From a virus: a stretch of 64,000 bases of DNA. Made by a program: the position numbers and the translations under genes. The notes below the pieces were generated by a model. The model searched no databases. It saw only the letters and a list, made by a program, of their open reading frames with translations, and was not told where the DNA came from. The first letter of the stretch is position 1, and each line of letters begins with the position of its first letter. The stretch is taken from the IMG/VR virus record IMGVR_UViG_3300019888_000001, positions 1-64,000 of that record; one strand, 5' to 3'. Shown one piece after another: positions 1 through 64,000 of this stretch.

Positions 1-2
1 CA

Positions 3-1241
3 ACAGGTGGAGTAGGTGCAACAGGTGGAGTAGGTGCAACAGGCGCTGGAACTACAGGTGCGACAGGCCCAACAGGTGTAACTGGCCACGACGGCGTGCC
101 AGGAACAGACGGAGAAGACGGAACAGACGGAATAGGCATACCTGGTGCAACAGGACCGACCGGCCCTACCGGACCGATTGGTGGAAGTTACTCAGCAACA
201 ATCGGAGATAACTCAACAAATCCTATCACGGTAACACACAGTTTAAACTCCACAGATATTTTTGTTTCAGTTCACGAAATTTCGACCGGCGACCTAGTGG
301 ATGCGAGTGTAGTGATCTCGAGTGTAAACGCTATTTCTATTACATTCGCCGTCATCCCAACTACCAATCAGTATCGAGTTTCTGTGGGACTGGGTGGCGT
401 GGGGGCCTCTGGGCCGGCTGGTGGAGTAGGTGTAACTGGCCACGACGGCGTGCCAGGAACAGACGGGGAAGACGGACTAGATGGTTGGCCCGGTCCGACA
501 GGGCCGCCCGGAACTTATGGTCCTGTTACTCAGAATGACTACACCCAATCAACATTTATAATTCCTGACACTGGCGCCCTGCCGCAACCGACACGGCTTA
601 CTGCTTCTGGAATAGAGCACTACGTTATTCAAGGATCGGCTCGGCTAACTTTATTCGACCCTGTTACAGCACCCGGGCAAACCCCAACATTCGATACCAG
701 TTTTACTCTTCGTCCTGATGAATTTTTACAGCGATATAAACGGTTGATATTAAATACTAGCGATAGAGCCACACTGATGGTAAGTGCACGTCTCGGTATA
801 TTTGATTTCCCTGCGCCAATACCAATTGTTACCCGATCTAACAACACATTGAGTTTGGCGGCACCTACCGGAACCACAGTGACTACTTTTGTCATGATGG
901 GCGCGGCCATGTACATCCTTCCGCTCACGACTGGAAAAATCTACATAACCGTAACCGGAAACGTGGCCAGCTCTCTAGCAGGTGATGGAACAAAATGTAA
1001 TTTATATTACGGAACGGGAACCGCACCAGTAAATGGTGCTTCCGTTGTTGGGACGACAATTGGCGGTCAAGCCACTATGACTGGGGATCTGGCCAATACT
1101 GACTCCTTTCCTTTCAGCATAGCTGGTATCATATCAGCGTTACCGCTCGGGGTTCCAATTTGGATTGATGTAGGGATCGCTGCTATTACAGGCGGCACAG
1201 CATCAGTAAATAACTTACAATTTTCGGCATTTGAATTATGA
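3..1241 (+). CDS. Collagen-like tail fibre protein (5' partial)
   Basis: The frame is open from the first bases of the window, so the true start lies upstream. The N-terminal part is Gly-X-Y collagen-like repeat ([13 protein letters not shown]), a second short collagen block follows in the middle (GPAGGVGVTGHDG, GPTGPPG), and the last ~200 residues are a Ser/Thr/Ala-rich beta-type domain. This layout is usual for trimeric phage fibres or head fibres, with the collagen stalk carrying a globular tip. The short block encoding VTGHDGVPGTDGEDG occurs twice almost unchanged (around 81 and 441), an internal duplication. The fibre role is inferred from architecture; the receptor is unknown. Confidence 0.75.
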   Translation, partial: TGGVGATGGVGATGAGTTGATGPTGVTGHDGVPGTDGEDGTDGIGIPGATGPTGPTGPIGGSYSATIGDNSTNPITVTHSLNSTDIFVSVHEISTGDLVDASVVISSVNAISITFAVIPTTNQYRVSVGLGGVGASGPAGGVGVTGHDGVPGTDGEDGLDGWPGPTGPPGTYGPVTQNDYTQSTFIIPDTGALPQPTRLTASGIEHYVIQGSARLTLFDPVTAPGQTPTFDTSFTLRPDEFLQRYKRLILNTSDRATLMVSARLGIFDFPAPIPIVTRSNNTLSLAAPTGTTVTTFVMMGAAMYILPLTTGKIYITVTGNVASSLAGDGTKCNLYYGTGTAPVNGASVVGTTIGGQATMTGDLANTDSFPFSIAGIISALPLGVPIWIDVGIAAITGGTASVNNLQFSAFEL

Positions 1242-1243
1242 TG

Positions 1244-1271
1244 TTGACGGCCCTAAATCCTCGTATAAAGT
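1244..1271 (+). promoter_or_regulatory. Promoter, leaderless type
   Basis: TTGACG, 16-bp spacer, TAAAGT. Only 6 nt separate the -10 from the ATG at 1278, so the mRNA would begin at or next to the start codon. Confidence 0.6.
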
Positions 1272-1277
1272 AAGCAT

Positions 1278-1961
1278 ATGGCTGACATTTCACCTTTTTG
1301 CTCTCGGTCTCGGCTAGCTTTGGCCTCCTTTCAATTCGCTGATATCCTTATCGATAACGAAGCTATGCCTACAGCTCCTGCTTCTTCAAAATCCATTCTT
1401 TTTGTCGACTCGACTTCTAAAAAATTCGCGCAGTTAGATGATAGTGGTGTTGCTCATGGAATACTTGCTTCCAATTTCAATACCGCTAGTCAGACAACCG
1501 GTGCCGCGGATACATATATTACCAACTCGAACATCCTTTTTCCTTCGTTCGGCGTTCAAGTTGGCTCATTAATTCGCTGGTATATAAGTTTATTTAAAGC
1601 CACAAATGCCGGTACTGCTTCTATTATTTGGACTCTTAGGTTAGGCACAGGATTAGCCACTACTGATACTTCCGTTATGGCGATAACCAACAGCACAGCG
1701 CAGACCGCTGTTACCGGCGGCGGATTATTTGTTTTGACAGTTCAAACTACAATTGTTTCAGGAACAGGCAAAGTTGTGTTTACTGTAGGTGAATCTCCTA
1801 TGACGGCATCTTTTGGCGCGCCGCCAGTAGTCACAAGTTTAAGTGCGGCTTTTGATAACACGACGGCTACGAATGCCGGAAAATCTTACGGGCTTTCAGT
1901 CAACCCCGGCGCAAGTACGACGTTTACAATTGACTCAGTCCGTGCTGAATTAATCGGGTAA
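1278..1961 (+). CDS. Virion structural protein, unknown role
   Basis: A 227-residue protein rich in Thr, Ser, Ala and Gly, predicted to be mostly beta strand, with no signal peptide, membrane segment or catalytic motif that I can see. It lies in a run of fibre and surface proteins, so a virion decoration or fibre role is likely. The start is supported by the promoter whose -10 ends 6 nt upstream. An internal Met at residue 29 (MPTAPASSKSILFVD) also begins a plausible domain and is an alternative start. Confidence 0.6.
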   Translation: MADISPFCSRSRLALASFQFADILIDNEAMPTAPASSKSILFVDSTSKKFAQLDDSGVAHGILASNFNTASQTTGAADTYITNSNILFPSFGVQVGSLIRWYISLFKATNAGTASIIWTLRLGTGLATTDTSVMAITNSTAQTAVTGGGLFVLTVQTTIVSGTGKVVFTVGESPMTASFGAPPVVTSLSAAFDNTTATNAGKSYGLSVNPGASTTFTIDSVRAELIG

Positions 1962-2039
1962 GCATGAAGCGGAAGCACAACTTTGGCGCGACCGAATTGA
2001 GGCAGCCAAATAATCAGATTAAATCGCTTAAAATAGTTG

Positions 2040-2068
2040 TTGCATGAATCATTTTATTAAACTAACTT
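2040..2068 (+). promoter_or_regulatory. Promoter, leaderless type
   Basis: TTGCAT, 17-bp spacer, TAACTT, then 6 nt to the ATG at 2075. Confidence 0.5.
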
Positions 2069-2074
2069 CTTTAT

Positions 2075-2443
2075 ATGGCAGCTAATAAACTCATTCGGTT
2101 CGGGCCGGCATACCTGGCGGCGTCAGCAACAAACGTAGTTACTCCTGGTGCGGCACCCGCAAGTGCTGTTGGGTACACTTCGACTGCTCCGTATGTGATT
2201 CTTAGACACGTTCGCATTACAAACAAAACTGCCGGGGCAGTAACGTTTTCATTATATGTGGGCGCGACTGGTGGCTCGGCCGGTGGCACAGAAGTGATTG
2301 GAAATGCGTTGAGTGTTCCGGCTAACCAAGCTTACGATTGGTACGGTTCACTACGGCTTGATACAGCGGACTTTTTGTCCGGACTCGCAAGTGCGGGCAC
2401 ATCTTTGGTATTTGAGGCCGAAGGCGAAGTCGGGCTCAGTTAA
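2075..2443 (+). CDS. Small beta-rich virion protein
   Basis: 122 residues. Its pattern (NKLIRFGPAYL near the start, YVILRHVRITNKTAGAVTFSLYVG in the middle, AYDWYGSLRLDTADFL later) is one I associate with small conserved phage structural proteins of the capsid decoration or fibre-attachment type. No enzyme motif is present. It is preceded by its own leaderless-type promoter and followed by another, so it appears to be transcribed as a single gene. The virion role is inferred from context and beta-rich composition. Confidence 0.6.
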   Translation: MAANKLIRFGPAYLAASATNVVTPGAAPASAVGYTSTAPYVILRHVRITNKTAGAVTFSLYVGATGGSAGGTEVIGNALSVPANQAYDWYGSLRLDTADFLSGLASAGTSLVFEAEGEVGLS

Positions 2444-2450
2444 TCACAAC

Positions 2451-2478
2451 TTGTGCAGTAAATGAAATAGGGTAAAGT
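2451..2478 (+). promoter_or_regulatory. Promoter, leaderless type
   Basis: TTGTGC, 16-bp spacer, TAAAGT, then 5 nt to the ATG at 2484. Confidence 0.5.
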
Positions 2479-2483
2479 TCCCT

Positions 2484-2879
2484 ATGGATCACAGAGGCAA
2501 TGAAACCCAACAGCGCTTCTCCGGGGAAAGCCTTGCGATTGGTTATCTTGGGGTTCCGCTTGGTAATGGCGGCGCCACGATTTCCGCGGCGTACACTACA
2601 GTTCTGAAAGATCAGGGGCGCGCGTTAATTCATGATGTAGGTGATAACAACGCGAGAACGTTTACAATCGACTCAAACGCCAACGTGGCGTATCCTCTAT
2701 ACACCGTGCTTCTTTTCGTCAACCTGATTAACACGTTATCAATTGCGATCACTACCGATACAATGACGTTAGCGAATAGCGCCACAACTGGGACCCGAAC
2801 TTTAGCAGTCAATGGAGTTGCGACTGCTTACAAAATCGGAACAACAAGTTGGTTGATCTGGGGCACCGGATTGACATGA
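2484..2879 (+). CDS. Structural protein with shared C-terminal beta domain
   Basis: 131 residues. The C-terminal ~75 residues (FTIDSNANVAYPL, LSIAITTDTMTLA, TTGTRTLAVNG, TSWLIWGTGLT) match in order the end of the collagen-like protein encoded at 12069-13181 ([40 protein letters not shown]). It therefore looks like a stand-alone version of that fibre tip domain. Its stop overlaps the start of the next gene as ATGA. The fibre or receptor-contact role is inferred. Confidence 0.6.
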   Translation: MDHRGNETQQRFSGESLAIGYLGVPLGNGGATISAAYTTVLKDQGRALIHDVGDNNARTFTIDSNANVAYPLYTVLLFVNLINTLSIAITTDTMTLANSATTGTRTLAVNGVATAYKIGTTSWLIWGTGLT

Positions 2880-3583
2880 ACGTTCCCGCAGTCACGCTGG
2901 ATTTTGCTACTGCGAGTGGCGATCCAAGCACCATTTCCGGATTGTTGGCGTGGTTCAACCCAAGCGGAATCTCGGGCACGAACGGTTCTCTGATGACTAC
3001 GTGGACCGACTCCGGCCCGACCGGGTATGTGTTGTCGCCGGTTAATGTTGGTCAAGGCCCTACAGTTTTGACTAACGGGCTTAACGGTTTTACAGTCGCA
3101 AATTCTGGTGGTGTCACAGGATTGGGCACATCCTCTGGTTTCAGTTTGTCGGCGGCGAATACTTGGACTTGTTTTTGTGTAGTTTATTTGGAAGCTTCTC
3201 CCGGCTATTATTGTGGTTTCAGGGGTGACGGGAATAACACTGGTGTCAGATTAGGTGCACACTCCGGCACCGACGGGGTTTATTCTTATGTGCTACCGAA
3301 TGTTATCGACAATCCTTCAGTCGAAGGGGTGACCTCGCATGTTTGGCATACCATCATTGCGAGTTCTAACGGAGGAGCAGAAAGTGTTTATGTGGATAAT
3401 GTGCAACTAACTTTAAGTGGCACACATTTGATGAATGCCCCAACATCAGCGTTTCAAATTTGTAGTTCTACCGTTCAAGCCTTTTTAGGAAAAATGGTTG
3501 AAATCGGCTGGTATGACCAGGCTCTAGGCAGCACAGATCGGGCAACTTTGTTCAATTACACTCATGGGAAATATGGGATTTAA
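2876..3583 (+). CDS. Concanavalin A-like (LamG-type) lectin-fold protein
   Basis: 235 residues, starting at the ATG that overlaps the previous stop. It shows the order typical of LamG/concanavalin A-like phage domains: an N-terminal LLAWFNPSG strand, a WTDSGP segment, central strands, and the ending FLGKMVEIGWYDQALGSTD followed by YTHGKYGI, which matches the usual 'IAEVIVYNRAL...YLAxKYGI' ending of such domains. These folds usually bind carbohydrate or serve as virion surface domains. It sits among fibre genes, so binding to host glycans is plausible. No catalytic residues are recognisable. Confidence 0.7.
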   Translation: MNVPAVTLDFATASGDPSTISGLLAWFNPSGISGTNGSLMTTWTDSGPTGYVLSPVNVGQGPTVLTNGLNGFTVANSGGVTGLGTSSGFSLSAANTWTCFCVVYLEASPGYYCGFRGDGNNTGVRLGAHSGTDGVYSYVLPNVIDNPSVEGVTSHVWHTIIASSNGGAESVYVDNVQLTLSGTHLMNAPTSAFQICSSTVQAFLGKMVEIGWYDQALGSTDRATLFNYTHGKYGI

Positions 3584-3633
3584 TTTATAAGCATGACGTG
3601 AACGGTGGTATATTAGAATGAAGAGTATCTAAA

Positions 3634-4725
3634 ATGAAGCCGCGCCAGCATGTTGTTTGCCTCCCGCACACGATTGTTGCAAAATCCTCGTACTGTTGCG
3701 CTTACACTCAAAAGTTGGTTAATTACGCGAAGATGATGGGAGACATTTACGACCTGGTTTATTACGCACCGGAAGGTCCCCCAGTTCCAGGCGCTACCCT
3801 GATTCCTTGTTTGTCGGATAAAAGGCGACAGGAAATTTTTGGCGAGGATGACCAAAATCGCTTATACGCATGGCCCCGAGACGACCAAACCGCCGAGTTT
3901 AATTTGAATGTAATTGCCGCATTACAGAAGAATATTCAACCAGGAGAGATTATACTTTTAAGCGGTGGATATACCCATTTTCCGGTGAACACGGCGTTCT
4001 CCCAGTATCAACGTGTGGAACCGATGTGCGGTTATTTTGGACAAATGATGACCACGTTTGTAGGATATGAATCCTATTCTCATAAGCATCAAATGTACCT
4101 AAGACACAACATTGAAAATGAGCGTTACTATGATCGAGTAATTCATCCATATTTAGATCTAACTGAGTTTCCGTTACTTAATCAAGGAAAAGGGAAATAC
4201 TTGTTGGTACTTTCTAGATTAATAGAGCGCAAAGGAATTAGTACAGCGGCGGATATTGCTAAAGCAGTAGGACTTCCTCTTTGGGTTGCGGGGGGCGGAG
4301 CAAAACATATTTCTCCTGGCGTAATTATAACAGAAGACAATACTCGAATAGAGTGTCCTGGTTTAAAGTACTGTGGGGCAGTGGCACCAAAAGAGCGCAA
4401 TGAACTTATGGCCGGAGCTGTCGCTACAATATGTGCTACAAAATTTTTAGAACCAGGTTGCAACGTCATGTTTGAAAGCTTGGCGTCTGGAACACCCGTT
4501 ATTTCAACCGACCTGGGAATTTTTACTGAAATTCTTCCAGAAAGATTTCGTTTTCATAATTTACGAGACGCCGTTCAAGCCGTAAAAGAAATACCTACTT
4601 GGCGCCCTAGCGCGATGCGAGACTATGTAATTGCCAATTTTTCTTTAGACGCGAGTTCAAAAAAATTCAAAAAATGGTTTGATGATATAGAGACATTAAA
4701 AAAGGATGGATGGTACACAAAGTGA
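3634..4725 (+). CDS. Glycosyltransferase, GT4 family
   Basis: 363 residues. The C-terminal half carries the GT-B Glycos_transf_1 signature: LVLSRLIERKGI (nucleotide-domain entry), LPLWVAGGG, a middle YCGAVAPKERNELMAGA, and EPGCNVMFESLASGTPVISTD, which holds the E-x7-E element that contacts the sugar nucleotide. The N-terminal half is the acceptor domain. GT4 enzymes are retaining transferases using NDP-sugars. It lies between fibre genes and the lysis cassette, so it may glycosylate virion proteins or modify host surface sugars; the substrate cannot be told. Confidence 0.85.
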   Translation: MKPRQHVVCLPHTIVAKSSYCCAYTQKLVNYAKMMGDIYDLVYYAPEGPPVPGATLIPCLSDKRRQEIFGEDDQNRLYAWPRDDQTAEFNLNVIAALQKNIQPGEIILLSGGYTHFPVNTAFSQYQRVEPMCGYFGQMMTTFVGYESYSHKHQMYLRHNIENERYYDRVIHPYLDLTEFPLLNQGKGKYLLVLSRLIERKGISTAADIAKAVGLPLWVAGGGAKHISPGVIITEDNTRIECPGLKYCGAVAPKERNELMAGAVATICATKFLEPGCNVMFESLASGTPVISTDLGIFTEILPERFRFHNLRDAVQAVKEIPTWRPSAMRDYVIANFSLDASSKKFKKWFDDIETLKKDGWYTK

Positions 4726-4761
4726 ATGGGCTTAGGGTAATACACGAAAAAGGAATGTGGC

Positions 4762-4790
4762 TTGACCGACACCCAAAAATGATGTTTATT
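4762..4790 (+). promoter_or_regulatory. Promoter of the lysis operon
   Basis: TTGACC, 17-bp spacer, TTTATT, then 9 nt to the ATG at 4800. It would start a five-gene transcript joined by overlapping stop/start codons. Confidence 0.45.
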
Positions 4791-4799
4791 TAACCCAAC

Positions 4800-5288
4800 A
4801 TGAAAACTGTTTTAGCTCTTTTGTTTTGCGCCGCGCTCACCCTGAACGCTGAACCAACGGAACAGCCTCGCCCTTTAGGTTCGTGGACGGAAACACCGGC
4901 CAAAGATGAAAAATTCGTCGCTCTTATGGAAGCCGCAATCCAAATCGAAAAAGAAGCTAAAGCGTGGAACGACTATTGTTTAGATCCTGATACCCAAGGC
5001 TGCATTGAATTCCGGGATTTAATAGCAACGCACTTGACGGCGTTTATTGAGGAAGCAATTGCGTATAAAACCCCCGGCACCGACTGCCGCGCAAACCTCC
5101 GAAGGAGAGTAATCGCGTTTGAAACTAAGTTGTTTAGGTTTGATCTTGCTTACGGAGGCAGGGTGCCAACTACAGACAAAGATAAACAAGATAAAACTAA
5201 AGCAGAGGCAGAACTTGCCGCAGAAAAAGTCCCGCTTGAAAAAGACCTTGACGATTGTATGACTGATACCAATGACCAAAAACTATGA
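4800..5288 (+). CDS. Secreted protein of the lysis cassette
   Basis: 162 residues with an N-terminal signal peptide (MKTVLALLFCAALTLNA, probable cleavage after NA). Four cysteines in the mature part (YC, GC, DC, DC) suggest disulphides in the periplasm. The C-terminal ~35 residues are highly charged and probably helical. It is the first gene of the lysis operon and its stop overlaps the next start as ATGA. A periplasmic spanin-like or regulatory role is possible but no family is recognised. Confidence 0.6.
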   Translation: MKTVLALLFCAALTLNAEPTEQPRPLGSWTETPAKDEKFVALMEAAIQIEKEAKAWNDYCLDPDTQGCIEFRDLIATHLTAFIEEAIAYKTPGTDCRANLRRRVIAFETKLFRFDLAYGGRVPTTDKDKQDKTKAEAELAAEKVPLEKDLDDCMTDTNDQKL

Positions 5289-5512
5289 GACCCTTCATTC
5301 TAATAGCTTGTGCGTTTTTAGCCGCCTGCGCGGGACAACCGCAAGTCGGTCCTAAACCCGATACCGCTCCGGTTTCCAAAAGCAACGCAGCCACTCGTGC
5401 TAATATAAAACAAACCCGAACTCACATTAAAGAAGCGCAAGACAAAGAAAGCGCGAGTTTGTCGGCACTGGAAAAAGCTGATAAAAACCTTACGAAACTT
5501 CTCGGTAAATGA
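5285..5512 (+). CDS. Small lipoprotein (candidate outer-membrane spanin)
   Basis: 75 residues with a clear lipobox (FLAACAGQ; acylated Cys at residue 15), a Pro-rich linker and a C-terminal helix rich in Lys, Ala and Glu. A short lipoprotein with a coiled tail between holin-like and endolysin genes is what an o-spanin looks like, so a role in outer membrane disruption is a reasonable inference. Coupled by ATGA on both sides. Confidence 0.6.
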   Translation: MRPFILIACAFLAACAGQPQVGPKPDTAPVSKSNAATRANIKQTRTHIKEAQDKESASLSALEKADKNLTKLLGK

Positions 5513-6102
5513 AAAAACTGGCTCTTACTCTAGCGTTAATTTGTGCGTTGGTGTCCCCAGCGTTCGCGCTTACTAAACGTGAGCGGGCGTTAGTGACTGT
5601 AATACAAACAGAAGTGCGCGAGGGTATTAAAGATCTTAGCCAATCCCACGCGGCGTTAGAGCAAGCCGACGCCCGGGCGGCCGAAGCTGAAAAACATGCG
5701 GCAGACACTGATGTCGCAATCGGGATTGTGAAAAAGCAGGTGGATGTTGAGCACGCCACTGTAATCGCGTTCGCTAAGCTTAACGCCAAAATGAAACCGG
5801 TGTATGATCAGGTGACGAAGTGGTGTGGCTTCGGTGCGATTATCTACGGGATTGGCAGGATTGTTCATTGTTTGATGTGGCTAGTTATCGGTATTGTTGT
5901 TCTTATCGTAGCAGTGATTGTACTGTCAATAGCGTTTCCCGCATTCGGGGCAATCATATCGGTTGTAATGACGATGCTACGTATCCCTGTTGGTATTTTT
6001 CATACGCTGCTTTTACGCATTGAAACCTGGTTGCAAAGGCGGAAATCAACCCCCGCTCCTACTCAGGTTCCTCCTCCCGTAATTATTGGGCACACATCGT
6101 AA
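5509..6102 (+). CDS. Membrane protein of the lysis cassette
   Basis: 197 residues: a signal sequence or first membrane segment (MKKLALTLALICALVSPAFA), a ~90-residue periplasmic helical, coiled-coil-like region rich in Ala, Glu and Lys, then a long hydrophobic stretch of two or three membrane segments (about residues 103-165), and a basic Pro-rich cytoplasmic tail. It could be a spanin-type or holin-assisting protein partnered with the adjacent lipoprotein. Its stop overlaps the next gene as TAATG. Confidence 0.55.
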   Translation: MKKLALTLALICALVSPAFALTKRERALVTVIQTEVREGIKDLSQSHAALEQADARAAEAEKHAADTDVAIGIVKKQVDVEHATVIAFAKLNAKMKPVYDQVTKWCGFGAIIYGIGRIVHCLMWLVIGIVVLIVAVIVLSIAFPAFGAIISVVMTMLRIPVGIFHTLLLRIETWLQRRKSTPAPTQVPPPVIIGHTS

Positions 6103-6428
6103 TGCTAACGCAGATCTGGAAGCACTTGAGTTCATGGACGGAAGGCTATTTGTGGGTGCCACTTGCGGTGTTTGCTATCTGGGCCTCAGGGCAATTCGTG
6201 TATTTGGCTACGGGAAACCCACCTCATGAAAACATTGACTGGCTGATCGACTACCAAGCGGTAGCGTACAAGTGCGTCTACATCATTTTGTTTACTTCTA
6301 TCATGAAGCAAGCTACAGGAAGCTGGATGACTTTGGAACAAAAGATAGCTCATCCATACTTAGCAACCCTAAGTGACTTTAAGATTTTGGCTACGTTTTT
6401 TGCGTTTGTATGGTTGTTTGGCAAATAA
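6102..6428 (+). CDS. Candidate holin
   Basis: 108 residues with three hydrophobic segments (about residues 17-37, 52-70 and 90-106). It directly precedes and overlaps the endolysin gene by 19 nt, the usual place for a holin, which forms inner-membrane holes to release or activate the endolysin. The assignment rests on size, topology and position only. Confidence 0.6.
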   Translation: MLTQIWKHLSSWTEGYLWVPLAVFAIWASGQFVYLATGNPPHENIDWLIDYQAVAYKCVYIILFTSIMKQATGSWMTLEQKIAHPYLATLSDFKILATFFAFVWLFGK

Positions 6429-7147
6429 TTCTTGCGAGTTGGTTATCGTGGGCAAACCCTACGCCTGCTCCTACGGCACCCCCGATATTAGCGCCTATAG
6501 TAATCCCTGTGGCACCGACGCCTGCCCCGCCTTTATTTTTACCGGCGGAAGTGCCTGCTTTAAGCCCGGCGGGAGAGAATCTGATCATTGAGTTTGAAGT
6601 AGGAGGGAGATCTGGGTACAACCAACATCCGGAACTACCAGACCGACGACAAAGTGGGGTCACCTGGGGTATTGGATACGACGGCCATCAGAATTCTCCC
6701 GGAGCCATAACCGCTGATTGGGCCCCACTGTCTTCTCCGGAACCAACTAGGCTGGCAGCAACCCACCCTTTTTATGGCCAATCCGCGGTTGCGCCATGGC
6801 ATAAGGTTCAGGATATTATGATTTCTTGGCAGACGGCCGTAGGGGTGTTTGACAAAATCGATGTTGCTCGAGAGTGGGCCCGAGCCAAACGAGCGATGCC
6901 GGGGTTCGAAGATTTAAGAGCCAACGCCCAAGCAGCATTACTAAGCCTTGGATTTAATAGGGGCTGGTCCATGACAGGCGACAACCGCCGTGAAATGCGC
7001 GCCATACGAGATGCCGTACCTGGACGCGATTATAATACTATGGCCGCACAACTCCGGCGTATGACACGAGTGTGGGCCGGTTCTAGCATCTACCGGGGTA
7101 TGTACCGCCGGAGATACGCCGAAGCCGACTTGATCCTTATGCCTTGA
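6410..7147 (+). CDS. Endolysin, lysozyme-like muramidase with N-terminal membrane signal
   Basis: 245 residues. An N-terminal hydrophobic segment (MVVWQIILASWLSW) is followed by a ~30-residue Pro/Ala linker, then a lysozyme-like domain: GENLIIEFEVGG (with a candidate catalytic Glu at 61 or 63), a GVTWGIGYDGHQ strand that resembles the T4-lysozyme-type 'TIGYG' region, and AALLSLGFNRGWSM. It would cleave the glycan backbone of peptidoglycan. The hydrophobic N-terminus suggests a secreted or signal-arrest-release endolysin. Last gene of the lysis operon. Confidence 0.75.
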   Translation: MVVWQIILASWLSWANPTPAPTAPPILAPIVIPVAPTPAPPLFLPAEVPALSPAGENLIIEFEVGGRSGYNQHPELPDRRQSGVTWGIGYDGHQNSPGAITADWAPLSSPEPTRLAATHPFYGQSAVAPWHKVQDIMISWQTAVGVFDKIDVAREWARAKRAMPGFEDLRANAQAALLSLGFNRGWSMTGDNRREMRAIRDAVPGRDYNTMAAQLRRMTRVWAGSSIYRGMYRRRYAEADLILMP

Positions 7148-7158
7148 TCATGTATCTT
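7130..7158 (+). promoter_or_regulatory. Promoter, leaderless type
   Basis: TTGATC, 17-bp spacer, TATCTT, 5 nt before the ATG at 7164. The -35 lies in the last codons of the endolysin gene. Confidence 0.5.
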
Positions 7159-7163
7159 ATATC

Positions 7164-7571
7164 ATGCTGAAACTCGTAGAGCAGATTGACGACGGAGATT
7201 GCGCAACTGCCAGTTTAGCCATGTTTCTAGGCCTTTCCTACAAGACAGTTCTTAGAGAAGCCAAAAAAATCGCAAAAAATCCTGAAAAAAAAGGTTTATG
7301 GATATCGCAGATCATGAAGATTTCCCGACGTTTTGGTGTTCCTTTGCGCAGGTCTAGAAATTTTAATTTTGAATATGCCGAGATCGGGCTATTAAATGTG
7401 GAGAATTACGGTTTGGCGTGGAGGAAAACTAAACGTGCTGCACCTGAAAGCCACTTAGTTGTAATATATAAGGGTGTTATTTACGATCCCTGGGGACCTT
7501 CGGCATGGAGCCCAGAAGAATACCGCAAGAGAAACAAAAGTAAATTTACCTCGGTACTTTGGCCAAAATGA
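7164..7571 (+). CDS. C39-like papain-fold cysteine peptidase
   Basis: 135 residues. DDGDCATASLAMFLGLSY places a nucleophile Cys at residue 13 at the head of a helix, SHLVVIYKG supplies His97, and VIYDPWGP supplies Asp108. This Cys-His-Asp order is that of bacteriocin-processing C39 peptidases and related domains. The protein lacks transporter domains, so it is a stand-alone form. It may process a phage protein or act on a peptide in the host; the substrate is unknown. The stop overlaps the following HNH gene as ATGA. Confidence 0.65.
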   Translation: MLKLVEQIDDGDCATASLAMFLGLSYKTVLREAKKIAKNPEKKGLWISQIMKISRRFGVPLRRSRNFNFEYAEIGLLNVENYGLAWRKTKRAAPESHLVVIYKGVIYDPWGPSAWSPEEYRKRNKSKFTSVLWPK

Positions 7572-8104
7572 GATCTGCAGAAAACGAACGCGAATACGTT
7601 CGGTTGTATAGATTAGCATTTCCAGCTATAGATCGCGAATACGCTCGGTTGTATAACCTAGCATTTCCAGAAATTATAAGAGCTAGGTGCCACCGATGGT
7701 TAGCCGCAAACCGAAAGAAACGAAATTTATCAAAGAGGCAATATAGACTAGCCAACATTGATAAAATAAAAGCTTATAATAAACAATGGCGTATTAAGAA
7801 TTTCGTAAAAAGACAAGTCTATGATAAACACTATAGGCTTACTCATAACAGTAAAATGAGAGCCAAAAGTCAAAAACGGAAAGCTTTAAAATTAAAGGCC
7901 ACTATTGGGGATTTGTCTCAAATTCAAAAAATATACGAACGCGCAGCTCAGTATCGCAAATGGTTTGATGTAGTCGTGGACCACATCATTCCACTTTCCA
8001 AAGGTGGCGCTCACTCACCTGAAAATTTACAAATCATTTACGCCGAGGAAAATTCAGTTAAAGGAGCTAGGCTTGACTATAGGCCTAGAGTTATTTTTGT
8101 CTGA
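7568..8104 (+). CDS. HNH homing-type endonuclease
   Basis: 178 residues from the ATG overlapping the previous stop. The C-terminal domain has VVVDHIIPLSKGGAHSPENLQII, a standard HNH core (DH...NL..). The N-terminal half is Lys/Arg-rich, as in DNA-binding arms of free-standing phage HNH enzymes. Near the N-terminus REYVRLYRLAFP is followed directly by REYARLYNLAFP, a tandem duplication also evident in the DNA. The core closely resembles the HNH protein at 22072-22506, which carries one copy of the same RLAFP motif. Likely a mobile free-standing nuclease. Confidence 0.85.
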   Translation: MRSAENEREYVRLYRLAFPAIDREYARLYNLAFPEIIRARCHRWLAANRKKRNLSKRQYRLANIDKIKAYNKQWRIKNFVKRQVYDKHYRLTHNSKMRAKSQKRKALKLKATIGDLSQIQKIYERAAQYRKWFDVVVDHIIPLSKGGAHSPENLQIIYAEENSVKGARLDYRPRVIFV

Positions 8105-8217
8105 TAAATTTCGCCCTTGGCGCGCTCGCAAGCTTCCAAAAAAATTCAAGCGCGCTAAAGGGAACCCTAAGCATCAGTTGCCATATGTGTCAGAGCCTGA
8201 TATAGTTGAAGAGCTAT

Positions 8218-10395
8218 ATGGCCAGCAAAGACGCAACCAGACCTACTCCGACTTCGAACCTTTATGGACCGAGCAATCAAGCAGCCGGTAAGCCGTACGT
8301 TCACCAGTTCGCTAGCCCCGATCTAACTGACCGTATTCTTTCGGTTAGACAAGATAGCCGAAGCGGGGGTTTCGTGTTGCCGGATCAAGGCGATCCTTAT
8401 GCAGGGCCCGATTCTGCTGATTTCCAAGGTTTTGTGTTCTCTACTGCGGAGCCAATTCCACAGATGCCGGGGTGGTGGTATTTATTTTACGTTAATGAGA
8501 GGCGTAATCAGAACCGTTATAACTACAAAATTGAGTACAAATACGTAGACCGGGATTACCCAACTGTAATTCGAACATACGTTCTCCTTCGCGGAAGTAT
8601 AAAAGAGCCTACCGCGGATGAAACCGATCCTGTATTTAACGGCACGGTCAACCCTAAAGACCCAGACATAGCAACTAAACTCGGGATCGATCCTGCTATA
8701 GCGCTAGTATTAACTGACCACAAACTCATTCGGTTTGAGAATGACCCTATCATTGATGCGCTGTTTGTAGGAGTTGAAAGAACATACGAACGGCTGCCCG
8801 GCCCTGTTATAACCTCGTATGAGGAAAATCAATTTCAACAAAAAGTAACTGTTCAGACGCAGGAGGTTATGCAAAGTCCTCCGCCTGCTCTTTCGGCCGT
8901 AGTAGAGAAGTCCACGCAAGAACGAACCGGAACAGCGAAGGCTAAAAATACGAGCGCCGCTACGCCTGATGTGTTCCCGAATTCCAAACTGAGCACTTTA
9001 ATCCCATCCATGACCAGAGAGTTGTGGCTAGGAGGATTCTTCGAACAATCGGATTCCGAAGTAACAGCAGGGCAAGTTTCCCAACCAACAATTTCCACCG
9101 GGACCTATCAAATTGATACAGTCCAAGAAACTGAATTTAAAAGGCGGACAGATGTCCATTCTATTCCGCTCCCCCAAACCCGCAATCACCAAGAGGTAGT
9201 CTCCACCTTCGGCGGCGGCGTCGTAACCGAGACGCTTCAAATTGACGTTCCTTCATCTGGTTTGGTAGCCGAGGGAGGCTACTTGGTGACTGAATCACAT
9301 ATGCGTAATCTTGCAGATTTCGGCCGAATTAAAAAGAAAACAGCTCTGCCGGCGGGATCACAATGGCCTACTCTTCACGAAGAGAAAGTCTTAACTGAAG
9401 GAATTTATGCGGGTATAAAAATTCTTATCGACAAAAAATACGTCCCTGCAGGAACAAACCCAGACGGCTCGGCAGTTAATCCAAACGGGTCTACGCCGTC
9501 TCCTACGATTTATACTCCAAATCCAGGCGGGTACACGGATATGATGCCGCACGATAGGTGGAAGACTATTCAAGTCACCAGTAGTCTTGTTCCTAGTTCC
9601 CTTCCTGGGCCTCTCACTTATGCAGGGTCTCACCCTCTCCAAATTCCGCCTACCCTTCTTTCAATACAAGGCGTATACGGAGACCGCGGCGGAAGTTCCT
9701 TCTCGGTATCAAATGACGGTACTAAAAACGAGAGCGTATCTATGGCAACTGATAGCGGGCCCCTGGGATCAATTACTCACACAAGTATTGAAGGTTTTCG
9801 GGGGATGGCTATTGCACAGATCACGAGAATTTTTTCGTTAACTGCCCCGCAGTATGCAAACGGAGTTGTTTCCCTTACCCTTCCATCTGGTGCGCCACTC
9901 AATATTCCTTTTGTTCCTTTTGGATTACTGGCTGCTGGTGGCACTGCCGTTATGCGAAGTGTTTATTCACGTTTTACACAAAATATGGGAGGCGATACGG
10001 GTGGGGTTTTGCAGGAATGGGGCGCGTCGAATACTGGCCAAATCCGGGTCCAAACCACCGAATTTAGGCCGATGTTTACCGGGCAATTCTTAGCCGCATC
10101 GGGGGCCCCAGCTGGAGTCCCGTTCACGCTTGATTCATTTACAGGTGCTACTTCGATTGTTAATGGAAATGTTAATGGATATGAGGCGGCAACATCAGAT
10201 GGGGTATACTCTTTTGTGGGAGCTTTTCAGCCCGGAAATACATGTACTTTAACCATTAATATTCCTCGAAGTTCCCCGGCTTTTGCGCCTGCTCCTGGAA
10301 CTCTGGTTCCTGTTGCGTTTGAAAGTGCAGAATGGCGATTTGGCGTTTGGGTTATTCATTTAGTAAGCGCTATTGTTCCAGTAATCCTCCCATGA
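8218..10395 (+). CDS. Large virion structural protein
   Basis: 725 residues from the ATG of MASKDATRPTPTSNLYG; a TTG four codons upstream is the alternative start. The N-terminal 200 residues contain an aromatic-rich region (MPGWWYLFYVNERRNQNRYNYKIEYKYVDRD has several Trp and Tyr), and the rest is beta-rich with Thr, Ser, Pro and Gly. I recognise no enzyme motif. Size and position among fibre and structural genes suggest a baseplate, tail spike or adhesin component. Its stop overlaps the next start as ATGA. Confidence 0.6.
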   Translation: MASKDATRPTPTSNLYGPSNQAAGKPYVHQFASPDLTDRILSVRQDSRSGGFVLPDQGDPYAGPDSADFQGFVFSTAEPIPQMPGWWYLFYVNERRNQNRYNYKIEYKYVDRDYPTVIRTYVLLRGSIKEPTADETDPVFNGTVNPKDPDIATKLGIDPAIALVLTDHKLIRFENDPIIDALFVGVERTYERLPGPVITSYEENQFQQKVTVQTQEVMQSPPPALSAVVEKSTQERTGTAKAKNTSAATPDVFPNSKLSTLIPSMTRELWLGGFFEQSDSEVTAGQVSQPTISTGTYQIDTVQETEFKRRTDVHSIPLPQTRNHQEVVSTFGGGVVTETLQIDVPSSGLVAEGGYLVTESHMRNLADFGRIKKKTALPAGSQWPTLHEEKVLTEGIYAGIKILIDKKYVPAGTNPDGSAVNPNGSTPSPTIYTPNPGGYTDMMPHDRWKTIQVTSSLVPSSLPGPLTYAGSHPLQIPPTLLSIQGVYGDRGGSSFSVSNDGTKNESVSMATDSGPLGSITHTSIEGFRGMAIAQITRIFSLTAPQYANGVVSLTLPSGAPLNIPFVPFGLLAAGGTAVMRSVYSRFTQNMGGDTGGVLQEWGASNTGQIRVQTTEFRPMFTGQFLAASGAPAGVPFTLDSFTGATSIVNGNVNGYEAATSDGVYSFVGAFQPGNTCTLTINIPRSSPAFAPAPGTLVPVAFESAEWRFGVWVIHLVSAIVPVILP

Positions 10396-11146
10396 TTGAA
10401 GACGAATTAGAGCAACCGCAAGAAGGTTCTGCAGGGTATCAAGCTCCCAATAACCCTCCTGACCCGATAGAAGACGCCCCTACGGATACTGATACTGGCG
10501 AGCAAGCGCTTGATGACCTGCGTGAAGCTACCCCGGCTTGGATAGACCAACCTCAACCGGGGGCCGCTGGGTTTAAAGCCCCAAACTCGAGTGACCAAGC
10601 GATCCAATATCCGCATTTATTTTCCAATAAATCGGATTACACGGCACCGTTTCCGGAAACTTTGCCAGCAGATCAAGTTATTGAGACCACGACAGCAGCC
10701 GACCAAACTAACGAGTATAGCTTTGAATTAGAACTAGACTCTATCGATACAGAGGCTTATACGATAGACATCCATGTTGGATATGGAGAGATAAACGATA
10801 CCCCGCCGGACGGTATGACGGGAGCAGACGACTACATCTTAACTATTCCCGGGGCGGCGGACGGCACCGAAATTTACGCCGTGGTTACTTATAACACGGA
10901 CACGCTTGCAATTACTTCGCGATCTTTAGGTTTTAATTTTTCTGTGCCAGACTCCACTTTTGGAACACTATACGTACCAATCGGATATGTAGATATCGCG
11001 TATGCTCCAACGACCGGTGCTATTACAGAAGTGAATCCTCATAATCGGCACTGCGGTGATATCAATGTTGCCTTTGTTTACGGCATTGTATCAGCAGCAC
11101 GAGCCGTATTTACGCTACAACAATTAAGCGACCCTGTAGCGGTGAC

Positions 11147-11150
<4 letters not shown>
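10392..11150 (+). CDS. Structural protein, unknown
   Basis: 252 residues from the ATG overlapping the previous stop. The N-terminal third is acidic and Pro-rich, with two similar short blocks (PQEGSAGYQAPN and PQPGAAGFKAPN), probably a repeated docking peptide. The remainder is beta-rich. It ends in an ATGA overlap. Its position between two structural genes suggests a virion protein made in fixed ratio with its neighbours. Confidence 0.55.
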
Positions 11151-13604
<2,454 letters not shown>

Positions 13605-13608
<4 letters not shown>

Positions 13609-14012
13609 GCGGGTATACCAGTAGAAGGCAACCCTTGCTTTAGCGCTTCCTGCGCCGTGGTAGGAGCTGGCCCTGGTGTAGTAGATTCTTCGCCTTCGGG
13701 TTCTTCGCCTTCGGATTCTGTTTCCTCTTCCTCTGGCTTAACGGCGGCGCCATCTACGGCAACCAAACACAAACTCTTACCATTTTCGCCGAGTTTTAAA
13801 GTTGCTAAAGCCTGAAATGTTTTGCCTCCGGCCTTTGCATCTTCGGGGGGTTGAAAATTGGCAGGGAGAGGAAACTCAATATACTTTCCTTCATCTTTAT
13901 CCTGATCCGCCGTGGGTTCCGGTTCGGAGGATGCATCTGGCAGATTAGGAGATCGGGGGGGAACAGCCGCGGCAATCATGCTAGCAGGGTCGGAAGGAGG
14001 TGTGTCAGCCAT
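13605..14012 (-). CDS. Acidic low-complexity protein
   Basis: 135 residues, strongly acidic and Pro/Glu-rich (a run alternating EEEETESEGEEPEGEE) with a short predicted beta core in the middle (TFQALATLKLGENGKSLCLVAVDG). No known domain. It is coupled to the BppU-like gene downstream and has its own leaderless-type promoter. Possibly a head or connector accessory protein. Confidence 0.5.
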
Positions 14013-14017
14013 ACCTT

Positions 14018-14045
14018 ATTGTAACAATAATTAAATTAAGAGCAA
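14018..14045 (-). promoter_or_regulatory. Promoter, leaderless type, divergent
   Basis: Minus strand TTGCTC, 16-bp spacer, TACAAT, 5 nt before the ATG at 14012. It lies back to back with the + strand promoter at 14054-14082. Confidence 0.5.
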
Positions 14046-14053
14046 GAAATCAT

Positions 14054-14082
14054 TTGCTTGAAAGGTAAATCGAGCGTATACT
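14054..14082 (+). promoter_or_regulatory. Promoter of an HNH gene, leaderless type
   Basis: TTGCTT, 17-bp spacer, TATACT, 5 nt before the ATG at 14088. The HNH gene therefore carries its own promoter in a region otherwise read from the other strand. Confidence 0.55.
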
Positions 14083-14087
14083 ACTAC

Positions 14088-14507
14088 ATGGGAAAAATGA
14101 CTAAAGAATGGTGGAAGAAGTATACCAAAACACCCAAAAGGCAAGCTTGGACTAAAAAATATATCCGTTCTCCAAAACGCAAGGCTTTTGTTAAAAAATA
14201 TTGTAATCGACCCGAAGTTAAAGCGCGTCGTGCTCTTGAGCGACTGCGCCTTAAAGAAGCTTGCTTTAAACATTATTGTGCTGGAGAACCACATTGTATG
14301 TGCCCCGGTTGCCCCATAATTAATATAGTTTTGCTAGATCTAGATCATATTAATAATGATGGAGCAAAGCATCGCCGTGAGACAAACTGTAGAAGGGGTG
14401 TTCCTTTATATTCTTGGTTAAAAACCAGAAATTATCCACCAGGATTTCAAGTACTATGCTGTAATTGTCATAGAGCAAAAACAGCTAAAATTACATGTCA
14501 GCATTAG
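14088..14507 (+). CDS. HNH homing-type endonuclease
   Basis: 139 residues. Basic N-terminal arm, then a zinc-type HNH module: CFKHYCAGEPHCMCPGC, LLDLDHINNDGAKHRRE, and VLCCNCHRAK. It belongs to the same subgroup as the proteins at 16743-17153, 17493-17873 and 50967-51539 (all with DHING/DHINN and a late C-x-NC pair). It is inserted in the + orientation between two minus-strand structural genes and has its own promoter. The ATG chosen is the one 5 nt after the -10; another ATG lies three codons later. Confidence 0.85.
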   Translation: MGKMTKEWWKKYTKTPKRQAWTKKYIRSPKRKAFVKKYCNRPEVKARRALERLRLKEACFKHYCAGEPHCMCPGCPIINIVLLDLDHINNDGAKHRRETNCRRGVPLYSWLKTRNYPPGFQVLCCNCHRAKTAKITCQH

Positions 14508-14529
14508 CCCTTTAATGCGCAAGTATATT

Positions 14530-14925
14530 TTAATGTAAGTGCGTCGCCACACCGTGAAAATGATAAGGCACTTTCGCTTTATTCGCCATATATACATCAC
14601 AATTTCTCCAGGGGCGCTCAACCCACATATCCTGATGTAATTGTATAAATTTATCACTAATTTTAATACAACCCAAATATGGTGTACAGTCGCCGTCCTT
14701 ATACCCGCAACCACACCAAAGTTCAGAACAATTCCACATCTCTGTAAGATAATGAAATGAAGGAACAACATCGTGCTCAACATTTATAAACGTTAAACCT
14801 TCCTCCCATCGCTTTATAAAATAACGACTATAAGAAAGCTCATCAGTCATAGGCACAAAAATAGCATCTGGCACCGCGAGCAAGGTTCCTACCCGCAAGT
14901 GCGTAAAGGGAACAAAAATTTTTAT
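14530..14925 (-). CDS. Glycosyltransferase-like protein, ATA start proposed
   Basis: 131 residues if translation begins at the ATA codon that overlaps the previous stop (ATAA), giving I/MKIFVPFTHLRVGTLLAVPDA. The first conventional start (TTG at 14898) would cut off this well-formed strand. Motifs FVPMTDELSYSRYFIKRW, FINVEHDVVP (acidic pair reminiscent of a GT-A DxD region) and a Cys-rich segment (WNCSELWCGCGYKDGDC) suggest a nucleotide-sugar transferase or a related fold, but essential residues cannot be confirmed. It belongs with the several glycan genes of this phage. Confidence 0.55.
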   Translation of the reverse strand: MKIFVPFTHLRVGTLLAVPDAIFVPMTDELSYSRYFIKRWEEGLTFINVEHDVVPSFHYLTEMWNCSELWCGCGYKDGDCTPYLGCIKISDKFIQLHQDMWVERPWRNCDVYMANKAKVPYHFHGVATHLH

Positions 14926-15209
14926 ACGCCTTGAGGCGTGAATGTGGCTAATCCAACTTGAGCCTTACCATTTGGGCATATAGCGTGAATTTCGTCTCCT
15001 GGTTGAAGTTCTCCTTCAAGGACGTCTGACATATCAAAAGGTAAAGCACCAAGAAGTTCATAGGTTTTATTTGCTCTAACTAAAACCACAATGACAAGGT
15101 CGCTCGATGATAAGCGTCCAATAAATACCCACATTACAGGATCAGGAATAGTATAAATCAAAGTATCCGTGGGCCCAACCGTGACTACGTTTGAAGAGAA
15201 CGAAAACAT
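14922..15209 (-). CDS. Small beta-rich structural protein
   Basis: 95 residues, mostly predicted beta strand (TLIYTIPDPVMWVFIGRL, LVIVVLVRANKTYELL). No motif. It lies just downstream of the major capsid gene and its terminator, with its own promoter, so it may be a head decoration or minor structural protein. Confidence 0.5.
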   Translation of the reverse strand: MFSFSSNVVTVGPTDTLIYTIPDPVMWVFIGRLSSSDLVIVVLVRANKTYELLGALPFDMSDVLEGELQPGDEIHAICPNGKAQVGLATFTPQGV

Positions 15210-15215
15210 GTTATA

Positions 15216-15243
15216 AATATATTTGATTTTTATAATAAGGCAA
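15216..15243 (-). promoter_or_regulatory. Promoter, leaderless type
   Basis: Minus strand TTGCCT, 16-bp spacer, TATATT, 6 nt before the ATG at 15209. Confidence 0.45.
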
Positions 15244-15290
15244 GAAGCATTCGGGAAGAATACTACGTAACTTTTGTGTTATAAACCAAA

Positions 15291-15318
15291 AGTGCCCTGG
15301 GCCTTAACCCAGGGCACT
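15291..15318 (-). terminator. Rho-independent terminator after the capsid gene
   Basis: A perfect 11-bp stem (AGTGCCCTGGG / CCCAGGGCACT) with a 6-nt loop. On the minus strand it lies ~20 nt past the capsid stop and is followed by CTTTTGG, a short T tract. It separates capsid transcription from the next promoter. Confidence 0.8.
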
Positions 15319-15338
15319 AATGTTAATTCGTTAAAGAA

Positions 15339-16602
15339 TTAGGATGTGCAGCCTGCGATCACTTGACCTGCGGGCGCGCAACGTAAGTGACGAACCGCAA
15401 ACGCCAGATCTTGCCGTTCTAACTTAATGCCATAGGCAAAAAGCGCGCGGAAGAATCCGATGTTACGATCGATGTTACATATGCGATCAGGAATGTTGCG
15501 CCACACAAACTCCCCCGCCCAACTGTATTCCGGCTCATATGTCATATTGCCGACGTTACCTTGGGGTTTAGGAATAAGTACGCGTAACACGTCGTCGTGG
15601 TAAATGAGCGTATCTTCATACGCAGCATTCGTGTAGATCGGGTCTACATTCCACTTGTTGCCGCGGGTTGCGGCAGACGCGACATACGGGTAGCGGCGCA
15701 CATACGCCCCAGCCGGGATGTCGAAGTGAGGCGGAAACTGGACCGCTGCAAAAATGAACCCGTGGTAAACTTTACCCCCGAGACCAATCTTGCTAACCAA
15801 AATGCCTTTGTCGTCTACGACAGACGCATATTGGAAGTCGTTCCTGTTGTTAGCATCTTGCTTCTTTAGCGCGTTGAAGGTGTAGGTAGAACCCACGGCC
15901 GTATAGACCGGGCTTCCATCTTCTACAACCGCTGTGGGCTTGATGCTTCCACCGTTGTATTGCAGTTGCTGGTGAATGTTTTCCAGAATACCAAACGTCA
16001 AGGGTGACGTAGGCGGTCTGTTACTATTCATCGTCGCCAATGTGGCGACATCCAGACTTGAATTCGCGGTGATGTAATTACCAACCGCGTTCATATACTC
16101 GTTTTGGTATGTGTTTGACCACACCCATTTGCTGTTTTCAGCAAGAACTCGAGTAACGTTCTTTACTTGATCCATGACTTGCCACTGAAACCGCAGATCG
16201 TCCAAACAGATATCAGGACTGTTAACAGCCGCTTTGTTAAGCGTGACTGTCAAAGTCGTAACACCGAATGAATCAATGTTGTGGTTTGCAGTGATGCCGC
16301 ATGCACCAGTACCTACTAGATTGTTCGAATCTCCACCCGAGCCGCCTACTAAAGACGAACTACGAGTTGCGAAAGATTGGAAAAACCCCGGAGCGTTAAC
16401 GTTATCTGTGATAATAGAACGCTCATAAATCGGATAAGTGTACTGAAACCCTGCACCGTCAAAGCCACGGCTCTTTAGGAAGCCGTTTAATATAAAAATC
16501 GCTATCTTGAATCATCTTAACTACATCATTCCTTACAAGAAGGGATAGATCTAGAAACAAATTTTCAAGGCTAGCGCATGTTTCTCCACTTGGACCTGCC
16601 AT
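15339..16602 (-). CDS. Major capsid protein, made by +1 frameshift
   Basis: Two minus-strand frames together give a 420-residue protein. Frame 1 starts at the ATG at 16602 (MAGPSGETCASLENLFLDL) and stops after 47 codons with CTT TGA C at 16464-16458. Frame 2 (+1) reads on through the same site as GAC GGT GCA and stays open for 373 codons (DGAGFQYTYPIYERS, then the long capsid body ending VIAGCTS). Frame 2 has no ATG, GTG or TTG between its last upstream stop and residue ~69 of that stretch, so it cannot be started independently at a sensible place. Position after terminase, portal and scaffold, length, and the strong terminator behind it all point to the major head protein. CTT TGA C is the RF2 frameshift heptamer. 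An assembly indel is the alternative. Confidence 0.75.
16458..16464 (-). other. Putative programmed +1 frameshift site (CUU UGA C)
   Basis: The in-frame stop of the short capsid reading frame is embedded in CTT TGA C, identical to the slippery heptamer of bacterial prfB, where tRNA-Leu slips from CUU to UUU and GAC is read next. Here that slip restores the capsid frame precisely. A strong upstream Shine-Dalgarno-like stimulator as in prfB is not evident; only AAAGAG lies about 6 nt before CTT. Confidence 0.6.
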
Positions 16603-16631
16603 GATTTTATATACCTCATATAAAATTTTTA

Positions 16632-16665
16632 CTGAAGAAATTCCTACTACAATAGTAGGCTTCAG
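16632..16665 (-). promoter_or_regulatory. Hairpin in the capsid leader
   Basis: Outer CTGAAG/CTTCAG and inner CCTACTA/TAGTAGG pair around a 3-nt loop with one 5-nt bulge, ending 30 nt before the capsid ATG. An AT-rich TATATA sits 5 nt before that ATG. The hairpin may end the upstream HNH transcript or shape the capsid mRNA leader. A second weaker inverted repeat (CCCGG/CCGGG) lies ~10 nt further upstream. Confidence 0.5.
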
Positions 16666-16742
16666 TCTTTCCCGGGAGCGAATTTCCGGGCGAACATTTA
16701 ACGATGGCGCGTTATGGCCGCGTTCTCTATGCCGATAACTAC

Positions 16743-17153
16743 TTACGACACAGGATAATGAGTGTCAAGTAATTTTTTATGAGGACAAACCCCGTAAGCT
16801 CCGATAGCCTGATTGCAGTTATGACATAGCACTCTATAGCCGGACGGCCAGTTACGAACTCTAAGCCAGACATAAAAATTCTTTCCACCGGGGTTATTAA
16901 TTTCCTTACGATGCTGTTTTCCGCCTCCATTGATATGATCAATAGCTAAAAACTCAATCATGTTTTCTCCACAACATGCACACATAGGAGGATCGCCTCC
17001 ATAATGGCTGAAGCATTCGGCTTTTAACTTTAAATACCAACGCCTATGAACCGCTTTACCTTTTAGAGATTGCCGGTATTTGCGAATAGACGCCTTACCT
17101 TTTTCAGATTGTTCCCACTTTTTGGCGGCTCTTTTATGCGCTTCTGTGCTCAT
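16743..17153 (-). CDS. HNH homing-type endonuclease
   Basis: 136 residues. Basic N-terminal arm (SLKGKAVHRRWYLKLKAE), then CFSHYGGDPPMCACCGE, FLAIDHINGGGKQHRKE and VLCHNCNQAIGAYG, a complete zinc-type HNH module. Own promoter, leaderless geometry. It sits between the capsid leader and two small genes, so a cleavage site in the neighbouring capsid/scaffold region of related phages is plausible. Confidence 0.88.
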   Translation of the reverse strand: MSTEAHKRAAKKWEQSEKGKASIRKYRQSLKGKAVHRRWYLKLKAECFSHYGGDPPMCACCGENMIEFLAIDHINGGGKQHRKEINNPGGKNFYVWLRVRNWPSGYRVLCHNCNQAIGAYGVCPHKKLLDTHYPVS

Positions 17154-17158
17154 GGTTT

Positions 17159-17188
17159 ACATTACCACAAACCAGTACAATTTGTCAA
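17159..17188 (-). promoter_or_regulatory. Promoter of an HNH gene, leaderless type
   Basis: Minus strand TTGACA, 18-bp spacer, TAATGT, 5 nt before the ATG at 17153. Confidence 0.6.
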
Positions 17189-17194
17189 CAGAAA

Positions 17195-17371
17195 TCAGTG
17201 CTTCCAGGATCGCGCAACTTTGGCAAAATTGGCTCTCTTGCGCACTGCCGGGTCGGTCGAAGCCAGACCATGCATAATCTGGTCCATCGTAAGCTTCTTC
17301 CCTTTCTTGACCCCAAGATCACGATGAAGCCGGTCTTCGTGAGATTTCTTAATATGAATCCCGGATGCCAT
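17195..17371 (-). CDS. Small basic protein
   Basis: 58 residues (MASGIHIKKSHEDRLHRDL ... ARSWKH), rich in Lys, Arg and His, helical. It overlaps the stop of the upstream small membrane gene by one base (TAATG). No family recognised; the composition would suit nucleic-acid or capsid-interior binding. Confidence 0.6.
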   Translation of the reverse strand: MASGIHIKKSHEDRLHRDLGVKKGKKLTMDQIMHGLASTDPAVRKRANFAKVARSWKH

Positions 17372-17481
17372 TACTTCTTCTGAAACTTAGCTTTGAGATA
17401 GGCAACACCAGCGGCTATTTGGGTTGACCCTAAATACCCGGCAGCAACACCTATAATTAGACCTAAGATAAAACCAATCAT
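17371..17481 (-). CDS. Tiny single-pass membrane protein
   Basis: 36 residues: MIGFILGLIIGVAAGYLG forms one Gly-rich membrane helix, followed by a basic tail (YLKAKFQKK). It resembles the 45-residue protein at 30911-31048 (MIAFVIGLVLGGVAGFFIG). Its promoter at 17487-17515 has a -10 5 nt before the ATG. Confidence 0.6.
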   Translation of the reverse strand: MIGFILGLIIGVAAGYLGSTQIAAGVAYLKAKFQKK

Positions 17482-17486
17482 ACACT

Positions 17487-17515
17487 ACTCTATTACCTAG
17501 GAAGCGCCCCGTCAA
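17487..17515 (-). promoter_or_regulatory. Promoter inside the displaced scaffold tail
   Basis: Minus strand TTGACG, 17-bp spacer, TAGAGT, 5 nt before the ATG at 17481. The -35 lies in codons for KLDGALPR at the end of the HNH gene and the spacer covers its stop. The corresponding scaffold codons (KLEGVLPK) lack this -35, which suggests the HNH-linked copy is the original 3' end. Confidence 0.55.
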
Positions 17516-17873
17516 GTTTGGACTTCAGCATCTCAGCTGCCGCAGCCCTGGCGCAACCGCAGTTACAATTAAAGCACAAAACTCGCAGTTCGTCGGGAAA
17601 CTTATTTTTAACCAAATAAAAATACTGATCGCCGCCTCTAGTTCGTCTTTTTGCGCTTCCGCCACCATTTATGTGATCTAAAGTCAACCAAAGCATATTA
17701 GAAGTTCGACACCCGCATTCACAAGAACAACGAGGAGTATTGCCTCCATAATGACGGAAACAAGCAAGTTTGCGTAGTAAATAACTTTTTTTATTTGAAG
17801 CTTGCCTTTTGGCTTTTGTAAGTGGATTACGCCAGCGCAAAAGACCTTTTAAACGATAATAGTTTTTTGTCAT
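17493..17873 (-). CDS. HNH endonuclease fused to a scaffold-like C-terminal tail
   Basis: 126 residues. HNH module: CFRHYGGNTPRCSCECGC, LWLTLDHINGGGSAKRR, VLCFNCNCGCARA. Immediately after the last cysteines it ends AAAAEMLKSKLDGALPR, matching the end of the upstream scaffold protein, TAAEMLKAKLEGVLPK. It starts directly behind the scaffold stop (TAAATG). The simplest reading is insertion of the nuclease near the 3' end of the scaffold gene, with the original tail now read as part of the nuclease and a replacement tail on the scaffold. Confidence 0.85.
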   Translation of the reverse strand: MTKNYYRLKGLLRWRNPLTKAKRQASNKKSYLLRKLACFRHYGGNTPRCSCECGCRTSNMLWLTLDHINGGGSAKRRTRGGDQYFYLVKNKFPDELRVLCFNCNCGCARAAAAEMLKSKLDGALPR

Positions 17874-19202
17874 TTATTTTGGAAGAACCCCCTCCAATTT
17901 AGCTTTCAACATCTCAGCCGCGGTCTTATAGGCAGTTGGTTGCGGAATTTCTTCTGGAACATTTCCCGCGCCAGCGGCTGGCGTTCCGCCACGAAGTTTA
18001 GTCAATTGGTCATCCAGCGTAACATTCTTCTGGTGTAAGTCACTTACCATGTTCAAAAGAAGGGGAAAAACTTCGGCCTTATAGAAACGAGTCGCCAGTT
18101 CCTCGTTAGATAATGATGCCACATCAACAGATTGAACTCTCTCATGAGCATCGACGACCATTTTATCCCAGCCTTCGTCCCCGGTCTTTTTGAATACCGG
18201 AAGATCGGTTGAGAGTTTATTATACGACGCGTCTAGAGCCGTGACCCAATCTTCATGGAACTTGGCCGTTTGGCTTTTCTCTGCCGCTTCGCGAGCTTTT
18301 TGCATTTCCGCGAACTTACCGGCGGCGCCATCGATAGTGGATTGCTTAAGTTCTAACAACCGGTCTTGTTCGCTCAGCAAATGATCAAACCTGTTAATAT
18401 CCAGGCGGTTAAAATTTGCCGACAGTTCTGCTAATTTATCGCTCCTCTTATTAGGGTCTGGGTCGGAAAGAGCCGCCTGTAAATCACCAGGGGCAATCTC
18501 ATACTTCTTAGCCAGCGCTGTTAGGGCATTTTGAGCGGTCTTAAGAGGCGATGTAATTCTTTTCTTAAAGTCGTCAGTAGCTTCAACACGAGTAACTGAA
18601 AGTTCGTCTTCATAACGTTTAATCGTTTCCTCCATCTCGGTGACCTTAGAAGCGTCTACCGCAGTTGCTTTCTTCCTGAAGTCGTCGCGTTCTGCTTCAA
18701 GAGCTTTGATCTTACCTTCCGCAATAGCCAGGTCTCCGCGCACAGCTTTGAAAGCTGAACCAGCCTTTACAGTCATCATCTCTTCCGCTTTATCTAAAGC
18801 AGCTTTGGTAAGCTTTTCGGCCGGCGTTGGTCCAGTCGGCCCAGTTGCCGCTGGCTCAGGAGCGCCTGTAGGACCGGTTGCTGCCGGTTGCGTAGCGCCG
18901 GTAGGACCTGTGGCCGCAGGTTGGGGAGTTCCTGTTGGGCCTGTGGGCGGTTTGGGTAAAGAGACCGGACTTGGAATTACAATCGCCGAGGTGGATGGGG
19001 GAGCAGGCGTTGGAGCCGGTGTAGGAACCGGAGCAGGTGGCGTAATTGCCGTAGCGGCATTATCCACGGGGGGCTGCGCTCTGCGCATAACAAAATCTGG
19101 GTCCATTACACCATGCGGAAACAATTTGTCGAGTTCGGCACGGATTTTGGTGGGAGCCTGACCTTCGCCGGGGATTACAGTAGGAGCGGGGTTTTCGGCC
19201 AT
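17874..19202 (-). CDS. Scaffolding protein (probable)
   Basis: 442 residues. The N-terminal 130 residues are Pro/Ala/Thr-rich and contain four TGPTG blocks spaced by PAA-type linkers. The rest is charged and helical with long coiled-coil segments (AEGKIKALEAERDDFRKKA, EMQKAREAAEKSQTAKFHE). It lies between portal and major capsid genes, the classical place of the head scaffold, which guides procapsid assembly and leaves or is cut. No protease motif is visible. Translation starts one base after the stop of the upstream gene. Confidence 0.7.
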   Translation of the reverse strand: MAENPAPTVIPGEGQAPTKIRAELDKLFPHGVMDPDFVMRRAQPPVDNAATAITPPAPVPTPAPTPAPPSTSAIVIPSPVSLPKPPTGPTGTPQPAATGPTGATQPAATGPTGAPEPAATGPTGPTPAEKLTKAALDKAEEMMTVKAGSAFKAVRGDLAIAEGKIKALEAERDDFRKKATAVDASKVTEMEETIKRYEDELSVTRVEATDDFKKRITSPLKTAQNALTALAKKYEIAPGDLQAALSDPDPNKRSDKLAELSANFNRLDINRFDHLLSEQDRLLELKQSTIDGAAGKFAEMQKAREAAEKSQTAKFHEDWVTALDASYNKLSTDLPVFKKTGDEGWDKMVVDAHERVQSVDVASLSNEELATRFYKAEVFPLLLNMVSDLHQKNVTLDDQLTKLRGGTPAAGAGNVPEEIPQPTAYKTAAEMLKAKLEGVLPK

Positions 19203-19203
19203 A

Positions 19204-19572
19204 TTATTTTTCCTCAGGGGTTAATAGGTTTTTTAAAGTATCGTCCGGTTTAGGTTCTGAAGCTCGTTTGGCTTCCTCGCGTTTTTCGTCAGACGAGCGC
19301 CAAGAATCAGTCGCGGAATCTGCGGTGGGAAGTCTAGCTGGAATAGAAGCTAAGTCCAAAAAATTGGTAAGGCAGTCGAGGTAGCCCTCTCGTTTAGCGC
19401 CCATCAACGCATACTGCTCCATAAGTCCGGCGGTTCCAGACATGGCCGAGGGAGTAAAAGCTTTCTCTCGTACAATTTCCAGAGCTTCAGCCATAAGCGG
19501 GTCATTAAGAATCACGGAAAATTCTTGACCTTTAGTAGGATGCTTTTTCCACTGATCGAATTTAGTTAACAT
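19204..19572 (-). CDS. Head-region protein, unknown
   Basis: 122 residues from the ATG of MLTKFDQWKKHPTKGQEF. Mostly helical, with a charged C-terminal tail. It lies between portal and scaffold and may help in head assembly or connect the two. A promoter 29 nt upstream of the ATG (TAAGGT) implies a short leader without a clear ribosome-binding site. Upstream GTG at 19602 is an alternative start. Confidence 0.55.
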   Translation of the reverse strand: MLTKFDQWKKHPTKGQEFSVILNDPLMAEALEIVREKAFTPSAMSGTAGLMEQYALMGAKREGYLDCLTNFLDLASIPARLPTADSATDSWRSSDEKREEAKRASEPKPDDTLKNLLTPEEK

Positions 19573-19600
19573 AATATTACGCGCTATTACAGGCAACCGC

Positions 19601-19629
19601 ACCTTAAGACCTACTCTTTAACGTGTCAA
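19601..19629 (-). promoter_or_regulatory. Promoter of the scaffold gene pair
   Basis: Minus strand TTGACA, 17-bp spacer, TAAGGT, 28 nt before the ATG at 19572. It is one of the strongest matches to the phage promoter type and has a short true leader. Confidence 0.6.
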
Positions 19630-19639
19630 CTAATTATTT

Positions 19640-22042
19640 TTAAGGAGCGGGTTTAGGCTTGGCCGCTGCCTTAGCTTTGGCCTCAATTACTTTAAGATTT
19701 TGTTGATGCTCCTCCTCTTTTCGACGCTGTTCAGCCTTGCTCTCGGCCATCTTCTGAGCATGAGCCTCGTCTTTCCGTCGCTGCTCGGCTTGGCTTTCCC
19801 TGGTCTTTATACCCAACTCAGCCGCCTGGTTAGCTGGATTCTGGTTCGAGGTAACATCTACAATGTGAGCATGAGTTCTAGTAGCAGCCTCCGCATCTTT
19901 CAGAGCGCGTTCTTGGTCTGATTTTTCTTGGTTATGCTTCATCTGCTGGGCATGCGCTTGGTCCTTACGGCGCTGCTCAGCTTGGCTTTCTTGAGCCTTG
20001 AGAGCCTGGTCGGAGGTCTGTTGCTGACCCTGCGCCGCTTGTTTAGACTGGAGTTGTTGGGCGTGATCCATGGCGGCTTGTACTCGCTCCTGCGCGTTAC
20101 TGACCTGGCGGGTAAGTTCGGCCACAAGTTTGCCCTGAAGCTTATCAGGCTTCACGACCTGCATATGCTGGCTGATATGCTGCAGTTTAACCTGGGCGCC
20201 CTGAATCAGTTGAGGCGTAACTTGCCCTGATTCCAACGCATCTAAGTCGCCGGTCAAACTTGGTAAGTGAACTTGGGTGTGCAGAATATGATTGTCATTT
20301 GGTACCACTGTTGCCGGCGTCCCGGCAGACATAACGCTATTTTGGAGTTCCGCTATCTCCAGATCAACCGGCATACGGCCACCAGTGGTAATCGTTGGCA
20401 CATACCGATCAACTTGAGAGTATCCACAGCGTTGGGCAAATCGGTCGCGCAATAGCGCATTTTGCCCGACCGGATCGAGGGACCCATAGTACTGCATAAA
20501 TTCGTCAAGTGCCAGTAAGCGATTGGTTGGGGAACCATAGCCTACTGCCCTGACAGGCATCACTCGAGGGGTATTATAAATTGCTTCTAACGGAACACCG
20601 CGCTCGTGGCAGCGTTTACGAAAGTCCCAAACTTCACGGCCACCTGGATCTTTGGGTCGCAAAGTTCTAGAGGCCGTCCTCCGCCACACTTCATTAAGAT
20701 GTCGACCCCAAGGTTGATAAAAAAGATTCATAGACGCTGTGGGTAGCACAGCTTCTTTCATCAGTTCGGATTGAACTTCGAACTTGGTTTTTTCGTTGGT
20801 TTCGTCAGTGGACTTGGAAAGGAAATCTCCAGTGTTAGTTCGCATTGTGAGCGACATTTCCTGGATAATCGGAAGAATAGATGTAGACGGATTGTTAAGC
20901 TGGCTATTCTGAACCTGTAGGCCAGGCGGCATATAGATAGCGCCGCCGTAGAATAGAAGAGCCATATCTTCTGCGTCGGAGGGAGTTTTAGGCTGGAGGA
21001 GAAGGCTACCCGCGAATTTGGCGTTGTCTACTGTTTGGCACCGGAGAGTGTTTAGCACTTGTACGATGGGGTAGATTTCGTGAGCTAGACCGCGGATTGA
21101 ATGGAGCGTACCATTAGACCCGACCTCAAAAGGGAAATACGTAAAACACTGATTAATGTTATCGAACCGATTCTCACACTTAAAAAGAAAATCATCATTA
21201 CCAAAACTCCGCAAAGTAAGATACTGCGAAACCCTACCCGAAAATTCCCTGATCCAGACATGCACCAGTTTCACTGTTTCCTGCGACATTGCTGTAGCAA
21301 AAATATCGTTGTTCTTTAAAATTTGTTGGAGTTTTTCCCAAGCGCCAACTGTGAAAATTAAATTCTGGTCTACGGCATTTACGATTGCTTTCTGAACCTC
21401 TTTAACATTCCATCGCTTATCTTTTGGATCTAAGTCTTTAATATACTGATACATCCGTCCTACCGATATATCGCGCATAGCTATGGCTATATCTACCTCT
21501 TCTTCATTGGCTAGTGTTCCACGTGGCAGTTTAAAGTCTTCTAAACCAGCGACTTGCCATTTCCAGTCTACTTCATCTGGAAAGTAAAGAAAACCTAAAC
21601 CATGTGTGGTAAATTTTTGAATTAGAAGTTGAAAGTAGGGATCAAAACACGACCATTCTTTCAGCATACGGTGCCATTCTTCGGCCATGATATTATTCCA
21701 CCCTGGCCGTTGTAAAGGGTCTCCGAAATCTGTCAAAGGAATAGCTAGTGTAGGAACGGAGTCAGTCAGATCATAATAACCAGCCATCTCAGCTTTAAGC
21801 CGAGCTTTCATATCCCCAAAATTAAGATTACAACGCCCATGCTGTCCTGTATCTGAAAGATGCCGAGCATCAAAAGGAGGAGCCCCATCAGCCGCGGCTT
21901 GAATGTCCTGTCGAGCTAGCGCGCTATAAGTGTCGCTGTAAATTATTTTTCGTACAACTGCGTTTAGACTTATAGCGTCAGTTATACGTGTGATAGGAGC
22001 TTTACCCGTTTTGGAGTCAAGCGTTCTTAAATTCGCGTCCAT
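19640..22042 (-). CDS. Portal protein
   Basis: 800 residues. Size, position directly between terminase-side genes and scaffold, and the body (YQPWGRHLNEVWRRTASRTL, FGDPLQRPGWNNIMAEEWHRM, TVDNAKFAGSLLLQP) fit a long portal of the podovirus-like kind, forming the dodecameric ring through which DNA is packaged. The last ~170 residues are a highly charged coiled coil with an imperfect repeat: ESQAEQRRKDQAHAQ, ESQAEQRRKDEAHAQ and ESKAEQRRKEEEHQQ. That tail could reach into the head as a barrel. A promoter lies 12 nt upstream. Confidence 0.75.
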   Translation of the reverse strand: MDANLRTLDSKTGKAPITRITDAISLNAVVRKIIYSDTYSALARQDIQAAADGAPPFDARHLSDTGQHGRCNLNFGDMKARLKAEMAGYYDLTDSVPTLAIPLTDFGDPLQRPGWNNIMAEEWHRMLKEWSCFDPYFQLLIQKFTTHGLGFLYFPDEVDWKWQVAGLEDFKLPRGTLANEEEVDIAIAMRDISVGRMYQYIKDLDPKDKRWNVKEVQKAIVNAVDQNLIFTVGAWEKLQQILKNNDIFATAMSQETVKLVHVWIREFSGRVSQYLTLRSFGNDDFLFKCENRFDNINQCFTYFPFEVGSNGTLHSIRGLAHEIYPIVQVLNTLRCQTVDNAKFAGSLLLQPKTPSDAEDMALLFYGGAIYMPPGLQVQNSQLNNPSTSILPIIQEMSLTMRTNTGDFLSKSTDETNEKTKFEVQSELMKEAVLPTASMNLFYQPWGRHLNEVWRRTASRTLRPKDPGGREVWDFRKRCHERGVPLEAIYNTPRVMPVRAVGYGSPTNRLLALDEFMQYYGSLDPVGQNALLRDRFAQRCGYSQVDRYVPTITTGGRMPVDLEIAELQNSVMSAGTPATVVPNDNHILHTQVHLPSLTGDLDALESGQVTPQLIQGAQVKLQHISQHMQVVKPDKLQGKLVAELTRQVSNAQERVQAAMDHAQQLQSKQAAQGQQQTSDQALKAQESQAEQRRKDQAHAQQMKHNQEKSDQERALKDAEAATRTHAHIVDVTSNQNPANQAAELGIKTRESQAEQRRKDEAHAQKMAESKAEQRRKEEEHQQNLKVIEAKAKAAAKPKPAP

Positions 22043-22054
22043 TAGATAGACGTT

Positions 22055-22082
22055 ATCTTACAGCTTTTTCGTTAGAACACAA
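22055..22082 (-). promoter_or_regulatory. Promoter of the portal gene
   Basis: Minus strand TTGTGT, 16-bp spacer, TAAGAT, 12 nt before the ATG at 22042. Confidence 0.4.
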
Positions 22083-22506
22083 CTTTAGGTTTATGGTTAA
22101 GGGAAACCCCTTTTTGAGAGTTTTCTTTACTAAAAATGATCTGGAGGTTTTCTGCCGAATGGGCGCCTCCCTTAGCTAAGGGAATAATATGATCAACCGC
22201 AACATCAAAACGCTTACGCAATTCCTTAGCCCGAGCATAAATCTTTTTAATAGCTTCCACATTTCCTATGGTAGCTTTTTGCCGCCTTGCTCTACGTTTT
22301 GCTTCATGGAAAGTAAATAGCTCGCTATGCCTTCTTTTCCAGGCACTCCAATATTCAGGGTTAGCGTTTCTAAATTTTCTGCTTGCTTCACATGCATGGT
22401 TAGGAAAAGCTAATCGAATTAAGCGAGCGTATTCCCTATATACATCAGGAAATTTGGCCATACGAATCTTGTAATATTCTTTTTCTTTCTCAACTCTGGT
22501 TTTCAT
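22072..22506 (-). CDS. HNH homing-type endonuclease
   Basis: 144 residues from the ATG of MKTRVEKEKEYYKIR, which overlaps the previous gene by 17 nt. YREYARLIRLAFPNHACEA near the N-terminus and VAVDHIIPLAKGGAHSAENLQII in the HNH core are close to the HNH protein at 7568-8104, so the two are recent paralogues. Located between a glycosyltransferase-like gene and the portal gene. Confidence 0.85.
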   Translation of the reverse strand: MKTRVEKEKEYYKIRMAKFPDVYREYARLIRLAFPNHACEASRKFRNANPEYWSAWKRRHSELFTFHEAKRRARRQKATIGNVEAIKKIYARAKELRKRFDVAVDHIIPLAKGGAHSAENLQIIFSKENSQKGVSLNHKPKVVF

Positions 22507-23242
22507 ATAAGGTATAAATACTCCCATCTTTACAGCCGTGCACGAGCACAGCTTCTTCTGGAATTGGGACACTATAGTCGTGATAGTTAACAGGATCCAC
22601 GGCGTCCATAACAATTTGATTTTTTTCGTTTCGACGATATCTGCAGGTTCCCCACCTATGGGCAAGCAAGTTTGTGTCGTGAGTTTCTGGAACTACCTCT
22701 TCTCCAGTCCAGGTATCCCAGCTAATCGTTGCGGGCACACTTTGAATCATTTTACACCGCCGCATATAATCGGCAGGGTACGTCGCGACCCCCATTAAGT
22801 GGTGCCCTTTTTCAAACCGCGCTCCAGTTTCAAGATTCTTATAACGAGAAATATTAATGTGGCCCATATATGGTTTTTTAGATTGGGCGTATTCTTTTTC
22901 CCAGGTTTCTAACCAACCTGGCGCGAATGGAAAAACATCGCTTTCTAACCAAAACCACGGAAGAGTATTGTCTTTTGTTTCCAAATAGTCTGCAGTAGCT
23001 ATAAACATAGAATTTGGCCCAGCCGGCCACGCTTCATCTTCAAACTCAGGAACCGTGAAGTCTACTTTTTTGAACCCTTTCGCGAGAATCGCTACAATCT
23101 CCGGAGCGTCCAACTTTACGCGCCAAGATGACACCACAAGAGCTTCGTGATCCTGCATACCGCCAAGTTTAACAATTCGTTCTGCTAACGCTCGGGCAAG
23201 CATGAAGTCGCCATAGCTAACGGGAAAAACCGGAAGTATCAT
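22490..23242 (-). CDS. Glycosyltransferase-like protein
   Basis: 250 residues. It reads like a GT-A-type transferase: a mobile N-terminal half (YGDFMLARALAERIVKLGG), then LPWFWLESDVFPFAPGWLETW, where ESDVFP takes the place of a DxD-like metal site, and an ending VLVHGCKDGSIYTL. No exact family can be assigned. It lies among head genes, so it could glycosylate virion proteins. Coupled to the upstream small gene (stop/start overlap). Confidence 0.5.
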   Translation of the reverse strand: MILPVFPVSYGDFMLARALAERIVKLGGMQDHEALVVSSWRVKLDAPEIVAILAKGFKKVDFTVPEFEDEAWPAGPNSMFIATADYLETKDNTLPWFWLESDVFPFAPGWLETWEKEYAQSKKPYMGHINISRYKNLETGARFEKGHHLMGVATYPADYMRRCKMIQSVPATISWDTWTGEEVVPETHDTNLLAHRWGTCRYRRNEKNQIVMDAVDPVNYHDYSVPIPEEAVLVHGCKDGSIYTLYENQS

Positions 23243-23610
23243 TAGAATAGTTTGATTGGCGCAGCTTCGGGATGAAGTACGGGATCAGTAACCGCCTGCA
23301 CTGCGCCTCTTGCTGAAGCTTGGGCTTCAAACCTAGCTGTGTCTAAATCGACCTCATTCTTACTTAAAGAAATATACGCAGAAAGAAACGCCGCCTGGTA
23401 GGCTGGAAAGTAAGCCGCGGCGCGTAAGTTAGGATCGTAACCGTCAGGTAGGAATTGTTTGATAGCAGACGCGACCGCCCAGCTAGCCACTTTGGTGGCC
23501 GTCCCAGATAATCGGCTCAGGGCTTTTTCGGATTGGTCTTTGCGATGCTGGGGCGTTATGGTAATAACTTTCTTAGGCTCCTTCTCCGCATCTTCAGGGG
23601 GTTTAGACAT
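23242..23610 (-). CDS. Hypothetical head-region protein
   Basis: 122 residues: a charged N-terminal 30, then an Ala-rich helical body (ATKVASWAVASAIKQFLPDGY, AYFPAYQAAFLSAYISL). It lies directly between terminase and a glycosyltransferase-like gene. No recognised family. TAATAT lies 5 nt before its ATG, compatible with a leaderless start, but no good -35 is visible. Confidence 0.5.
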   Translation of the reverse strand: MSKPPEDAEKEPKKVITITPQHRKDQSEKALSRLSGTATKVASWAVASAIKQFLPDGYDPNLRAAAYFPAYQAAFLSAYISLSKNEVDLDTARFEAQASARGAVQAVTDPVLHPEAAPIKLF

Positions 23611-23618
23611 ATTATATA

Positions 23619-25436
23619 TTACAACCGTTTGCCCCGATATGCTGAAGATAAATTAACTGGCATCATACGTGTAAACGAACTTAATCGGCGGACCGTGTCA
23701 CGCCACGGAGTTCCTTTTGTAATAAACTCTTGCTGTTGTAGAGTTGTCATATGCGTCGCGAACCCCAACCGCTGCCGGCACAATTCAACCAGAATAAAAC
23801 CTGCCTCGGCCAGATCGGGCGAAAACCCTGTTCGAACTTTCATATCTTCTTTGGGCTCCGCGTACAGTCGTTTTTCAGCACCGGTGGTTCCATACTTACG
23901 TACCGTCATCTCTTTAGCCATTGCCGGCGCGATCCCTTTAAGTTGGCCTTGACGCAAGAGTTCCTTCGCAGAATACCAAAGCTCAGTAGCGCGATTATAA
24001 TATCGCTCGTTGGCGGGTCTAAGATCCGTTAGGCTGACCGGCAGTTCGCTGGCCTTACCACCGAACCTAACACGGAGCACGTTTCTAGACCAAATGATAT
24101 CGAGTACATCACAGAACGGATCCCCGGCACCAGTGGAATCGACGGCTGCATATTGGGGCTGCACGCCTTCCCGAACACAAAGATCGCGGAACTTGCCCGC
24201 AATCTGCATGGTGCGGTTGTCGACTTTATTCGTAACATCTTCAACCAGCTCCACATAACGATCTAAGTTGATTACCCGAACGCCGTCTGTATTCACACCG
24301 ACCGTGCCTAGATAAACCATCGACCGGTCACCCCCGTTCGTAAAACTGGGGTCGAGCGCGGCCACTCTAATAAGAGGTGAGGAGCCCCAGATAGCCGGAA
24401 TGTCGCCACGCCACTTCACAATATCCTGTTCGCTGTAGATCAAGTCCTCTTGACCCATAGGACTCGGGAACCCCCGAACCATTCGCCAGAAACGAATTGA
24501 GTTTTCACCGCCTTCAGCGGCTTTCGCTTCCTCCACTTTTTCCTTGGTAGGAAGAAACGGAACTCCGTTAATCCCGAACTGACTGGTCGGGTCGGTAATC
24601 GCGGGCGACTTTGTAGCATCGAAGTGAAGCGATACGCCGTATTCTGACTCCCATTTGAAATCGTTAACCGTAATCGAGGTCCATCCAGCTTTTGGTTTCC
24701 AGAGTTTCGCAAAAGGATCGTAATATCCAGGCGGGTTTGCGGCACCGATAAATTGATACGAGGGGTTTGAACTGAGGTTACCCCCGGGCAGAGCATACTC
24801 CAAAACCGCATCTGTGAGTTCGCTAAGCTCATCCGCGAACACGATAACGTTTTTATTGTGGAAACCGATAAGCTTCTCGGTCGCCTCTTTCTCCACTTTC
24901 CGATCCGCGGCGACTAGCGATATGCTGGATTTGTCAGAACTGGTAAACTTCGTAGAAGCAAACCGCACAATTCCAATAGAATCGATTACTTTTAGTGGAA
25001 GGCCGGGAGGAGGAATCACGCGAATGAAATCAAGCAGGGAGCCCCAAGCGCGCTTGCGACTTTCTTTTAAACTCGTAGATAGAATAGCGCATAACGTGTT
25101 ACGAGCATCTGCGAGGAAATTAATCAAGATCCATAACGCCACTGTTTCCGATTTCGTGCTCGAAGCACAGCCTCCGAGAGCCACATATCTATGCACGCAC
25201 AGTTCGTCGATGATGGCTTCAGACCAAGCATTCCGGATAAAGAATTTGCTCCGGTTTCGTACCGGGTTTTTCGGCCCGTATAGAAGATTAACTATCTTCC
25301 AAAAATGCTCAGGCTGCCCGAGGCCTCCTTGCTCAACAGTGCGCTTAGTTTTGAAGCAATGTAGCTCTATATCTAACGGGTTCCAGGAAATAGGAAAGCG
25401 CAAACCATACTTATCTTTATAAGAAACGTTAGCCAT
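23619..25436 (-). CDS. terL: Terminase large subunit
   Basis: 605 residues, usual length for this ATPase-nuclease that pumps DNA into the head. Walker A-like GGCASSTKSET at residues 88-98 (Lys deviating in spacing as in many terminases), Walker B VIVFADELSEL near residue 200, and a C-terminal RNase H-like nuclease with acidic positions in VAALDPSFTNGGDRS, AAVDSTGAGDPF and FSPDLAEAGF. The start lies inside the last codons of the upstream HNH gene. The small-subunit candidate is not adjacent; it lies at 59.4-59.8 kb. Confidence 0.9.
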   Translation of the reverse strand: MANVSYKDKYGLRFPISWNPLDIELHCFKTKRTVEQGGLGQPEHFWKIVNLLYGPKNPVRNRSKFFIRNAWSEAIIDELCVHRYVALGGCASSTKSETVALWILINFLADARNTLCAILSTSLKESRKRAWGSLLDFIRVIPPPGLPLKVIDSIGIVRFASTKFTSSDKSSISLVAADRKVEKEATEKLIGFHNKNVIVFADELSELTDAVLEYALPGGNLSSNPSYQFIGAANPPGYYDPFAKLWKPKAGWTSITVNDFKWESEYGVSLHFDATKSPAITDPTSQFGINGVPFLPTKEKVEEAKAAEGGENSIRFWRMVRGFPSPMGQEDLIYSEQDIVKWRGDIPAIWGSSPLIRVAALDPSFTNGGDRSMVYLGTVGVNTDGVRVINLDRYVELVEDVTNKVDNRTMQIAGKFRDLCVREGVQPQYAAVDSTGAGDPFCDVLDIIWSRNVLRVRFGGKASELPVSLTDLRPANERYYNRATELWYSAKELLRQGQLKGIAPAMAKEMTVRKYGTTGAEKRLYAEPKEDMKVRTGFSPDLAEAGFILVELCRQRLGFATHMTTLQQQEFITKGTPWRDTVRRLSSFTRMMPVNLSSAYRGKRL

Positions 25437-26037
25437 TCCTGCCCTTTAATAAATTATCATGTATCCATAACGGCTGCAGATTTTTAAAATTAAAACATTC
25501 ATGCTGTTGGGACACCTTCGTAAGGTCAAATTTACAAACGGGCTTAATATGATCAATATGCCACATGCGGCGGTTTTCCCACGTCATTCCTGGAAGAAAT
25601 TTACTGGCTAAATAATCGAGTAAAGTCTTTATAGAGCACCCTATTAATTGTTCAGTAGTTTTGCTTTTTCTCGTACCTTGGGATCGTATGGCCGAATTTA
25701 TTCTACAACGTAGACGCCCCATAATCACAAAACCAGGATTTTTAACTCGCTGTTTTTGGGCCCATTTTGTAGCATACTTCCTATGATACAATTTATATTC
25801 TTTCGTGTTTCTTCGCCGTTGCCAGTATTGGCGAACATATTCTTTGTGGGTGATATACCAAAGTTTGGAACACATTATTTTTTTTGCTCTATTTTTATGA
25901 TAGTTTTTTTTGGCGGCCGCTTTTAATCTGACGCTATGCTTTTTCCGGTAAAAACACGCACGCGCTATACATGCGTCTTTATGCTCCAAATAGTATTTTT
26001 TATCATACGCCTTTTTATCCTGTTTATTTTTAAACAT
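25429..26037 (-). CDS. HNH homing-type endonuclease
   Basis: 202 residues from MFKNKQDKKAYDKKYY. Long Lys/Arg/Tyr-rich arm, then LIGCSIKTLLDYLASKFLPGMTW, MWHIDHIKPVCKFDLT and FKNLQPLWIHDNLLKG: the HNH type in which the signature is WHIDHI...NLQPLW. It is the same type as 44288-45208. It overlaps the terminase start by 8 nt, so it is inserted exactly at the 5' end of terL. Earlier in-frame starts exist but would add an unrelated hydrophobic leader. Confidence 0.85.
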   Translation of the reverse strand: MFKNKQDKKAYDKKYYLEHKDACIARACFYRKKHSVRLKAAAKKNYHKNRAKKIMCSKLWYITHKEYVRQYWQRRRNTKEYKLYHRKYATKWAQKQRVKNPGFVIMGRLRCRINSAIRSQGTRKSKTTEQLIGCSIKTLLDYLASKFLPGMTWENRRMWHIDHIKPVCKFDLTKVSQQHECFNFKNLQPLWIHDNLLKGRNG

Positions 26038-26141
26038 TAAAACAGTATAATTCAAATCCCGAAATAAAGCCATATAAAAGATTGTCTTAAAGGCATAAAA
26101 ATAGTTGTAGATCAGCGTATTAGACGTTACTCTTAATAACC

Positions 26142-26510
26142 GTGAAATCAAACCGAAAGCGCAAATCTTGGAAGGCCTCGTTGTTTATGGATTTGTATCC
26201 TGTCGCTATTCATATTAACGTCGTGGACAACACCGCAAACTGGACGGCTACACATAATTTTCCGGTTAATAACAACCGGGTAGCGTGTTGTGGCCGCGAC
26301 GGTACAGGAAATTTTATGCTGGTCTTCCAGCGTGATTATTTAACGCATAGAGTTATCGCGCATGAAATTTCACATTGCGTTTTTAGAATCGGCGAATATA
26401 TAGGCATGCCACATGAGAACGCGTCCGACGAAGCCTACGCGGCATTGCATGAACATTTGACATACTGGGTTTTATCCCAATGTAAGAAGCACGGCACCAA
26501 AATTTTCTAA
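26142..26510 (+). CDS. Zincin-like putative metallopeptidase
   Basis: 122 residues from GTG (or 107 from an internal Met, MDLYPVAIHINVV). VIAHEISHCVFRIGEYIG contains HExxH, the zinc-binding and catalytic motif of zincins, and a downstream MPHENASDEAYAALHEHL may provide the third ligand. Such small zincin-like phage proteins are common and of unknown substrate. It is the first gene of the + strand block and diverges from the HNH gene. The reaction, if any, would be peptide hydrolysis. Confidence 0.6.
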   Translation: MKSNRKRKSWKASLFMDLYPVAIHINVVDNTANWTATHNFPVNNNRVACCGRDGTGNFMLVFQRDYLTHRVIAHEISHCVFRIGEYIGMPHENASDEAYAALHEHLTYWVLSQCKKHGTKIF

Positions 26511-26524
26511 ACAGGCTAAAATTT

Positions 26525-27028
26525 ATGACTCCAAAAGCCAGAAGCTACCAGCGAGCATATCGCCTAAAAAATAAAGAGCACATACGGGCTACGAAACGCA
26601 GATGGTTTTTGGCCAATATTGTTAAAGTACGAGAAGCGCAAAAACGATGGCGGTATAGCAGTTCGGTTAATCTCGAAAGAGCTAGAGCCAGAACTAGAAA
26701 ATGGAATAATGCAAATCCTGGTAAACTGAGAGCTATGCGCTTGAAGCGGGAATATAACCTTACTGTAGAAGAATATAATCTTATTCTTGCTGTTCAAAAC
26801 GGTCTTTGTGCTGGATGCAAACAACCTGCAACTAACTTCAAACGCTCTCTTCACGTTGACCACGATCACTCAAAAAAGATTGTCAGAGGTTTGCTATGTT
26901 GGAGATGCAATCATATGCTGCCCGCGCGCCGAAACCTTAAAGAAATTCTCGAAAACTTAGCAAGCTATATCAACAACCCGCCCGCTACTAAAGCCCTTGG
27001 CGAAGAAAGAAAAACTCGTGGCGCCTAG
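26525..27028 (+). CDS. Recombination endonuclease VII-like nuclease
   Basis: 167 residues. Basic arm, then YNLTVEEYNLILAVQNGLCAGC, LHVDHDHSKKIVRGLLCWRC: the Cys-x2-Cys, HVDHDH and RGLLCxxCN motifs of the Endo VII (gp49-like) HNH/zinc fold. In phages such proteins act as Holliday-junction resolvases or as mobile nucleases. Its end overlaps the start of the next gene. A second member of this family is at 36739-37185. Confidence 0.85.
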   Translation: MTPKARSYQRAYRLKNKEHIRATKRRWFLANIVKVREAQKRWRYSSSVNLERARARTRKWNNANPGKLRAMRLKREYNLTVEEYNLILAVQNGLCAGCKQPATNFKRSLHVDHDHSKKIVRGLLCWRCNHMLPARRNLKEILENLASYINNPPATKALGEERKTRGA

Positions 27029-28562
27029 ATTCTCCATTAGCATAGTCGCATTCAACAAGTTGGAGTACACGAAAAAGTGCATCGAATCCGTTATAGCGGG
27101 GGGCGGGGATTTCGAAATCTTGCTTACCGACAATGCCTCAACAGATGGTTCCGGACAATGGATGGACGAGTTAACATCAAAAGATCCTCGCGTACATGTA
27201 GTCCATAACACTACGAATCGTGGGTTCAAGGAACCACAGAACGACGCGTGCGCCCGAGCGAAGGGAAAATTTTTTGTCTGCTTAAACAACGACACCGAAG
27301 TACCAAAAGACTGGTTAATGCTTCTGGAGCAACCTTTTATTGACTTCTCGGAGACCGCGACTATTTCGGGGCCATCAGGAACTTGTTGTGAATTTAAAGA
27401 CAGTTTTCCTAGCTGGCATGGCCGAATTGGAAACAATGTTGAATACATCGAGGGTTCCTGTCTCTGTATTCCTACCGCCCTGGCTAAAAAATATACACTA
27501 TTCGCTCCACATTTTAAATTTGCTTATGCCGAAGATGCAGATTTATCTCTACGAATGCGCGCGATGGGAAAAACGATTCACCAAGTTCCATTTCGCATAA
27601 TGCATCATCGGGGGGCAACATCAAATGGAATGCCTGGAATGGCTGAAATTCAAATAGCCAACTCGGCAATAATGACTGAGCGGTGGGCCAATTACCATAA
27701 ATTTCGACGTTTTGATTTACCGATAGTTATTCGACGAGACGAGGCGTTAGGAGACGTGTTATTAACTACTCCGCTTATTCGGGCTCTCCGAGAGCAAATG
27801 CCTCGATCCGAACTTTTTTTTGAAACAGCGCTGCCACATGTGCTTAAACACAACTTGAAAATTAAGAAACGAGAACCCTGGGGACGATGGGATGGTTCGA
27901 CAGGAGACCAAAATTTATATCAATGGGCAAGAGTTATAAACTTAAACATGTCCTATGAAAACATGCTTCAAACGCATATTGTCGATGGTTACTTTAAAAA
28001 AGCACTAATCGTCCCTGTGGGGTCAGACTATCGGCATACTGAAAACTATTACACTGAAGCAGATATTGCCTTTGCGGAAACAAACTTGCCCGGAGAACAG
28101 TGGGTGGCGGTTCATCCCGGGCCGTCAACTTGGCAAGGTAAGGCTTGGCCAGAAGATAGATTTAGAAAGTTATGCGTCTGGCTCATGGATAATAAATGGA
28201 GAGTAGTGATAGTCGGCCATCAAGGAGGCCCCGGCTATCCTAGCTATCATGATCTTAGAGGTCACACAAGTTTACAACAACTTGCTGCAGTCATGGCCCG
28301 CTGTAAATTTGCGGTATGCTTAGACTCGTTTCCTCTTCACGTAGCCGAAAGTGTGGGAACGCCAGTAATCGGATTATTCGGGGTAACAGACCCTCAATTC
28401 ATCCTGACTAGAAAACCTTCGTATTCTATAATGGGAGTCGCGCCTTGCTCCGGTCAACGACATCGTGAAATTGGCAAAGTTCAAATGCCGTGCGATGGTG
28501 CTTGTATCGCTAGTATATCTCTAGACCAAGTTAAAGAAAAAGTATACGCCATCACAAAATGA
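26997..28562 (+). CDS. GT2-GT9 bifunctional glycosyltransferase
   Basis: 521 residues from TTG, or 514 from GTG at 27018. Residues ~12-215 form a GT2 domain: FSISIVAFNKLEYTKKCIES, LTDNASTDGSGQW, VCLNNDTEVPKDW (DxD-like NNDTE) and an AYAEDADLSLRMRAMG acceptor-site region. Residues ~235-515 form a GT9 heptosyltransferase-like GT-B domain: RRDEALGDVLLTTPLIRAL, VAVHPGPSTWQGKAWP, VCLDSFPLHVAESVGTPVIGLFG. The fusion suggests sequential addition of two sugars, perhaps including a heptose, to one acceptor. The stop overlaps the next GT start. Confidence 0.85.
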   Translation: MAKKEKLVAPRFSISIVAFNKLEYTKKCIESVIAGGGDFEILLTDNASTDGSGQWMDELTSKDPRVHVVHNTTNRGFKEPQNDACARAKGKFFVCLNNDTEVPKDWLMLLEQPFIDFSETATISGPSGTCCEFKDSFPSWHGRIGNNVEYIEGSCLCIPTALAKKYTLFAPHFKFAYAEDADLSLRMRAMGKTIHQVPFRIMHHRGATSNGMPGMAEIQIANSAIMTERWANYHKFRRFDLPIVIRRDEALGDVLLTTPLIRALREQMPRSELFFETALPHVLKHNLKIKKREPWGRWDGSTGDQNLYQWARVINLNMSYENMLQTHIVDGYFKKALIVPVGSDYRHTENYYTEADIAFAETNLPGEQWVAVHPGPSTWQGKAWPEDRFRKLCVWLMDNKWRVVIVGHQGGPGYPSYHDLRGHTSLQQLAAVMARCKFAVCLDSFPLHVAESVGTPVIGLFGVTDPQFILTRKPSYSIMGVAPCSGQRHREIGKVQMPCDGACIASISLDQVKEKVYAITK

Positions 28563-29326
28563 AAATCTCAGGTTATTCATGCATCCGAAACAATTTTAGC
28601 CTTGATTACTGTATCCAGCAAACTATAGAATCGTTACTTCCGGTTTGTAATGAAGTCGTGATTTCTGAATCTGAAAGCACAGACGGAACCCGAGAATTTC
28701 TTGATGAGTGGACAAAACGCGAACCTAAACTTCGAATCGTAAATTATAAATGGCCAAACCCCTGGCGAGATGTCAAATGGTGGACCACGTGGATTAATGA
28801 AGCAAGACAGCATCTTCAATATCCTACCCAAATATTTTTAGACGCAGATGAAGTTTTAAGCCCGGAAGGATACGCCGGGATTAGGGAAGCCGCAAAATTA
28901 GGGCAAGCCAGATGGTTTAGACGATTGAATTTTTGGAAAGACCCATATCACTTAGTAGCAAGCGGAACAGTTTGCGCAGATCAGTGTGTCCGTTTAGGAC
29001 CTACAGATATGTGGATGCCCAGCGACGAACCTCATCCTGATGGCGAGCCGCCTATTATTTTAAAAGCAGGATGGCCTCCTAGTGCTACACCAAATTTTAA
29101 TATTTTTCATTATGGATTTTTACGAAAAGAACGCGCTATGATTGATAAATGTCGAATCGTGGGTGGGGCATTTTTTGGAACCATGGATGCAAGACTCGAA
29201 AAGGCCGAACTACAAGGTACACCATGGTTAAATGAAGTTTGCCCAGAAAAACCCCTTCAAGATTTTCTGGGTGACCATCCTGAAATTGCTAAACAATGGC
29301 TTCGAGGCCGAATGTATAATATATGA
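28559..29326 (+). CDS. Glycosyltransferase family 2
   Basis: 255 residues. GT-A features: VISESESTDGTREFLDEW (nucleotide-binding loop), QIFLDADEVLSPEGY with the DxD-type LDADE metal site, and a C-terminal acceptor region. An inverting NDP-sugar transferase by family. Start overlaps the previous stop as ATGA, the stop overlaps the next gene, so the four genes from 26997 to 30335 form one translationally coupled glycan unit. Confidence 0.8.
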   Translation: MKISGYSCIRNNFSLDYCIQQTIESLLPVCNEVVISESESTDGTREFLDEWTKREPKLRIVNYKWPNPWRDVKWWTTWINEARQHLQYPTQIFLDADEVLSPEGYAGIREAAKLGQARWFRRLNFWKDPYHLVASGTVCADQCVRLGPTDMWMPSDEPHPDGEPPIILKAGWPPSATPNFNIFHYGFLRKERAMIDKCRIVGGAFFGTMDARLEKAELQGTPWLNEVCPEKPLQDFLGDHPEIAKQWLRGRMYNI

Positions 29327-29817
29327 TTATAGGTAGCAGCGATCTTTATATTTCGAAACTGTATGTCATAATTGGAACTCCAGAGGACAAAACACTATTA
29401 GATTTATGCTGCGGGGAAATGCCACACACTCGAAGTCTTAAATTTAAAAGCCATTTTGGAGTCGATATTCTAGATTGGCCTAACCGACCAAAAGAAATAC
29501 CATTTGAACAAGCTGATCTCCGAATATGGGAGCCAAAACAACATTATGACATAGCCATTCTTTCAGACGGAATAGAACATTTTTCTAAAATAGAAGGAAG
29601 AAACATAATTAAGCGCATGGAATCTTGGGCTGCATTACCTATTATTTTTGCGCCAATAGGAAATTATGAAATTGCACCAAACGCAGTAGATCCTCACTCC
29701 CATAAATGTGGTTGGACTGCAGAGGAATTTCAACAATTAGGATGGCAGACCACTGACTATCCAAACTGGCACCCGACTTTAAATTTAGGCGCGTTTTTTG
29801 CTTGGAAAAGACAATGA
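29323..29817 (+). CDS. SAM-dependent methyltransferase, class I
   Basis: 164 residues. TLLDLCCGEMPHTRSL is the glycine-containing SAM-binding motif I; FGVDILDWP supplies the acidic motif II, and IAILSDGIEHF is the motif IV region. Short for the family, a minimal Rossmann fold. In a glycan cluster the likely target is a sugar hydroxyl or a protein side chain; this is inferred from context. Confidence 0.65.
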   Translation: MIIGSSDLYISKLYVIIGTPEDKTLLDLCCGEMPHTRSLKFKSHFGVDILDWPNRPKEIPFEQADLRIWEPKQHYDIAILSDGIEHFSKIEGRNIIKRMESWAALPIIFAPIGNYEIAPNAVDPHSHKCGWTAEEFQQLGWQTTDYPNWHPTLNLGAFFAWKRQ

Positions 29818-30335
29818 GCGAAACAGGAAAATACCGCCCCTTAACCACGCCGTATTGCATAGGTAATGGTGTGGATATAGGATCGCAGGGGGATCCTGTG
29901 GTACCCTGGGCCATATCCATGGATCTTCCTGCCAATCAGTATTTAATTTATAGTTCCAACAACGCCGCGGATACCGGAATTCAGTGGCACGGAGACGGGC
30001 GCGCCCTACCTTTCAAAGACAATACCCTTGATTTTGTTTACTCTTCACATTTACTCGAAGATTTTTTGGAATGGGGCCCAATATTACAAGAATGGACTCG
30101 GGTTTTGAAACCGGGAGGACATTTGATAATTTTAGTGCCAGATAAACTGCGGTGGGGTGAAGCTATCCTGCAAGGCCAGCCACCGAATTGTGCTCATACA
30201 CACGAGTCCTATCCTGGAGAAATAAGTGAACAAATTCTTAAAGCAGGATGCAAGTATGCCGTAATCAGAGACAGTTTAACACTAGTTACCCCAGAGGACT
30301 ACAGCATTCTTTTTATAGGACTAAAACAAGATTGA
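29814..30335 (+). CDS. SAM-dependent methyltransferase, type 11-like
   Basis: 173 residues from the ATG overlapping the previous stop. GNGVDIGSQGDPV (motif I region), WHGDGRALPFKDNTLDFVYSSHLLED (the 'DA..LPF.D..FD.V...' pattern of Methyltransf_11) and WTRVLKPGGHLIILVPD (motif VI). With the neighbouring methyltransferase it probably caps or modifies the glycan made by the GT2/GT9 enzymes. Substrate unknown. Confidence 0.75.
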   Translation: MSETGKYRPLTTPYCIGNGVDIGSQGDPVVPWAISMDLPANQYLIYSSNNAADTGIQWHGDGRALPFKDNTLDFVYSSHLLEDFLEWGPILQEWTRVLKPGGHLIILVPDKLRWGEAILQGQPPNCAHTHESYPGEISEQILKAGCKYAVIRDSLTLVTPEDYSILFIGLKQD

Positions 30336-30359
30336 CAAAATCATAGCATAGACTAGCCT
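30332..30359 (+). promoter_or_regulatory. Promoter, leaderless type (weak -10)
   Basis: TTGACA overlapping the methyltransferase stop, 16-bp spacer, TAGCCT, 5 nt before the ATG at 30365. Confidence 0.4.
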
Positions 30360-30364
30360 TACCT

Positions 30365-30793
30365 ATGCCCGCTTTTTCATCGCCTCTCCCTGATACCACT
30401 CTAGAAGATAGAGTCGAAAGACTAGAACAACTTCCAATGCGAGTAAGCGCCGGCAACGCCGCTGTAGGTCAGTCTATTTTATCATTTACTTCTAGCGGCG
30501 GTATTTCTCTCACCGGCGGACCGAGTACTGATATCTATACAGTTTCGGCGGGGAAGACCTTTTTTATTACAGATATTTATATTACTGTTAATGAAACTAC
30601 CACTCCTCAGTTAGTTCAGCTAAAAGCAGCGGGAGTCGTAATTCTGGAAGCATTCACAATGTCTACTCTTCCGTTTGATGTAGTCGGTATTGAATCACAA
30701 GCCTCAGTTGCGGGGGGCGCGCATCTTTCTATTCAATGGCCATCAGATTCGGGTAAACTTGGAGCTTATTTTATTGCGGGATTTGAGCAATAA
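30365..30793 (+). CDS. Small beta-rich protein, paralogue of 49608-49979
   Basis: 142 residues. The C-terminal 110 residues align by eye with the protein at 49608-49979: SSGGI...T, TFFITDIYIT versus TFYITDISIT, LVQLKAAGVVILEAF versus LIQLEISGGVIVFEAY, and AYFIAGFEQ versus AFFISGYED. Function unknown; the beta pattern suggests a virion surface or fibre-associated domain. It is followed by a gene pair (30911, 31048) that also has relatives near the second copy. Confidence 0.6.
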   Translation: MPAFSSPLPDTTLEDRVERLEQLPMRVSAGNAAVGQSILSFTSSGGISLTGGPSTDIYTVSAGKTFFITDIYITVNETTTPQLVQLKAAGVVILEAFTMSTLPFDVVGIESQASVAGGAHLSIQWPSDSGKLGAYFIAGFEQ

Positions 30794-30874
30794 TTTATGG
30801 CCCTAAGCCCTACGCCAGATGGAGGATATCCCGGCGGCAATATACAAAAGAATTAAATATTAACACCAAAAGTC

Positions 30875-30904
30875 TTGACACAATCCCACAATTTATGGTA
30901 AGGT
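30875..30904 (+). promoter_or_regulatory. Promoter, leaderless type
   Basis: TTGACA, 18-bp spacer, TAAGGT, 6 nt before the ATG at 30911. Confidence 0.6.
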
Positions 30905-30910
30905 AAAAAT

Positions 30911-31048
30911 ATGATAGCATTCGTTATTGGGCTGGTTCTCGGTGGCGTGGCTGGATTTTTCATTGGAGACGGTAAAGCTGCAAGCGTTATCGCCGCTCTT
31001 GAAGCTGACATCGCCGCGCTTAAAGCCCGCCTGAAAAAGAAAAAGTAA
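30911..31048 (+). CDS. Tiny single-pass membrane protein
   Basis: 45 residues. MIAFVIGLVLGGVAGFFIG is one Gly-rich membrane helix; the tail is a short amphipathic helix ending KARLKKKK. Similar in plan to the 36-residue protein at 17371-17481. Its stop overlaps the next gene as TAATG. Possibly a small membrane regulator or lysis-related peptide; function unknown. Confidence 0.6.
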   Translation: MIAFVIGLVLGGVAGFFIGDGKAASVIAALEADIAALKARLKKKK

Positions 31049-31194
31049 TGGGCCTAATCTTACTCATCGTTGTAATTCTCTTGCTGTGTGGGGCCTTCCC
31101 TACTGGCGGCTATGGGTTCGGCGGCGGAGCACACGGAGTCCTCGGACTCATTTTGATAATCATTCTTATCCTGTTTTTACTCGGCAGACTGTAA
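31048..31194 (+). CDS. DUF3309-like small membrane protein
   Basis: 48 residues: two hydrophobic helices (MGLILLIVVILLLCGAFP and LGLILIIILILFLLGRL) separated by TGGYGFGGGAHGV. This is the DUF3309 pattern known from small bacterial proteins of unknown function. The protein at 50269-50415 is nearly identical. Phage carriage of two copies is unusual. Confidence 0.7.
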   Translation: MGLILLIVVILLLCGAFPTGGYGFGGGAHGVLGLILIIILILFLLGRL

Positions 31195-31200
31195 AAATTG

Positions 31201-31229
31201 TTGACAAAAATCGCGGGTTTTGGTAGTGT
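31201..31229 (+). promoter_or_regulatory. Promoter of the helicase unit
   Basis: TTGACA, 17-bp spacer, TAGTGT, 12 nt before the ATG at 31242. Confidence 0.6.
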
Positions 31230-31241
31230 AAAAATACACAA

Positions 31242-31379
31242 ATGTTGTGCCCTAAATGTAAGAAGCAGAAGCAGCATCGGTCTTTTTACTGGCGAAAAGA
31301 TACCAAAAATTTAAGCCTTAGAAGTCATTGTAACCAAATTAAAAAAGTTATAAATAAGGAACTTCCTTGGAAACAATGA
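31242..31379 (+). CDS. Small zinc-ribbon protein
   Basis: 45 residues, MLCPKCKKQKQHRSFYW then a basic helix. The CPKC plus a later Cys resembles the N-terminal zinc knuckle of the Endo VII-like protein at 36739 (MKFCPKCRKTKSLKAF). It overlaps the helicase start as ATGA and lies right behind a promoter, so it is almost certainly translated. Role unknown. Confidence 0.6.
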   Translation: MLCPKCKKQKQHRSFYWRKDTKNLSLRSHCNQIKKVINKELPWKQ

Positions 31380-32683
31380 AAACTCTCTTCCCTATTCAAC
31401 AATTACATGCAAGTATATTGTTATCATCACTAAAAAAGAATAGAAGCGCCCTTGATGCAAGCTGCACCGGCGCCGGAAAAAGTATAATCGCTATAGAGAT
31501 AGCCAAAAAACTGGGGCTGCCTACACTGATCGTCTGTCCACTCGCAGTCAAAGGGATGTGGGAGGCGTTGTGCACTGAACAAAAATTTAAACCTATCGCG
31601 GTAATTAACTACGAGCACCTGCGCTCCAAATCCAATATATTTTGCAAGAAGATAGGCAATCAGTATGCTTGGAATATGGATAAAGAGAGCTTGATTATTT
31701 TCGATGAAGCGCAACGCTTGAAATCATGGAATTCAATCTCAAACAAAATTGGCGTAGCGGCCAAACCCATGCGTACGTTACTCTTAAGCGCAACATTAGC
31801 CGAAGACCCAACTCATATGCGAGCTGCGGGGTATCTTCTGGGCCTTCATAATTTAAGATCGTATTTTTGTTGGATGCGCGAACGAGGTTGCATAATGAAC
31901 CAATGGGGTAGCCCTGTTTTTAATGGCGACAAGAAAATTCTAGATACACTGCATAAAGAAATCTTTCCAAGTCGGGGGCACGGGCTCTCGTTAGCTGATA
32001 TGACAGATTATTTCCCTGCGACTCAAACCGTGTTTGAGCGCGTGAACTTCGGAGATTCAGGCAAAATTCACGAACTTTATGAGGCTATGGCCGACGAACT
32101 TGCGATTCTCGCATCCACGGTTGCAAAAGACAAAAAAGGCGCGGAAGGGCTGACCCTACAACTGCGCGCGCGCCAGAAGACTGAACTTTTGAAGATCCCT
32201 CTCTTAATTGAACGCGCCCAAGAACTTCTTGATGAGGGGCGCAGCGTAGTCGTATTCTGTAATTTTAACGCGAGTCTAGACGCACTAGCGAAGGCATTCC
32301 CGACCGCGGGACAAATTAGAGGTGAACAGAACTACGAGGAGAGAGACCAGGTAGTGAAGGATTTTCAAACTGACAAGATTCCGTTAATCGTAGCCAACAT
32401 GGCAAGCGGCGGGGTTGGTATAAGTTTGCATGGTAAACGCCCCCGAGCTTCCCTGGTTACCTTATCATTTAACGGACCAGACGTGCTTCAAGCCCTTGGT
32501 AGAACGCATCGAGCGGGTGGAAGTTTTAACCAACGATTTATTCTAACGGCCGCCGGGACTATTGAAGAAACTATCGAGGCTTCTGTAAAAGCAAAGATCG
32601 AAAACATAAAAATTATCAATGAAGGTTTTGCGACGATACCCGAAACCTCTGTGCCAGGGCCAGCTCTGGCACAGAGGGATTAA
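31376..32683 (+). CDS. SF2 helicase/ATPase, SNF2-like
   Basis: 435 residues from the ATG overlapping the previous stop. Motif I SCTGAGKSIIAIEIAKKLG, motif II LIIFDEAQRLKSW, motif III LLLSATL, and a second RecA fold with VVVFCNFNASLDAL, ANMASGGVGISLHG and QALGRTHRAGG (motifs V and VI). The order and the RTHRAG arginine finger are those of SNF2/DEAD-type superfamily 2 ATPases, which translocate on duplex DNA. It opens the replication block. Codons at its end form a strong hairpin. Confidence 0.85.
   Translation: MKTLFPIQQLHASILLSSLKKNRSALDASCTGAGKSIIAIEIAKKLGLPTLIVCPLAVKGMWEALCTEQKFKPIAVINYEHLRSKSNIFCKKIGNQYAWNMDKESLIIFDEAQRLKSWNSISNKIGVAAKPMRTLLLSATLAEDPTHMRAAGYLLGLHNLRSYFCWMRERGCIMNQWGSPVFNGDKKILDTLHKEIFPSRGHGLSLADMTDYFPATQTVFERVNFGDSGKIHELYEAMADELAILASTVAKDKKGAEGLTLQLRARQKTELLKIPLLIERAQELLDEGRSVVVFCNFNASLDALAKAFPTAGQIRGEQNYEERDQVVKDFQTDKIPLIVANMASGGVGISLHGKRPRASLVTLSFNGPDVLQALGRTHRAGGSFNQRFILTAAGTIEETIEASVKAKIENIKIINEGFATIPETSVPGPALAQRD
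32646..32677 (+). repeat. 12-bp hairpin at the end of the helicase gene
   Basis: CCTCTGTGCCAG and CTGGCACAGAGG form a perfect 12-bp stem with an 8-nt loop, 3 nt before the stop codon. There is no T tract, so it is more likely an mRNA-stabilising or attenuating structure than an intrinsic terminator. Confidence 0.6.
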
Positions 32684-32702
32684 ATGCCCAAACGCTTTGA
32701 AG

Positions 32703-32852
32703 ATGAATATCCACGAGCTGCGGAATTTCTTTATGAACTCTATGGTAAACCCCGCTTTATTTGTGATCGCGGCCATATTCACGCTTTACCTTATCGGCTG
32801 CATTGTGGCAGCGACTATTGCCGAAAGCTTCCGCTACACGAAAAATCGTTGA
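32703..32852 (+). CDS. Small membrane protein
   Basis: 49 residues from MNIHELRNFFMNSMV; one clear membrane helix (ALFVIAAIFTLYLIGCIVAAT) and a short basic tail. No family. It precedes the promoter at 32849-32877, whose -35 includes the last bases of its stop region. Confidence 0.5.
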   Translation: MNIHELRNFFMNSMVNPALFVIAAIFTLYLIGCIVAATIAESFRYTKNR

Positions 32853-32877
32853 CAATTTAAGCGGATTTTCGTAAAGT
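32849..32877 (+). promoter_or_regulatory. Promoter of the nuclease unit
   Basis: TTGACA, 17-bp spacer, TAAAGT, 15 nt before the ATG at 32893. Its spacer (A-rich, then GCGG, then a T run) is nearly identical to that of the promoter at 45526-45554. Confidence 0.65.
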
Positions 32878-32892
32878 AAAAATACTGAATAA

Positions 32893-33105
32893 ATGGCAAA
32901 AATCATAGCAAGTTGTGGGCACGAAATCACGCCCCGCGAAGGATTGGGAGAAATCGTGGCTACAAGAGGATGGACGCGAAACTGTAAACATGCTGTAGAC
33001 TACCAAACTCTGTGTTCGAAATGTCTTGCATACTATCGTGCCAATAACGCTATTCTTACACCAGAGCAGGCAGACCAGTGGTTAGGTCTAAAGATATTAA
33101 AATGA
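32893..33105 (+). CDS. Small Cys/His protein, putative zinc-binding
   Basis: 70 residues: IIASCGHEITPREG near the start and LCSKCLAYYRANN later; these CGH and CSKC pairs could form a zinc site. Such proteins are frequent in phage replication blocks, function unknown. The stop overlaps the RecB-like nuclease start as ATGA. Confidence 0.6.
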   Translation: MAKIIASCGHEITPREGLGEIVATRGWTRNCKHAVDYQTLCSKCLAYYRANNAILTPEQADQWLGLKILK

Positions 33106-34211
33106 AAGAAGAAAAGCACGCGGAGTTCAGCCCGTCGTCTCTTAACAATTTGGAAGTCTGCCCCGGCTGGAGGCACAGACCCGATCAGGAAGGCAAGAAA
33201 AGTCCGGCCGCGGAACTCGGAACAAAGATCCACGAGGCGTTGGAGACTGGGAAGATCGACGAACTTCCAGATGAGGGCGACGCCAAACACATGGCGCGGC
33301 AGTGCGTGGACTTTATAGATTCCATTATGGCGGATCGACTGCCAGCAACTCCAACTCAGGACTTTCGCGAGCGAAAACTTACAATCAAGCTGGGCGAGGA
33401 TATGACGACCTACGGTACTCTTGACAGACTTATTATTTTTGGGCGCAAAGGTTTCTTGGTCGATTACAAGACCGGGCGCCGCGAAGTCATTGACGCCGAG
33501 CTAAACCTTCAAACTTCGGCATACGCATTGGGGGTTTTCCAAGCACATCCTGAACTCGAAACAATTGAGAGCCATATTCTCCTGCCGGCAAGAAACGAGA
33601 TCTCGAGCTACGAGTTCCCCCGCGCCGCTATGCCTGATATGTCGCTTCGAATCAATACTGTTATCAGGCGCGCAATGGAAAACAACCCAGCTTTATACAA
33701 CCCTCAAGCTGGCTTATGCGAGTTCTGCGCGCAGCAGGGGTCGTGCCCAGCCCTTGGTAAAAAAGCACTTTTGATTTCCGCGAAACTCGGCCCCGGCCTC
33801 GCAATTCCCCAATCACTCACGGTGAGCAAAGACCGCCCGCAGGATATCCCTCAGATCCTGGCTTTGGCGCCAATCATCGAATCGTGGGCGAAAGGACAGA
33901 GAGAAGAAGCTCTTCGGCTTAACCTTGAAGAGGGAGTCCAAATTGCCGGGTATCAGCGCGTCACTCGATCACTGCCACGGGCGGTGACCAGTGTTCTCGG
34001 TGCCTACGAAGCAGTCAAAGATAAGATTACACTCGAGGCGTATCTGGCTGCATGCAGTAAAGTTTCTGTTCCAGATTTAGAAGATTTTTTTGCTGAACAA
34101 GCCCCGAATAAGAAAAAAGGTAAGGCAAGACAAGAACTAGAAGATAGATTACGAAGCGCAGGGGTTCTAAGAGAATCAAGTGATATATACTATCTTAAAA
34201 AGAAAATATGA
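33102..34211 (+). CDS. RecB/Cas4-like PD-(D/E)XK nuclease with Fe-S cysteines
   Basis: 369 residues. His44 (GTKIHEALE), Asp108 (GTLDRLI) and Asp121/Lys123 (FLVDYKTG) with Gln137/Tyr141 (LQTSAYALG) make the complete RecB-family nuclease active site. Cys20 together with Cys206, Cys209 and Cys215 (CEFCAQQGSC) match the four-cysteine 4Fe-4S arrangement of AddB/Cas4-type enzymes. It resembles the phage DUF2800 family. Likely degrades or processes DNA ends during replication or recombination. The stop overlaps the LAGLIDADG gene. Confidence 0.8.
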   Translation: MKEEKHAEFSPSSLNNLEVCPGWRHRPDQEGKKSPAAELGTKIHEALETGKIDELPDEGDAKHMARQCVDFIDSIMADRLPATPTQDFRERKLTIKLGEDMTTYGTLDRLIIFGRKGFLVDYKTGRREVIDAELNLQTSAYALGVFQAHPELETIESHILLPARNEISSYEFPRAAMPDMSLRINTVIRRAMENNPALYNPQAGLCEFCAQQGSCPALGKKALLISAKLGPGLAIPQSLTVSKDRPQDIPQILALAPIIESWAKGQREEALRLNLEEGVQIAGYQRVTRSLPRAVTSVLGAYEAVKDKITLEAYLAACSKVSVPDLEDFFAEQAPNKKKGKARQELEDRLRSAGVLRESSDIYYLKKKI

Positions 34212-34684
34212 CACCGACTGATCTTCATTATGCAGCAGGACTTTTAGAAGGTGAAGGCCATTTTCAATGCTCCAAAGACCCGAAATTTCCTACATCTCGG
34301 AAATTTTGTATAACTACTTCAATGGCAGATATAGCTCCTCTAGAACGACTACAACAAATTATTGGCGGTAAAATTAGAGGCCCATTTATTAAAAGCTCAA
34401 ACCGAAAACCTCTATATAATTTAGCAATAGGAAGACATCAAAATTGTGTACCTATAGCTGCAGAACTGTTCCCTCTCATGTCTCCCCGTAGACAAGAGCA
34501 GATAAAAGTAATGCTAGAATGGGACTCAAGATGCAAAAAATTACTTTATACTAAAAACTATCCTCACGGGTCGATTGAACGAGCAGTCGGTACCCGGTGT
34601 CGTTGCAAAACATGCGATCCTAAAAGGCGAGAAATATCACGGGAGTTTACCCGTTTTAAACGTTTATCTGAAGAAAAGCATTGA
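34208..34684 (+). CDS. LAGLIDADG homing-type endonuclease
   Basis: 158 residues. LHYAAGLLEGEGHFQCSKD is a LAGLIDADG helix with the metal-binding Glu, followed by a typical single-domain fold (IIGGKIRGPFI, PLYNLAIGRHQN) and a zinc-like CRCKTCD near the end. It begins inside the stop of the nuclease gene (ATGA) and its stop overlaps the next promoter. A single-motif protein would act as a dimer. Confidence 0.85.
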   Translation: MTPTDLHYAAGLLEGEGHFQCSKDPKFPTSRKFCITTSMADIAPLERLQQIIGGKIRGPFIKSSNRKPLYNLAIGRHQNCVPIAAELFPLMSPRRQEQIKVMLEWDSRCKKLLYTKNYPHGSIERAVGTRCRCKTCDPKRREISREFTRFKRLSEEKH

Positions 34685-34709
34685 CGGTTCCCGCAAAACT
34701 TGATAAGGT
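34681..34709 (+). promoter_or_regulatory. Promoter overlapping a homing-nuclease stop
   Basis: TTGACG, 17-bp spacer, TAAGGT, 10 nt before the ATG at 34720. Its TTGA contains the stop codon of the LAGLIDADG gene, so the nuclease ends exactly where the next unit begins. Confidence 0.6.
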
Positions 34710-34719
34710 AAATATACAA

Positions 34720-34944
34720 ATGAAGTTTTGGTTACGCCCATCCCGCGAAGAGATTCTTCAAACCCACCTTCGCATTTGGATCGAAATCTCCATGAGGTTA
34801 GCCCAAGATAACGCAACCAAAGACCACATGATCGACGACCTTGATTTTACAATTGCCCATTTACTCGACAACCAAATAAACCAACACTGCACAGAAGTGA
34901 TGCAGCCAAAAACCCAAAAACCATACAAACCATACACATACTAA
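34720..34944 (+). CDS. Small helical protein, unknown
   Basis: 74 residues, MKFWLRPSREEILQTHLRIW, helical with a basic Tyr/Pro-rich tail. It begins a co-directional set of replication-linked genes. No motif recognised. The start is set by the promoter, not by the earlier TTG which is the -35 itself. Confidence 0.5.
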   Translation: MKFWLRPSREEILQTHLRIWIEISMRLAQDNATKDHMIDDLDFTIAHLLDNQINQHCTEVMQPKTQKPYKPYTY

Positions 34945-34948
34945 GACA

Positions 34949-35674
34949 ATGAAACACTCATTCAAAACACCCCCTCAGCCTGAAGTTGCGGAACAGGCCG
35001 AGAATACTGAAACAACGCTAGCCCGTCCCCTCCAACCTATGCCGCAATTTAGCGGAGACTGGGATTACAACGATACCCGCAAGCCGCGAATTAACTTGGT
35101 TCACAAGACAAGCGATTCTGAGCTAATTGAAAAGTTCGGAATTGGATCATTCGTCTTCCAGAAAGAAGTAAAGCTAAGCAACGGCAAAGATCCTTTGCTG
35201 GTGACGGCCCTGCGCGCGGGTAAGGACTTCATCCAAAAGCTTCCTTTCGGCGCTCCTGACATGCCGCTCGTGTTCAAAACCAAAGACGAAGTTCTAGCCA
35301 ACGGCGGTTCGTTTAACAAGAAAGACGAGGCCACCCAAAGTTATTACATTCCTAGGGCGCACATTCTGTTTTTGGTAGAAATGCCTGAAAAAACAGATGA
35401 CGAAGACTCGTCCATGTTTCCTTATGAGTTTGAAGGAAAACAATACGGCCTCGCGGTCTTGACGGTCAGTTCCAGTGCGTTCACCGCTACGGCAGTTGAA
35501 CTCGCCACACTATGCAACTTCAACGCAGTGATGCGTAAAGGTATGGAGTATGGTAAACTTGAACTTACCTCAGCGCAGCGTATGTCTCCACGTTACAGTT
35601 GGATAGTCCCGGAAATTCGTTTCAAAAGTGAAAACGACGCGAACTTCGTAAAGTTTATACAAAGTTTGCTTTAA
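34949..35674 (+). CDS. Conserved phage DNA-metabolism protein, unknown
   Basis: 241 residues. Acidic N-terminus, then mixed alpha/beta (DSELIEKFGIGSFVFQKEVKL, PLLVTALRAGKDFIQKLPFG, FPYEFEGKQYGLAVLTVSSSAFTATA). It sits between a RecB-like nuclease and MazG-like proteins, where many phages carry an ssDNA-binding or annealing protein; I cannot confirm an OB fold. The stop overlaps the next gene by one base. Confidence 0.5.
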   Translation: MKHSFKTPPQPEVAEQAENTETTLARPLQPMPQFSGDWDYNDTRKPRINLVHKTSDSELIEKFGIGSFVFQKEVKLSNGKDPLLVTALRAGKDFIQKLPFGAPDMPLVFKTKDEVLANGGSFNKKDEATQSYYIPRAHILFLVEMPEKTDDEDSSMFPYEFEGKQYGLAVLTVSSSAFTATAVELATLCNFNAVMRKGMEYGKLELTSAQRMSPRYSWIVPEIRFKSENDANFVKFIQSLL

Positions 35675-35982
35675 TGGATATAACTCAATTAGCCGCAGAC
35701 CTCGGCATCAAAACCGAAATGGGAAAAGAACTTCTCAAAGAAGCTATCGATCTTGCCGTCGTCCTTGACGGCAAGAACGCTGACTACAGTTCGGCTAACA
35801 TCAGTAAATTCGGGTTGTTTGGAATCGTAGTTCGGCTTAGTGATAAGCTTGAGCGATTAACTAATCTTCTCGATAAAAAAGCGCTCGACTCACCTTGTAA
35901 CGAGCCTATAGAAGATACATGCCGCGACGTAGCCGGATACGGTTTGATCGCTAAAATAGTAGCCAGAAAAGGATGGAGATAA
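35674..35982 (+). CDS. DUF1599 / nucleotide modification-associated domain (MazG-like)
   Basis: 102 residues. KNADYSSANISKFGLFGIVVRLSDKLERL and EPIEDTCRDVAGYGLIA are the hallmark segments of the DUF1599 (Nmad1) family, helical proteins linked to modified nucleotides in phages. Related MazG-like folds hydrolyse (d)NTPs. A second nucleotide-pool protein (DUF5664-type) is at 40309-40665, so this phage may use an altered nucleotide or clear one. Confidence 0.7.
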   Translation: MDITQLAADLGIKTEMGKELLKEAIDLAVVLDGKNADYSSANISKFGLFGIVVRLSDKLERLTNLLDKKALDSPCNEPIEDTCRDVAGYGLIAKIVARKGWR

Positions 35983-35983
35983 T

Positions 35984-36493
35984 ATGCCCGCAAGCCCAAA
36001 TGACCCGCACCCTAACGAATACACGTTTGCAGAAAAACTAGCCGCGGTTAACGCAGGCGTCATGGCACCCGAAGATTTGGGTGTGCTACCCACTCCAGGA
36101 GATGCCTCGGAGGCTACAGCTGGTGGATTAGAAATAAAACCAGCTACACCGGAAGAACTCGCAAAGAAGCCGGAAACAGGCGACTATATAGTGTTTCAGG
36201 CCGCAGTTGTTCCACTAGATTTAAGAGCAACCTGGTCTGAACTTGATGCTAAAGCGACTAATAAAATCTTGCCTTTTACATTTGATAAAGAGGCATGGAA
36301 AGACGCGCACAAACATGAGCATGTAATTCAAGCCAAGTTTCAATGCGGCACAGCTAGCGGAGCGATAGAAGGAAAGTTCTCGGATAAAGTATTAGGTCTG
36401 TGCAATCTATTAGACGCAGCCTCTAAGCAAATACGAGAGTTTTACGCGAATGAAAAAAGCAAGACCGATACCGCAACACCACCGATGGCGTAG
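35984..36493 (+). CDS. Hypothetical protein
   Basis: 169 residues, N-terminal half Pro/Glu/Ala-rich and probably flexible, C-terminal half more ordered (YIVFQAAVVPLDLRATWSEL, VIQAKFQCGTASGAIEGKFSDKVL). No family. It lies within the replication block, one base after the DUF1599 gene stop. Confidence 0.5.
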   Translation: MPASPNDPHPNEYTFAEKLAAVNAGVMAPEDLGVLPTPGDASEATAGGLEIKPATPEELAKKPETGDYIVFQAAVVPLDLRATWSELDAKATNKILPFTFDKEAWKDAHKHEHVIQAKFQCGTASGAIEGKFSDKVLGLCNLLDAASKQIREFYANEKSKTDTATPPMA

Positions 36494-36632
36494 CTGGTTT
36501 ACACCTTCAGTCCTAGCCCAACGAACAGGTATCACTGACTCCAGAGGTCAGATCTATATGGTTCAACCTGACGGAAGTATCAAACGTATAAGTGAAAGAA
36601 AGATTGGACGGAACAAGAAAACCAATGAATAG
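36450..36632 (+). CDS. Small basic protein
   Basis: 60 residues, overlapping the previous gene by 44 nt in another frame. Arg/Lys-rich with IYMVQPDGSIKRISERKIG. The overlap lowers confidence, but the ending reads like a true small phage protein. It directly precedes the structured element at 36638-36732. Confidence 0.4.
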   Translation: MKKARPIPQHHRWRSWFTPSVLAQRTGITDSRGQIYMVQPDGSIKRISERKIGRNKKTNE

Positions 36633-36637
36633 TGAGA

Positions 36638-36732
36638 AAAGATACGTTAAAAATAGAGTCGGAGAAAAACTCCGAACGGGCCTCTTCTCGCCCCAACCAT
36701 GGGGAGCCTTGTTTAACATTTAACGTATCTTT
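36638..36732 (+). ncRNA. Structured RNA element or complex terminator
   Basis: A perfect 14-bp closing stem (AAAGATACGTTAAA / TTTAACGTATCTTT) encloses ~67 nt that hold at least two further hairpins: TCGGAG-AAAAA-CTCCGA and either GGGC/GCCC or CCCC/GGGG with a 6-nt loop. The 3' strand runs into ATTTTT and the ATG of the Endo VII-like gene follows 7 nt later. The multi-branched shape fits a cis-regulatory RNA or a terminator with an elaborate loop. No known riboswitch or ribozyme core was recognised. Confidence 0.5.
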
Positions 36733-36738
36733 ATTTTT

Positions 36739-37185
36739 ATGAAATTTTGTCCTAAATGCAGAAAAACAAAAAGTTTGAAAGCGTTTAATAAAAACCAAAA
36801 AAGATACGACGGCATTCAAGGATGGTGCTCGTCTTGCAGATGTAAAAATTATCAAGAAAGTCCAAAACGAAAAGCGATTATAGCTAAAGCCACTAAATGG
36901 AATTATTCTCACCCCGAACAACGTTTAAAAATAATTAGGAAAAGTAACTGGAAAAGACTTCACGGGCTTACTGAAACTGAATTTTTGAGTTTACTAAAAC
37001 TTCAAAAATCAAAATGTGCTATCTGTAAACAATCATTTCCTAAATTTCCTTCTGTGGATCATAACCATAAAACAGGAAAAATTAGAGGACTACTCTGTGG
37101 AAAACGTAACTCAGGATTAGGATTCTTTAAGGACACAGTTAAATTTCTGCGTAACGCAATTAGATATTTAAATGCAAACGATTAG
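36739..37185 (+). CDS. Recombination endonuclease VII-like nuclease
   Basis: 148 residues. N-terminal zinc knuckles (MKFCPKCRKTKSLKAFNK, WCSSCRCKNY), then CAICKQSFPKFPSVDHNHKTGKIRGLLC, the VDHNHxTGKIRGLLC signature of the Endo VII family. It overlaps the polymerase start by 14 nt and has a structured RNA element just upstream. Either a junction resolvase or a mobile nuclease inserted before the polymerase gene. Confidence 0.85.
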   Translation: MKFCPKCRKTKSLKAFNKNQKRYDGIQGWCSSCRCKNYQESPKRKAIIAKATKWNYSHPEQRLKIIRKSNWKRLHGLTETEFLSLLKLQKSKCAICKQSFPKFPSVDHNHKTGKIRGLLCGKRNSGLGFFKDTVKFLRNAIRYLNAND

Positions 37186-38956
37186 TTTGGACTACGAAAC
37201 TGAATACAGTAAAGACTACTCTATTCGAGACATGGGCGCCTGGGCTTATTGCAACGACCCACGCTTCAACGCATATCTGTTAGCTGTGGCTTGGGAAGAT
37301 GGGCGAACTTGGATAGGGAACCCCAAAGACTTTGACTGGGAATCTATTAACGGGTTAGACTGGGTTGCTGCGAATGCCGGTTTTGAATGGGAAGTAACCG
37401 AACGATTACGTAAAGACGGCGTGGTTCCAGCGCACATTAAACCCCGAAAAATTTATGACGTGCTAGATTTAAGCCGATACCTGGGGTATCCGGGAAATCT
37501 AAACGCCGCATGTCAGTATCTTCTCAACGTAAAAATTGACAAAGGGATGCGAGACCGCGCCAAAAACCAGACCTGGGTCTCAATGTCGCCAGATTTCCAG
37601 GATGCAATGAAGCAATACGCACTTCTGGATGCGGTTCATGAATTATCAATTTGGCAAAAGCACGGGCACAAAATGCCCGAAGATGAGCGCATGCTTTCTC
37701 GACTAACCCGTATCATGTGCCGCCAGGGCGTGCCCATCGATGTGCCGGCTGTAGATGACGCCATTTCAAAACTCGAAGCGTATCTCGCCGACATACGAAG
37801 CCGAATTCCTTGGACCACTGATCCCACGATTCCGGTTATGTCACCGAAGGCGATGGCTAAAGAATGCCTTAAAAAAGGAGTGGCTCCGCCTACGTCGATG
37901 GCCAAAGACTCCGAGGCCTTTGCTGCATGGTTGAAAGAGCATGGTGATATGTTTCCATTCGCGGTAGCGATAGGCCAATATCGGAGTGCTAACAATCTTT
38001 TGAAAAAACTCCAGACCATGAAGCGGCGAACGCGACTGGATGGAGTTATGCCTTTTGGTTTGAAATATTTCGGAGGTCACACTGGCAGGGACTCAGGAGA
38101 TTCAGGATTCAATGTTCAAAATTTACACCGCGAGCCCTACACCTGCACGCCCACTAAAGGGGAGCATTTTAAGATCGATCTGCGCGGCATGATCGCCGCG
38201 CCAACAGGAAAACTACTTTTAATTGCAGACGAAGTGGCTATTGAGCCATGCGTATTGGCGGTTCTATCCGAAGATAAAGAACTTCTGAAGCGCTTATCAA
38301 CCGGCGAAGACGTTTACGAAGCGTGGGCCCGGCTTACGAAAGGTTACGCTGACCCAAGACCGCTAAATGATGTGGATCCCCGGATGCGACGGCTTTGTAA
38401 AGTAGAGCAATTGGGGTTATCGTACGGGGCCGGCGTGGAGAAATGTATCAAGATAGCCAAAATGTGGGCTGGCATTGATTTAACGTATCAACAAGCCCAG
38501 CTTCAGGTGGCTAAATTTAGAGAGCGACCGTTCATCCCTAGATTTTGGCAGAAGCTCGAAAGCCTGATGACACGAAGCGCTGGAGAAGATTTTCAATTCG
38601 AGCTGCCGAGTGGAAGAATAATGAATTACCGAAAAGTCCAAACAGTTAATGGACTTAGCGCGGAGATACCTAAATTAGGGCAAATGCTTCGTTGTCGTTT
38701 TTGGGGTGGAGCAATTTGTGAAAATATTATCCAAAGCGTTGGCCGTGATGTATTTATGCATCATATTTTAGAACTCCAAAAAAAAGGTATAAATATAATT
38801 TGTAGAATTCATGATGAGGTTCTGTGTTTAGTTGATGAAGATAAAGCCGAGGAAAGCTTAAAACTAGCCTTACAGATAATGTCTACCCCACCGCCCTGGT
38901 TAACAAATCTTCCTATTCGGGCTGCCGGACATCTTTCCCAAAAATATTGTAAATGA
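37172..38956 (+). CDS. DNA polymerase, family A, with 3'-5' exonuclease
   Basis: 594 residues, short for the family. Exonuclease domain: SLDYETEYSKDYS (Exo I, residues 5-17), ANAGFEWEV (67-75) and YALLDAVHEL (about 149-158). Polymerase motif A is IADEVAIEPCVLAVL (353 Asp) in place of the usual DYSQIELRVLA; motif B RRLCKVEQLGLSYG (Lys410, Tyr418); motif C ICRIHDEVL. It is the replicative polymerase candidate and acts with the primase, helicase and ligase of this window. The odd motif A keeps the catalytic Asp and the Glu but has lost the Tyr/Gln pair. Confidence 0.9.
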   Translation: MQTISLDYETEYSKDYSIRDMGAWAYCNDPRFNAYLLAVAWEDGRTWIGNPKDFDWESINGLDWVAANAGFEWEVTERLRKDGVVPAHIKPRKIYDVLDLSRYLGYPGNLNAACQYLLNVKIDKGMRDRAKNQTWVSMSPDFQDAMKQYALLDAVHELSIWQKHGHKMPEDERMLSRLTRIMCRQGVPIDVPAVDDAISKLEAYLADIRSRIPWTTDPTIPVMSPKAMAKECLKKGVAPPTSMAKDSEAFAAWLKEHGDMFPFAVAIGQYRSANNLLKKLQTMKRRTRLDGVMPFGLKYFGGHTGRDSGDSGFNVQNLHREPYTCTPTKGEHFKIDLRGMIAAPTGKLLLIADEVAIEPCVLAVLSEDKELLKRLSTGEDVYEAWARLTKGYADPRPLNDVDPRMRRLCKVEQLGLSYGAGVEKCIKIAKMWAGIDLTYQQAQLQVAKFRERPFIPRFWQKLESLMTRSAGEDFQFELPSGRIMNYRKVQTVNGLSAEIPKLGQMLRCRFWGGAICENIIQSVGRDVFMHHILELQKKGINIICRIHDEVLCLVDEDKAEESLKLALQIMSTPPPWLTNLPIRAAGHLSQKYCK

Positions 38957-39041
38957 GAGCCTCACGTAGATCGTATCTAAGCCCAGGACAGATAAGCGAA
39001 AAGTGGCTTATATTATACGTGCTTAAGACTACAGTTAATCC

Positions 39042-39872
39042 GTGGATATACAAACTAAACCTACACAATCAGAGTTAATTGCTTGGGCAGCCGGCTTTTT
39101 TGACGGAGAAGGATGCTGGAATGCGGACTTTGATAAAAAAACTGGTAGAGCTAGGCTAAAGGCTAAAGTGACAGTCTGCGATAAAGACTATGTTTTTAAA
39201 CTCCAAACCATTGTAGGGGGGAGTGTATACGGCCCTCTAAAACCTTCGGGTTTTGGTAAACTGCCGCGCTGGCAGTGGGGCTACTCAAACTCTCTAGATA
39301 CAATTGCGCTATTTTTGGCGTTTAAACCTTTCTTAGGAAAAAGACGAACTAGTCGTTTTGAAGAGCTTTTTAAAAAATGGGCTGTTCCATTTGGACCAGC
39401 ATACGATAAGCTGAAGCGATATGAATGGTACGATATTCGTATGGCCGATCCCAAAAAGTATGAAGATGCCCGGCGGTTAGCCAAAAAGTATGGAGTGACA
39501 GACCAAGTTATTTCGCAGATACTTAACTCCAGACTTATGACTTGTTATATTTCTGGAAAAATGCGAGGCCTAAAAGACTTCGGATTTCCGGCATTCCGTA
39601 AAGCTGCGGCAGCTTTACGGACTAAAAATTGGCCCGTAGTATCTCCTGCAGAATTAGATTTAGGAGATAATATTAATATACAGAACGTATCAAGTTTGAA
39701 TATAGCAAAAATTTTCCAGCGCGATTTTGCTGCTTTGAAAAAATGCCATGTAGTGGCTCTTCTTCCAAATTATACGACTTCTGAAGGAGCACACTATGAA
39801 AAAAAGATAGCTGAAAAATATGGCCTTAAGATTTTACCAATCGAGAAAATAGAGCGACTTCCAATACGATAA
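39042..39872 (+). CDS. LAGLIDADG endonuclease fused to a DUF4406-like domain
   Basis: 276 residues from GTG. Residues 12-125 are a LAGLIDADG domain (LIAWAAGFFDGEGCWNADF). Residues ~143-164 read as a helix-turn-helix (ARRLAKKYGVTDQVISQILN). From Met166 the protein is MTCYISGKMRGLKDFGFPAF through HVVALLPNYTTSEGAHYEKKIAEKYG, the DUF4406 (nucleoside deoxyribosyltransferase-like) family. The internal ATG at 39537 could start the 111-residue DUF4406 protein on its own. The fusion suggests the nuclease invaded the 5' side of a nucleotide-metabolism gene in frame. Confidence 0.8.
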   Translation: MDIQTKPTQSELIAWAAGFFDGEGCWNADFDKKTGRARLKAKVTVCDKDYVFKLQTIVGGSVYGPLKPSGFGKLPRWQWGYSNSLDTIALFLAFKPFLGKRRTSRFEELFKKWAVPFGPAYDKLKRYEWYDIRMADPKKYEDARRLAKKYGVTDQVISQILNSRLMTCYISGKMRGLKDFGFPAFRKAAAALRTKNWPVVSPAELDLGDNINIQNVSSLNIAKIFQRDFAALKKCHVVALLPNYTTSEGAHYEKKIAEKYGLKILPIEKIERLPIR

Positions 39873-40051
39873 TGAAAACAAAATACAGGTTTGTGGAATC
39901 GAAAAAGGCGTATACCGAGCAGTGTTACTATTATACCGAGAAAAAAAGTTTTTGGGCACTTGGACACGCGTCCATGACAGTTGGGCCATGGATAAAGCAG
40001 AAGGGTGGAAAAAGTATACATCAATTATTACCAATACATTTAAGAATGTAA
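39872..40051 (+). CDS. Possible small protein overlapping the next gene
   Basis: 59 residues, MKTKYRFVESKKAYTEQCYYY. It starts in a TAATG overlap with the fused nuclease gene, which supports translation, but 130 nt are shared with a more family-like reading frame at 39922-40140. Either two real overlapping genes or one gene split by a frameshift. Confidence 0.35.
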   Translation: MKTKYRFVESKKAYTEQCYYYTEKKSFWALGHASMTVGPWIKQKGGKSIHQLLPIHLRM

Positions 40052-40140
40052 ACACCGTGCTGCATGAAGTTCCAGATAAACTACGTGATATTCAAGAAGT
40101 GAAGGCATGGTTAAAACTAACCGATGACACCCAACTCTAA
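39922..40140 (+). CDS. Small protein of the 'AWL' family
   Basis: 72 residues from GTG; an ATG at 39988 gives 50 residues. The end, TVLHEVPDKLRDIQEVKAWLKLTDDT, resembles CAEVPAELYPDKELTAAWLNINNGT in the protein at 41160-41360, and KKAMLAWIRLTHD at 40124-40312. These short proteins form a local paralogous family of unknown function. Confidence 0.5.
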   Translation: MLLLYREKKFLGTWTRVHDSWAMDKAEGWKKYTSIITNTFKNVNTVLHEVPDKLRDIQEVKAWLKLTDDTQL

Positions 40141-40312
40141 AGCTAAATTAACATCTGCGATGTTAGATGCGATTTCATATAAGTTCCGTTTTCCCTATTT
40201 GGTTGAATACATAAAACTTTGTGCCCCGAAAGAAATACAAAAAGACAAGAAAGCAATGCTCGCATGGATACGTTTGACACACGATTTACCGGTTACTATG
40301 GAGGATATGTGA
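40124..40312 (+). CDS. Small protein of the 'AWL' family
   Basis: 62 residues, helical, ending KDKKAMLAWIRLTHDLPVTMEDM. It overlaps the previous gene by 17 nt and the next by GTGA. Same local family as 39922-40140 and 41160-41360. Confidence 0.5.
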   Translation: MTPNSKAKLTSAMLDAISYKFRFPYLVEYIKLCAPKEIQKDKKAMLAWIRLTHDLPVTMEDM

Positions 40313-40665
40313 ACAAACCTGTCACATATAATGAGGATGCATTGCAGAATACAAACCCTAAAGATAAAATAGGAGAAACCAAACCGTCACTTGCGCTAGT
40401 GCCAACCAGCCTTCTCGTGCCACTTTCCGAAGTTATGAAACTTGGCGCAAAGAAATATGGCGCGTGGAACTGGCGTAATACCAATCCGAAAGCAATGGTT
40501 TATTACAATGCAATGCTTCGACATATACATGCTGCTCTAGATCGCGAGGATACTGATCCAGAGAGTAGGCAATCTCATTTAGCTCATGTAAGTGCATGCT
40601 GTTTAATCTTGCTAGATTCAGCAAAATGTGGTAATTTAATAGATGATCGACCGCCAAAAAATTAG
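40309..40665 (+). CDS. DUF5664-type dATP/dGTP diphosphohydrolase-like protein
   Basis: 118 residues from the GTG that overlaps the previous stop. TNPKDKIGETKPSLALVPTSLL, MKLGAKKYGAWNWRN, MLRHIHAALDREDTDPESRQSHLAHVSACC and LIDDRP are the ordered motifs of this MazG-like family, which hydrolyses dATP or dGTP and is linked to base-modified phage genomes. It ends LIDDRPPKN; a second DNA copy of LIDDRP plus stop follows the LAGLIDADG gene downstream (41143-41163), indicating that the 3' end was displaced by the nuclease. Confidence 0.8.
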   Translation: MNKPVTYNEDALQNTNPKDKIGETKPSLALVPTSLLVPLSEVMKLGAKKYGAWNWRNTNPKAMVYYNAMLRHIHAALDREDTDPESRQSHLAHVSACCLILLDSAKCGNLIDDRPPKN

Positions 40666-41149
40666 TCACTTTTCTCTTTCTTATATCGCAGGATTGTTTG
40701 ATGGAGAAGGATATTTAGGCATATCCCGAGATAAGAAAATTCATTCAAAACGAGGGTTACTGTTTAGAGTATACGGAGGATTAAGAATCAGAGAAAAATT
40801 CATTGTGAAAGCTTTTGCTAAACGATTCGGCGGGACTGTGTGCAAGCGAATAGCACAGAACCCAAACTGGGCTGATACATATGTATGGCAAATTTATGGG
40901 TGCGATCTCGAAAAATTTCTTAAAACTGTTGCGTCATATTTGATTCTCAAACAACCTCAAGCCCGAATTATCTTGCGGTGCAGACAGCTAACGAAAACCA
41001 ATACTCATACTAGAATAATGCCAAAGTGTAAATATATAGCTTACCAAAATCTAACCAAACAAATTAATAAGTTGAACTTCCGAGGAAAGAAAACCAACCA
41101 AAAAAAATCCGAAGGCTCCTTGAGCCGAAACAACACAAAACCCTTATAG
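40643..41149 (+). CDS. LAGLIDADG homing-type endonuclease
   Basis: 168 residues, starting inside the last codons of the DUF5664-type gene. LSYIAGLFDGEGYLGISRD is the LAGLIDADG helix; the following VYGGLRIREKFIVKAFAKRFGG and WQIYGCDLEKFL belong to the fold. The basic C-terminal tail is Lys/Asn-rich. It separates the DUF5664 gene from a remnant of that gene's original end. Confidence 0.88.
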   Translation: MIDRQKISHFSLSYIAGLFDGEGYLGISRDKKIHSKRGLLFRVYGGLRIREKFIVKAFAKRFGGTVCKRIAQNPNWADTYVWQIYGCDLEKFLKTVASYLILKQPQARIILRCRQLTKTNTHTRIMPKCKYIAYQNLTKQINKLNFRGKKTNQKKSEGSLSRNNTKPL

Positions 41150-41163
41150 ACGACAGACCGTGA
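41143..41163 (+). pseudogene. Displaced 3' end of the DUF5664-type gene
   Basis: CTT ATA GAC GAC AGA CCG TGA encodes LIDDRP-stop, identical to residues LIDDRP at the end of the DUF5664-type protein (TTA ATA GAT GAT CGA CCG), with five differences all synonymous. The TGA overlaps the GTG of the next gene, the same GTGA junction used elsewhere here, so this is probably the original end of the gene. Confidence 0.6.
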
Positions 41164-41360
41164 ATATGCGAACTGTGTATAAATACACAAAAATTTTTAG
41201 TGAGCTGTGGTGCGCAGAAGTGCCCGCCGAACTGTACCCTGATAAGGAACTTACTGCTGCATGGCTAAACATTAACAATGGAACCATGATGCGAGCTTCA
41301 GAGTTACACTGGCGTACTCCATATTGGAATCTGCCTACAAATACGACAGGACCAAGATGA
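41160..41360 (+). CDS. Small protein of the 'AWL' family
   Basis: 66 residues from GTG (or 64 from the ATG two codons later). YTKIFSELWCAEVPAELYPDKELTAAWLNINNG resembles the 39922-40140 protein. Its GTG overlaps the remnant stop of the DUF5664 gene, and its stop overlaps the next start as ATGA. Confidence 0.5.
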   Translation: MNMRTVYKYTKIFSELWCAEVPAELYPDKELTAAWLNINNGTMMRASELHWRTPYWNLPTNTTGPR

Positions 41361-41614
41361 CCAGAGAAACCATTTTTATAATACTGGCGATTTTTACAGG
41401 ACTCTGGACGTTTATCGGAACCCTAAGGTGGTATTGGCGGATAACGACACCAGGGGAGGGATTAGATAACTATAACTATAATAACCGGCAAATAAGGTAT
41501 CTGATGTTTCTGCACGGGCCCGTAGTTTGGTGTTATGACCTTCATTGCGCGTTATTCACCTGGCTTGGCCGCGAAACCAAATTCGAGAAAGCTTACCGGA
41601 AGATACGCGAATGA
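41357..41614 (+). CDS. Membrane protein, unknown
   Basis: 85 residues: an N-terminal membrane helix (IFIILAIFTGLWTFIGTL) and a second weaker one (YLMFLHGPVVWCYDLHCALF). Coupled by ATGA on both sides. Confidence 0.5.
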   Translation: MTRETIFIILAIFTGLWTFIGTLRWYWRITTPGEGLDNYNYNNRQIRYLMFLHGPVVWCYDLHCALFTWLGRETKFEKAYRKIRE

Positions 41615-41838
41615 AAGCCGTAATGTATGGTGAAGAATCGGTTTACTTGGGCGGCTATGAACGAGTTATGTATCGAACAGGAATTCCTGATGAATTGTAT
41701 CCTGATATTGAATGGATAGATCCAGATTATATATCTCATCAGCTGGCATACCGTCCCGTAAACGTTAAGCCGACCAAAAACCCGAAGGCTTGCCGCGCTC
41801 CTTGGAATGAGCTTTCGGACAGCATCTGCGATTTTTGA
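41611..41838 (+). CDS. Small protein, unknown
   Basis: 75 residues. RTGIPDELYPDIEWIDPDYI recalls the EVPAELYPDKEL stretch of the 41160 gene, so it may be a distant member of the same local family. No other motif. Confidence 0.45.
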   Translation: MKAVMYGEESVYLGGYERVMYRTGIPDELYPDIEWIDPDYISHQLAYRPVNVKPTKNPKACRAPWNELSDSICDF

Positions 41839-41885
41839 TCGGCTAAGTAACAGTATAATTAAATAAATAACTTGTAAAGGTCCAC

Positions 41886-42737
41886 ATGGACACCGCCCAC
41901 ACACAGTTTGATTTTACCTCCTGCCCTAAAAGTGGGCAAGGTTGTCATAAATGGTTGTTTTATATTTCGTGTAAAGCAGTTGATGAAGGCCTAACAGATG
42001 AAGAAGCAGAACCTTTGATTCGCAAAGCAATGACGCGCGCACCAACACCGCCGAGTGAGATCATGGACGCGCTACGAAGTGCGCGCAGGGAAGAAAGAGT
42101 GCCGTCGATGGTGTGGAACCCGAGGAACGAAACCGCGATTAAGGAAATCGTGGGCAAAGACTTGTTGCCGGGGTTGAACAAATACCAAAACTTCGAGCCG
42201 CTATCCAGACTACCCCAACCGGAAATGTGGATAGACCAGTTATTTCCGGGAAATCCTTTATTATGTATCGGGAAAACCAGTTCATTATTCCGAACAAAAC
42301 CAAGAGAAGAATGGCGCGGGTTGGAAAAATTCAATTCATTGATCGTTCCAAGTCCTATGACCGCGGTAAAAGGAAGAACAAAAGCAGGAACTTTATCAGA
42401 GCACTCGTTAGACAATACCGGGCCGCGGCGCTATCTAATTCTCGAATTCGATCAGGGGCCTGAACTAGACCAGCTAAAGTTAATATTTCATCTTGCCGAT
42501 TATGGCCCACTTGTGCTAATATGCCGATCAGGGGGAAAAAGTTTGCATGCGTGGTTTAGAGCAAAAGACGAAGAAGATTTAAAACTCATAACGTTTATGC
42601 AATACGGGGTAAGCCTTGGCGCCGATCCGCGAACTTGGCTGGCCAGTCAGTTCGTTAGGCTCCCTGACGGAACTCGGTTTGAAAACAAAAACCCCCAATC
42701 TGTAATTTACTACGACCCAGAACAACTTCCACAATGA
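41886..42737 (+). CDS. Primase, PrimPol (AEP)-like
   Basis: 283 residues. RRYLILEFDQGPELDQL carries the acidic E187/D189 pair of the archaeo-eukaryotic primase fold, and LVLICRSGGKSLHAWFRAK (215-224) the conserved SGGKSxHxW element with the catalytic His; FVRLPDGTRFENKNPQSVIYY closes the domain. The N-terminal third is a helical domain with CPKSGQGCHKWL. It is coupled to the D5 helicase downstream, so the pair makes a primase-helicase. TATAAT lies 26 nt upstream and AAAGG gives a normal ribosome-binding site. Confidence 0.75.
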   Translation: MDTAHTQFDFTSCPKSGQGCHKWLFYISCKAVDEGLTDEEAEPLIRKAMTRAPTPPSEIMDALRSARREERVPSMVWNPRNETAIKEIVGKDLLPGLNKYQNFEPLSRLPQPEMWIDQLFPGNPLLCIGKTSSLFRTKPREEWRGLEKFNSLIVPSPMTAVKGRTKAGTLSEHSLDNTGPRRYLILEFDQGPELDQLKLIFHLADYGPLVLICRSGGKSLHAWFRAKDEEDLKLITFMQYGVSLGADPRTWLASQFVRLPDGTRFENKNPQSVIYYDPEQLPQ

Positions 42738-44149
42738 AGAAAGAATTTAGGACACCACCTCTAACACCAACGGGCGTATATCCTGTAAACGATCTCGACC
42801 GCGCAGCAAGGTTCGTGCAACACCTGAAGGGTGAAGCGCTGTATATCTCGTCTTGGAAACAGTGGGTAATTTGGGATGGCAAGCATTGGGCGCGCGATAT
42901 CACCGGTGGCGAAATCATGCGCCGAGCGATGCAAATACCGAAGATTCTGGAGGCAGAGGCTTCAGTTATCACTGATTCAGGGTTACATAAGAAAGCTATG
43001 ATGGCCGCACTCCTATCCGGTAACGAAGAACGGTTAACGAAGATGGTGAAGCTCGCAAGAAGTTTTCCAGAAGTCGACAAATCGGAGATGGTGTTTGACC
43101 AGAACCCGTGGATCGTTGGAGTCCAGAATGGTGTTATAGAGCTTCAGTCGAAACCATTTTTATTCAGACCTGCAAAACTAGAAGATTATGTATTACGGAA
43201 AATGAATGTTGAGTATGACGCGGTGGCTACCTGCGAGCCTTGGATGGATGCTATTCAATTAAGCCTGCCTAACCCCGCAGTCAGGAACTTTGTGCAGCGC
43301 GCGGTAGGTTACAGTATTACAGGAAGCGTCGCAGAGCAGATATGGTTTTTCATGTATGGGCACGGTCAGAACGGCAAATCTACCTTTATAGAAACGATTT
43401 CCGATATTCTTGGCGAGTATGCCCATAAAGCGCCAGCAAAGTTGTTTCTCCAAAACAAGCATGGCACAACGCCGGAAGGATCGATCGCGCAACTAAATGG
43501 CCGACGATTCGTGGTAGGCAGCGAGATTCCAGAATCTGCTCAATTGGCAGAAGGGCTTATTAAAGACTTAGCGTCCGATGACAAATTAAGTGGGCGCCTA
43601 TTGTATGAAAACGATCGGACCTTCGCGCCGACCCACCACCTGTGGTTAAGTGGAAATGTAAAACCGGTTATCAAGTCTACTGATTTAGGAACTTGGCGCC
43701 GAATTAAGCTTATCCCGTTCGACGTCACCATCCAAAATCGAGATCTGGAGATTAAAAATAAGCTCCGCGCCGTAGCGCCGGGTATACTCAATTGGGTTTT
43801 AGATGGCTGTAGGCAATGGCAAACCTCTGGTATGCAAGCCCCACCAGAAGTGGAAGTAGCTACCACAGGCTACCAAGAAGAAGAAGACCTGGCCGGGCAG
43901 TTCATTTCTGAGGTATGTATCTTAGATGAAGCGGAGCGTATTGCCAAAGGAGACCTTTATGCGGCTTTTAAGGCTTGGGCTATTTTAAATGGCGAAAATG
44001 AACGATATATACCTGGCATCAAGACATTTGGGAAGCGTATGAGCCGCCCTGGAATCCGGGAAATGCTCGATCCAGACCCTAAAAAGCGCACCCGAATGTG
44101 GGCCGGAATCAATCTAGCAGAGCCAGGCCGCTGGCCTAAACTGGCATAA
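42734..44149 (+). CDS. D5/P4-type superfamily 3 helicase
   Basis: 471 residues. Residues ~90-170 correspond to the D5_N region; Walker A MYGHGQNGKSTFIE at 209-216; Walker B region RRFVVGSEIPE; sensor 1 HHLWLSGNVKPVI and TWRRIKLIPF further on. C-terminal winged-helix-like segment (YAAFKAWAILNGE). Hexameric 3'-5' replicative helicase of the P4/D5 family, working with the PrimPol gene it overlaps. An inverted-repeat array follows directly. Confidence 0.88.
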   Translation: MKKEFRTPPLTPTGVYPVNDLDRAARFVQHLKGEALYISSWKQWVIWDGKHWARDITGGEIMRRAMQIPKILEAEASVITDSGLHKKAMMAALLSGNEERLTKMVKLARSFPEVDKSEMVFDQNPWIVGVQNGVIELQSKPFLFRPAKLEDYVLRKMNVEYDAVATCEPWMDAIQLSLPNPAVRNFVQRAVGYSITGSVAEQIWFFMYGHGQNGKSTFIETISDILGEYAHKAPAKLFLQNKHGTTPEGSIAQLNGRRFVVGSEIPESAQLAEGLIKDLASDDKLSGRLLYENDRTFAPTHHLWLSGNVKPVIKSTDLGTWRRIKLIPFDVTIQNRDLEIKNKLRAVAPGILNWVLDGCRQWQTSGMQAPPEVEVATTGYQEEEDLAGQFISEVCILDEAERIAKGDLYAAFKAWAILNGENERYIPGIKTFGKRMSRPGIREMLDPDPKKRTRMWAGINLAEPGRWPKLA

Positions 44150-44160
44150 ACGCCAAAAAC

Positions 44161-44262
44161 TGAACGATCCTGAACGATTTGAACGCATTTTTATAAACCC
44201 CCTTTACACCACCACCCTACACACACTTTTAGATAAGCCCTAATATCGTTCAGGATCGTTCA
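44161..44262 (+). repeat. 18-bp inverted repeat with internal direct repeats
   Basis: TGAACGATCCTGAACGAT at 44161-44178 and its exact complement at 44245-44262. Each arm holds two TGAACG units, and a third lies at 44180. The 66 nt between the arms are C-rich with very few G on this strand. It lies between the helicase and an HNH gene and fits a replication origin or an operator array. Confidence 0.65.
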
Positions 44263-44287
44263 CAAAGCCTTAAATGTGTAAAGAATT

Positions 44288-45208
44288 ATGACAAAAGAGC
44301 AAAAAGCTTCATATGCTCGGGCCCGGTACGCCGCCAACCCAGAGCGATTACGGGAGATCGGTAGGCTTTCTATGCAGAAGCGGCGCCTTGATCCTAAGAA
44401 GAGAGCGCAAATAAACGCGCAGCACCGAGAGTATCGTAAGCGCCACCCCGAATTGGTGCAGGCGCGACATAGATCTTGGTATCTAAGAGATACGGCCAGA
44501 ATTCTATCGCGGCATCGAGCCTATTATAGAAAAAATCGTGCTCGGTTAATAGCCCAGGGGGTTGTGCGCACGCGCAATCGTCGGCGAGCTGATCATGCCT
44601 TTCGCCTGCGACATGTATTAGCCAAGCGTATCTGGGCGGCTCTGCAACCTGGCATCAAGAAATCTATGCGCACCCGACAATTACTAGGCTGCACGCCTGC
44701 TGAGTTTAAAGCTTGGATTGAAGACCTGTTTCTTCCAGGCATGCGCTGGCAAAACCGTTCGTTATGGCACATTGACCATATCAAGCCTGTTAGCAGTTTC
44801 GATTTAACCACTGAATCAGGACAACGCGCGGCATTTCACTACTCAAACTTCCGCCCACTGTGGGCTCGTGATAACCTGAAAAAAGGCGCAAAACAAACTG
44901 TTGACATGACCGCGAATCAGGTTGATGATAAACACATGGATCAAAAATTTTTGGATGGTGCGGATTACGGTATTAAAAGCTACGCAGAAAAGAACTCGGG
45001 AAACGCCCCTGGTCTGAACAGTCCAGCCGGTGGATCTGCGGATCTCACGAAAGGCTGCAGATTGTCGGGCTGTGGTGGATCGGAACAATCGATTGATAGC
45101 GTGCAGGCGTCTTCGGATGTACTTCGTTTAATCAGTCAAGGTAGCGGTCCTGATTTAGGACCCGAATCAAAACGAATTAACTCTCCCGGCGCAACAGCGA
45201 AAAACTAA
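44288..45208 (+). CDS. HNH endonuclease fused in frame to a small phage gene
   Basis: 306 residues. Residues 1-200: Arg-rich arm, then LLGCTPAEFKAWIEDLFLPGMRW, LWHIDHIKPVSSFDLT and NFRPLWARDNLKKGAK, the same HNH type as 25429-26037. From Met217 on (MDQKFLDGADYGIKSYAEKN) the sequence changes to a Gly/Ser-rich 90-residue protein that has its own promoter and start inside the fusion. The nuclease therefore appears joined in frame to the 5' side of an existing gene. Confidence 0.8.
   Translation: MTKEQKASYARARYAANPERLREIGRLSMQKRRLDPKKRAQINAQHREYRKRHPELVQARHRSWYLRDTARILSRHRAYYRKNRARLIAQGVVRTRNRRRADHAFRLRHVLAKRIWAALQPGIKKSMRTRQLLGCTPAEFKAWIEDLFLPGMRWQNRSLWHIDHIKPVSSFDLTTESGQRAAFHYSNFRPLWARDNLKKGAKQTVDMTANQVDDKHMDQKFLDGADYGIKSYAEKNSGNAPGLNSPAGGSADLTKGCRLSGCGGSEQSIDSVQASSDVLRLISQGSGPDLGPESKRINSPGATAKN
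44901..44929 (+). promoter_or_regulatory. Promoter inside an HNH fusion gene
   Basis: TTGACA, 17-bp spacer, GATGAT, 6 nt before the in-frame internal ATG at 44936. The spacing equals that of the stand-alone leaderless promoters. Confidence 0.45.
44936..45208 (+). CDS. Small Gly/Ser-rich protein (internal start)
   Basis: 90 residues, MDQKFLDGADYGIKSYAEKN to SPGATAKN, the C-terminal part of the HNH fusion. It has a leaderless-type promoter and is followed by TAATG coupling to the next gene, which has similar Gly/Ser/Pro composition. Likely the original gene before the nuclease joined it. Confidence 0.45.
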   Translation: MDQKFLDGADYGIKSYAEKNSGNAPGLNSPAGGSADLTKGCRLSGCGGSEQSIDSVQASSDVLRLISQGSGPDLGPESKRINSPGATAKN

Positions 45209-45522
45209 TGGCACAAGAATATATTGAAGGATTTCAAACCGGCGATCCCCGGAAAGCTGCAACTACAGTAGGACCGGGCGAAAGATATCAAGCTCGCGGA
45301 GACACCAGTCCTCCGAGTTCGAATGAAGACGCAGCATTCCACGGTCTTACCCGAGGACAAGAAGGCTCGCCCAGCGGGAACCCATTCGGTATCGGCGACC
45401 CGAACAGCCCCCGCGATGTAATGAAAGTTATGGACACGGGCTCCGGCGTGGAAGAAGGCATCAGTTCGAAACCTGTAGCCACGTTCGGTCGTACCACAGG
45501 TAGATCGTTAGCCGGCGAATAA
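45208..45522 (+). CDS. Gly/Ser/Pro-rich protein, unknown
   Basis: 104 residues, low complexity and probably disordered (GDTSPPSSNEDAAFHG, SGNPFGIGDPNSPRDV). It starts in a TAATG overlap. No motif. The composition resembles the preceding gene, so the two may act together in the virion. Confidence 0.5.
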   Translation: MAQEYIEGFQTGDPRKAATTVGPGERYQARGDTSPPSSNEDAAFHGLTRGQEGSPSGNPFGIGDPNSPRDVMKVMDTGSGVEEGISSKPVATFGRTTGRSLAGE

Positions 45523-45525
45523 TTG

Positions 45526-45554
45526 TTGACAATTTTAGCGGTTTTTCGTAAAGT
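45526..45554 (+). promoter_or_regulatory. Promoter
   Basis: TTGACA, 17-bp spacer, TAAAGT, 10 nt before the ATG at 45565. Near-identical, spacer included, to the promoter at 32849-32877. Confidence 0.65.
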
Positions 45555-45564
45555 AAAAACACAG

Positions 45565-45750
45565 ATGAGAACATTAAAATATAGTCTTGCAGTGATTATT
45601 ATTTCAGTTGCCGCCGTCATTGCCGGAGTTGGTTTGATAAGCATCTTTGTTATATGGCCCTTCGGTGTCGTTATCCTGCCCGTCGTGGGCTTCGGGTCAG
45701 CTTTGTTGTGGGCGATTCAGTATATAATTAATTACGACTCACGTTTATAA
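45565..45750 (+). CDS. Membrane protein, unknown
   Basis: 61 residues with two or three hydrophobic helices (YSLAVIIISVAAVIAGVGL, VIWPFGVVILPVVGFG). The start follows from the promoter position. Confidence 0.55.
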   Translation: MRTLKYSLAVIIISVAAVIAGVGLISIFVIWPFGVVILPVVGFGSALLWAIQYIINYDSRL

Positions 45751-45752
45751 AA

Positions 45753-46064
45753 ATGATTGGAACCTGGAAAATTGAGCCGCGATACTGGCCTGAACTGCTT
45801 GGGAAAGCCCCTGTCCCGGTAGAAACCGATCCGAAAACCGAAACCAAACCCCAGAAGCCTTTGTTCCATGGCCCATTATGGCAGACCACTAAGATGTGCC
45901 TTCAATGCCGAAAAGCCAAAGTTACAGGGAAAGCTAAATTCTGCGCACTCTGCACGAAAGCTCGCAACGCCCGGGCGGCTCGTAAATCGTATAAAAAGCT
46001 TAATCCTCATAAGTTGGTCACAGGCCCCCTTCAGTATGAGGCACTTACAACTGACCAAAATTGA
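45753..46064 (+). CDS. Zinc-ribbon protein, unknown
   Basis: 103 residues. MCLQCRKAKVTGKAKFCALC gives two CxxC pairs, followed by a strongly basic helix (ARNARAARKSYKKLN). Likely binds zinc and perhaps nucleic acid. The Pro/Glu/Lys-rich N-terminal part is flexible. Confidence 0.55.
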   Translation: MIGTWKIEPRYWPELLGKAPVPVETDPKTETKPQKPLFHGPLWQTTKMCLQCRKAKVTGKAKFCALCTKARNARAARKSYKKLNPHKLVTGPLQYEALTTDQN

Positions 46065-46089
46065 ATCCGCTATGTTGACCCTCTAATAT
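46061..46089 (+). promoter_or_regulatory. Promoter
   Basis: TTGAAT, 17-bp spacer, TAATAT, 12 nt before the ATG at 46102. The -35 overlaps the stop of the zinc-ribbon gene. Confidence 0.4.
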
Positions 46090-46101
46090 GAAGAATAGTA
46101 T

Positions 46102-46398
46102 ATGGAGCGGCATTCAGTAACCTCGACAGGGGGGTCGTCTCCTTGTGAACTGGATCCGATGTATCAAAAGATCCTGCAGTCGTTGAGGTTAGCTACGTTT
46201 GCTGACCAAGAACAATTTCCTAACGCGTATTTGGATAAGCTCGCACGAAACCTTCGAACCGATTTTCAGCACGAATTAGACGCCTGGAAAGCGTTGCTGA
46301 GCGCCGATAATCAGGCCGGCGACACACCTGATCCTTATCCTGATCCTAATATTAAATACACCTTCCATGCTGATATTGGGCTCCTACCTAACGACTAA
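46102..46398 (+). CDS. Hypothetical protein
   Basis: 98 residues, helical middle part (YLDKLARNLRTDFQHELDAWKALLS) and a Pro/Asp-rich end. No family. Confidence 0.5.
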   Translation: MERHSVTSTGGSSPCELDPMYQKILQSLRLATFADQEQFPNAYLDKLARNLRTDFQHELDAWKALLSADNQAGDTPDPYPDPNIKYTFHADIGLLPND

Positions 46399-46399
46399 T

Positions 46400-47404
46400 A
46401 TGAACAAACTAATAACCATAATCCTAACATACCTGGCCATTTCAGTGCAAGCTTCACACGCACTCACAGTCCTCTGGCCTACAGGCGGCGGAGGTACCCA
46501 TGTTGTAACCCTAAACATAGATGGCAACGGGCCTATTATTACTAGTCCTGTTCCAGGCTCGATTTTAACCTCGTCGACGGTTAACTTTTACTGGAAACCG
46601 AAAACCGGTAGTACATTTCCAGCTTATTATGCCGCGGTCGGCGTCCCGTCTAACCTTACGAAATATTTTCAGCAGTTGTTTATTAAAGACCCGTTTACGG
46701 TAAGCGGCCTTCCTACTACTTGTGGGCAAACAATTGTCGTCACAGTCTGCGGTGGTGATCCGGAGTGTACCCAATACACGTATCATACAAAGGCTTGCCC
46801 GACGCCAACACCCACGCCAAAACCTACCCCAACTGCCACACCTACCCCAACTGCCACACCTACCCCAGCTCCGACAGCAACGCCAACTGCGACGCCCGCA
46901 CCTACCCCAGCTCCGACAGCAACGCCAACTGCGACGCCCGCACCTACCCCCGCGACGAACTGCACGTTCACTCAAGGCTATTGGTCTACGCACGGCCCGG
47001 TCGACTGTAATCCTTCGGACGGCACTGATTTGTGGCCAGTGAAGTCTCTCACATTTGGCACAGTAACTTACAGTGAGTCGCAGTTGTGTGCGATTATGAA
47101 TACTCCAGTTATGGGTAATGGATTGATTGATCTAGCTCACCAACTGATTGCTGCCGAGTTAAATATCGCGAACGGTGCAGACCCCTCCGTGATTAGCGCG
47201 ACGATCAGTTTGGCAAACACGATGATCGGAAATCTTGTTATCGGTAGCGCTTCGTTACCCACGAGTCAGACATCGCCGCTGGTGGTCGCGCTTGATGCGT
47301 GGAACACCGGCACGGCTGGGCCTGGCCACTGCCCCACAATCGCCACCACCGAGCCGCTGATGTTCGACACCTGCCCTGTGGTCACACCTACACCAACACC
47401 GTGA
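46400..47404 (+). CDS. Secreted Pro/Thr-repeat protein with GYW domain
   Basis: 334 residues: signal peptide (MNKLITIILTYLAISVQASHA), an Ig-like beta domain with Cys pairs, a ~55-residue Pro/Thr/Ala linker, then NCTFTQGYWSTHGP. The 'CTFTQGYWxxH' start is the pattern of a domain seen in bacterial exported and surface proteins. The linker DNA contains a perfect 42-bp tandem duplication (46859-46900 and 46901-46942). A phage-encoded secreted adhesin or cell-surface modifier is plausible; it may also have been acquired from a host. Confidence 0.65.
   Translation: MNKLITIILTYLAISVQASHALTVLWPTGGGGTHVVTLNIDGNGPIITSPVPGSILTSSTVNFYWKPKTGSTFPAYYAAVGVPSNLTKYFQQLFIKDPFTVSGLPTTCGQTIVVTVCGGDPECTQYTYHTKACPTPTPTPKPTPTATPTPTATPTPAPTATPTATPAPTPAPTATPTATPAPTPATNCTFTQGYWSTHGPVDCNPSDGTDLWPVKSLTFGTVTYSESQLCAIMNTPVMGNGLIDLAHQLIAAELNIANGADPSVISATISLANTMIGNLVIGSASLPTSQTSPLVVALDAWNTGTAGPGHCPTIATTEPLMFDTCPVVTPTPTP
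46859..46942 (+). repeat. Perfect 42-bp tandem repeat (two copies)
   Basis: Codes for Pro/Thr/Ala linker residues in the secreted protein. The copies are identical, so the duplication is recent and the linker length is probably variable. Confidence 0.8.
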
Positions 47405-47465
47405 ATGAAACCCTGCAACAAGACAACCTGCCTCCCGAACCACCGGTCGCTTATTTCGTGAAACA

Positions 47466-47684
47466 ATGAAAATGAAAATGAACCAGAAACCCGAAGACCA
47501 GAAAAAACTTACCCAACAACAAGCTGTAATTGAAGTCGCGGCTGTTTTGGGGAAGGCATCACTCCAACTTTACCGTAGTGGTTACAGCGCGCTTGCGATA
47601 GAATGTGAAAGCGCAATTCAAAAATTACGGGATTGCGAAATCCCGCAGAATTTATTTTTGGACCGGAGTTTACAGGAGCGATAA
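47466..47684 (+). CDS. Small helical protein, unknown
   Basis: 72 residues, Lys/Gln-rich start, then an amphipathic helix (QAVIEVAAVLGKASLQLYRSG). Coupled to the next gene by TAATG. Confidence 0.5.
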   Translation: MKMKMNQKPEDQKKLTQQQAVIEVAAVLGKASLQLYRSGYSALAIECESAIQKLRDCEIPQNLFLDRSLQER

Positions 47685-47896
47685 TGCTATCCCTAAAAAT
47701 TAGTCTTTTTTTAGAGAAGATTCACCCTTGGCTAAAGCGAAATGAGTGTGTTTGGCTGGCTGGCGTAGTTTTACAATGGCGGCTAAAACTTTGCGTATAC
47801 AATCTTAATCTTATGCTGAAAGAATTACGTGAGCAACCCGCCCAAATAATCCGTTCGAACAACGGGTCCCAACATCAAAGAAGTCCTCTGATATGA
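47684..47896 (+). CDS. Small protein, unknown
   Basis: 70 residues, one hydrophobic stretch (NECVWLAGVVLQWRLKLCVY). Begins in a TAATG overlap. Confidence 0.45.
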   Translation: MLSLKISLFLEKIHPWLKRNECVWLAGVVLQWRLKLCVYNLNLMLKELREQPAQIIRSNNGSQHQRSPLI

Positions 47897-47914
47897 TAGT
47901 ACCTCAGTCCCATA

Positions 47915-48145
47915 ATGGTTAGCGGTTTCTCGCAATCCAAGAGAAAGATGAGAACAAAAGGTTACTTTTTTGAACCATTTAGCAACGTAATTTGCCGCCC
48001 GCGCATTATTATAAATCGGCGTATGTTCTGTTGCGATGTAAGTTACGATACGAAATTTCATGTTAGCTTTTATAAAATGGAATTTGTTCGCAATTTTAAG
48101 CGCCCGAATGGGGAAATATATACAGGCTGGCAGAAGAAATTATGA
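47915..48145 (+). CDS. Small basic protein, unknown
   Basis: 76 residues (or 65 from MRTKGYFFEPFSNVICRP). The ATGA junction with the next gene supports this strand over the antisense frame of similar length. It shares the starting residues MVSGF with an internal stretch of the next protein. Confidence 0.45.
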   Translation: MVSGFSQSKRKMRTKGYFFEPFSNVICRPRIIINRRMFCCDVSYDTKFHVSFYKMEFVRNFKRPNGEIYTGWQKKL

Positions 48146-48396
48146 TATTACCCGATAGCAAAATAATGGTAAGCGGTTTCGCGTATGGCGTTCTAGACGG
48201 CAAGCGAGCAGACGCGGAAACAAAAGCCGAGACTACTCTGCGAATTTTAACCTTCCAAGACAAAGAAAGTGCGATGCAGTTTCAGTTCGCTTTTTCTGTT
48301 GACGAATATGAAAAGTTTCAGGAAGTTATACAAGATAAGAAAATTGTACCTGCGTCAATAATGCCGCCGGTACCAGCGAAAGGACGATCAGTATGA
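48142..48396 (+). CDS. Hypothetical protein
   Basis: 84 residues, alpha/beta (ILTFQDKESAMQFQFAFSVDEYEKFQEVIQ). No family. ATGA overlaps on both sides. Confidence 0.5.
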   Translation: MILPDSKIMVSGFAYGVLDGKRADAETKAETTLRILTFQDKESAMQFQFAFSVDEYEKFQEVIQDKKIVPASIMPPVPAKGRSV

Positions 48397-48671
48397 ATAA
48401 AATAATCAGTATGATAATGGCAGTAGCAATACTGCTCCCAGTCGGCGCGATGGCCGGCGGACGACACGAAGGCACTCATCATGGCTCACGCGGCGGGGAA
48501 CGCCACGAAGGCGGCGAACGTCATGAAGGTTTTCGCGGTCATTTCCGTGGCGATCGCGGTCATTTCCGACATGGAGGCTTTATAGGCGAAATCATTATTC
48601 TCGATGATGGGTGCTGGACCTGGGATGGATTCCAGTGGGTTGCTTATGTAGACTGCGGCGATCTCGATTAA
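48393..48671 (+). CDS. Secreted His/Gly-rich protein
   Basis: 92 residues. Signal peptide MNKIISMIMAVAILLPVGAMA, then a ~45-residue region with repeated RHEG/GHFR units rich in His, Arg and Gly, and a short ordered end with two Cys (DDGCWTWDGFQWVAYVDCG). The His-rich part could bind metal or nucleic acid in the periplasm. No known family. Confidence 0.55.
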   Translation: MNKIISMIMAVAILLPVGAMAGGRHEGTHHGSRGGERHEGGERHEGFRGHFRGDRGHFRHGGFIGEIIILDDGCWTWDGFQWVAYVDCGDLD

Positions 48672-48850
48672 TGTATAAAAAGAAAAAGTATTCGTTGCAT
48701 CTGAAGAAAGCGCATGAAGTGAAAAGTGCGGCGGACGCTCATCTTGCTCTACAGAAACTCTGGGAGCATAATGCTTTGAGCACGCGGCATTCTCGTGTTA
48801 CTATTCAACAGCAGGATGGACAAGTTCGGTTTAAGTCGCCACGCTCATAA
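48671..48850 (+). CDS. Small basic protein overlapping a tRNA gene
   Basis: 59 residues starting in a TAATG overlap with the previous gene. The first ~46 residues are a helical Lys/His-rich protein; the last 13 (QQDGQVRFKSPRS) are simply the translated first half of the tRNA-Met gene. The original 3' end was probably replaced when the tRNA arrived. Confidence 0.5.
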   Translation: MYKKKKYSLHLKKAHEVKSAADAHLALQKLWEHNALSTRHSRVTIQQQDGQVRFKSPRS

Positions 48851-48890
48851 CGTGGAGAATTCGTGGGTTCAAATCCCACTCCTGCAACCA
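48810..48890 (+). tRNA. tRNA-Met (anticodon CAT)
   Basis: Acceptor pairs GCAGGA with TCCTGC (first position A-A unpaired), a short D stem GAC/GTC, anticodon stem CCACG/CGTGG with loop CTCATAA (anticodon CAT), a 7-nt variable region, T arm GTGGG-TTCAAAT-CCCAC, discriminator A and an encoded CCA. CAT may read Met or, if modified, Ile. No other complete tRNA was found. Confidence 0.85.
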
Positions 48891-48898
48891 AATGAAAT

Positions 48899-48926
48899 TT
48901 GACAAGGAAGGATGACGGCTTAGACT
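48899..48926 (+). promoter_or_regulatory. Promoter, leaderless type
   Basis: TTGACA, 16-bp spacer, TAGACT, 5 nt before the ATG at 48932; it begins 8 nt after the tRNA CCA end. Confidence 0.5.
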
Positions 48927-48931
48927 TAATT

Positions 48932-49063
48932 ATGAAGACAATAAGATTAGTTGTTGCAACGGTTTTATGTTTGCTTAGCACAACCATGGTGGCATCTGCA
49001 GGCTTGATGAGCTGGATTTACAGCGCTTGCTGGAGTGCCGGATGGTGTGGTGTTAAATGGTAA
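48932..49063 (+). CDS. Small secreted protein
   Basis: 43 residues. Signal peptide (MKTIRLVVATVLCLLSTTMVASA) followed by a 20-residue Trp/Cys-rich peptide (WIYSACWSAGWCGVKW). Two Cys could form a disulphide. The mature peptide is unusually short; an exported toxin-like or membrane-active role is only a guess. Confidence 0.5.
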   Translation: MKTIRLVVATVLCLLSTTMVASAGLMSWIYSACWSAGWCGVKW

Positions 49064-49071
49064 ATAGTTGT

Positions 49072-49191
49072 ATGACACCAGAACAGTTTAAAGTCGTTTT
49101 AATGTTATTGGTTAACATTGAAATGCTGCTAGCTGGGTTACTCCTGGTAGGAATTTTGAAGGGTAGTCCACCTAAAACGCCCTTTAAATGA
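49072..49191 (+). CDS. Small membrane protein
   Basis: 39 residues with one membrane helix (VVLMLLVNIEMLLAGLLLVG). ATGA overlap with the next gene. Confidence 0.5.
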   Translation: MTPEQFKVVLMLLVNIEMLLAGLLLVGILKGSPPKTPFK

Positions 49192-49433
49192 GGTTTATAA
49201 CCGCTACCACCTACTCATCTTCTAATGGATATCTGGCTGAGCAGGGTCCACTACAGCATAATGTAGTAGGGCGCTGCGGAGTCTGTGGGAGAAATGTTAT
49301 CTCGCCGCAGATATGGGGCGGCTCTGCGCCAGTTTCGGAATGGTGCCAGAATTGTGGACGGACAGCAAAACCTATAGGAATTCAGTTTCCTCCGCTTCGA
49401 GATATGTTTGACAAACCTGAAAAGCCCACTTAA
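49188..49433 (+). CDS. Zinc-ribbon protein, unknown
   Basis: 81 residues with CGVCGRN and WCQNCGR, a four-Cys zinc ribbon. Otherwise unknown. Confidence 0.5.
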   Translation: MRFITATTYSSSNGYLAEQGPLQHNVVGRCGVCGRNVISPQIWGGSAPVSEWCQNCGRTAKPIGIQFPPLRDMFDKPEKPT

Positions 49434-49441
49434 ACTACGAC

Positions 49442-49606
49442 ATGATAATCCTAAGTGCAGTCATAGTAGCAGTTATTGGGCTATTGATGTACGCGCTTTG
49501 TACTAACCCTAAACTCCAAGAAATCGGGCGAATCGCATTCTTTTGCGGATTGCTCGCAGCTTTACTTGGTGGCGGGGGAGCAGAGCTAGGCGCGCACATT
49601 CGATAA
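49442..49606 (+). CDS. Membrane protein with two helices
   Basis: 54 residues: IILSAVIVAVIGLLMYAL and IAFFCGLLAALLGGGGA. It immediately precedes the beta-rich paralogue gene. Confidence 0.5.
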   Translation: MIILSAVIVAVIGLLMYALCTNPKLQEIGRIAFFCGLLAALLGGGGAELGAHIR

Positions 49607-49607
49607 C

Positions 49608-49979
49608 ATGGATGAAGTACAAAGAGTAACCGCAGGACCAGGTGCCGATCAACAGCGGCTTTTTCAAGTTTGTTCTAGCGGTGGGATTGACACTACGACT
49701 AGCGGCGCGCAAGCTATTCGAACTACTAATACTGGCCAAACTTTCTATATTACCGATATTTCTATTACTGCTGATTATGCAGGTAATGCCACAAAATTAA
49801 TCCAACTTGAGATTTCTGGCGGGGTTATCGTGTTTGAAGCTTATGTAAGTACGACGGCGCCAATAGATATGCCAGGGCTTGAAACACAGATTCAAGTTCC
49901 AAGTAATAGTGTTCTCGCGATTAAGTGGGGCGCGCAGGCCGGGCACATTGCTTTCTTTATCTCAGGTTACGAAGATTAA
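49608..49979 (+). CDS. Small beta-rich protein, paralogue of 30365-30793
   Basis: 123 residues; shares TF(Y/F)ITDI, (L/V)IQLE/K..GGVIVFEAY and AFFISGYED with the 30365 protein in the same order. It converges on a minus-strand gene with a 4-nt overlap. A DUF3309-like gene lies nearby here, as at the first copy. Confidence 0.6.
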   Translation: MDEVQRVTAGPGADQQRLFQVCSSGGIDTTTSGAQAIRTTNTGQTFYITDISITADYAGNATKLIQLEISGGVIVFEAYVSTTAPIDMPGLETQIQVPSNSVLAIKWGAQAGHIAFFISGYED

Positions 49980-50269
49980 GGTTTTGTAGGTGTAGCGGCA
50001 GCTGCAGGAGTGTTAACCGAAGCGTTGAAATTTGGCGCTACGAGCGGTGGATACTGAATAGCCAGGCGATGTAACTCTCTTTCGAGTTTTGGTACATCTG
50101 CTTCCATTTTTGAAAAAGTTGCAAATAATGTATGAATTGATAGAAGCGCCCATGTGAGTAGGGTGCAAGCAAGACTTCCGAAAATTGTAGTAAGCACGCT
50201 GTTGACGTTTATCTCCAAATCCCAGATCCTAAACAATCCGTGTTGAACTGCGTGTCGATGTCTAGGCAT
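49976..50269 (-). CDS. Single-pass membrane protein
   Basis: 97 residues: membrane helix VLTTIFGSLACTLLTWALL then a coiled segment (KMEADVPKLERELHRLAIQ) and a Pro/Ala-rich tail. The plan resembles small phage membrane proteins of the DUF2730 sort. Its start overlaps the stop of the DUF3309-like gene by one base. Confidence 0.5.
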   Translation of the reverse strand: MPRHRHAVQHGLFRIWDLEINVNSVLTTIFGSLACTLLTWALLSIHTLFATFSKMEADVPKLERELHRLAIQYPPLVAPNFNASVNTPAAAATPTKP

Positions 50270-50415
50270 TATAGCCTGCCTAACAAAAATAGAATTAGTA
50301 TAATCACTAAAAGCAATCCTAGGATACCATGCGCGCCGTTACCAAATCCATATCCTCCTGTAGGAAAGGCCCCTACCAGTAATAGAATTATAAGAATGAG
50401 GAGAATGAGACCCAT
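50269..50415 (-). CDS. DUF3309-like small membrane protein, second copy
   Basis: 48 residues from MGLILLILIILLLVGAFP, nearly identical to the protein at 31048-31194 (GGYGFGNGAHGILG versus GGYGFGGGAHGVLG). An upstream start at 50481 would add 22 basic residues; the internal ATG is preferred because it matches the other copy and TTGACA lies ~30 nt upstream of it (minus strand, 50445-50450), though without a good -10. Confidence 0.6.
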   Translation of the reverse strand: MGLILLILIILLLVGAFPTGGYGFGNGAHGILGLLLVIILILFLLGRL

Positions 50416-50510
50416 ATAAATAAAGGTCCGTCTTTTCAGAGTTTTGTCAATAAGTTCCTTCCCGCGGTCCTGGTTTCCCAAAATCGCGGAAGGATCTTTA
50501 TCGTGAGCTG

Positions 50511-50813
50511 TTAGCTCGTTGTCGCGCCTGTAGGCCCGGTAGGCCCCGCGGGTAGCAACGCTGTTACGCTTTGAGTCGCGGCTTTTAAGTTCGCGAGTGC
50601 CGTATCGACCGCCGGGGTTGTTCCGCCGGCAGAGGCCAATGCAGCTTCGAGAGCTGTGACCCCAACACCAATTGCAGTTACTTGATCAGCCACTGCTTGA
50701 ATGTCGAGAGCTTCTTGGGATTGCGTTTCCATAATGGTATGCTCCTGGGTTACGAGGCGTTCAAGAAGGTTTTCGATGGCCTTCAAGCGCGACTCTATGT
50801 TTCGTTTCGTCAT
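50511..50813 (-). CDS. Coiled-coil protein with collagen-like tail
   Basis: 100 residues: a helical N-terminal half (ESRLKAIENLLERLVTQEHT), an Ala/Val-rich heptad region, and an ending LLPAGPTGPTGATTS that repeats the collagen triplets of the fibre proteins. Possibly a small trimeric virion protein or a connector to the collagen-like fibres. Confidence 0.5.
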   Translation of the reverse strand: MTKRNIESRLKAIENLLERLVTQEHTIMETQSQEALDIQAVADQVTAIGVGVTALEAALASAGGTTPAVDTALANLKAATQSVTALLPAGPTGPTGATTS

Positions 50814-50880
50814 GTTCTAAGTTAATCGGGATCCGGCGTAAGCGCTAAGCTTTTATTTGTAAATAGTTTTTGTTAGACGT

Positions 50881-50909
50881 TTGACAATTCTTTCCTAACA
50901 AGACATTTT
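50881..50909 (+). promoter_or_regulatory. Promoter, leaderless type (weak -10)
   Basis: TTGACA, 17-bp spacer, CATTTT, 5 nt before the ATG at 50915. Confidence 0.35.
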
Positions 50910-50914
50910 AGTTC

Positions 50915-51106
50915 ATGGCCGATCAGATTTCTCAACTTCGAGCAAAAGTCTCGCGAACGCTTGAAGCTAAGGTGATGGCCCGCGGTCGTTTGGTCCGAGC
51001 GGATCAAGAGTGGGCCCAAGCGGTTCGGGCGCTACAACGAGCGGAGCAGGCTGAAGCGCTGGCTCATGCTGAACGGACTCGGGTTTTGGTTCGGTCTGTG
51101 CTTTAA
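50915..51106 (+). CDS. Small coiled-coil protein
   Basis: 63 residues, fully helical, with Ala/Arg/Glu heptads. The last 140 nt run antisense to the tail of an HNH gene. It could partly be a shadow of that gene, but the upstream TTGACA and clean heptads favour a real gene. Confidence 0.4.
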   Translation: MADQISQLRAKVSRTLEAKVMARGRLVRADQEWAQAVRALQRAEQAEALAHAERTRVLVRSVL

Positions 51107-51539
51107 AAAATTTTTCATGTTTGAGGCCAGTTGAAATATAGTATTCTTTATTTTCCGCTCGTTTTATCCAATTACAGTTTGAGCATAGACATTGAAAGTT
51201 GGCAGGGTTATCGCGTACGTATCTATAGTATGCGTGGCGGCTTGGAAAGGTGGCGCGGTGTTTTCTACCTCCTCCATTTATGTGATCAATTTGAAGTGCA
51301 CGAGTATCTAAAAAGCCGCATCGGGCACATTTATTGCCGAGAATGTTTAGAATTAGCACGCGCAAATTTTTGCGATAACGAGCGTCGTTTAGTCGGTGTT
51401 TTTCTGGATGCGCTTGGTTATAACGTTTATCGCAAGCTTTTTTCTTTGCTGTTTTGTTATATTTTTTGGTTCGGCGGATTTTTGAAGCGCGCCCGTTAGG
51501 AGTGCGGCTCCATATTTGATACTGGTTTCGGGTTTGCAT
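50967..51539 (-). CDS. HNH homing-type endonuclease
   Basis: 190 residues. Lys/Arg-rich arm, NILGNKCARCGFLDTRALQIDHINGGGRKHRA and FQCLCSNCNWIKRAE: the zinc-type HNH module of the 14088/16743/17493 subgroup. The final ~45 residues are a Pro/Glu-rich tail that is antisense to the small gene at 50915, so the tail may be read-through rather than a functional domain. Confidence 0.85.
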   Translation of the reverse strand: MQTRNQYQIWSRTPNGRASKIRRTKKYNKTAKKKACDKRYNQAHPEKHRLNDARYRKNLRVLILNILGNKCARCGFLDTRALQIDHINGGGRKHRATFPSRHAYYRYVRDNPANFQCLCSNCNWIKRAENKEYYISTGLKHEKFFKAQTEPKPESVQHEPALQPAPLVVAPEPLGPTLDPLGPNDRGPSP

Positions 51540-51764
51540 TTAAGATAAATTATAGTATAAAAGAAAGTTTTCAAGATATTTTGTCATCGTAGTGGCGTTT
51601 GTTTTTTCTGTGGCAATTGCTTGTCCGGTATGCACAAAATTTTTGTGACATCAAAAATTAATTTTTTCTTCGAGTTAAAAACCTTGTAACCTTCACGTAC
51701 ATAAGGGCTTACACCCCACTAGGGGAGGCCATTGCACCAGGGGAACCCTGTCATTCTGAATGAA
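51540..51764. other. Gene-free AT-rich segment with palindromes
   Basis: No supported gene. It holds near-palindromes CACAAAATTTTTGTG and AAAAATTAATTTTT around 51633-51665, CCCC-ACTA-GGGG near 51715 and CAGGG-GAA-CCCTG near 51739. It is the left flank of the repeat cluster. Confidence 0.5.
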
Positions 51765-51810
51765 TGAAACAAAATTACATTGAAACAAAATTACATTGAA
51801 ACAAAATCAT
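51765..51810 (+). repeat. 16-bp tandem repeats
   Basis: TGAAACAAAATTACAT occurs twice exactly in tandem and a third time truncated by two bases. AT-rich iteron-like units. Confidence 0.8.
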
Positions 51811-51812
51811 AG

Positions 51813-51860
51813 TGTTACCGTGTTACCGTGTTACCGTGTTACCGTGTTACCGTGTTACCT
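51813..51860 (+). repeat. 8-bp tandem repeat array
   Basis: TGTTACCG repeated five times, with a sixth unit ending in T instead of G. It follows the 16-bp units by two bases. Iteron-like; the copy number may vary. Confidence 0.85.
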
Positions 51861-51892
51861 TGCGGCACCGGGCGTAGCGTGGAAGGTTTTCG

Positions 51893-51980
51893 CAATTATG
51901 AGTCGCAGTGTTGCAATTTGTCCTGGATTCCATTGCACCGTTGTCTTGTTGCAGGGTTTCAGGGTTGCGACTCATAATTG
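51893..51980. repeat. 15-bp perfect inverted repeat
   Basis: CAATTATGAGTCGCA and its exact complement are separated by 58 nt. Together with the tandem repeats just upstream it makes a candidate replication origin or RNA leader structure. Confidence 0.7.
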
Positions 51981-51999
51981 AGATTGCTGAGGACTACCG

Positions 52000-52860
52000 T
52001 TTATCCAACATCGAGGATAAAAAATAGTTACCTAAGAGAAATAGTGTTGATGAAGTGTTGGCACGAGCTTTGCTAATGCCCTTGTTGCCTCGGATGAAAT
52101 CCGGGCGACCAAAGCAGCGAAGCTACCTTAGGCAGTTTGATCGCAGTGCAGTAGCAGGTGCGATTGCCTATCGGAGTCTAAGTCGCAAGAGTAGCTGCCC
52201 ACAGTCGCGCGAGTAGTAACTGAGGTCGCGGAGCAAAATCGTGGTGGCTTTGTCCAACACGCGGGCAAGCGGTGAAACGTTTGCGAGCGCAATCCTGCGC
52301 TTCTCTATTGTAGAGCAAGAGTCGAAGATACAATGCCGATTAACGGGCGCGCTTGCGTGCTTTACGGCTGAACATGACCTTGTAAAACTGCGATAAGAAT
52401 CTACATGCGGCACGAAATGAGAGCGAGACCGCAAAAAGAACGTGCGAGGAAACTCAATATCTCGGCAAAGCTGGTAATGTCAGCAAACGCGAAAGCGGTC
52501 AAGTGACCGCTAAATCGTAGGGAAATTGGCGGCTAGTTGGACTGCAAACTATTAGAAAAGCCAGTCGAAACGAAACGTGGCGCACCTAAGGGCAATAAAA
52601 GGATTCGGCGCTAATTGCGCGGAGTCGAATAAGCTGTGAAGCTGCACAGTAACATCAAAACAAAGCGGCCACCCGGTAGGGATGGTGGATTTCTATTAGG
52701 CGTGACGCCTATTAACTAAGCATCTCGCGCGGCCGCGATGGTCTGCGCTGAACTAGAGAAATCTGTTAGCGGGCGCACAAGGCGCGCCCGTTTGCACTCT
52801 CAATCTTACACTTGCGCGCATGTGTGTGCGTTGCGAGGCAAAAACAAGTAAGGTTGAGAA
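52000..52860 (+). ncRNA. Candidate giant structured non-coding RNA
   Basis: About 860 nt without a credible gene on either strand, dense in local stems: TTTATCC/GGATAAA at the left edge; a GCC-CGGAT-GAA-ATCCG-GGC hairpin at 52087; AGCGGTC-AAGT-GACCGCT at 52494; CTGTG/CACAG at 52634; AGGCG-TGA-CGCCT at 52698; CGGGCGC/GCGCCCG at 52770; and a 12-bp stem (one G-U) at 52798/52848 closing the right edge. CCTAAG at ~52031 and CTTAGG at ~52127 suggest long-range pairing. A GNRA-like GCGAAAGC is present. Size and style recall the phage RNAs GOLLD and ROOL; strand is assumed from the flanking genes. Confidence 0.5.
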
Positions 52861-52869
52861 AATCAAACT

Positions 52870-53319
52870 ATGGATAACCAATTAACAGTATTCGTGGAGC
52901 AAACGAACGCCCAGATTGCTATTTCCAAAGCTATCGGACTGCCTATCGAGGTAATCCGAAGCAATGGTTCTAAAGCAAACTTCAAGACGTTCGCAGACTC
53001 GCGCGGAGTAGTTATCGACAAAACGGATTCGGATTTTGACAAAGATGCCGCAAGGGCACTTCGCGCAGAATTTAATTCGTTAGTCGCGGAATATCACGCG
53101 AAAATTAAACCAATCGCAGCGGGAATGCTCGCAGCGGACGGTTTCCGCGTGGCTTCATTGCAGCCTAAATACAACGCTAAATCGGGCGAGTATCAAGGCT
53201 GCAATATCGCAGTTCGACGTGAATTGAAGGGCGCGGCCCTTACACTTCGCGGCGAAAACGCGTTGCTCCGAAAGCAGCTTGCTGAACTGCAAGCCAAGCT
53301 ATCAGCGTTACCAGCCTAA
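52870..53319 (+). CDS. Hypothetical protein downstream of the RNA region
   Basis: 149 residues, alpha/beta N-terminal 110 and a C-terminal leucine-zipper-like helix (LRGENALLRKQLAELQAKLSAL). It begins ten bases after the putative RNA. No family recognised; dimerisation through the zipper is likely. Confidence 0.55.
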   Translation: MDNQLTVFVEQTNAQIAISKAIGLPIEVIRSNGSKANFKTFADSRGVVIDKTDSDFDKDAARALRAEFNSLVAEYHAKIKPIAAGMLAADGFRVASLQPKYNAKSGEYQGCNIAVRRELKGAALTLRGENALLRKQLAELQAKLSALPA

Positions 53320-53351
53320 CCAAAGCAGGCAATAGCCTACTTTGCGAAAAA

Positions 53352-53381
53352 CTGCGCTCAATCTAGGTAGGTTGAGCGCAG
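53352..53381 (+). repeat. 10-bp hairpin between genes
   Basis: CTGCGCTCAA / TTGAGCGCAG with a 10-nt loop, 15 nt before the ATG at 53396. A second hairpin (AGGC-AATA-GCCT, extended by AAAG/CTTT) lies just before it at about 53313-53334. Confidence 0.65.
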
Positions 53382-53395
53382 ACTTCGCAGATTTT

Positions 53396-53581
53396 ATGAG
53401 ACATCACACGAAAAATGTCTCTCCGCGAAAAGAAAAACGGCATTTGCTTAATCAAATCGCAATTTGTCGAGCGTTAGCGGCGAGGCATCAAATGACACGA
53501 TCAGAACGCTCTTGGATGAACGAGCGCCAACGTATCGTTTTTCAGATTAAGATTTTGAAAGGGCAACTAGCCCGAAGTTAA
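53396..53581 (+). CDS. Small basic protein
   Basis: 61 residues, MRHHTKNVSPRKEKRHLL, helical and strongly basic; plausible nucleic-acid binder. The earlier in-frame TTG would place the strong hairpin inside the gene, so the ATG is preferred. Confidence 0.5.
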   Translation: MRHHTKNVSPRKEKRHLLNQIAICRALAARHQMTRSERSWMNERQRIVFQIKILKGQLARS

Positions 53582-53852
53582 TAGTCAGCGCATAGCCTGC
53601 GCTCGTTATGAACGGCGCGTAATACATATCCCGCCTGTGGTATGTTCAAGCGCGATTAACAGGCACAATTTTCATCGCCGAAACGGTTGGGTTAAAGTCC
53701 CACTCTACAGGCTTGGAAGATATCGAACACGACGCGAGAAATCTGTATTCGTGTGCTCCGGCAGCCCGATGATTATTTACACTACAACTGCGCTCGATCT
53801 GAGCGAATAGCCCGATAAAAACGCGCAGTCGGGCACAATTTACGTTACATTT
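53582..53852 (+). other. Structured gene-free spacer, tRNA-like element
   Basis: No gene. AGCGCA-TAGCC-TGCGCT hairpin at 53587; GCCTGTG at ~53630 can pair with TACAGGC at ~53706 below a T-arm-like TGGG-TTAAAGT-CCCA, though no D arm or 7-nt anticodon loop is present; GCCCGA/TCGGGC and CTGCGC/GCGCAG pairs follow. The motif GGCACAATTT occurs twice. It looks like RNA structure rather than a true tRNA. Confidence 0.4.
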
Positions 53853-54176
53853 ATGCAAAAAAATAAGAGCGTTTACGTGATTCTGCTCAATTCAGCAGTC
53901 GCGGTGCACGCAAAACTGCGTAAACAGAATCCAAACCGCAATCCACAGAAACCTTGCGTTTATGTAGGAATTACGGGGCTTTCTGTCGAAGAAAGATTTG
54001 AGAATCATAAACGCGGATATAAATCGTCGCGTTACGCTACGAAATATGCCGTCAGGCTGATGCCTGAATTATACGAGCATCTTAATCCATTGACTTACGA
54101 CGAGGCGATGTGCGCAGAAATAACGTTAGCGGAAACCCTTCGTAATGAAGGATATACAGTGGCTGGTGGTCATTAA
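53853..54176 (+). CDS. GIY-YIG (URI domain) nuclease
   Basis: 107 residues. KSVYVILLN and CVYVGITG are the two strands corresponding to GIY and YIG, VEERFENHKRGYKSS supplies the catalytic Arg helix, and EITLAETLRNEGYTVAGGH the metal-binding Glu. A minimal stand-alone domain, of the type found in homing enzymes and repair nucleases. It is the fourteenth nuclease of mobile-type family in the window. Confidence 0.8.
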   Translation: MQKNKSVYVILLNSAVAVHAKLRKQNPNRNPQKPCVYVGITGLSVEERFENHKRGYKSSRYATKYAVRLMPELYEHLNPLTYDEAMCAEITLAETLRNEGYTVAGGH

Positions 54177-54177
54177 T

Positions 54178-54303
54178 ATGCAAATAGAAATCAGATCAAT
54201 AAATGGACGTGTTATCAGAATCGAAGTAGCCAAAGATACTATTTCATCTGATGATTTGAAGAAACTGATGGATTGGAACAAACAAACTGAAAATCAAATA
54301 TGA
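54178..54303 (+). CDS. Small hypothetical protein
   Basis: 41 residues, MQIEIRSINGRVIRIEVAKD, beta hairpin then helix. ATGA overlap with the next gene. Confidence 0.5.
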   Translation: MQIEIRSINGRVIRIEVAKDTISSDDLKKLMDWNKQTENQI

Positions 54304-54458
54304 CTGAAACAGAGAAACAAAACAGCGTGAAACAGTGGGAACGGTTCGGGAACGAACCGGATTCCAAACGTCAAAAACGACTTGACATAATCGAAGCGTA
54401 TAAAAACCGCTTCAAAACCGCAAACAGTCAACGCGGGAACTCCAAAAAGGCTAAATAA
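54300..54458 (+). CDS. Small basic protein
   Basis: 52 residues, MTETEKQNSVKQWERFGNEP, helical and Lys/Arg-rich. It is followed directly by the next ATG. Confidence 0.5.
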   Translation: MTETEKQNSVKQWERFGNEPDSKRQKRLDIIEAYKNRFKTANSQRGNSKKAK

Positions 54459-54653
54459 ATGACAACTTACAACGCTACCTGCCAGTTACGTTACAAAACC
54501 TTACGCTGGTCAACTCACACTGTTTACCGCCTTCGTGCGAATACACCAAGCGAAGCATTAAAAATTGCCGATTTGAACGTTCGGCGAGATTTCGATAACC
54601 CAGATTTCCAGTTCAAAAATCTAACCGTAAAACCCGTAACATGTAACAAATAA
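54459..54653 (+). CDS. Small hypothetical protein
   Basis: 64 residues, MTTYNATCQLRYKTLRW; a beta-alpha pattern (TPSEALKIADLNVRRDF). No family. The 70-nt gap after it holds a GCAGCAG/CTGCTGC hairpin near 54692-54715. Confidence 0.5.
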   Translation: MTTYNATCQLRYKTLRWSTHTVYRLRANTPSEALKIADLNVRRDFDNPDFQFKNLTVKPVTCNK

Positions 54654-54723
54654 CCCTGATGCAGTGTTGCCAAACAGATTATTCAATGCAGCAGTGTGAC
54701 GGCTCTGCTGCCTTGAGTAATTT

Positions 54724-54861
54724 ATGAAAATAACATTAGAAGAATGTATCATGGTGGGCAATGCCGGGTGGGGAATACTCTTCCATTCATGGTTTTGCAT
54801 GGTTGTTGCAGGAGTGATGGCGTTGCAGTTATCATACTACTCATTCAGGAAAAGGTTATGA
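54724..54861 (+). CDS. Small membrane protein
   Basis: 45 residues, MKITLEECIMVGNAGWGI then a membrane helix (WFCMVVAGVMALQLSYY). Confidence 0.45.
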   Translation: MKITLEECIMVGNAGWGILFHSWFCMVVAGVMALQLSYYSFRKRL

Positions 54862-54865
54862 CTTT

Positions 54866-54955
54866 ATGAGCAAAACTTCCATCTGGCTTATAGACATCGG
54901 CATAGCTATATTTATCTGGCTTTTCGGATTCGCTATCGGCCATTACTTAATATGA
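54866..54955 (+). CDS. Tiny membrane protein
   Basis: 29 residues, almost entirely one membrane helix (WLIDIGIAIFIWLFGFAIG). Its stop overlaps the first ATG of the ATGAAATT array. Confidence 0.4.
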   Translation: MSKTSIWLIDIGIAIFIWLFGFAIGHYLI

Positions 54956-55015
54956 AATTATGAAATTATGAAATTATGAAATTATGAAATTATGAAATTA
55001 TGAAATTATGAAATT
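54952..55015 (+). repeat. Eight tandem ATGAAATT units (minicistron array)
   Basis: Eight exact copies of ATGAAATT. Each reads ATG AAA TTA TGA, a three-codon frame (MKL) whose TGA overlaps the next unit's ATG. The array begins in the stop of the upstream gene and ends in the ATG of the next gene (ATGAAAAAACTA), so every junction is an ATGA overlap. Confidence 0.9.
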
Positions 55016-55162
55016 ATGAAAAAACTAATACTGATAGCATTGCTAACCGCGCTTTCGGGCGTGATTGGATATCAAATCGGCATCGCAACCGCACCTACAT
55101 ATGACACAGTGCAGCTTGTGTTGCCGCCAACCCTACAACCACCATCACTCGAAAAATTATGA
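55016..55162 (+). CDS. Small exported or membrane-anchored protein
   Basis: 48 residues, MKKLILIALLTALSGVIG (signal or anchor) and a Pro/Thr-rich 25-residue tail. It begins at the last ATG of the minicistron array and ends in an ATGA overlap. Confidence 0.5.
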   Translation: MKKLILIALLTALSGVIGYQIGIATAPTYDTVQLVLPPTLQPPSLEKL

Positions 55163-55389
55163 TTAAAACAGTTAAACACGCGGAATCGTATTTTCCACGT
55201 TTCATGTCGAAATGTTGTAGTGCGGAAACGCATACCGGGATTTGCATGGAGTGTGGAAATGCGGCAGTAATGCCGTTTTATTTTGTAGCTACTAAACCGA
55301 TCCCTGATGCAATCGCGATTTGTCGCGAAAAACAATTACGCGCGCAACTGCCGGTCGGCGCGTCAATCGTTGGGTTAATCTCTTTATGA
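55159..55389 (+). CDS. Cys-rich small protein
   Basis: 76 residues. CCSAETHTGICMECGN suggests a zinc knuckle. Same shape as many small phage proteins of unknown role. ATGA overlaps on both sides. Confidence 0.5.
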   Translation: MIKTVKHAESYFPRFMSKCCSAETHTGICMECGNAAVMPFYFVATKPIPDAIAICREKQLRAQLPVGASIVGLISL

Positions 55390-55523
55390 ACACCAAAATC
55401 GAAATCAAACTGAAAAACGGTAACACAGTTTATCTTGAAACAAACCGCGCGCCGATACCATCCCTTTGGCTCGGCGAACTAATGCTACAACTTACGAAAC
55501 ATGAAAAAGCAAAACAAAACTAA
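55386..55523 (+). CDS. Small hypothetical protein
   Basis: 45 residues, MNTKIEIKLKNGNTVYLETN, beta-rich start and helical end. Overlaps the next gene by 23 nt. Confidence 0.45.
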   Translation: MNTKIEIKLKNGNTVYLETNRAPIPSLWLGELMLQLTKHEKAKQN

Positions 55524-55668
55524 AATAGTAATGGCTGTAGCATGGCAACATGGCTGCAGGGTTACGCGGATAACAGATAAAAACCGGCAAACTATCAAGT
55601 TTCCGTCTTCAAAACAAGCTGCTGGTTACATCGGCCGGCTTAAAAACGTGATAATTAAACTCGGATGA
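55501..55668 (+). CDS. Small basic protein
   Basis: 55 residues, MKKQNKTKIVMAVAWQHG, with KQAAGYIGRLKNVIIKLG at the end. ATGA overlap with the next gene supports it. Confidence 0.5.
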   Translation: MKKQNKTKIVMAVAWQHGCRVTRITDKNRQTIKFPSSKQAAGYIGRLKNVIIKLG

Positions 55669-55940
55669 AACAAAACGATTGCGAATTGGTTGACGGTAAA
55701 ACCGGTGAAACCGTGTTTCGAGGAAACTTTCCAGACTGCTGGAATCATCCTCAACGTAATGTTGATAGTAAAACTGGTGATTTAGGAGTTTTTTTGTTAT
55801 CCCGTGAAGCTGCCAAGAAATATCGCGCAGCGTTGCAGGAAAAAGCGAAATTCCAAAAACAGCTAAAACAACATATAGAAAAAGAAATAGCGCGGGTCAC
55901 GGCGAAGCCGCGCAAACGTAAGCAAAATGAAACCTATTAA
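55665..55940 (+). CDS. Hypothetical protein
   Basis: 91 residues: a compact N-terminal 45 (ELVDGKTGETVFRGNFPDCW) and a long basic helix. No family. Confidence 0.5.
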   Translation: MKQNDCELVDGKTGETVFRGNFPDCWNHPQRNVDSKTGDLGVFLLSREAAKKYRAALQEKAKFQKQLKQHIEKEIARVTAKPRKRKQNETY

Positions 55941-56106
55941 AATCAGATTCGAGGACAAACCAGATTTAAGTTATGATCTTAGCGGCCAACCTGTTGAGAT
56001 TGAACGAGTTATCGAAGCTGCGCTTGACGGTGAGAATTTGATGAATGTCATTTTCTCGGTTAAAAACGACGGATTAACGTTGACAAAAACCACCAATTTA
56101 TGCTAG
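55927..56106 (+). CDS. Small hypothetical protein
   Basis: 59 residues, MKPIKIRFEDKPDLSYDLSG. Its last codons contain the -35 of the promoter at 56080-56109. Confidence 0.5.
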   Translation: MKPIKIRFEDKPDLSYDLSGQPVEIERVIEAALDGENLMNVIFSVKNDGLTLTKTTNLC

Positions 56107-56109
56107 AAG
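56080..56109 (+). promoter_or_regulatory. Promoter, leaderless type
   Basis: TTGACA, 18-bp spacer, TAGAAG, 6 nt before the ATG at 56116. Part of the spacer (CAATTTATG) is the same as in the promoter at 30875-30904. Confidence 0.5.
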
Positions 56110-56115
56110 ATTAAT

Positions 56116-56265
56116 ATGAACAAAGAAGAAGAAGTGCAAAAACTACTGGCCGAAGGGATGTCGATTCAAGACATTGTGGATTATTACGAAAATACCCACG
56201 ATTATGAAGGAATCGCCGCCGTTTCGGATTTGAACAACGACAACCACTCCGCAAGGATGGATTAA
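56116..56265 (+). CDS. Small acidic helical protein
   Basis: 49 residues, MNKEEEVQKLLAEGMSIQDI; the MSIQDIVDYYEN segment could be a short helix-turn-helix. TAATG overlap with the next gene. Confidence 0.5.
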   Translation: MNKEEEVQKLLAEGMSIQDIVDYYENTHDYEGIAAVSDLNNDNHSARMD

Positions 56266-56444
56266 TGACAATCGAATTTCGACGTAAACGAGGTAAACGC
56301 TTCCAAAAAGGAGTGCTTTATCTCCATATAGGTAAAATCTCAACCGGCGAATTGAAAACCTTATGCGACTCCGTGTTTAGTAAGAAAAGCCAAGCTCCTG
56401 AACACTGTATGCCTTACCAAAAAGGTGAAGCATCTGATTATTAA
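56265..56444 (+). CDS. Small basic protein
   Basis: 59 residues, MTIEFRRKRGKRFQKGVLYL. Begins in a TAATG overlap. The ~180 nt that follow hold no gene I can support, only a CTCGG/CCGAG hairpin near 56491. Confidence 0.5.
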   Translation: MTIEFRRKRGKRFQKGVLYLHIGKISTGELKTLCDSVFSKKSQAPEHCMPYQKGEASDY

Positions 56445-56623
56445 CAGTTGAAGTATGAAAACTAATAGGAACATGCTCCCTATAAATCTCTCGGACTTAC
56501 CGAGGCCATAAGATATTTTTGCACAGGGACTCGCGCTTGAACATACCACAGGCGCCGGAGAACGAAACTCCATCCTATTTTAGAAGCCCGAAACCAACAA
56601 CTGAAACAACGAGGACTTCGACC

Positions 56624-56770
56624 ATGAAGTCTTATCATGCATTACAACTCGGGCTGTTGTTTGCTATCTTCTCCAACCAACTGCCATACGCATTTGCGAA
56701 AGTAATCGGTGGTCTGTTAAGCCTAACTTATTGTGTGACCGCATGCATTTTAACATTCAAAGAAGAATGA
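56624..56770 (+). CDS. Small membrane protein
   Basis: 48 residues from MKSYHALQLGLLFAIFSNQL; two hydrophobic helices. A longer frame starting at 56519 lacks support. ATGA overlap with the next gene. Confidence 0.45.
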   Translation: MKSYHALQLGLLFAIFSNQLPYAFAKVIGGLLSLTYCVTACILTFKEE

Positions 56771-56982
56771 AAAGTAAATACTACGACAATTATCCCGAAG
56801 TCAAACGTCACATTTTGAATAAACCTGGACATACCGGAACTACAGGACACGATGGTTTCCGACTGCGGAAGAATGGCGAGGGAAGATGGGTGTTTGTTGA
56901 AGGGATTAACCGACCAATTCCTATCGTTAATCGCCGCGATTCGGCTTGCATGAATAAATGTTTTAAGAAACGAGGATTATGA
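56767..56982 (+). CDS. Hypothetical protein
   Basis: 71 residues, basic, with GHTGTTGHDGFRLRKNGEGRW. No family. Confidence 0.45.
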   Translation: MKSKYYDNYPEVKRHILNKPGHTGTTGHDGFRLRKNGEGRWVFVEGINRPIPIVNRRDSACMNKCFKKRGL

Positions 56983-57000
56983 GACATAAAAAGACAAATT

Positions 57001-57120
57001 ATGAGACACCAAACACCAAGTAAACGTGCCTGGCGGAGAATGACGAAAAGCATGTCGGTAGCAGGATTGGCGGTAATGCTGATCCAGTTATGGCATACAG
57101 CGTATCCATCCAAACCGTAG
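57001..57120 (+). CDS. Small basic membrane-type protein
   Basis: 39 residues, MRHQTPSKRAWRRMTKSMSV then a short hydrophobic helix. An imperfect copy of its first bases (ATTATGAGACA) lies 21 nt upstream. Confidence 0.4.
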   Translation: MRHQTPSKRAWRRMTKSMSVAGLAVMLIQLWHTAYPSKP

Positions 57121-57136
57121 ACTAATCCAAGCACGG

Positions 57137-57463
57137 ATGAATATTATGAACACAAAACCTGAAAAATACGCACTATTCTTTTGGTATTGCCCGGAAATAC
57201 CTCAAGCATCGTTGTTGGAGCAGATTATAGCTCGTCAAGGAAAAGATGCGGATATGGACAAGCCAATGGCTCGACCCGAATCGCCACCGAAAAAGCTAGT
57301 CTTTATCAAAATGGTAGATTCGGCTGTTGAGTTAAGCTCTCTTATTTCGCGATCACCTACGTTAGATTACGTAATCATGCAAGGCAGCTTGCATGCAGTG
57401 AAGGCGTCTACGTCGGTGTTCGTTGATGGTAAAAACCTGATGGAAGATCAAATAAACGGATAA
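57137..57463 (+). CDS. Hypothetical protein
   Basis: 108 residues, alpha/beta (YALFFWYCPEIPQASLLEQIIA, TLDYVIMQGSLHAVKAS). No recognised family. Confidence 0.5.
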   Translation: MNIMNTKPEKYALFFWYCPEIPQASLLEQIIARQGKDADMDKPMARPESPPKKLVFIKMVDSAVELSSLISRSPTLDYVIMQGSLHAVKASTSVFVDGKNLMEDQING

Positions 57464-57497
57464 TATGGAAGACCCAATAAAACACCGCGATAAATTT

Positions 57498-57887
57498 ATG
57501 AAGCACATTCTTCTAACAGGAGCCGCGCTTATGGTAGCCGGCTGCGCGGATATCCCAACTCATTCCACAAAAGCGCGCGTTACGTTTTACTCACGAGGCG
57601 AAGATAAATACGGTTCGCGTATCGCCACTGGCGGACGTGCACGAGAAGGTCGCACAGTTGCAGCCTCGACTTTAGTTCCGTTTGGAACAGGAATCCAAAT
57701 ACCCGGCTTGGCCGGAATCGTTGGTAACGGAAGATTTGTCTGCGAAGATCGTGGTTCAGCAGTGAATCGGGAACGAGCAAGCAGAGGACAGGCGCCGGTG
57801 ATTGATGTATATTGCGCGTCGCCTGCTAAACGACGACGGCTAGCTCGATCACTTCCTGAATATATGGAGATTAAATATGATAACTAA
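57498..57887 (+). CDS. Lipoprotein with 3D/RlpA-like double-psi domain
   Basis: 129 residues from MKHILLTGAALMVAGCADIP, a lipobox with Cys16. The rest matches the 3D domain: ARVTFYSRGEDKYGS, AASTLVPFGTGIQIPGL, GRFVCEDRGSAV and APVIDVYCAS, with the acidic residues expected in such peptidoglycan-acting beta-barrels (MltA/RlpA-type). It would be anchored in a membrane facing the periplasm and could trim or bind peptidoglycan. It lies outside the main lysis cassette, so a role in superinfection or late lysis is open. Confidence 0.65.
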   Translation: MKHILLTGAALMVAGCADIPTHSTKARVTFYSRGEDKYGSRIATGGRAREGRTVAASTLVPFGTGIQIPGLAGIVGNGRFVCEDRGSAVNRERASRGQAPVIDVYCASPAKRRRLARSLPEYMEIKYDN

Positions 57888-58749
57888 GCCAATGTTAGCG
57901 GGCAAATGCACAGATATTACTAAGCTGACGTTTCCTGTTTTAGCCACGCCTAAACTCGACGGCATCCGTTGTCTGATGATTAATGGGAAGGCCGTGAGCC
58001 GCAAATTCAAACCAATTCCGAATAAGTTTATCCGAAGCACGCTTGAAATGACTTGCAGCTCAATGCAGCTCGACGGCGAGATAATGATCGAAGGCCGGTC
58101 GTTCAACGATCTGTCTGGCGATGTTCGCCGTGAAGATGGACGACCAGATTTTTATTATGCTGTATTCGATTATGTTAAATACGCCAATTCAGACCCCTAT
58201 CCGAAGCGGGCGCAACATTTACGAGAAGTAATTCTCCCTGCATGTTGTCGTAAGATTCTGCCAGTGCCGATTGACACTATAGAACAGTTGCAAGCGTATG
58301 AGCAAGAGCAAGTGGCTCTAGGCTACGAGGGAGTTATGGTTCGGTCGTTGCTTTCTCCTTATAAAGGCGGGCGCAGCACGGAGAACGAAGGCTATCTGCT
58401 AAAAATAAAACGTTTCGAGGATGCCGAGGCCGTAGTCGTCGGATATCGCGAAATGATGCACAATGACAATGTCACTACAAAAGACGCTTTTGGGCGCAGC
58501 GAACGAAGCAGTCACAAAGAAAATCTACGTGGAGCCGGCGTGTTGGGAAACCTCGAGTGTAAAGCCAAGCCCTGGACGACAACATTCGAAATTGGCACCG
58601 GATTCGACGCTAAAACACGGTCTGACCTGTGGGCCAACCGAGATAAGCTTATAGGAAAATTGGTCAAGTTTCGACACCAACCAAGCGGAGCCGGCGCCCG
58701 GCCTCGGTTCCCTACGTTTATTGGCTTCCGTGACGAATGGGATTTATGA
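57877..58749 (+). CDS. ATP-dependent DNA ligase
   Basis: 290 residues, the minimal phage type. VLATPKLDGIRCLM holds the adenylated Lys26 in KxDG; SMQLDGEIMIEGRSF, FYYAVFDYVK, GYEGVMVRS and GYLLKIKRFEDAEAVVVGY are motifs III to V, and an OB-fold tail follows. It seals nicks during replication or repair. Overlaps its neighbours on both sides. Confidence 0.9.
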   Translation: MITKPMLAGKCTDITKLTFPVLATPKLDGIRCLMINGKAVSRKFKPIPNKFIRSTLEMTCSSMQLDGEIMIEGRSFNDLSGDVRREDGRPDFYYAVFDYVKYANSDPYPKRAQHLREVILPACCRKILPVPIDTIEQLQAYEQEQVALGYEGVMVRSLLSPYKGGRSTENEGYLLKIKRFEDAEAVVVGYREMMHNDNVTTKDAFGRSERSSHKENLRGAGVLGNLECKAKPWTTTFEIGTGFDAKTRSDLWANRDKLIGKLVKFRHQPSGAGARPRFPTFIGFRDEWDL

Positions 58750-58943
58750 CACACAAAAACATAACGTTTGACCAAAATATTTGCCAGGGCAGACCGGTTA
58801 TAACCGGCACTGGCATCCGAACAGAAATAATTTTTAGTCGCTTCAAAGCCGGCGAAACTGTCCCTGAACTGGCAGCGGATTACTTGCTACGCCCTTCACA
58901 AATAGAAGATGCTATTCGATATGAAATCACGAAAACTAACTAA
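58746..58943 (+). CDS. DUF433 protein
   Basis: 65 residues from the ATG overlapping the ligase stop. ITFDQNICQGRPVITGTGIRTEIIFSRF and ELAADYLLRPSQIEDAIRYE fit the DUF433 helix-turn-helix-like family, often the antitoxin half of bacterial toxin pairs. No toxin gene is adjacent, so it may be a solo repressor or anti-host-system protein. Confidence 0.75.
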   Translation: MTHKNITFDQNICQGRPVITGTGIRTEIIFSRFKAGETVPELAADYLLRPSQIEDAIRYEITKTN

Positions 58944-58991
58944 TCAATGAACCTGGCTCCGCATGTATCTCGCATGGTTTAACGCGAATAC

Positions 58992-59183
58992 ATGGTTTGC
59001 GGCAGCCACGACGAGACAACGCCAATGAGGCCTCCTAGGTGGGAACCAGCCTCATCATGCAGTGACTGTATTTTTGTAGGCCAGCATGAGAATCTGGATA
59101 TTTGGGTCTGTCGTAATGCCGAATCTGGGGAATTTGCAATCAACAAACATGGAAAAGCAAAACATGTTTGTTGGTGGGTATAA
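58992..59183 (+). CDS. Small Cys-rich protein
   Basis: 63 residues with SSCSDCIFVGQHENLDIWVC and a last Cys in HVCWWV. The segment NLDIWVCRN recurs as EYDIWICGN in the next gene, suggesting tandem duplication. Confidence 0.5.
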   Translation: MVCGSHDETTPMRPPRWEPASSCSDCIFVGQHENLDIWVCRNAESGEFAINKHGKAKHVCWWV

Positions 59184-59391
59184 TGAATACGATATATGGA
59201 TATGTGGTAATAGCTACCTTGGTTCTGACAAAACGTATGCTGCCACACCGCACTCTTTATCCTTACTGGCAGATTTGCCAATAATTATTCAAATGGAAAT
59301 AAGAAAGCTTACGGCTCCGTATTTTACGAATGGAAACCTAAACAACCTTTATCTAGCTACTGTGAAGATTCGGAACGGGGTAGATCAATGA
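59149..59391 (+). CDS. Small protein, relative of the upstream gene
   Basis: 80 residues from MEKQNMFVGGYNEYDIWICG; starts further upstream are possible. It overlaps the previous gene by 35 nt and runs into the antisense small-terminase gene. Role unknown. Confidence 0.4.
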   Translation: MEKQNMFVGGYNEYDIWICGNSYLGSDKTYAATPHSLSLLADLPIIIQMEIRKLTAPYFTNGNLNNLYLATVKIRNGVDQ

Positions 59392-59830
59392 CCTCCCCTT
59401 CTGCCATTTCGTTTATGTTCACTAACGTCTGTTGGACAACCTCGGTGTTGTCTAATCCTGCTGCTCGGCGGGCAGCTTTATCAGCAATGTCGAAGTCGTG
59501 CCACGTCTTAGGCGGCGCTATCCGCGAAGCAGACACGGCTTTCGACGCTTTGTCAAACGCAGCGCCACGATGAAGCTCGGCTTTCTCTGTCCAATTTTCC
59601 GCAACTTTATCCAGTGCAGAAGGTGTGGGCCGGGTAGTCAACTGTTTAGCCCTCCGGGCAATAGCGGCCGGCGTAGGCCACTTCAATCGGGTAGCCCGAA
59701 TACGGATCGTGTTTGATTTGATTCCAAACTCTTTTGCAGCATCGGCGAAACTCATGCCGGCCACGCAAGCTAACTCGATTTCACGCCATAGCTCGACTGG
59801 ATGAGCTACGCAACCACCACCATTTTTCAT
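59357..59830 (-). CDS. Putative terminase small subunit
   Basis: 157 residues from MKNGGGCVAHPVELW. HPVELWREIELACVAGMSFADAAKEFGI followed by IRATRLKWPTP is a helix-turn-helix of the kind found at the N-terminus of small terminases, which recognise packaging sites. The C-terminal half is helical and charged. It is the only minus-strand gene in this region and lies ~34 kb from the large terminase. A separate HTH regulator is the alternative. Its start abuts the + strand start at 59831. Confidence 0.55.
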   Translation of the reverse strand: MKNGGGCVAHPVELWREIELACVAGMSFADAAKEFGIKSNTIRIRATRLKWPTPAAIARRAKQLTTRPTPSALDKVAENWTEKAELHRGAAFDKASKAVSASRIAPPKTWHDFDIADKAARRAAGLDNTEVVQQTLVNINEMAEGEVIDLPRSESSQ

Positions 59831-60091
59831 ATGCAACGATACCGCAAATCTAAGCCCGGCGCAACAACAGAGTTTTCTAGGTTGGTTAAAACGTTTTGGG
59901 AGCAGCGTCTCCAGATTCCTGACGAGGCCACCAGTGAAGAATGGACTAAAAAGGATGTGCCTCAACCAGTATTACAGGCGACGGGTCTGGAGTACCCATA
60001 TCAGGTAATAATACGCCTTTCTGGTGTAGAAACAAAACTGTTAACCGACTATCGCAAAGAATTTTTGGCATGGCTAGCACTGATGCAATGA
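59831..60091 (+). CDS. Small protein of the 'EFxAWL' family
   Basis: 86 residues. TTEFSRLVKTFWEQ near the start and KLLTDYRKEFLAWLALMQ at the end recur in the proteins at 61694 (NTEFIKLIQAIRKK, HKKEFEAWMRI) and 60561 (KEFEAWLNNKQ). Its ATG begins on the base next to the divergent minus-strand start. Confidence 0.5.
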   Translation: MQRYRKSKPGATTEFSRLVKTFWEQRLQIPDEATSEEWTKKDVPQPVLQATGLEYPYQVIIRLSGVETKLLTDYRKEFLAWLALMQ

Positions 60092-60095
60092 ACTT

Positions 60096-60305
60096 ATGAC
60101 TAATGGACAAATCTTCAAGCGTCTTTACACCGAGGGCCACTGGTGGGACTTACGACATAGCATTTCAGTAAGTTATGCAGAAGAATACTTTCAATCTCTA
60201 ACATACGCTTCGAAAGACTCATGCATCGCAGCACGTCTGCTTCTGAAGCGCGGTCTTGTGGAGTCCTATCTCGTTTGGAGTAGGTTCCGGCAACAATGTG
60301 TGTAA
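60096..60305 (+). CDS. Small hypothetical protein
   Basis: 69 residues, MTNGQIFKRLYTEGHWWDL, with KDSCIAARLLLKRGLVESY, which recalls the 'KRGxI' stretch of the winged-helix-like proteins at 61978 and 63433. Confidence 0.45.
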   Translation: MTNGQIFKRLYTEGHWWDLRHSISVSYAEEYFQSLTYASKDSCIAARLLLKRGLVESYLVWSRFRQQCV

Positions 60306-60330
60306 GCAACCGCGTGCACCACGCTCGGCT

Positions 60331-60480
60331 ATGATTTGTTTGGCTGACAATATTTATTTAGGAGACGGATGCCCACTGGGGCCGGGACCAGGACGACCCG
60401 CACGGGTTGATTGTTTGTGGCTTGCAACGAAAACGGGAGCCCCACTCTTCTACTTCCACTCGTTACCGGGGATATATTGA
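60331..60480 (+). CDS. Small hypothetical protein
   Basis: 49 residues, MICLADNIYLGDGCPLGPGP. Supported only by an open frame and fit between neighbours. Confidence 0.3.
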   Translation: MICLADNIYLGDGCPLGPGPGRPARVDCLWLATKTGAPLFYFHSLPGIY

Positions 60481-60560
60481 GTACGGTCATCCTGTGTCCA
60501 TCGATCCTCGGCAAATATTCGTACAAACTAACCAAGTTGGGCTTTTATGAACCTCTCACA

Positions 60561-60711
60561 ATGAAACAGGACTTTACGAATCTTTTGGTTTAAGACTACG
60601 AAAGGATTATTCCTGGCTTCCAAATGGAACCATAAGTTATGGCCTTGTGAGCGTCATTTCGTAATAACCTACCAAAAAGAATTTGAAGCATGGTTAAACA
60701 ATAAACAATAA
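60561..60711 (+). pseudogene. 'EFxAWL' family gene split by a +1 frame change
   Basis: ATG at 60561 gives MKQDFTNLLV then TAA. One base forward, the frame continues KTTKGLFLASKWNHKLW to KEFEAWLNNKQ and stop, and has no start codon of its own. Joined, the two parts match the family layout (xEFxxLxK at the start, KEFxAWL at the end). The site is GTT TAA G. Either a damaged gene, an assembly indel, or a second programmed +1 shift. Confidence 0.45.
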
Positions 60712-60725
60712 ACAGAAAACAAAAC

Positions 60726-61730
60726 ATGATAGAAACCATAACACTGAAACCGTCCCAGTTAATGGACGCGTTAGCACACTGCGATAAGGCTAAGTTGCGA
60801 CCCTTCATTGTGTCGCCGCCTGGCTTAGGCAAGTCCCAGATCGTGGCCCAATACGCCGCGAAGCGCCCGTTCGTGGATACGAGATTGTCTTACGCGAGTC
60901 CAATCGACTTGCGGGGCGTCCCGTATCGCGATGGCGAGAAATGCCAGTTCGCATCACCGGCGGAATATCCGTCGAATGAAGGCACAGTTTGGTTGTTAGA
61001 CGAGTATTCCTGTGCCTCGAAACAAGTCCGGAACGCCGCATTGCAGTTGTTGCTGGAAAACAAAATTGGACAATACACTTGTCCTAAAGACACGTTTATC
61101 GTGCTAGCGGGCAACGGTATGTCCGATCGCGCCAACGTAGAGCGAGCGGGTTCTGCGGAAGTCAATCGCATTGTGTTCGTAAGCCTTCGACCCGATCTTA
61201 CTGATTGGGTAGAGTGGGCGCTGCCGGCGGGGATTGATCCTCGTATTGTAGCGTTTCTTAACTTCCGACCAGGGTGTTTGCACGACTTCGATCCATCAAC
61301 TTTTGACGGCTCGAAAGGGTTTGCCTCGCCAAGATCGTGGGAGTTCACCAACCGCCTTCTGAAAGGCGGATCCACGGGGGCCATAAGACTGGCGCTGATG
61401 ACAGGGTTGGTAGGGCAAGGTGCCGCGTTGGAGTTTGAAGCTTTCTTGAAAGTATTCGACAAGCTTCCAGACTTCGATTATGTGCTGGCCAATCCTACGA
61501 AAGCAATCGTGCCGAAGAACGACCCTGCGGTAATGTATGCCATTACTGCCGGTCTTGCTTTGCACGTCACGGAAAAGACAATCAAAAATGCGCTGGTGTA
61601 TCTCGCTAGAATCCCGAAAGAATTCGAGGTTTTCGCAGTTAGAATGGCGCTGAAATCCAAGAGCAAGTTAGCGTATGCTCAAGAAATTATCACATGGGTA
61701 AGCAAAAACAAAGACGTTCTAGCAGGGTAA
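60726..61730 (+). CDS. MoxR-like AAA+ ATPase
   Basis: 334 residues. Walker A IVSPPGLGKSQIVAQ (30-38 region), TRLSYASPIDLRGVPYRDG, Walker B TVWLLDEYSCASKQVRNAALQLL, sensor 1 IVLAGNGMSDRANVERAGS and an arginine-rich VNRIVFVSLRPDL. Same layout as bacterial MoxR proteins, which act as chaperones for partners carrying a VWA domain. A VWA protein with a zincin motif is encoded close by (62306-63436), so the two probably form one remodelling system. Confidence 0.85.
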   Translation: MIETITLKPSQLMDALAHCDKAKLRPFIVSPPGLGKSQIVAQYAAKRPFVDTRLSYASPIDLRGVPYRDGEKCQFASPAEYPSNEGTVWLLDEYSCASKQVRNAALQLLLENKIGQYTCPKDTFIVLAGNGMSDRANVERAGSAEVNRIVFVSLRPDLTDWVEWALPAGIDPRIVAFLNFRPGCLHDFDPSTFDGSKGFASPRSWEFTNRLLKGGSTGAIRLALMTGLVGQGAALEFEAFLKVFDKLPDFDYVLANPTKAIVPKNDPAVMYAITAGLALHVTEKTIKNALVYLARIPKEFEVFAVRMALKSKSKLAYAQEIITWVSKNKDVLAG

Positions 61731-61972
61731 GGAACACGGAGTTTATCAAACTTATCCAGGCAATCCGAAAGAAACCCAAGATACAGTTGTATCGCAAGCT
61801 ACACTATCGAGATGCTGTTATTAATACATATGATAACCAATGGAAGGATCAGATAGTTTGGTACGGGCCAATGACTATACTGGTAACCGAAGTGTTTTAT
61901 AAATTAATGACCAAGCATAAGAAAGAATTCGAAGCATGGATGAGAATCCAGACTCAAAACCGGCAGGGATAA
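61694..61972 (+). CDS. Small protein of the 'EFxAWL' family
   Basis: 92 residues; NTEFIKLIQAIRKKPK, WKDQIVWYGPMTILVTEVFY and HKKEFEAWMRIQTQN. It overlaps the ATPase gene by 37 nt. Confidence 0.5.
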   Translation: MGKQKQRRSSRVRNTEFIKLIQAIRKKPKIQLYRKLHYRDAVINTYDNQWKDQIVWYGPMTILVTEVFYKLMTKHKKEFEAWMRIQTQNRQG

Positions 61973-61977
61973 AGGGT

Positions 61978-62181
61978 ATGATATTGCTTAAACCAAGCGT
62001 ATACCTATGCATGAACCGTGAGGGTTCAGGATACATAGGTGACATTACAGGTAACGCTATTTTTGACCCAGAAGTTTTTGAGGAAGGATTTAAGATAGCC
62101 CGTAAACGCGGATATATCCCATCTAACCTAGATTATAGGCTAACCAAACTCGGAAAAGCAATGATGAATTTAACACAATGA
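61978..62181 (+). CDS. Small winged-helix-like protein
   Basis: 67 residues from MILLKPSVYLCMNREGSGY. KIARKRGYIPSNLDYRLTKLGKAMMNL parallels VAVKRGLIKKPPFNLD...LTKYGKALLKL in the gene at 63433, so the two are paralogues flanking the VWA gene. The 'KRG..LTxxGK' ending resembles a winged helix. Confidence 0.5.
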   Translation: MILLKPSVYLCMNREGSGYIGDITGNAIFDPEVFEEGFKIARKRGYIPSNLDYRLTKLGKAMMNLTQ

Positions 62182-62309
62182 AACAAAACAAACTACCAAG
62201 ACCCGAAGTGGCTATCGACCATGATTCGAAAAGAGCTTTATTGTGCAGCAAAAAAGCAACAGAAACAGCTCGATACGACATCAGAAGGGCGTTAAGGTTA
62301 AACGAATGA
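62178..62309 (+). CDS. Small basic protein
   Basis: 43 residues, MKQNKLPRPEVAIDHDSKRA; ATGA overlaps with both neighbours support translation. Confidence 0.5.
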   Translation: MKQNKLPRPEVAIDHDSKRALLCSKKATETARYDIRRALRLNE

Positions 62310-63436
62310 ACGAACAAGCAAAACGAGTTGAAAAGCAAATGGTGCAATTAGTTCTGACTCAGAGCTTTTTTGCGACACTGCTTTTGCGCATGAAAATCGA
62401 GGAGAATAATGCTCCGTGGAATCCAACAGCCTGCACCGATGGGGTGCGTATCTATTGGAACTCAGGCTTCATTAAAGGCCTCACGGATGGAGAAATACGA
62501 GCGTTGTTGGTGCATGAAGTCATGCATCCTGCACTGGGTCATTTATGGCGTATCGGAAGTCGAGACTTGCAGAAAAGTAATATCGCGGCGGATCATGCGG
62601 TGAACTTATTCATCCAGTCGATTAACGAAGAAGCCCAAAAACAAGGGCATCAACCGCCGTTGCCGTTGCCAAAGAACGGCTGCTGCGATAAGAAATACGT
62701 TGGAATGGGGATGGAAGAAATCTACTCCCTGCTCCCTGAGTCCAAAAACAAAAAATATTCCGGGTTCGGAGAGTTCACCAAACCGGCTGCAGGGAAAGAC
62801 CAAAGTAACACAGAAGCGGATTGGAAAATAGCGGTAGTCCAAGCGGCGAACGCCGCTAAACTCTGCGGTAACCAAAGCGCCGCTCTTGATAGGCTTGTCA
62901 ACGATACTACCAAGCCTCAAGTTCCATGGCAGCGTCTGCTGGAGAACTTTGTATCATTGTCATCAGATGACGATTATGATTGGCTGAAGTTTGATCGCAG
63001 ATACGTCGACGAAGGCTGGTACTTCCCGACCGTGTATTCTGAACGGGTAGGTGAACTGGCTGTTATAATCGACACCAGTGGCAGTATCGGAGAGGATACC
63101 TTGTCGCAATTCCGGTCGGAAGTGCAAGAACTGATGCACACAATGAAGCCTTCAAAACTCGTAGTGTTCTACGCAGATACCGAAATTTGCGCCACGCAAG
63201 AGTTTGAGAGCGGGGATAAAATTGAGTTCAAAGCTAAAGGCGGTGGTGGAACGGACTTCGCTAAACCCCTTAAAGAAGTGAAGAAACGCGGGATCGTGCC
63301 TCAATGCTTAATCTACCTAACTGATTTGTATGGAACGTTCCCAAAAGAAGCGCCTCCGTTTCCGTTGATCTGGGTTGTAACGCCGGGTGGTGACAAACGT
63401 GAAGTTCCATTTGGAGAGATTGCTAGGATGGTATGA
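62306..63436 (+). CDS. VWA protein with HExxH motif (DUF2201-like), MoxR partner
   Basis: 376 residues. HEVMHPALGH at 70-79 supplies H70, E71, H74 and H79, a zincin-type site. From ~250 a von Willebrand A domain follows: LAVIIDTSGSIGED with the MIDAS DTSGS at 256-260, a later GGGGTDFAKPL and LIYLTDLYG. Metallopeptidase-plus-VWA proteins paired with MoxR ATPases are known from bacteria as uncharacterised remodelling or defence-like systems. In a phage it may act on host complexes or virion maturation. Confidence 0.8.
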   Translation: MNEQAKRVEKQMVQLVLTQSFFATLLLRMKIEENNAPWNPTACTDGVRIYWNSGFIKGLTDGEIRALLVHEVMHPALGHLWRIGSRDLQKSNIAADHAVNLFIQSINEEAQKQGHQPPLPLPKNGCCDKKYVGMGMEEIYSLLPESKNKKYSGFGEFTKPAAGKDQSNTEADWKIAVVQAANAAKLCGNQSAALDRLVNDTTKPQVPWQRLLENFVSLSSDDDYDWLKFDRRYVDEGWYFPTVYSERVGELAVIIDTSGSIGEDTLSQFRSEVQELMHTMKPSKLVVFYADTEICATQEFESGDKIEFKAKGGGGTDFAKPLKEVKKRGIVPQCLIYLTDLYGTFPKEAPPFPLIWVVTPGGDKREVPFGEIARMV

Positions 63437-63696
63437 TTAAGTTAACTAGCACCGTGTATTTAGACAGCTACGCGCCTGCCAACCTTAGAGAAGTGGGGCG
63501 GGATATAGGACAGTTTGTTGATAAGGATCATGAACATATTATCGAACCTAAATTTTGGAAGAAAGCTGTAAATGTGGCGGTTAAACGTGGGTTAATTAAA
63601 AAACCCCCCTTTAATCTAGATCTTTGTCTTTGCCCCATCTGTGCCCAGATTCAATTAACAAAATATGGAAAAGCCCTTCTTAAGCTACTCCAATGA
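63433..63696 (+). CDS. Small winged-helix-like protein
   Basis: 87 residues, paralogue of 61978-62181, with an extra CLCPICAQI zinc-like pair before LTKYGKALLKL. ATGA overlaps on both sides. Confidence 0.5.
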   Translation: MIKLTSTVYLDSYAPANLREVGRDIGQFVDKDHEHIIEPKFWKKAVNVAVKRGLIKKPPFNLDLCLCPICAQIQLTKYGKALLKLLQ

Positions 63697-63779
63697 TACA
63701 ATTAACCAAAGACATGCGATACGCTCGCTCTTGGGCTGCCAAAAATAGTTGTTATCTCGGTTCGCATCGGCATGGTTAA
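63693..63779 (+). CDS. Possible tiny protein
   Basis: 28 residues, MIQLTKDMRYARSWAAKN, supported only by the ATGA overlap. Confidence 0.3.
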   Translation: MIQLTKDMRYARSWAAKNSCYLGSHRHG

Positions 63780-63789
63780 AACTTCAACA

Positions 63790-64000
63790 ATGAACCCAAA
63801 AACAGTTTTGCAAACTATTCTAAAATATAAAAGGAGCCCATATGCTCCACCATATTTTCATTATACGGGTATACGGCTAACTCCCTTCAGATATAACATG
63901 CTTCTTGTTATTTACCCAGGATGGCATCCCGGGTATAAATCAATTAAAAACTCCTCTATTTATATTCCAGAGGAGCTGGCTGCTGCTCTAGAATGGCTTG
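63790..64000 (+). CDS. Small protein, 3' partial, 'xxxLEWL' type
   Basis: 70 residues up to the window end, MNPKTVLQTILKYKRSPYAP; the last visible residues IPEELAAALEWL resemble the IP.E...AWL pattern of the other small paralogues. The stop lies outside the window. Confidence 0.45.
   Translation, partial: MNPKTVLQTILKYKRSPYAPPYFHYTGIRLTPFRYNMLLVIYPGWHPGYKSIKNSSIYIPEELAAALEWL

Follow-up and report, generated by a model that had tools for sequence, protein, structure and literature searches.

Two HNH endonuclease genes lie between the scaffold and capsid genes of an uncultured phage, and the first of them, directly behind the scaffold gene, ends in a peptide that resembles the end of the scaffold protein. 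Why should a nuclease gene carry the end of its neighbor, and which of the two ends is the original one? Here, we describe the duplicated end, compare it with HNH-free relatives and with related HNH loci, and then assess how the arrangement may have arisen.

The scaffold end is present twice in the head-gene cluster

The window (the 64,000-nt stretch of DNA analyzed here) is part of an 82-kb virus record. Its head genes are on the minus strand in the order terminase (23619-25436), portal (19640-22042), a small gene (19204-19602), scaffold (17874-19202), a 1.27-kb interval (16602-17873), and capsid (ATG at 16602, stop at 15339). We infer that the 442-aa product of ORF 17874-19202 is the scaffold protein from its place between the portal and capsid genes, and HNH-free relatives have a homologue (37-42% identical) in the same gene order. 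The scaffold-to-capsid interval contains two HNH genes and two small ORFs, all of which separate the scaffold from the capsid gene. The first HNH gene (17493-17873, minus strand; 126 aa) starts with an ATG that abuts the scaffold TAA, and the next gene is a 36-aa membrane-like ORF beginning MIGFILGLIIGVAAGYLGST (17371-17481, minus strand). A 58-aa ORF and the second HNH gene (16743-17153, minus strand) make up the rest.

The scaffold gene closes with AAEMLKAKLEGVLPK and its stop codon (copy 1; 17874-17921, minus strand), while the HNH gene closes, as an in-frame fusion, with AAEMLKSKLDGALPR and its stop codon (copy 2; 17493-17540, minus strand). The end of the target gene is present twice, flanking a nuclease ORF. 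The 15-residue tails share 11 of 15 amino acids, and the 48 nt that include the stop are 73% identical, ranking second in length among the direct repeats found in 13500-25500. The earlier note on this DNA had placed both genes and both tails correctly, and homology of the tails was confirmed in two ways. The BLOSUM62 score of the pair (58 over 15 aa) was reached by 0 of 300,000 shuffles. Among same-locus, same-strand ORF pairs from the fetched loci (n = 40,312), a score of at least 58 occurred in five rows. One row is the window, two rows are a single other HNH locus that was counted twice, and the last two are paralog pairs. The latter (L217 and L138) are paralogous neighbors and were rejected as HNH scars. 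Mismatches between the window tails fall 3/2/8 by codon position, and five of the nine changed codons are synonymous.

HNH-free relatives have a single scaffold end

Direct searches gave no scaffold relatives in viral contigs, and none for the region or the portal in INPHARED phages, so relatives were gathered via the portal in IMG/VR. The four nearest (L002, L004, L005, and L206) have portals that are 54-59% identical and scaffolds that are about 38-45% identical to those of the window, and none of them has an HNH gene after the scaffold gene. The scaffold proteins terminate in ASFADVAKTKLAGVLPP (L002), ASFAGTMKTALQGVLPP (L004), ASFIQVAREKLGGILPP (L005), and ASFSDIARSKLDGVLPR (L206), each time a single copy of the pattern LxG(V/I)LP(P/R). 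The duplicated peptide is therefore the conserved scaffold C-terminus. In these four relatives, the distance from scaffold to capsid is ~0.2-0.33 kb vs. 1.27 kb in the window. Altogether, 35 relatives with a complete scaffold showed no HNH motif behind it (0.3-1.6 kb downstream available), and tandem tails were absent from the HNH-free relatives seen so far. The spacer behind the HNH gene (TAGAGTAGTGTA) resembles the spacer behind the L005 scaffold (TAGCGTAGTGTA), but the two are not in register, and this match was set aside. An alignment of capsid-gene leaders (A4) was likewise too weak for a conserved RNA.

The original end had further been identified by a promoter, with TTGACG (17510-17515, minus strand) as the -35 element of the next gene. 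TTGACG is indeed found only in the HNH-linked copy; as a promoter that marks the original end, it did not hold up. With TAGAGT at 17487-17492, the site reads TTGACG-17-TAGAGT (9/12), and the region has two such sites vs. 2.9 expected by chance. Transcription from this site would begin close to the start codon (ATG) of the small ORF that follows. In L002, L004, and L206, a promoter-like site precedes the capsid gene, ~90 nt beyond the scaffold stop, and L005 is the only one of the four in which a TTGACA overlaps that stop.

The HNH protein carries a scaffold tail where its family usually ends in CPH

The first HNH ORF retains all columns that are invariant in the nine homologs kept (Y42, C49, C55, D66, H67, N69, C100, N102, and C103). 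The HNH part proper (17541-17873, minus strand) runs up to NCNCGCARA. The usual end of the family is NCNxAxGxxGxCPH, and a C-x-H occurs within 25 aa in 89 of 107 homologous cores; here, the G-x-CPH is missing and the scaffold tail follows straight after NCNCGCARA. Two other HNH genes of the same type in the window match phrog_2255, with which the first shares the DHINGGG...CxNCN core while falling below threshold. The first HNH gene had no Pfam, PHROG, or NCBIfam match and lacks the C-terminal CPH, so the enzyme may be inactive. Its structural model (pLDDT 72.5) has HNH domains as best structural matches, although these are weak (Z only 3.7 and 3.5), and the protein as a query gave no significant match in a PDB sequence search or in Foldseek. 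The tail is modeled within a helix (residues 101-121), with low confidence at the tail itself. We also considered a group I intron with a homing endonuclease, which was rejected as Rfam gave no match at E up to 1 around the ORF (16400-19300).

Related HNH loci show the same architecture

HNH relatives were collected, and the upstream and downstream flanks of each were compared. Many of the high scores in the translated flank screen came from low-complexity GC-rich frames (L035, L051, L028, L094, and others); these were removed on visual inspection, which makes the tally of true cases per screened locus approximate. The remaining cases involve several different target genes. At L055, the 3' end of a terminase gene (GMTKAEILASIAF) recurs as the in-frame end of the HNH gene (GMSKEEILENVAF). 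An unknown 314-aa gene at L007 has its 3' end in two versions (KPLKPPRARVFAVVR and KPLKPPRAKVFAVVR), with 12 of 13 changed codons synonymous and the leftover out of frame. The leftover is also out of frame at L059, where the target is the 3' end of an RNase H gene, while at L071 the 3' end of a clamp loader gene is duplicated (NIRAALMDLELALLMA and NIRAALMDLELEMMTA) around an HNH gene in antisense. The fifth target is a band-7 gene on a contig of a euryarchaeote MAG (L210; CALMQK010000030.1, 1810-3342): it ends in SPIILNPTGG, and the HNH gene behind it ends in frame in VPIILNPTGG. The band-7 gene had no homologue, as a second copy, in 18 other genomes of the host family, and for this reason the contig is possibly viral.

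Other loci show variants of this layout. At L093 (1946-2574), the HNH gene lies inside a cytosine methyltransferase gene, a mid-gene version in which a 74-nt repeat of the PCQPFS region (FTIVTGGFPCQPFSHAGRR(Q/K)GTAD) flanks the HNH, with copies 555 bp apart and 18 of 19 changed codons synonymous. The methyltransferase frame remains open through the insert. A mirror image is found at the 5' end of terminase genes related to that of L055 (L101, 736-1480; L104, 483-1241). Here, the native terminase N-terminus (e.g., MSDYPKTALQYCIDVTSGKIPA) is joined in frame with an HNH from a different family, and the terminase with a new N-terminus follows. L069 (2600-3300) is probably another 5' case, with KVIKYISDLKRRFDHIKIK and a stop left upstream, then the HNH, then a gene starting MIKYIGDLKRRYDHIKV. 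Pooled over five systems, mismatches between copies fall 17/11/54 by codon position, i.e., mainly at third positions.

Which copy is native

The earlier note had suggested that the HNH-linked copy is the original scaffold end and that the present end is a replacement, and had proposed a comparison with HNH-free relatives. This comparison succeeded at L055. Its HNH-free relative L099 has a terminase that is 95% identical in protein and 87% in DNA, and the L099 terminase 3' end matches the HNH-linked tail of L055 at 36 of 40 nt, 27 of them in a row. The present L055 terminase end, on the other hand, shares only 46 of its last 72 coding nt with L099 vs. 87% over the body of the gene, and no other 72-nt window falls below 52. 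Thus, the original terminase end of L055 is the one now linked to the HNH, its present end arrived with the element, and the direction of replacement is shown at this locus. Other loci agree. Codon usage in the present tails is aberrant at L007 (percentile 0.00025) and L071 (0.0005) vs. 0.99 and 0.46 for the displaced tails. For L071, the direction rests on this codon usage, and its relatives L219 and L220 (53-54%) did not settle it. At L101 and L104, the displaced N-terminus matches the native one at 16 of 20 positions, and the present N-termini at 10 and 13 of 20.

Signals in the window itself are mixed. None of the HNH-free relatives found is close enough to fix the direction, the nearest scaffolds being about 38-45% identical. 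Of four discriminating residues, L206 (ending in SKLDGVLPR) shares S, D, and R with the HNH-linked tail and V with the present one; in DNA, its end shares 29 of 45 nt with the HNH-linked tail vs. 24 of 45 with the present one. For L002 and L004, the balance tips toward the present tail by a single residue, and the residues of L005 favor neither copy. The HNH-linked copy has a V-to-A change that none of the relatives shares. By codon usage, the present tail is at the 66th percentile and the HNH-linked tail at the 15th, so the present tail is not marked as foreign. By analogy with L055, the HNH-linked copy is likely the displaced native scaffold end, and the present end its replacement.

A probable homing element that supplies a substitute gene end

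Starting from the homologous tails with an HNH gene between them, the absence of this arrangement in relatives, its recurrence at sibling loci, and the direction at L055, we think it probable that the HNH gene is a free-standing, intronless homing-type element at the scaffold 3' end, which brought a functional substitute for the last codons and displaced the original end to a position behind the nuclease. The HNH protein would recognize and cut the conserved, uninterrupted scaffold end, and repair from an element-bearing phage would copy in both the HNH gene and a substitute end that encodes nearly the same peptide. Since the substitute differs at ~27% of bases, it would probably resist the enzyme; that the replacement alters the cut site, as had been suggested, is plausible from a comparison of the two copies. 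The old scaffold end would be left behind, in the window as the C-terminus of the nuclease, and the scaffold would still make its conserved C-terminal peptide because the element supplies equivalent last codons.

The opposite direction is the alternative that deserves most attention: the present scaffold end would be native, and the HNH gene would have arrived already fused to a scaffold tail from another phage. The present tail does keep the V of GVLP, is slightly nearer to L002 and L004 in residues, and has ordinary codon usage where the HNH-linked tail ranks lower. These differences are small, however, L206 favors the HNH-linked copy, and it is the nuclease-linked or displaced copy that is native in L055, L007, L071, L101, and L104, which leaves the reverse direction unlikely. 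A local tandem duplication of the scaffold 3' end in one phage, with chance insertion of the HNH gene between the two ends and drift of both, would involve just two copies and one gene, and no donor is known for either tail. We nevertheless regard it as very improbable. Differences between the copies concentrate at third codon positions, the pattern expected of two functional genes, and at L055 just one of the copies has diverged from the relative. In addition, duplicated ends around an HNH gene are found in several unrelated target genes, and tandem tails are absent in the HNH-free relatives seen so far.

Could the fusion instead be functional, with the HNH protein using the scaffold C-terminal helix as an address tag for procapsid entry or for binding the capsid protein? 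The tail is in frame, reproduces a conserved scaffold end without a stop or indel, and is modeled as part of a helix, albeit with low confidence at the tail. Sibling HNH proteins carry terminase or band-7 ends, though, and at other loci the leftover lies in another frame (L007, L059) or in antisense (L071). With leftovers from other genes and in such orientations, position alone explains the fusion, and we give a targeting role even slightly less credence than a tandem duplication. Finally, a match of only 15 residues might raise the thought of chance similarity between two short C-termini, but the shuffles, the ORF-pair control (where the other high scores were paralogs or another HNH locus), and the exact coincidence with both stop codons make this a negligible prospect. 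Displacement of the native scaffold end by a homing-type element thus remains our preferred reading.

Relation to known mobile elements

The closest known systems are the mobile ORFs of fungal mitochondria, in which a nuclease near the 3' end of an essential gene comes with an equivalent foreign C-terminus, the native one is displaced downstream, and the nuclease is sometimes in phase. In Allomyces macrogynus, a mobile ORF in atp6 is described as bringing a foreign C-terminus (Paquin 1994, as cited in PMC3630166). In Glomus sp., mobile ORFs replace the C-termini of atp6, atp9, cox2, and nad3, where the native C-termini are 91-98% identical in DNA to a close relative and the inserted ones 64-81% (PMC3630166). 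While the fungal nucleases are LAGLIDADG or GIY-YIG enzymes, those described here are HNH proteins of a phrog_2255-like family on phage contigs and one archaeal MAG contig; the target tails are ~10-35 residues, and there are also 5'-end and antisense versions. The phage HNH form of end replacement looks like a new variant of the mitochondrial mobile-ORF type.

Free-standing homing endonucleases of T4-like phages (seg and mob genes) also home without introns, and mobE lies behind nrdA with stop and start abutting or overlapping (PMC2988022), much as the window has an intronless HNH gene directly behind an essential gene. According to the T4 review, the cut sites of these enzymes lie hundreds to thousands of bases away from the gene, and no duplicated target-gene end is described (PMC2988022). 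Intron- and intein-borne homing endonucleases likewise enter conserved essential genes with function restored; the window differs in having no intron and a target end that is duplicated rather than split. A literature search limited to open-licence papers turned up no description, in phages, of target-gene ends duplicated around a free-standing nuclease.

On balance, we favor a broader reading, with somewhat less assurance than for the window: intronless HNH homing elements may form a general class, present in phages and at least one archaeon-binned contig and located in the conserved ends of essential genes (scaffold, terminase, clamp loader, RNase H). These elements would supply recoded 3' or 5' ends, and the displaced native end would be a scar, often fused to the nuclease. 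In phages, such a class would parallel the mobile ORFs of fungal mitochondria, having evolved independently with another nuclease fold. Free-standing homing endonucleases are common in phages, and their harmless placement in or against essential genes is poorly explained outside introns and inteins. Duplicated, recoded ends are one answer, in that the element pays with a spare gene end. Because the duplicated ends point to the probable recognition site (the native end), the specificity of each nuclease can be tested directly, and the scar can be searched for in any genome. For phylogenies, it matters that a gene end beside an HNH gene may be of foreign origin.

Other features of the head-gene region

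The second HNH gene of the scaffold-capsid interval (16743-17153, minus strand) has a promoter-like TTGACA-18-TAATGT just before its ATG, and another TTGACA, at the 3' end of this HNH gene, precedes the capsid gene. The portal gene has, in its 3' part (19694-19990), repeats of ~51 nt that encode charged repeats (ESQAEQRRKD...). The capsid frame of the window is broken at CTT TGA C (16464-16458, minus strand), where a one-base skip restores L-D and the frame. The heptamer is identical to the +1 frameshift site of release factor 2 (prfB), and the break is either a prfB-like +1 frameshift site or an assembly indel. The capsid genes of L004 and L005 are intact, while those of L002 (9966-9969) and L003 (11346-11349) are also in two overlapping frames, at a different place.

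Follow-up and report, generated by a model that had tools for sequence, protein, structure and literature searches.

The closest described counterparts of the arrangement reported here are the mobile ORFs (mORFs) of fungal mitochondria, in which inserted C-termini are known for atp6 of Allomyces, for atp6, atp9, cox2 and nad3 of Glomus, for atp9 of Rhizopus and for cox2 of Mortierella (PMC3630166). A LAGLIDADG or GIY-YIG gene lies in the 3' end of the target gene, a diverged C-terminus is fused to that gene in frame and the native C-terminus is left behind; the nucleotide sequences of the inserted (C) and native (C*) ends diverge far more than the proteins do (PMC3630166). The free-standing homing endonuclease genes (HEGs) of phage T4 overlap the upstream ORF by about 20 bases, are promoterless and are translationally coupled; the textbook members are intergenic and cut hundreds to thousands of bases away (PMC2988022). 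An engineered counterpart is the HomeR drive, which sits in an essential gene, inserted at the 3' end of the coding sequence together with a re-coded rescue of that end (PMC7968924).

In the window (the whole stretch of 64,000 nucleotides analysed), a LAGLIDADG gene overlaps the end of a gene of the DUF5664 (dATP-dGTP diphosphohydrolase N-terminal) family. This target gene (40309..40665, plus strand) encodes 118 aa, and its product matches Pfam PF18909 (E=1.6e-28) and PHROG 801, 'dATP/dGTP pyrophosphohydrolase', with relatives in 475 phage records. The phrog_2252 family is labelled endolysin yet matches this diphosphohydrolase family (window 40309-40662), and its label looks wrong. The nuclease gene (40643..41149, plus strand, 168 aa) is assigned by profile and PHROG to the single-motif I-MsoI/I-CreI type: the LAGLIDADG motif is present with its acidic residue (AGLFDGEG, residues 16-23), the family profile A3 matches I-MsoI across positions 5-144 (best E=1.8e-16), and the protein matches phrog_5046 (E=2.2e-26); as a single sequence it stays below the threshold of Pfam LAGLIDADG_3 (18.9 bits; cut-off 22.5). 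The label of phrog_5046, HNH endonuclease, also looks wrong, as the family matches LAGLIDADG proteins (window 40643-41146). The homodimeric LAGLIDADG endonucleases I-MsoI and I-CreI, the former of which the profile matches along its length, are intron-encoded, whereas the window nuclease is free-standing and appears to carry a substitute gene end. Its ATG (40643) lies 23 bases within the target gene, which recalls the promoterless, coupled HEGs of T4 and, more particularly, mobA and mobC, whose ATG is likewise inside the upstream gene; the insertion within a coding end is different from the intergenic position of the textbook T4 genes (PMC2988022). The conserved part of the nuclease stops near LNFRG, and its last residues are read, in another frame, from what we regard as the displaced native end. 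The next ORF (41160..41360, plus strand, 66 aa), for which single-protein scans found no relatives, starts with GTG. Two small ORFs behind the remnant share a related stretch (EVPAELYPDKE at 41215-41249 and GIPDELYPDIE at 41678-41712, 71% over 35 nt) and are likely paralogues.

The end of the target gene is present twice. The hexapeptide LIDDRP is encoded as TTA ATA GAT GAT CGA CCG at 40636-40653 and as CTT ATA GAC GAC AGA CCG at 41143-41160, and the downstream copy runs into TGA (41161-41163), which overlaps the GTG (41160) of the next ORF as GTGA; these positions, and the finding that five of the 18 bases differ and that each difference is synonymous, hold as originally predicted. The upstream gene, which had been taken to end at LIDDRP, actually ends LIDDRPPKN-TAG (40665), and the repeat comprises 15 codons, with a gap-free alignment of LLDSAKCGNLIDDRP (from 40609) and LLEPKQHKTLIDDRP (from 41116). 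Eight residues are common to the two copies (two with identical codons, six with synonymous ones) and seven differ, so the claim of a purely synonymous difference stands for the motif and falls for the whole repeat. Direct comparison of the two ends gave a score of 36, and the maximum among 8,000 random placements was 31. With a family profile built from the ends of 53 distinct DUF5664 relatives, the gene itself scored 39.2 bits and the remnant, in second rank, 28.6 bits over 15 columns; the next best position in the 64 kb scored 3.5 bits, and null positions in unrelated loci, 490,755 in number, reached at most 10.2 bits. Judged from this ranking, the remnant at 41116-41163 belongs among the genuine gene ends of the DUF5664 family. 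Its score falls to 18.8 bits when three more upstream codons are included, and the homology therefore begins near 41116. The nuclease ORF is thus flanked by two copies of one gene end, the first fused to the gene and the second displaced. We annotate the upstream copy (40609..40665, plus strand, LLDSAKCGNLIDDRPPKN and stop) as the putative element-borne substitute 3' end, with a left boundary that is approximate and taken from the start of homology with the remnant, and the downstream copy (41116..41163, plus strand, LLEPKQHKTLIDDRP-TGA) as the probable displaced native 3' end, the polarity being adopted by analogy with a pair of Vibrio phages.

This pair was reached by a tblastn search with the window nuclease, which identified a LAGLIDADG gene behind thyX in Vibrio phage 496E54-1 (31% identity between the two nucleases in alignment A2). 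In the nuclease-free Vibrio phage 166E36-1, thyX ends GGTTGGATTCA-ACACCGTCAACTGTTAGATAATCATACAAAGTGGTAA, and comparison of the two genomes places the empty site between GGTTGGATTCA and ACACCGTCAACTG. The left arms are identical at 911 of 911 nt. The insert of 496E54-1 is 477 nt long, begins GAATAGGCAGCTAATAAAAGGACATTGTTATGGAAAATAA, and consists of 12 substitute thyX codons (ending NRQLIKGHCYGK and stop) plus the nuclease; it is followed by the native thyX end (CAACACCGTCAACTG..., ending HRQLLDNHTKW and stop), identical to 166E36-1 for at least 39 nt. As in the window, the last residues of the nuclease are encoded in another frame by the displaced end. The same occupied allele is found in 495E54-1, and native-type ends in 277E43-1 and ICP1. 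The comparison identifies the upstream copy as that of the element and the downstream copy as native, and demonstrates that a relative of the window nuclease was inserted with a substitute thyX end, displacing the native one. Of the first 12 bases past the predicted junction, six differ between the copies, in the window and in Vibrio alike.

A second case exists in the same window, on the minus strand. A gene for a 442-aa protein (17874..19202), scaffold-like by its position near the capsid gene and with no relatives found in the databases, ends AEMLKAKLEGVLPK and stop. Directly after its TAA starts an HNH endonuclease ORF (17493..17873), recognised by tblastn from its relationship to annotated phage HNH endonucleases and by the ORF layout, which ends in a remnant: the putative displaced native end, AEMLKSKLDGALPR and stop (17493..17537), is in frame with the HNH ORF. 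The two ends align with a score of 59 against a null maximum of 27, and the duplicated end originally suspected here is thus real; two unrelated nuclease families in one phage, LAGLIDADG at the DUF5664 gene and HNH at 17874-19202, each have their own copy of a target end. Putative homing nucleases abound in the record. Besides these two cases, nine further ORFs were recognised in the window, seven HNH-like (7559-8104, 14058-14507, 16743-17153, 22072-22665, 25429-26151, 44288-45208 and 50967-51539) and two LAGLIDADG (34208-34684 and 39042-39533), none of which showed a convincing duplicated end, and one more HNH-like ORF lies beyond it (record 80380-80991). At 39042-39872 the LAGLIDADG domain and the HTH-like stretch behind it share one open frame with a DUF4406 (nucleoside deoxyribosyltransferase-like) domain, as a fusion or a start-site overlap; a duplicated end was not found there.

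Duplicated gene ends beside homing nucleases, which the original prediction had proposed to seek in phage genomes, were surveyed at 73 LAGLIDADG loci by comparing left and right flanks in three frames, with exchanged flanks as the control; a first profile, made from eight LAGLIDADG proteins, was too diverse for scanning. Comparable structures are present in IMG/VR contigs, and clear duplicated ends were seen at four loci (L117, L120, L127 and L177), of which L117 and L120 concern thyX (Pfam Thy1); the copies of L127 share 19 of 21 residues with nine synonymous codons, and in L177 the nuclease is located at the start of a DUF5131 gene, that is, in a 5' form. With the Vibrio and window cases included, about six of the 73 loci have such ends, and most of the loci showed none in the flank comparison. 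Matches at L162 (tandem nuclease motifs), L171 (tRNA-like in appearance) and L031/L178 (low-complexity frames) were discounted. The HNH genes of phages ANB28, Suppi, ctuNt529 and Munch showed no duplicated end. In Pseudomonas phage KIL4 (L026 1085-2811), a LAGLIDADG gene is located between two ORFs that are both annotated as thymidylate synthase; the flank test revealed no end remnant beside thyX.

In T4, segF, segA and mobB showed no duplicated end, and a score for mobA was discounted as artefactual, since the compared windows overlap on this short ORF. The mobC gene, however, begins MNYDRIY, the same as nrdG behind it, a duplication of only seven codons that lies in an extended divergent part of nrdG. 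In phage Paracelsus (L190 283-1582), the nrdG start is occupied by another HEG, one that has a NUMOD-like domain, so that both this gene and T4 mobC (L187 42446-43538) are found at the same position. In Paracelsus, the native start of nrdG (MNYDRFYPCDFVN) has become the fused N-terminus of the HEG, the left arm being identical to that of the nuclease-free CM8 at 320 of 324 positions, and the nrdG behind it has the substitute start MNYDRIYPCCFVN; in this 5' version the left copy is native and the right copy the substitute. These observations suggest that the nrdG start is the target of mobC, a target that PMC2988022 lists as unknown, and T4 itself apparently uses the substitute-terminus arrangement, with mobC looking like a 5'-end member.

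The reading that we consider highly probable is that a free-standing HEG invaded the target gene at the 3' end of its coding sequence and brought with it a diverged substitute 3' end. The nuclease would recognise the end that is conserved in alleles lacking a nuclease, around the LLD/E codons, and the break would be repaired from a nuclease-bearing genome, which places a copy of the insert between the half-sites. The insert would begin with the substitute end, fused in frame to the target gene, and the enzyme would thereby stay whole; as the start codon of the nuclease lies within this substitute end, the nuclease would be translated by coupling. The native end would persist behind the nuclease, forming the right half-site for homing and retaining its junction to the next gene, which presumably was coupled to the target gene before the insertion. 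Because the nuclease stop (41149) shortly precedes the GTG (41160), this coupling may survive. The original prediction of a nuclease inserted with a recoded end of its target thus keeps its core, an own copy of the end, as indicated by the duplicated ends in the window and the Vibrio empty site, and loses its purely synonymous character. Its wording had also left room for the downstream LIDDRP copy being the one brought by the nuclease; by the Vibrio analogy, the upstream, fused copy would be that of the element and the downstream one the displaced native end.

That opposite polarity, with a native upstream copy and a downstream LIDDRP-TGA brought by the nuclease, is quite improbable. In its favour, the gene body continues into the upstream copy and no empty-site allele of the window locus is known, but the Vibrio pair has a foreign upstream and a native downstream copy, and in the window it is the downstream copy that has a native-looking stop/start overlap; the natural end of one DUF5664 relative (L084) is TLIDDRP-TGA, whose stop shares a TTGA with a TTG start. 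A LAGLIDADG motif was absent from the 1.2 kb behind the gene in 80 of 80 DUF5664 relatives. Searches for kin of the window phage found no close nuclease-free relative of the phage or locus, and the native copy is therefore assigned from the Vibrio analogy and from the overlap of stop and start codons. No kin turned up when the downstream ORF, the nuclease, the primase and the scaffold were each used in single-protein scans, and a polymerase scan gave one closer contig (L011, 52%), which ends inside the gene. Two direct copies flanking the insert could also stem from drift after a simple tandem duplication of the gene end or after a target-site duplication. Such an origin seems very unlikely, since the copies share just two of eight codons at shared residues and the duplication is accordingly not recent, the upstream copy in Vibrio belongs to the 477-nt insert and does not resemble the native sequence, and a drifting copy that no longer ends a gene is not expected to retain LIDDRP exactly. 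Although LAGLIDADG nucleases often reside in introns and inteins, a group I intron, an intein or a translational bypass joining the gene to the downstream copy is hardly credible here: the gene reaches its stop codon ahead of the nuclease body, the nuclease occupies a different frame, the ORF and the copies fill the insert, and no Rfam match at E<=1 was found in 33000-46000. A classical T4 free-standing HEG, which leaves neighbouring coding ends intact, does not fit the displaced coding end either. A six-residue match by chance has a negligible probability; the motif is short, but the longer alignment that had been proposed as a refutation extends the repeat to 15 codons, the profile and placement scores are far above every null, and several independent cases occur elsewhere.

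A further alternative concerns the origin of the divergence, namely that the substitute end is a duplicate of the same end, recoded synonymously by selection because unchanged copies were cut. The geometry of the locus demands some difference near the junction, where six of 12 bases differ: the substitute comes immediately after the left half-site, which is native, and an unchanged copy would restore the site and allow precise deletion by recombination, so divergence is necessary and, judged from this geometry, would serve to destroy the recognition site. In six cases taken together, the codon is retained at 22 of 68 shared residues, against 29.7 predicted for random synonymous choice with local usage. 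This deficit is small (roughly 1.9 SD, an estimate and not a formal test), a donor with other codon usage would give an equal one, and seven of the 15 residues in the window differ as well, as expected for homologues. The synonymous divergence is compatible with saturation among homologues, with perhaps a small deficit in codon identity; it is not clearly above saturation and does not show that selection favoured recoding. Since codon identity is close to the random expectation, a diverged homologous donor suffices. Literal recoding is thus unlikely, and the apparent 'recoding' probably stems from a diverged homologous donor that was under selection at the protein level, the most likely source of the difference in the proposed invasion.

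In short, the architecture is known from fungal mitochondria and its occurrence in phages is provisionally new; the accessible parts of the phage literature searched (PMC2988022, PMC10448857, PMC12724721, PMC2248197, PMC3468402 and PMC7344957) do not describe it. The phage cases are different from the fungal mORFs in their very short ends (about 10-30 codons), in the use of HNH besides LAGLIDADG nucleases and in the mirrored 5' form. HomeR is an engineered Cas9 split drive in Drosophila (PMC7968924), whereas the phage element is natural and nuclease-encoded, with a divergence that probably comes from a homologue. On balance, we lean towards regarding the substitute terminus as a general, largely unrecognised route by which phage HEGs (LAGLIDADG, HNH and Mob-type, including T4 mobC) enter conserved 3' or 5' coding ends, acting as home-and-rescue drives of natural origin in which the displaced remnant directly reveals the target. 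Such a route would account for a nuclease that sits harmlessly in a conserved coding end without intron or intein, would make the target sites of uncharacterised phage HEGs readable from the remnant and the native upstream half, and would offer a natural parallel to engineered home-and-rescue drives in genetically tractable T4-like phages. It also calls for caution, as gene ends beside phage nucleases may have foreign descent.

Follow-up and report, generated by a model that had tools for sequence, protein, structure and literature searches.

GOLLD RNA forms a multimeric RNA cage, and its expression goes up at lysis. In structured coding mRNAs, as in the genome-scale ordered RNA structure of viruses, excess folding energy runs through the coding sequence. 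The term genome-scale ordered RNA structure occurs in PMC6563262. GOLLD RNAs (RF02032) are phage-borne, are often longer than 800 nt, have an elaborate fold, and are often located near tRNA genes (PMC12286853). ROOL RNA (RF03087) is a large phage RNA whose function is not known and which is often found near tRNA islands (PMC12286853). In phage K, long noncoding RNAs occupy intergenic gaps near tRNA genes, and their transcription was shown by RNA-seq (PMC9241854).

The locus considered here belongs to a window of 64,000 nt, positions 1 to 64,000 of the IMG/VR virus record IMGVR_UViG_3300019888_000001, which is 82,110 bp long. The window carries phage genes for a terminase, a DNA polymerase, a primase-helicase, a ligase, and a conserved capsid-type protein, and an rIIA-like gene is present in the same record beyond the window. 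From its position and conservation, the product of 15,339-16,253 is the putative capsid protein. A sequence-only reading of the window had proposed that a hairpin-rich region at 52,000-52,860 may encode a giant structured RNA. The features of the locus are as follows.

51,636-52,869, no strand assigned: longest gene-poor stretch, 1,234 nt (codon-likelihood gene calling and ORF list)
51,750-57,500, plus strand: structured island, the best-scoring contiguous segment of the window (maximum-segment search, permutation p 0.001)
51,765-51,859, no strand assigned: two tandem arrays, TGAAACAAAATTACAT in 2.7 copies and GTGTTACC in 6 copies (Tandem Repeats Finder)
51,890-51,983, no strand assigned: inverted repeat with arms of 18 nt, 94% complementary and 58 nt apart (repeat search)
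51,986-52,869, plus strand: structured untranslated head, proposed to be a long leader RNA (fold z scores and same-place heads in relatives)
52,798-52,859, plus strand: 12-bp terminal stem-loop that closes the head and ends 10 nt before the ATG (pair probability)
52,870-53,319, plus strand: gene for a small basic protein of 149 aa, with strongly structured coding RNA (synonymous-codon shuffles)
53,343-53,389, plus strand: long hairpin (13 bp plus 6 bp) directly upstream of the next small ORF, whose ATG is at 53,397 (MFE and centroid fold)

The head resembles GOLLD in being large and phage-borne, with an elaborate fold and a tRNA gene nearby. It differs in that it has no covariance-model match, no conserved 3' domain was found, the structure goes on into coding sequence, and there is one tRNA gene, 3.1 kb off. 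It shares with ROOL the character of a large phage RNA, but without a model match and without any shared sequence or fold being identified. As in phage K, the candidate is a long phage noncoding RNA in an intergenic gap near a tRNA gene; whereas RNA-seq was available there, the head is known from structure and position alone, and its layout includes a structured ORF. Excess folding energy through coding sequence is also what characterizes the genome-scale ordered RNA structure of viruses, but here it is local, forming an island that begins near a long untranslated head in a family of dsDNA phages. A literature search, with most subscription papers outside its reach, returned no earlier description of an island of this kind from a dsDNA phage.

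Comparison with known RNA families

A permissive cmscan search of 51,100-53,900 with all Rfam models gave no match at an E value of 10 or below, and the heads of the relatives described below yielded tRNAs and sub-threshold noise only. Membership in GOLLD or ROOL, which the sequence-only reading had raised, found no match by covariance-model search, either at the locus or in nine genomes of the virus family. The targeted GOLLD search (RF02032) was negative in all nine, with control genomes giving sub-threshold matches only, and so was the targeted ROOL search (RF03087), which had no positive control and whose sensitivity to divergent members is unproven. Filing the locus as GOLLD or ROOL is not supported, though the head may still function in the manner of a large phage RNA. 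No Rfam model of a group I or group II intron matched the locus at an E value of 10 or below, and the same program did detect the two group I introns of L098 described below. Nor was there an Rfam match at the locus for HEARO or OMEGA RNA, which is expected beside an IscB/IsrB-type nuclease gene; the neighbor here is a small HNH-endonuclease-like gene on the opposite strand. The tRNA-Met gene that had been placed about 3 kb upstream was found at 48,810-48,890, 3.1 kb upstream; it is the single tRNA gene near the head, and the relative G001 has five scattered tRNAs.

A predicted plus-strand fold in the longest gene-poor stretch

The sequence-only reading correctly took this to be the longest gene-free stretch of the window. 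Codon-likelihood gene calling places it at 51,636-52,869, with leftward genes to its left and rightward genes to its right. The accompanying statement that genes otherwise overlap was overstated, as the window has a dozen further gaps of at least 300 nt. Plus-strand ORFs in the gap reach at most 53 aa, except for one 61-aa repeat reading, and the ORF list includes a basic 33-aa ORF in the head at 52,405-52,506. Protein homology, which had been named as evidence against an RNA, did not appear: none of the ORFs tested in 51,636-52,869 had a Pfam match. The head is bracketed by nuclease-like genes, with the HNH-like gene (50,967-51,539) on the left and a GIY-YIG-like small protein at 53,853-54,176 inside the island, the latter scoring 19.1 bits in Pfam against a cut-off of 22.6 bits. 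Elsewhere in the window, Pfam identified a DUF2201 metallopeptidase/VWA protein at 62,243-63,436; for this protein and a 334-aa protein at 60,726-61,730, relatives with matching gene order occur on contigs of another phage group.

The plus strand from about 52,000 to 52,869 has a minimum free energy (MFE) of -310 to -316 kcal/mol, the value from 51,986 to the ATG at 52,870 being -316. In three runs against dinucleotide-preserving shuffles, the head had z scores of -4.3, -4.4, and -3.4; the last of these runs used 60 shuffles, none of which was as low as the real head. Fifteen control segments of the same length from the window ranged from -2.6 to +2.1. The signal comes from the two outer thirds of the head; its middle third (52,280-52,580) is shuffle-like, with a z score of -0.8. 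The minus strand of the head likewise folds well (z -2.8 to -4.2), and the fold of the head alone therefore cannot separate RNA from DNA. The 12-bp closing stem that had been described just before the next gene is present, with arms at 52,798-52,809 and 52,848-52,859 and a mean pair probability of 0.98. The GNRA-like loops described with it are scarce: of four strict tetraloops closed by 4-bp stems, just one is GNRA.

No convincing promoter or terminator was found, match counts being equal to the shuffled expectation, and no intrinsic-terminator-like site was found at the end of the 0.86-kb block. Repeated promoter hairpins were considered and rejected: enriched 9-mers were absent except for one tandem repeat and one A/T-rich word, and the hairpins shared no repeated words. 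Also to the left of the head, 51,940-51,961 has a 22-nt exact inverted match to 47,406-47,427 (minus strand), which is the 3' end of a gene at 46,367-47,404 that encodes 345 aa and contains tandem repeats at 46,802-46,957. A perfect tandem repeat, TATGAAAT in 8.9 copies, is located at 54,951-55,021 in a gap of the island.

Structure beyond the head

When the protein was held fixed and synonymous codons were permuted, the 149-aa ORF at 52,870-53,319 gave a sense-strand z score of -6.8 and an antisense z score of -4.3. Control genes of the window gave sense z scores of -0.5 to +0.6 in the same kind of shuffle, and the ligase control gene gave an antisense z score of -3.5. The lowest z score near the head falls in the ORF behind the gap and not in the gap. 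The proposal of a giant structured RNA at 52,000-52,860 stands in part: the plus-strand fold beats shuffles and the block is structured, but structure continues past the supposed boundary at 52,860 into a coding sequence that is more structured still. Because structure runs through the next genes, the 0.86-kb block appears to head a structured transcript rather than to stand alone as a giant RNA. The hairpin at 53,343-53,389 was obtained from a fold of 51,985-53,400. A fold search with the predicted structure of the 149-aa protein, a model of low confidence, gave no significant match.

The island at 51,750-57,500, which is full of small, poorly conserved ORFs, was obtained by a maximum-segment search in 250-nt windows in which the segment limits were not preset. 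Its segment score of 19.9 makes it the weakest of the four phages compared here. Stretches of SPO1, T4, and T7 had no 2-kb bin below -1.7. Three unrelated phages gave shorter segments scoring 11 to 21, against 19.9 for the window and 40 to 92 for its relatives, a comparison in which the scores are roughly comparable at most, as the unrelated-phage scan was run with a smaller number of shuffles and a higher floor for the standard deviation. One of the unrelated-phage peaks coincides with two group I introns identified by Rfam models (L098:16832-17068 and 17283-17544, minus strand), which indicates that the scan detects real structured RNA.

The same layout in related phages

A search with a two-sequence alignment of the capsid-type protein identified about 46 IMG/VR contigs that belong with the window to one virus family. 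Five of these form a closer group with the window, and the locus is reached in three, G001, G016, and G017. All three have a gene-poor head of 536 to 1,094 nt followed by a basic ORF of 142 to 181 aa, and these ORFs are homologous to one another (BLASTP, E values of 4e-13 and 4e-7). The 149-aa ORF of the window is tied to them by a weak profile match (E value of 4e-4, probability of 34%) and has the same predicted topology, a long helix, a beta hairpin, and a helix, at moderate to low confidence. The proteins behind the heads are basic, with net charges of +5 to +13. The plus strands of the relatives' heads gave z scores of -7.9 (G017), -5.5 (G001), and -2.0 (G016) against shuffles, and the ORFs behind them gave synonymous-shuffle z scores of -6.9 (G017), -4.4 (G016), and -2.1 (G001). 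A small ORF within the G017 head is plausible, with its best reading from L205:19,242, and given this ORF the head layout may be partly coding. G017 has another gene-poor stretch, about 1.1 kb long, just beyond the first head and the ORF behind it (L206:536-1615, equivalent to 40,536-41,615), with a plus-strand z score of -6.4.

All three of the relatives' heads have a stem of 10 to 13 bp that ends 10 to 24 nt before the ATG. A stem of at least 10 bp located 4 to 30 nt before the ATG occurs in 4 of 4 heads versus 13 of 332 genes outside the islands (3.9%), with the 10-bp and 30-nt limits having been chosen after inspection of the four cases. With the stem first seen in the window, its presence in three of three relatives has a chance of about 6e-5 (0.039 cubed) and is unlikely to be accidental. 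The letters of the terminal stem are wholly different between phages, and pairing is thus kept without sequence. Pairwise alignment against shuffles detected no nucleotide similarity among the four heads; since the neighboring protein is itself so divergent, missing nucleotide similarity does not exclude a conserved fold. In the comparison across homologs, none of the four same-place regions could be aligned, and the terminal stem alone could be matched, by position.

No nucleotide homologs of the locus of any note were found in INPHARED phages, and there were none among 67 ligase loci or in 35 family records. Direct searches with the ORF behind the head and with the primase returned no relatives, and terminase and capsid queries found no prophages in GTDB genomes. 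An alignment of all four ORFs is too divergent for use as a search query, and a two-member alignment returned only both known phages.

Structured islands across the virus family

Maximum-segment searches located structured segments at 66.5-81.5 kb in G016, 37-53 kb in G017, and 37-63 kb in G001 (permutation p 0.0005 each). These long islands start at or near the heads and run rightward. Comparable blocks are present in the more distant G024, G033, and G040, and a weaker one is present in G020. In all four phages the island genes are structured beyond synonymous-codon shuffles (Mann-Whitney p 0.013, 0.0014, 9.5e-5, and 2.8e-5), and perfect hairpins are 2.3 to 6 times denser inside the islands. 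When the four phages were pooled, the sense strand in the islands had a z score of -1.82 versus -1.19 for the antisense strand (p 5e-11), whereas outside the islands there was no strand difference. This pooled preference favors RNA over DNA; taken by itself, the window gave no significant preference (p 0.58). Structure is raised about equally upstream of, within, and downstream of genes. Intercistronic hairpins resembling RNase III sites were rejected as the sole carriers of the signal, gene bodies being as structured as junctions. Outside the island of G016, the coding sequence of a helicase-like gene at 42,105 (L201:2105) has a synonymous-shuffle z score of -7.3.

Interpretation of the structured head

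The gene-free stretch of 0.9 kb is probably a real folded RNA, and the presence of a large plus-strand structured RNA is supported both by the shuffle comparisons of the fold and by the recurrence of the layout in three relatives. Our preferred reading, which we put forward tentatively, is that the stretch forms the structured untranslated 5' leader of a transcript that runs rightward, with RNA-level folding in the genes downstream as well. Its main rival, which we consider unlikely, is a discrete large noncoding RNA, about 0.85 kb long and similar in kind to GOLLD or ROOL but of an unknown class, whose end would be the terminal stem near 52,860 and which would act alone or with the adjacent small basic protein, the structure in neighboring genes being a separate matter. 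The longest gene-free stretch with a plus-strand fold that beats shuffles, a stem closing the block in all four phages, adjacent proteins that are all basic, and a place in a phage genome 3 kb from a tRNA gene would all suit such an RNA. However, structure continues past the stem and is stronger in the following ORF, the block does not end in an intrinsic-terminator-like site, and the middle third of the head is unstructured; Rfam has no match, and the head varies from 536 to 1,094 nt among the phages with no sequence conserved.

Two further explanations are less likely than either the leader or the discrete RNA. It is improbable that the stretch is a control region acting at the DNA level, comprising divergent promoters and perhaps an origin of replication with iteron-like arrays. 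In that case the palindromes would be there for proteins to bind or for the strands to open, and the RNA fold would be incidental. Such a region would fit the position between leftward and rightward genes, the arrays and inverted repeat at 51,765-51,983, the well-folding minus strand of the head, and the window's own lack of a significant strand preference, but it does not fit a sense strand favored inside the pooled islands and not outside them, a structure excess spanning kilobases of coding sequence, or hairpins without shared repeated words. Since both tandem arrays of 51,765-51,859 lie to the left of the structured part, a DNA-level role may hold for 51.7-52.0 kb and not explain the head. 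More improbable still is that the stretch holds unrecognized or decaying small protein genes, short and fast-evolving, whose fold is a side effect of local composition. The plausible ORF in the same-place head of G017, the basic 33-aa ORF in the window, and an island full of small, poorly conserved ORFs are consistent with this possibility; against it, the tested ORFs have no Pfam match, the codon-likelihood caller calls nothing in the gap, composition is controlled by the dinucleotide shuffles, and coding genes in other parts of these genomes show no such structure.

A structured leader heading a rightward operon, with mRNA folded throughout, is to us the most economical account, one that may well be correct and may equally need revision. 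It rests on thermodynamic and positional evidence throughout, namely, the structure statistics, the pooled sense preference, the shared locus layout with its stem, and coding structure beyond what the protein demands. Under this account the transcript would begin between the genes near 51.7-52.0 kb and, if made as one unit, would pass through the 0.9-kb head, then the gene for the 149-aa small basic protein, and then the following small genes. The long stem before the start codon may separate the leader from the ribosome landing site, with insulation of the start codon as a possible role of the structure, and could also be a processing or protection point. The likeliest benefit would be the protection of an early or middle phage mRNA, a timing suggested by genome position only, from host or defense ribonucleases, together with control of its translation. 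Selection would then act on pairing and not on particular letters, so that the sequence drifts and the layout stays.

A broader proposal, which we regard as rather doubtful, is that a dsDNA phage family keeps a contiguous gene block RNA-folded, from near an untranslated head of 0.5 to 1.1 kb through the coding sequences, by selection on pairing and not on sequence, with a long structured operon transcript serving as a shield or scaffold during infection. Related phages offer four same-place loci for comparison. If the proposal is true, sequence- or model-based RNA searches would be blind to such RNAs, as the sequence itself would evolve beyond recognition while the folding stays. Some dsDNA phages would then invest several kilobases of a gene region in RNA folding, including the synonymous choices in their protein genes, which would suggest either that ribonucleases exert strong pressure or that some function in infection is carried out at the RNA level.
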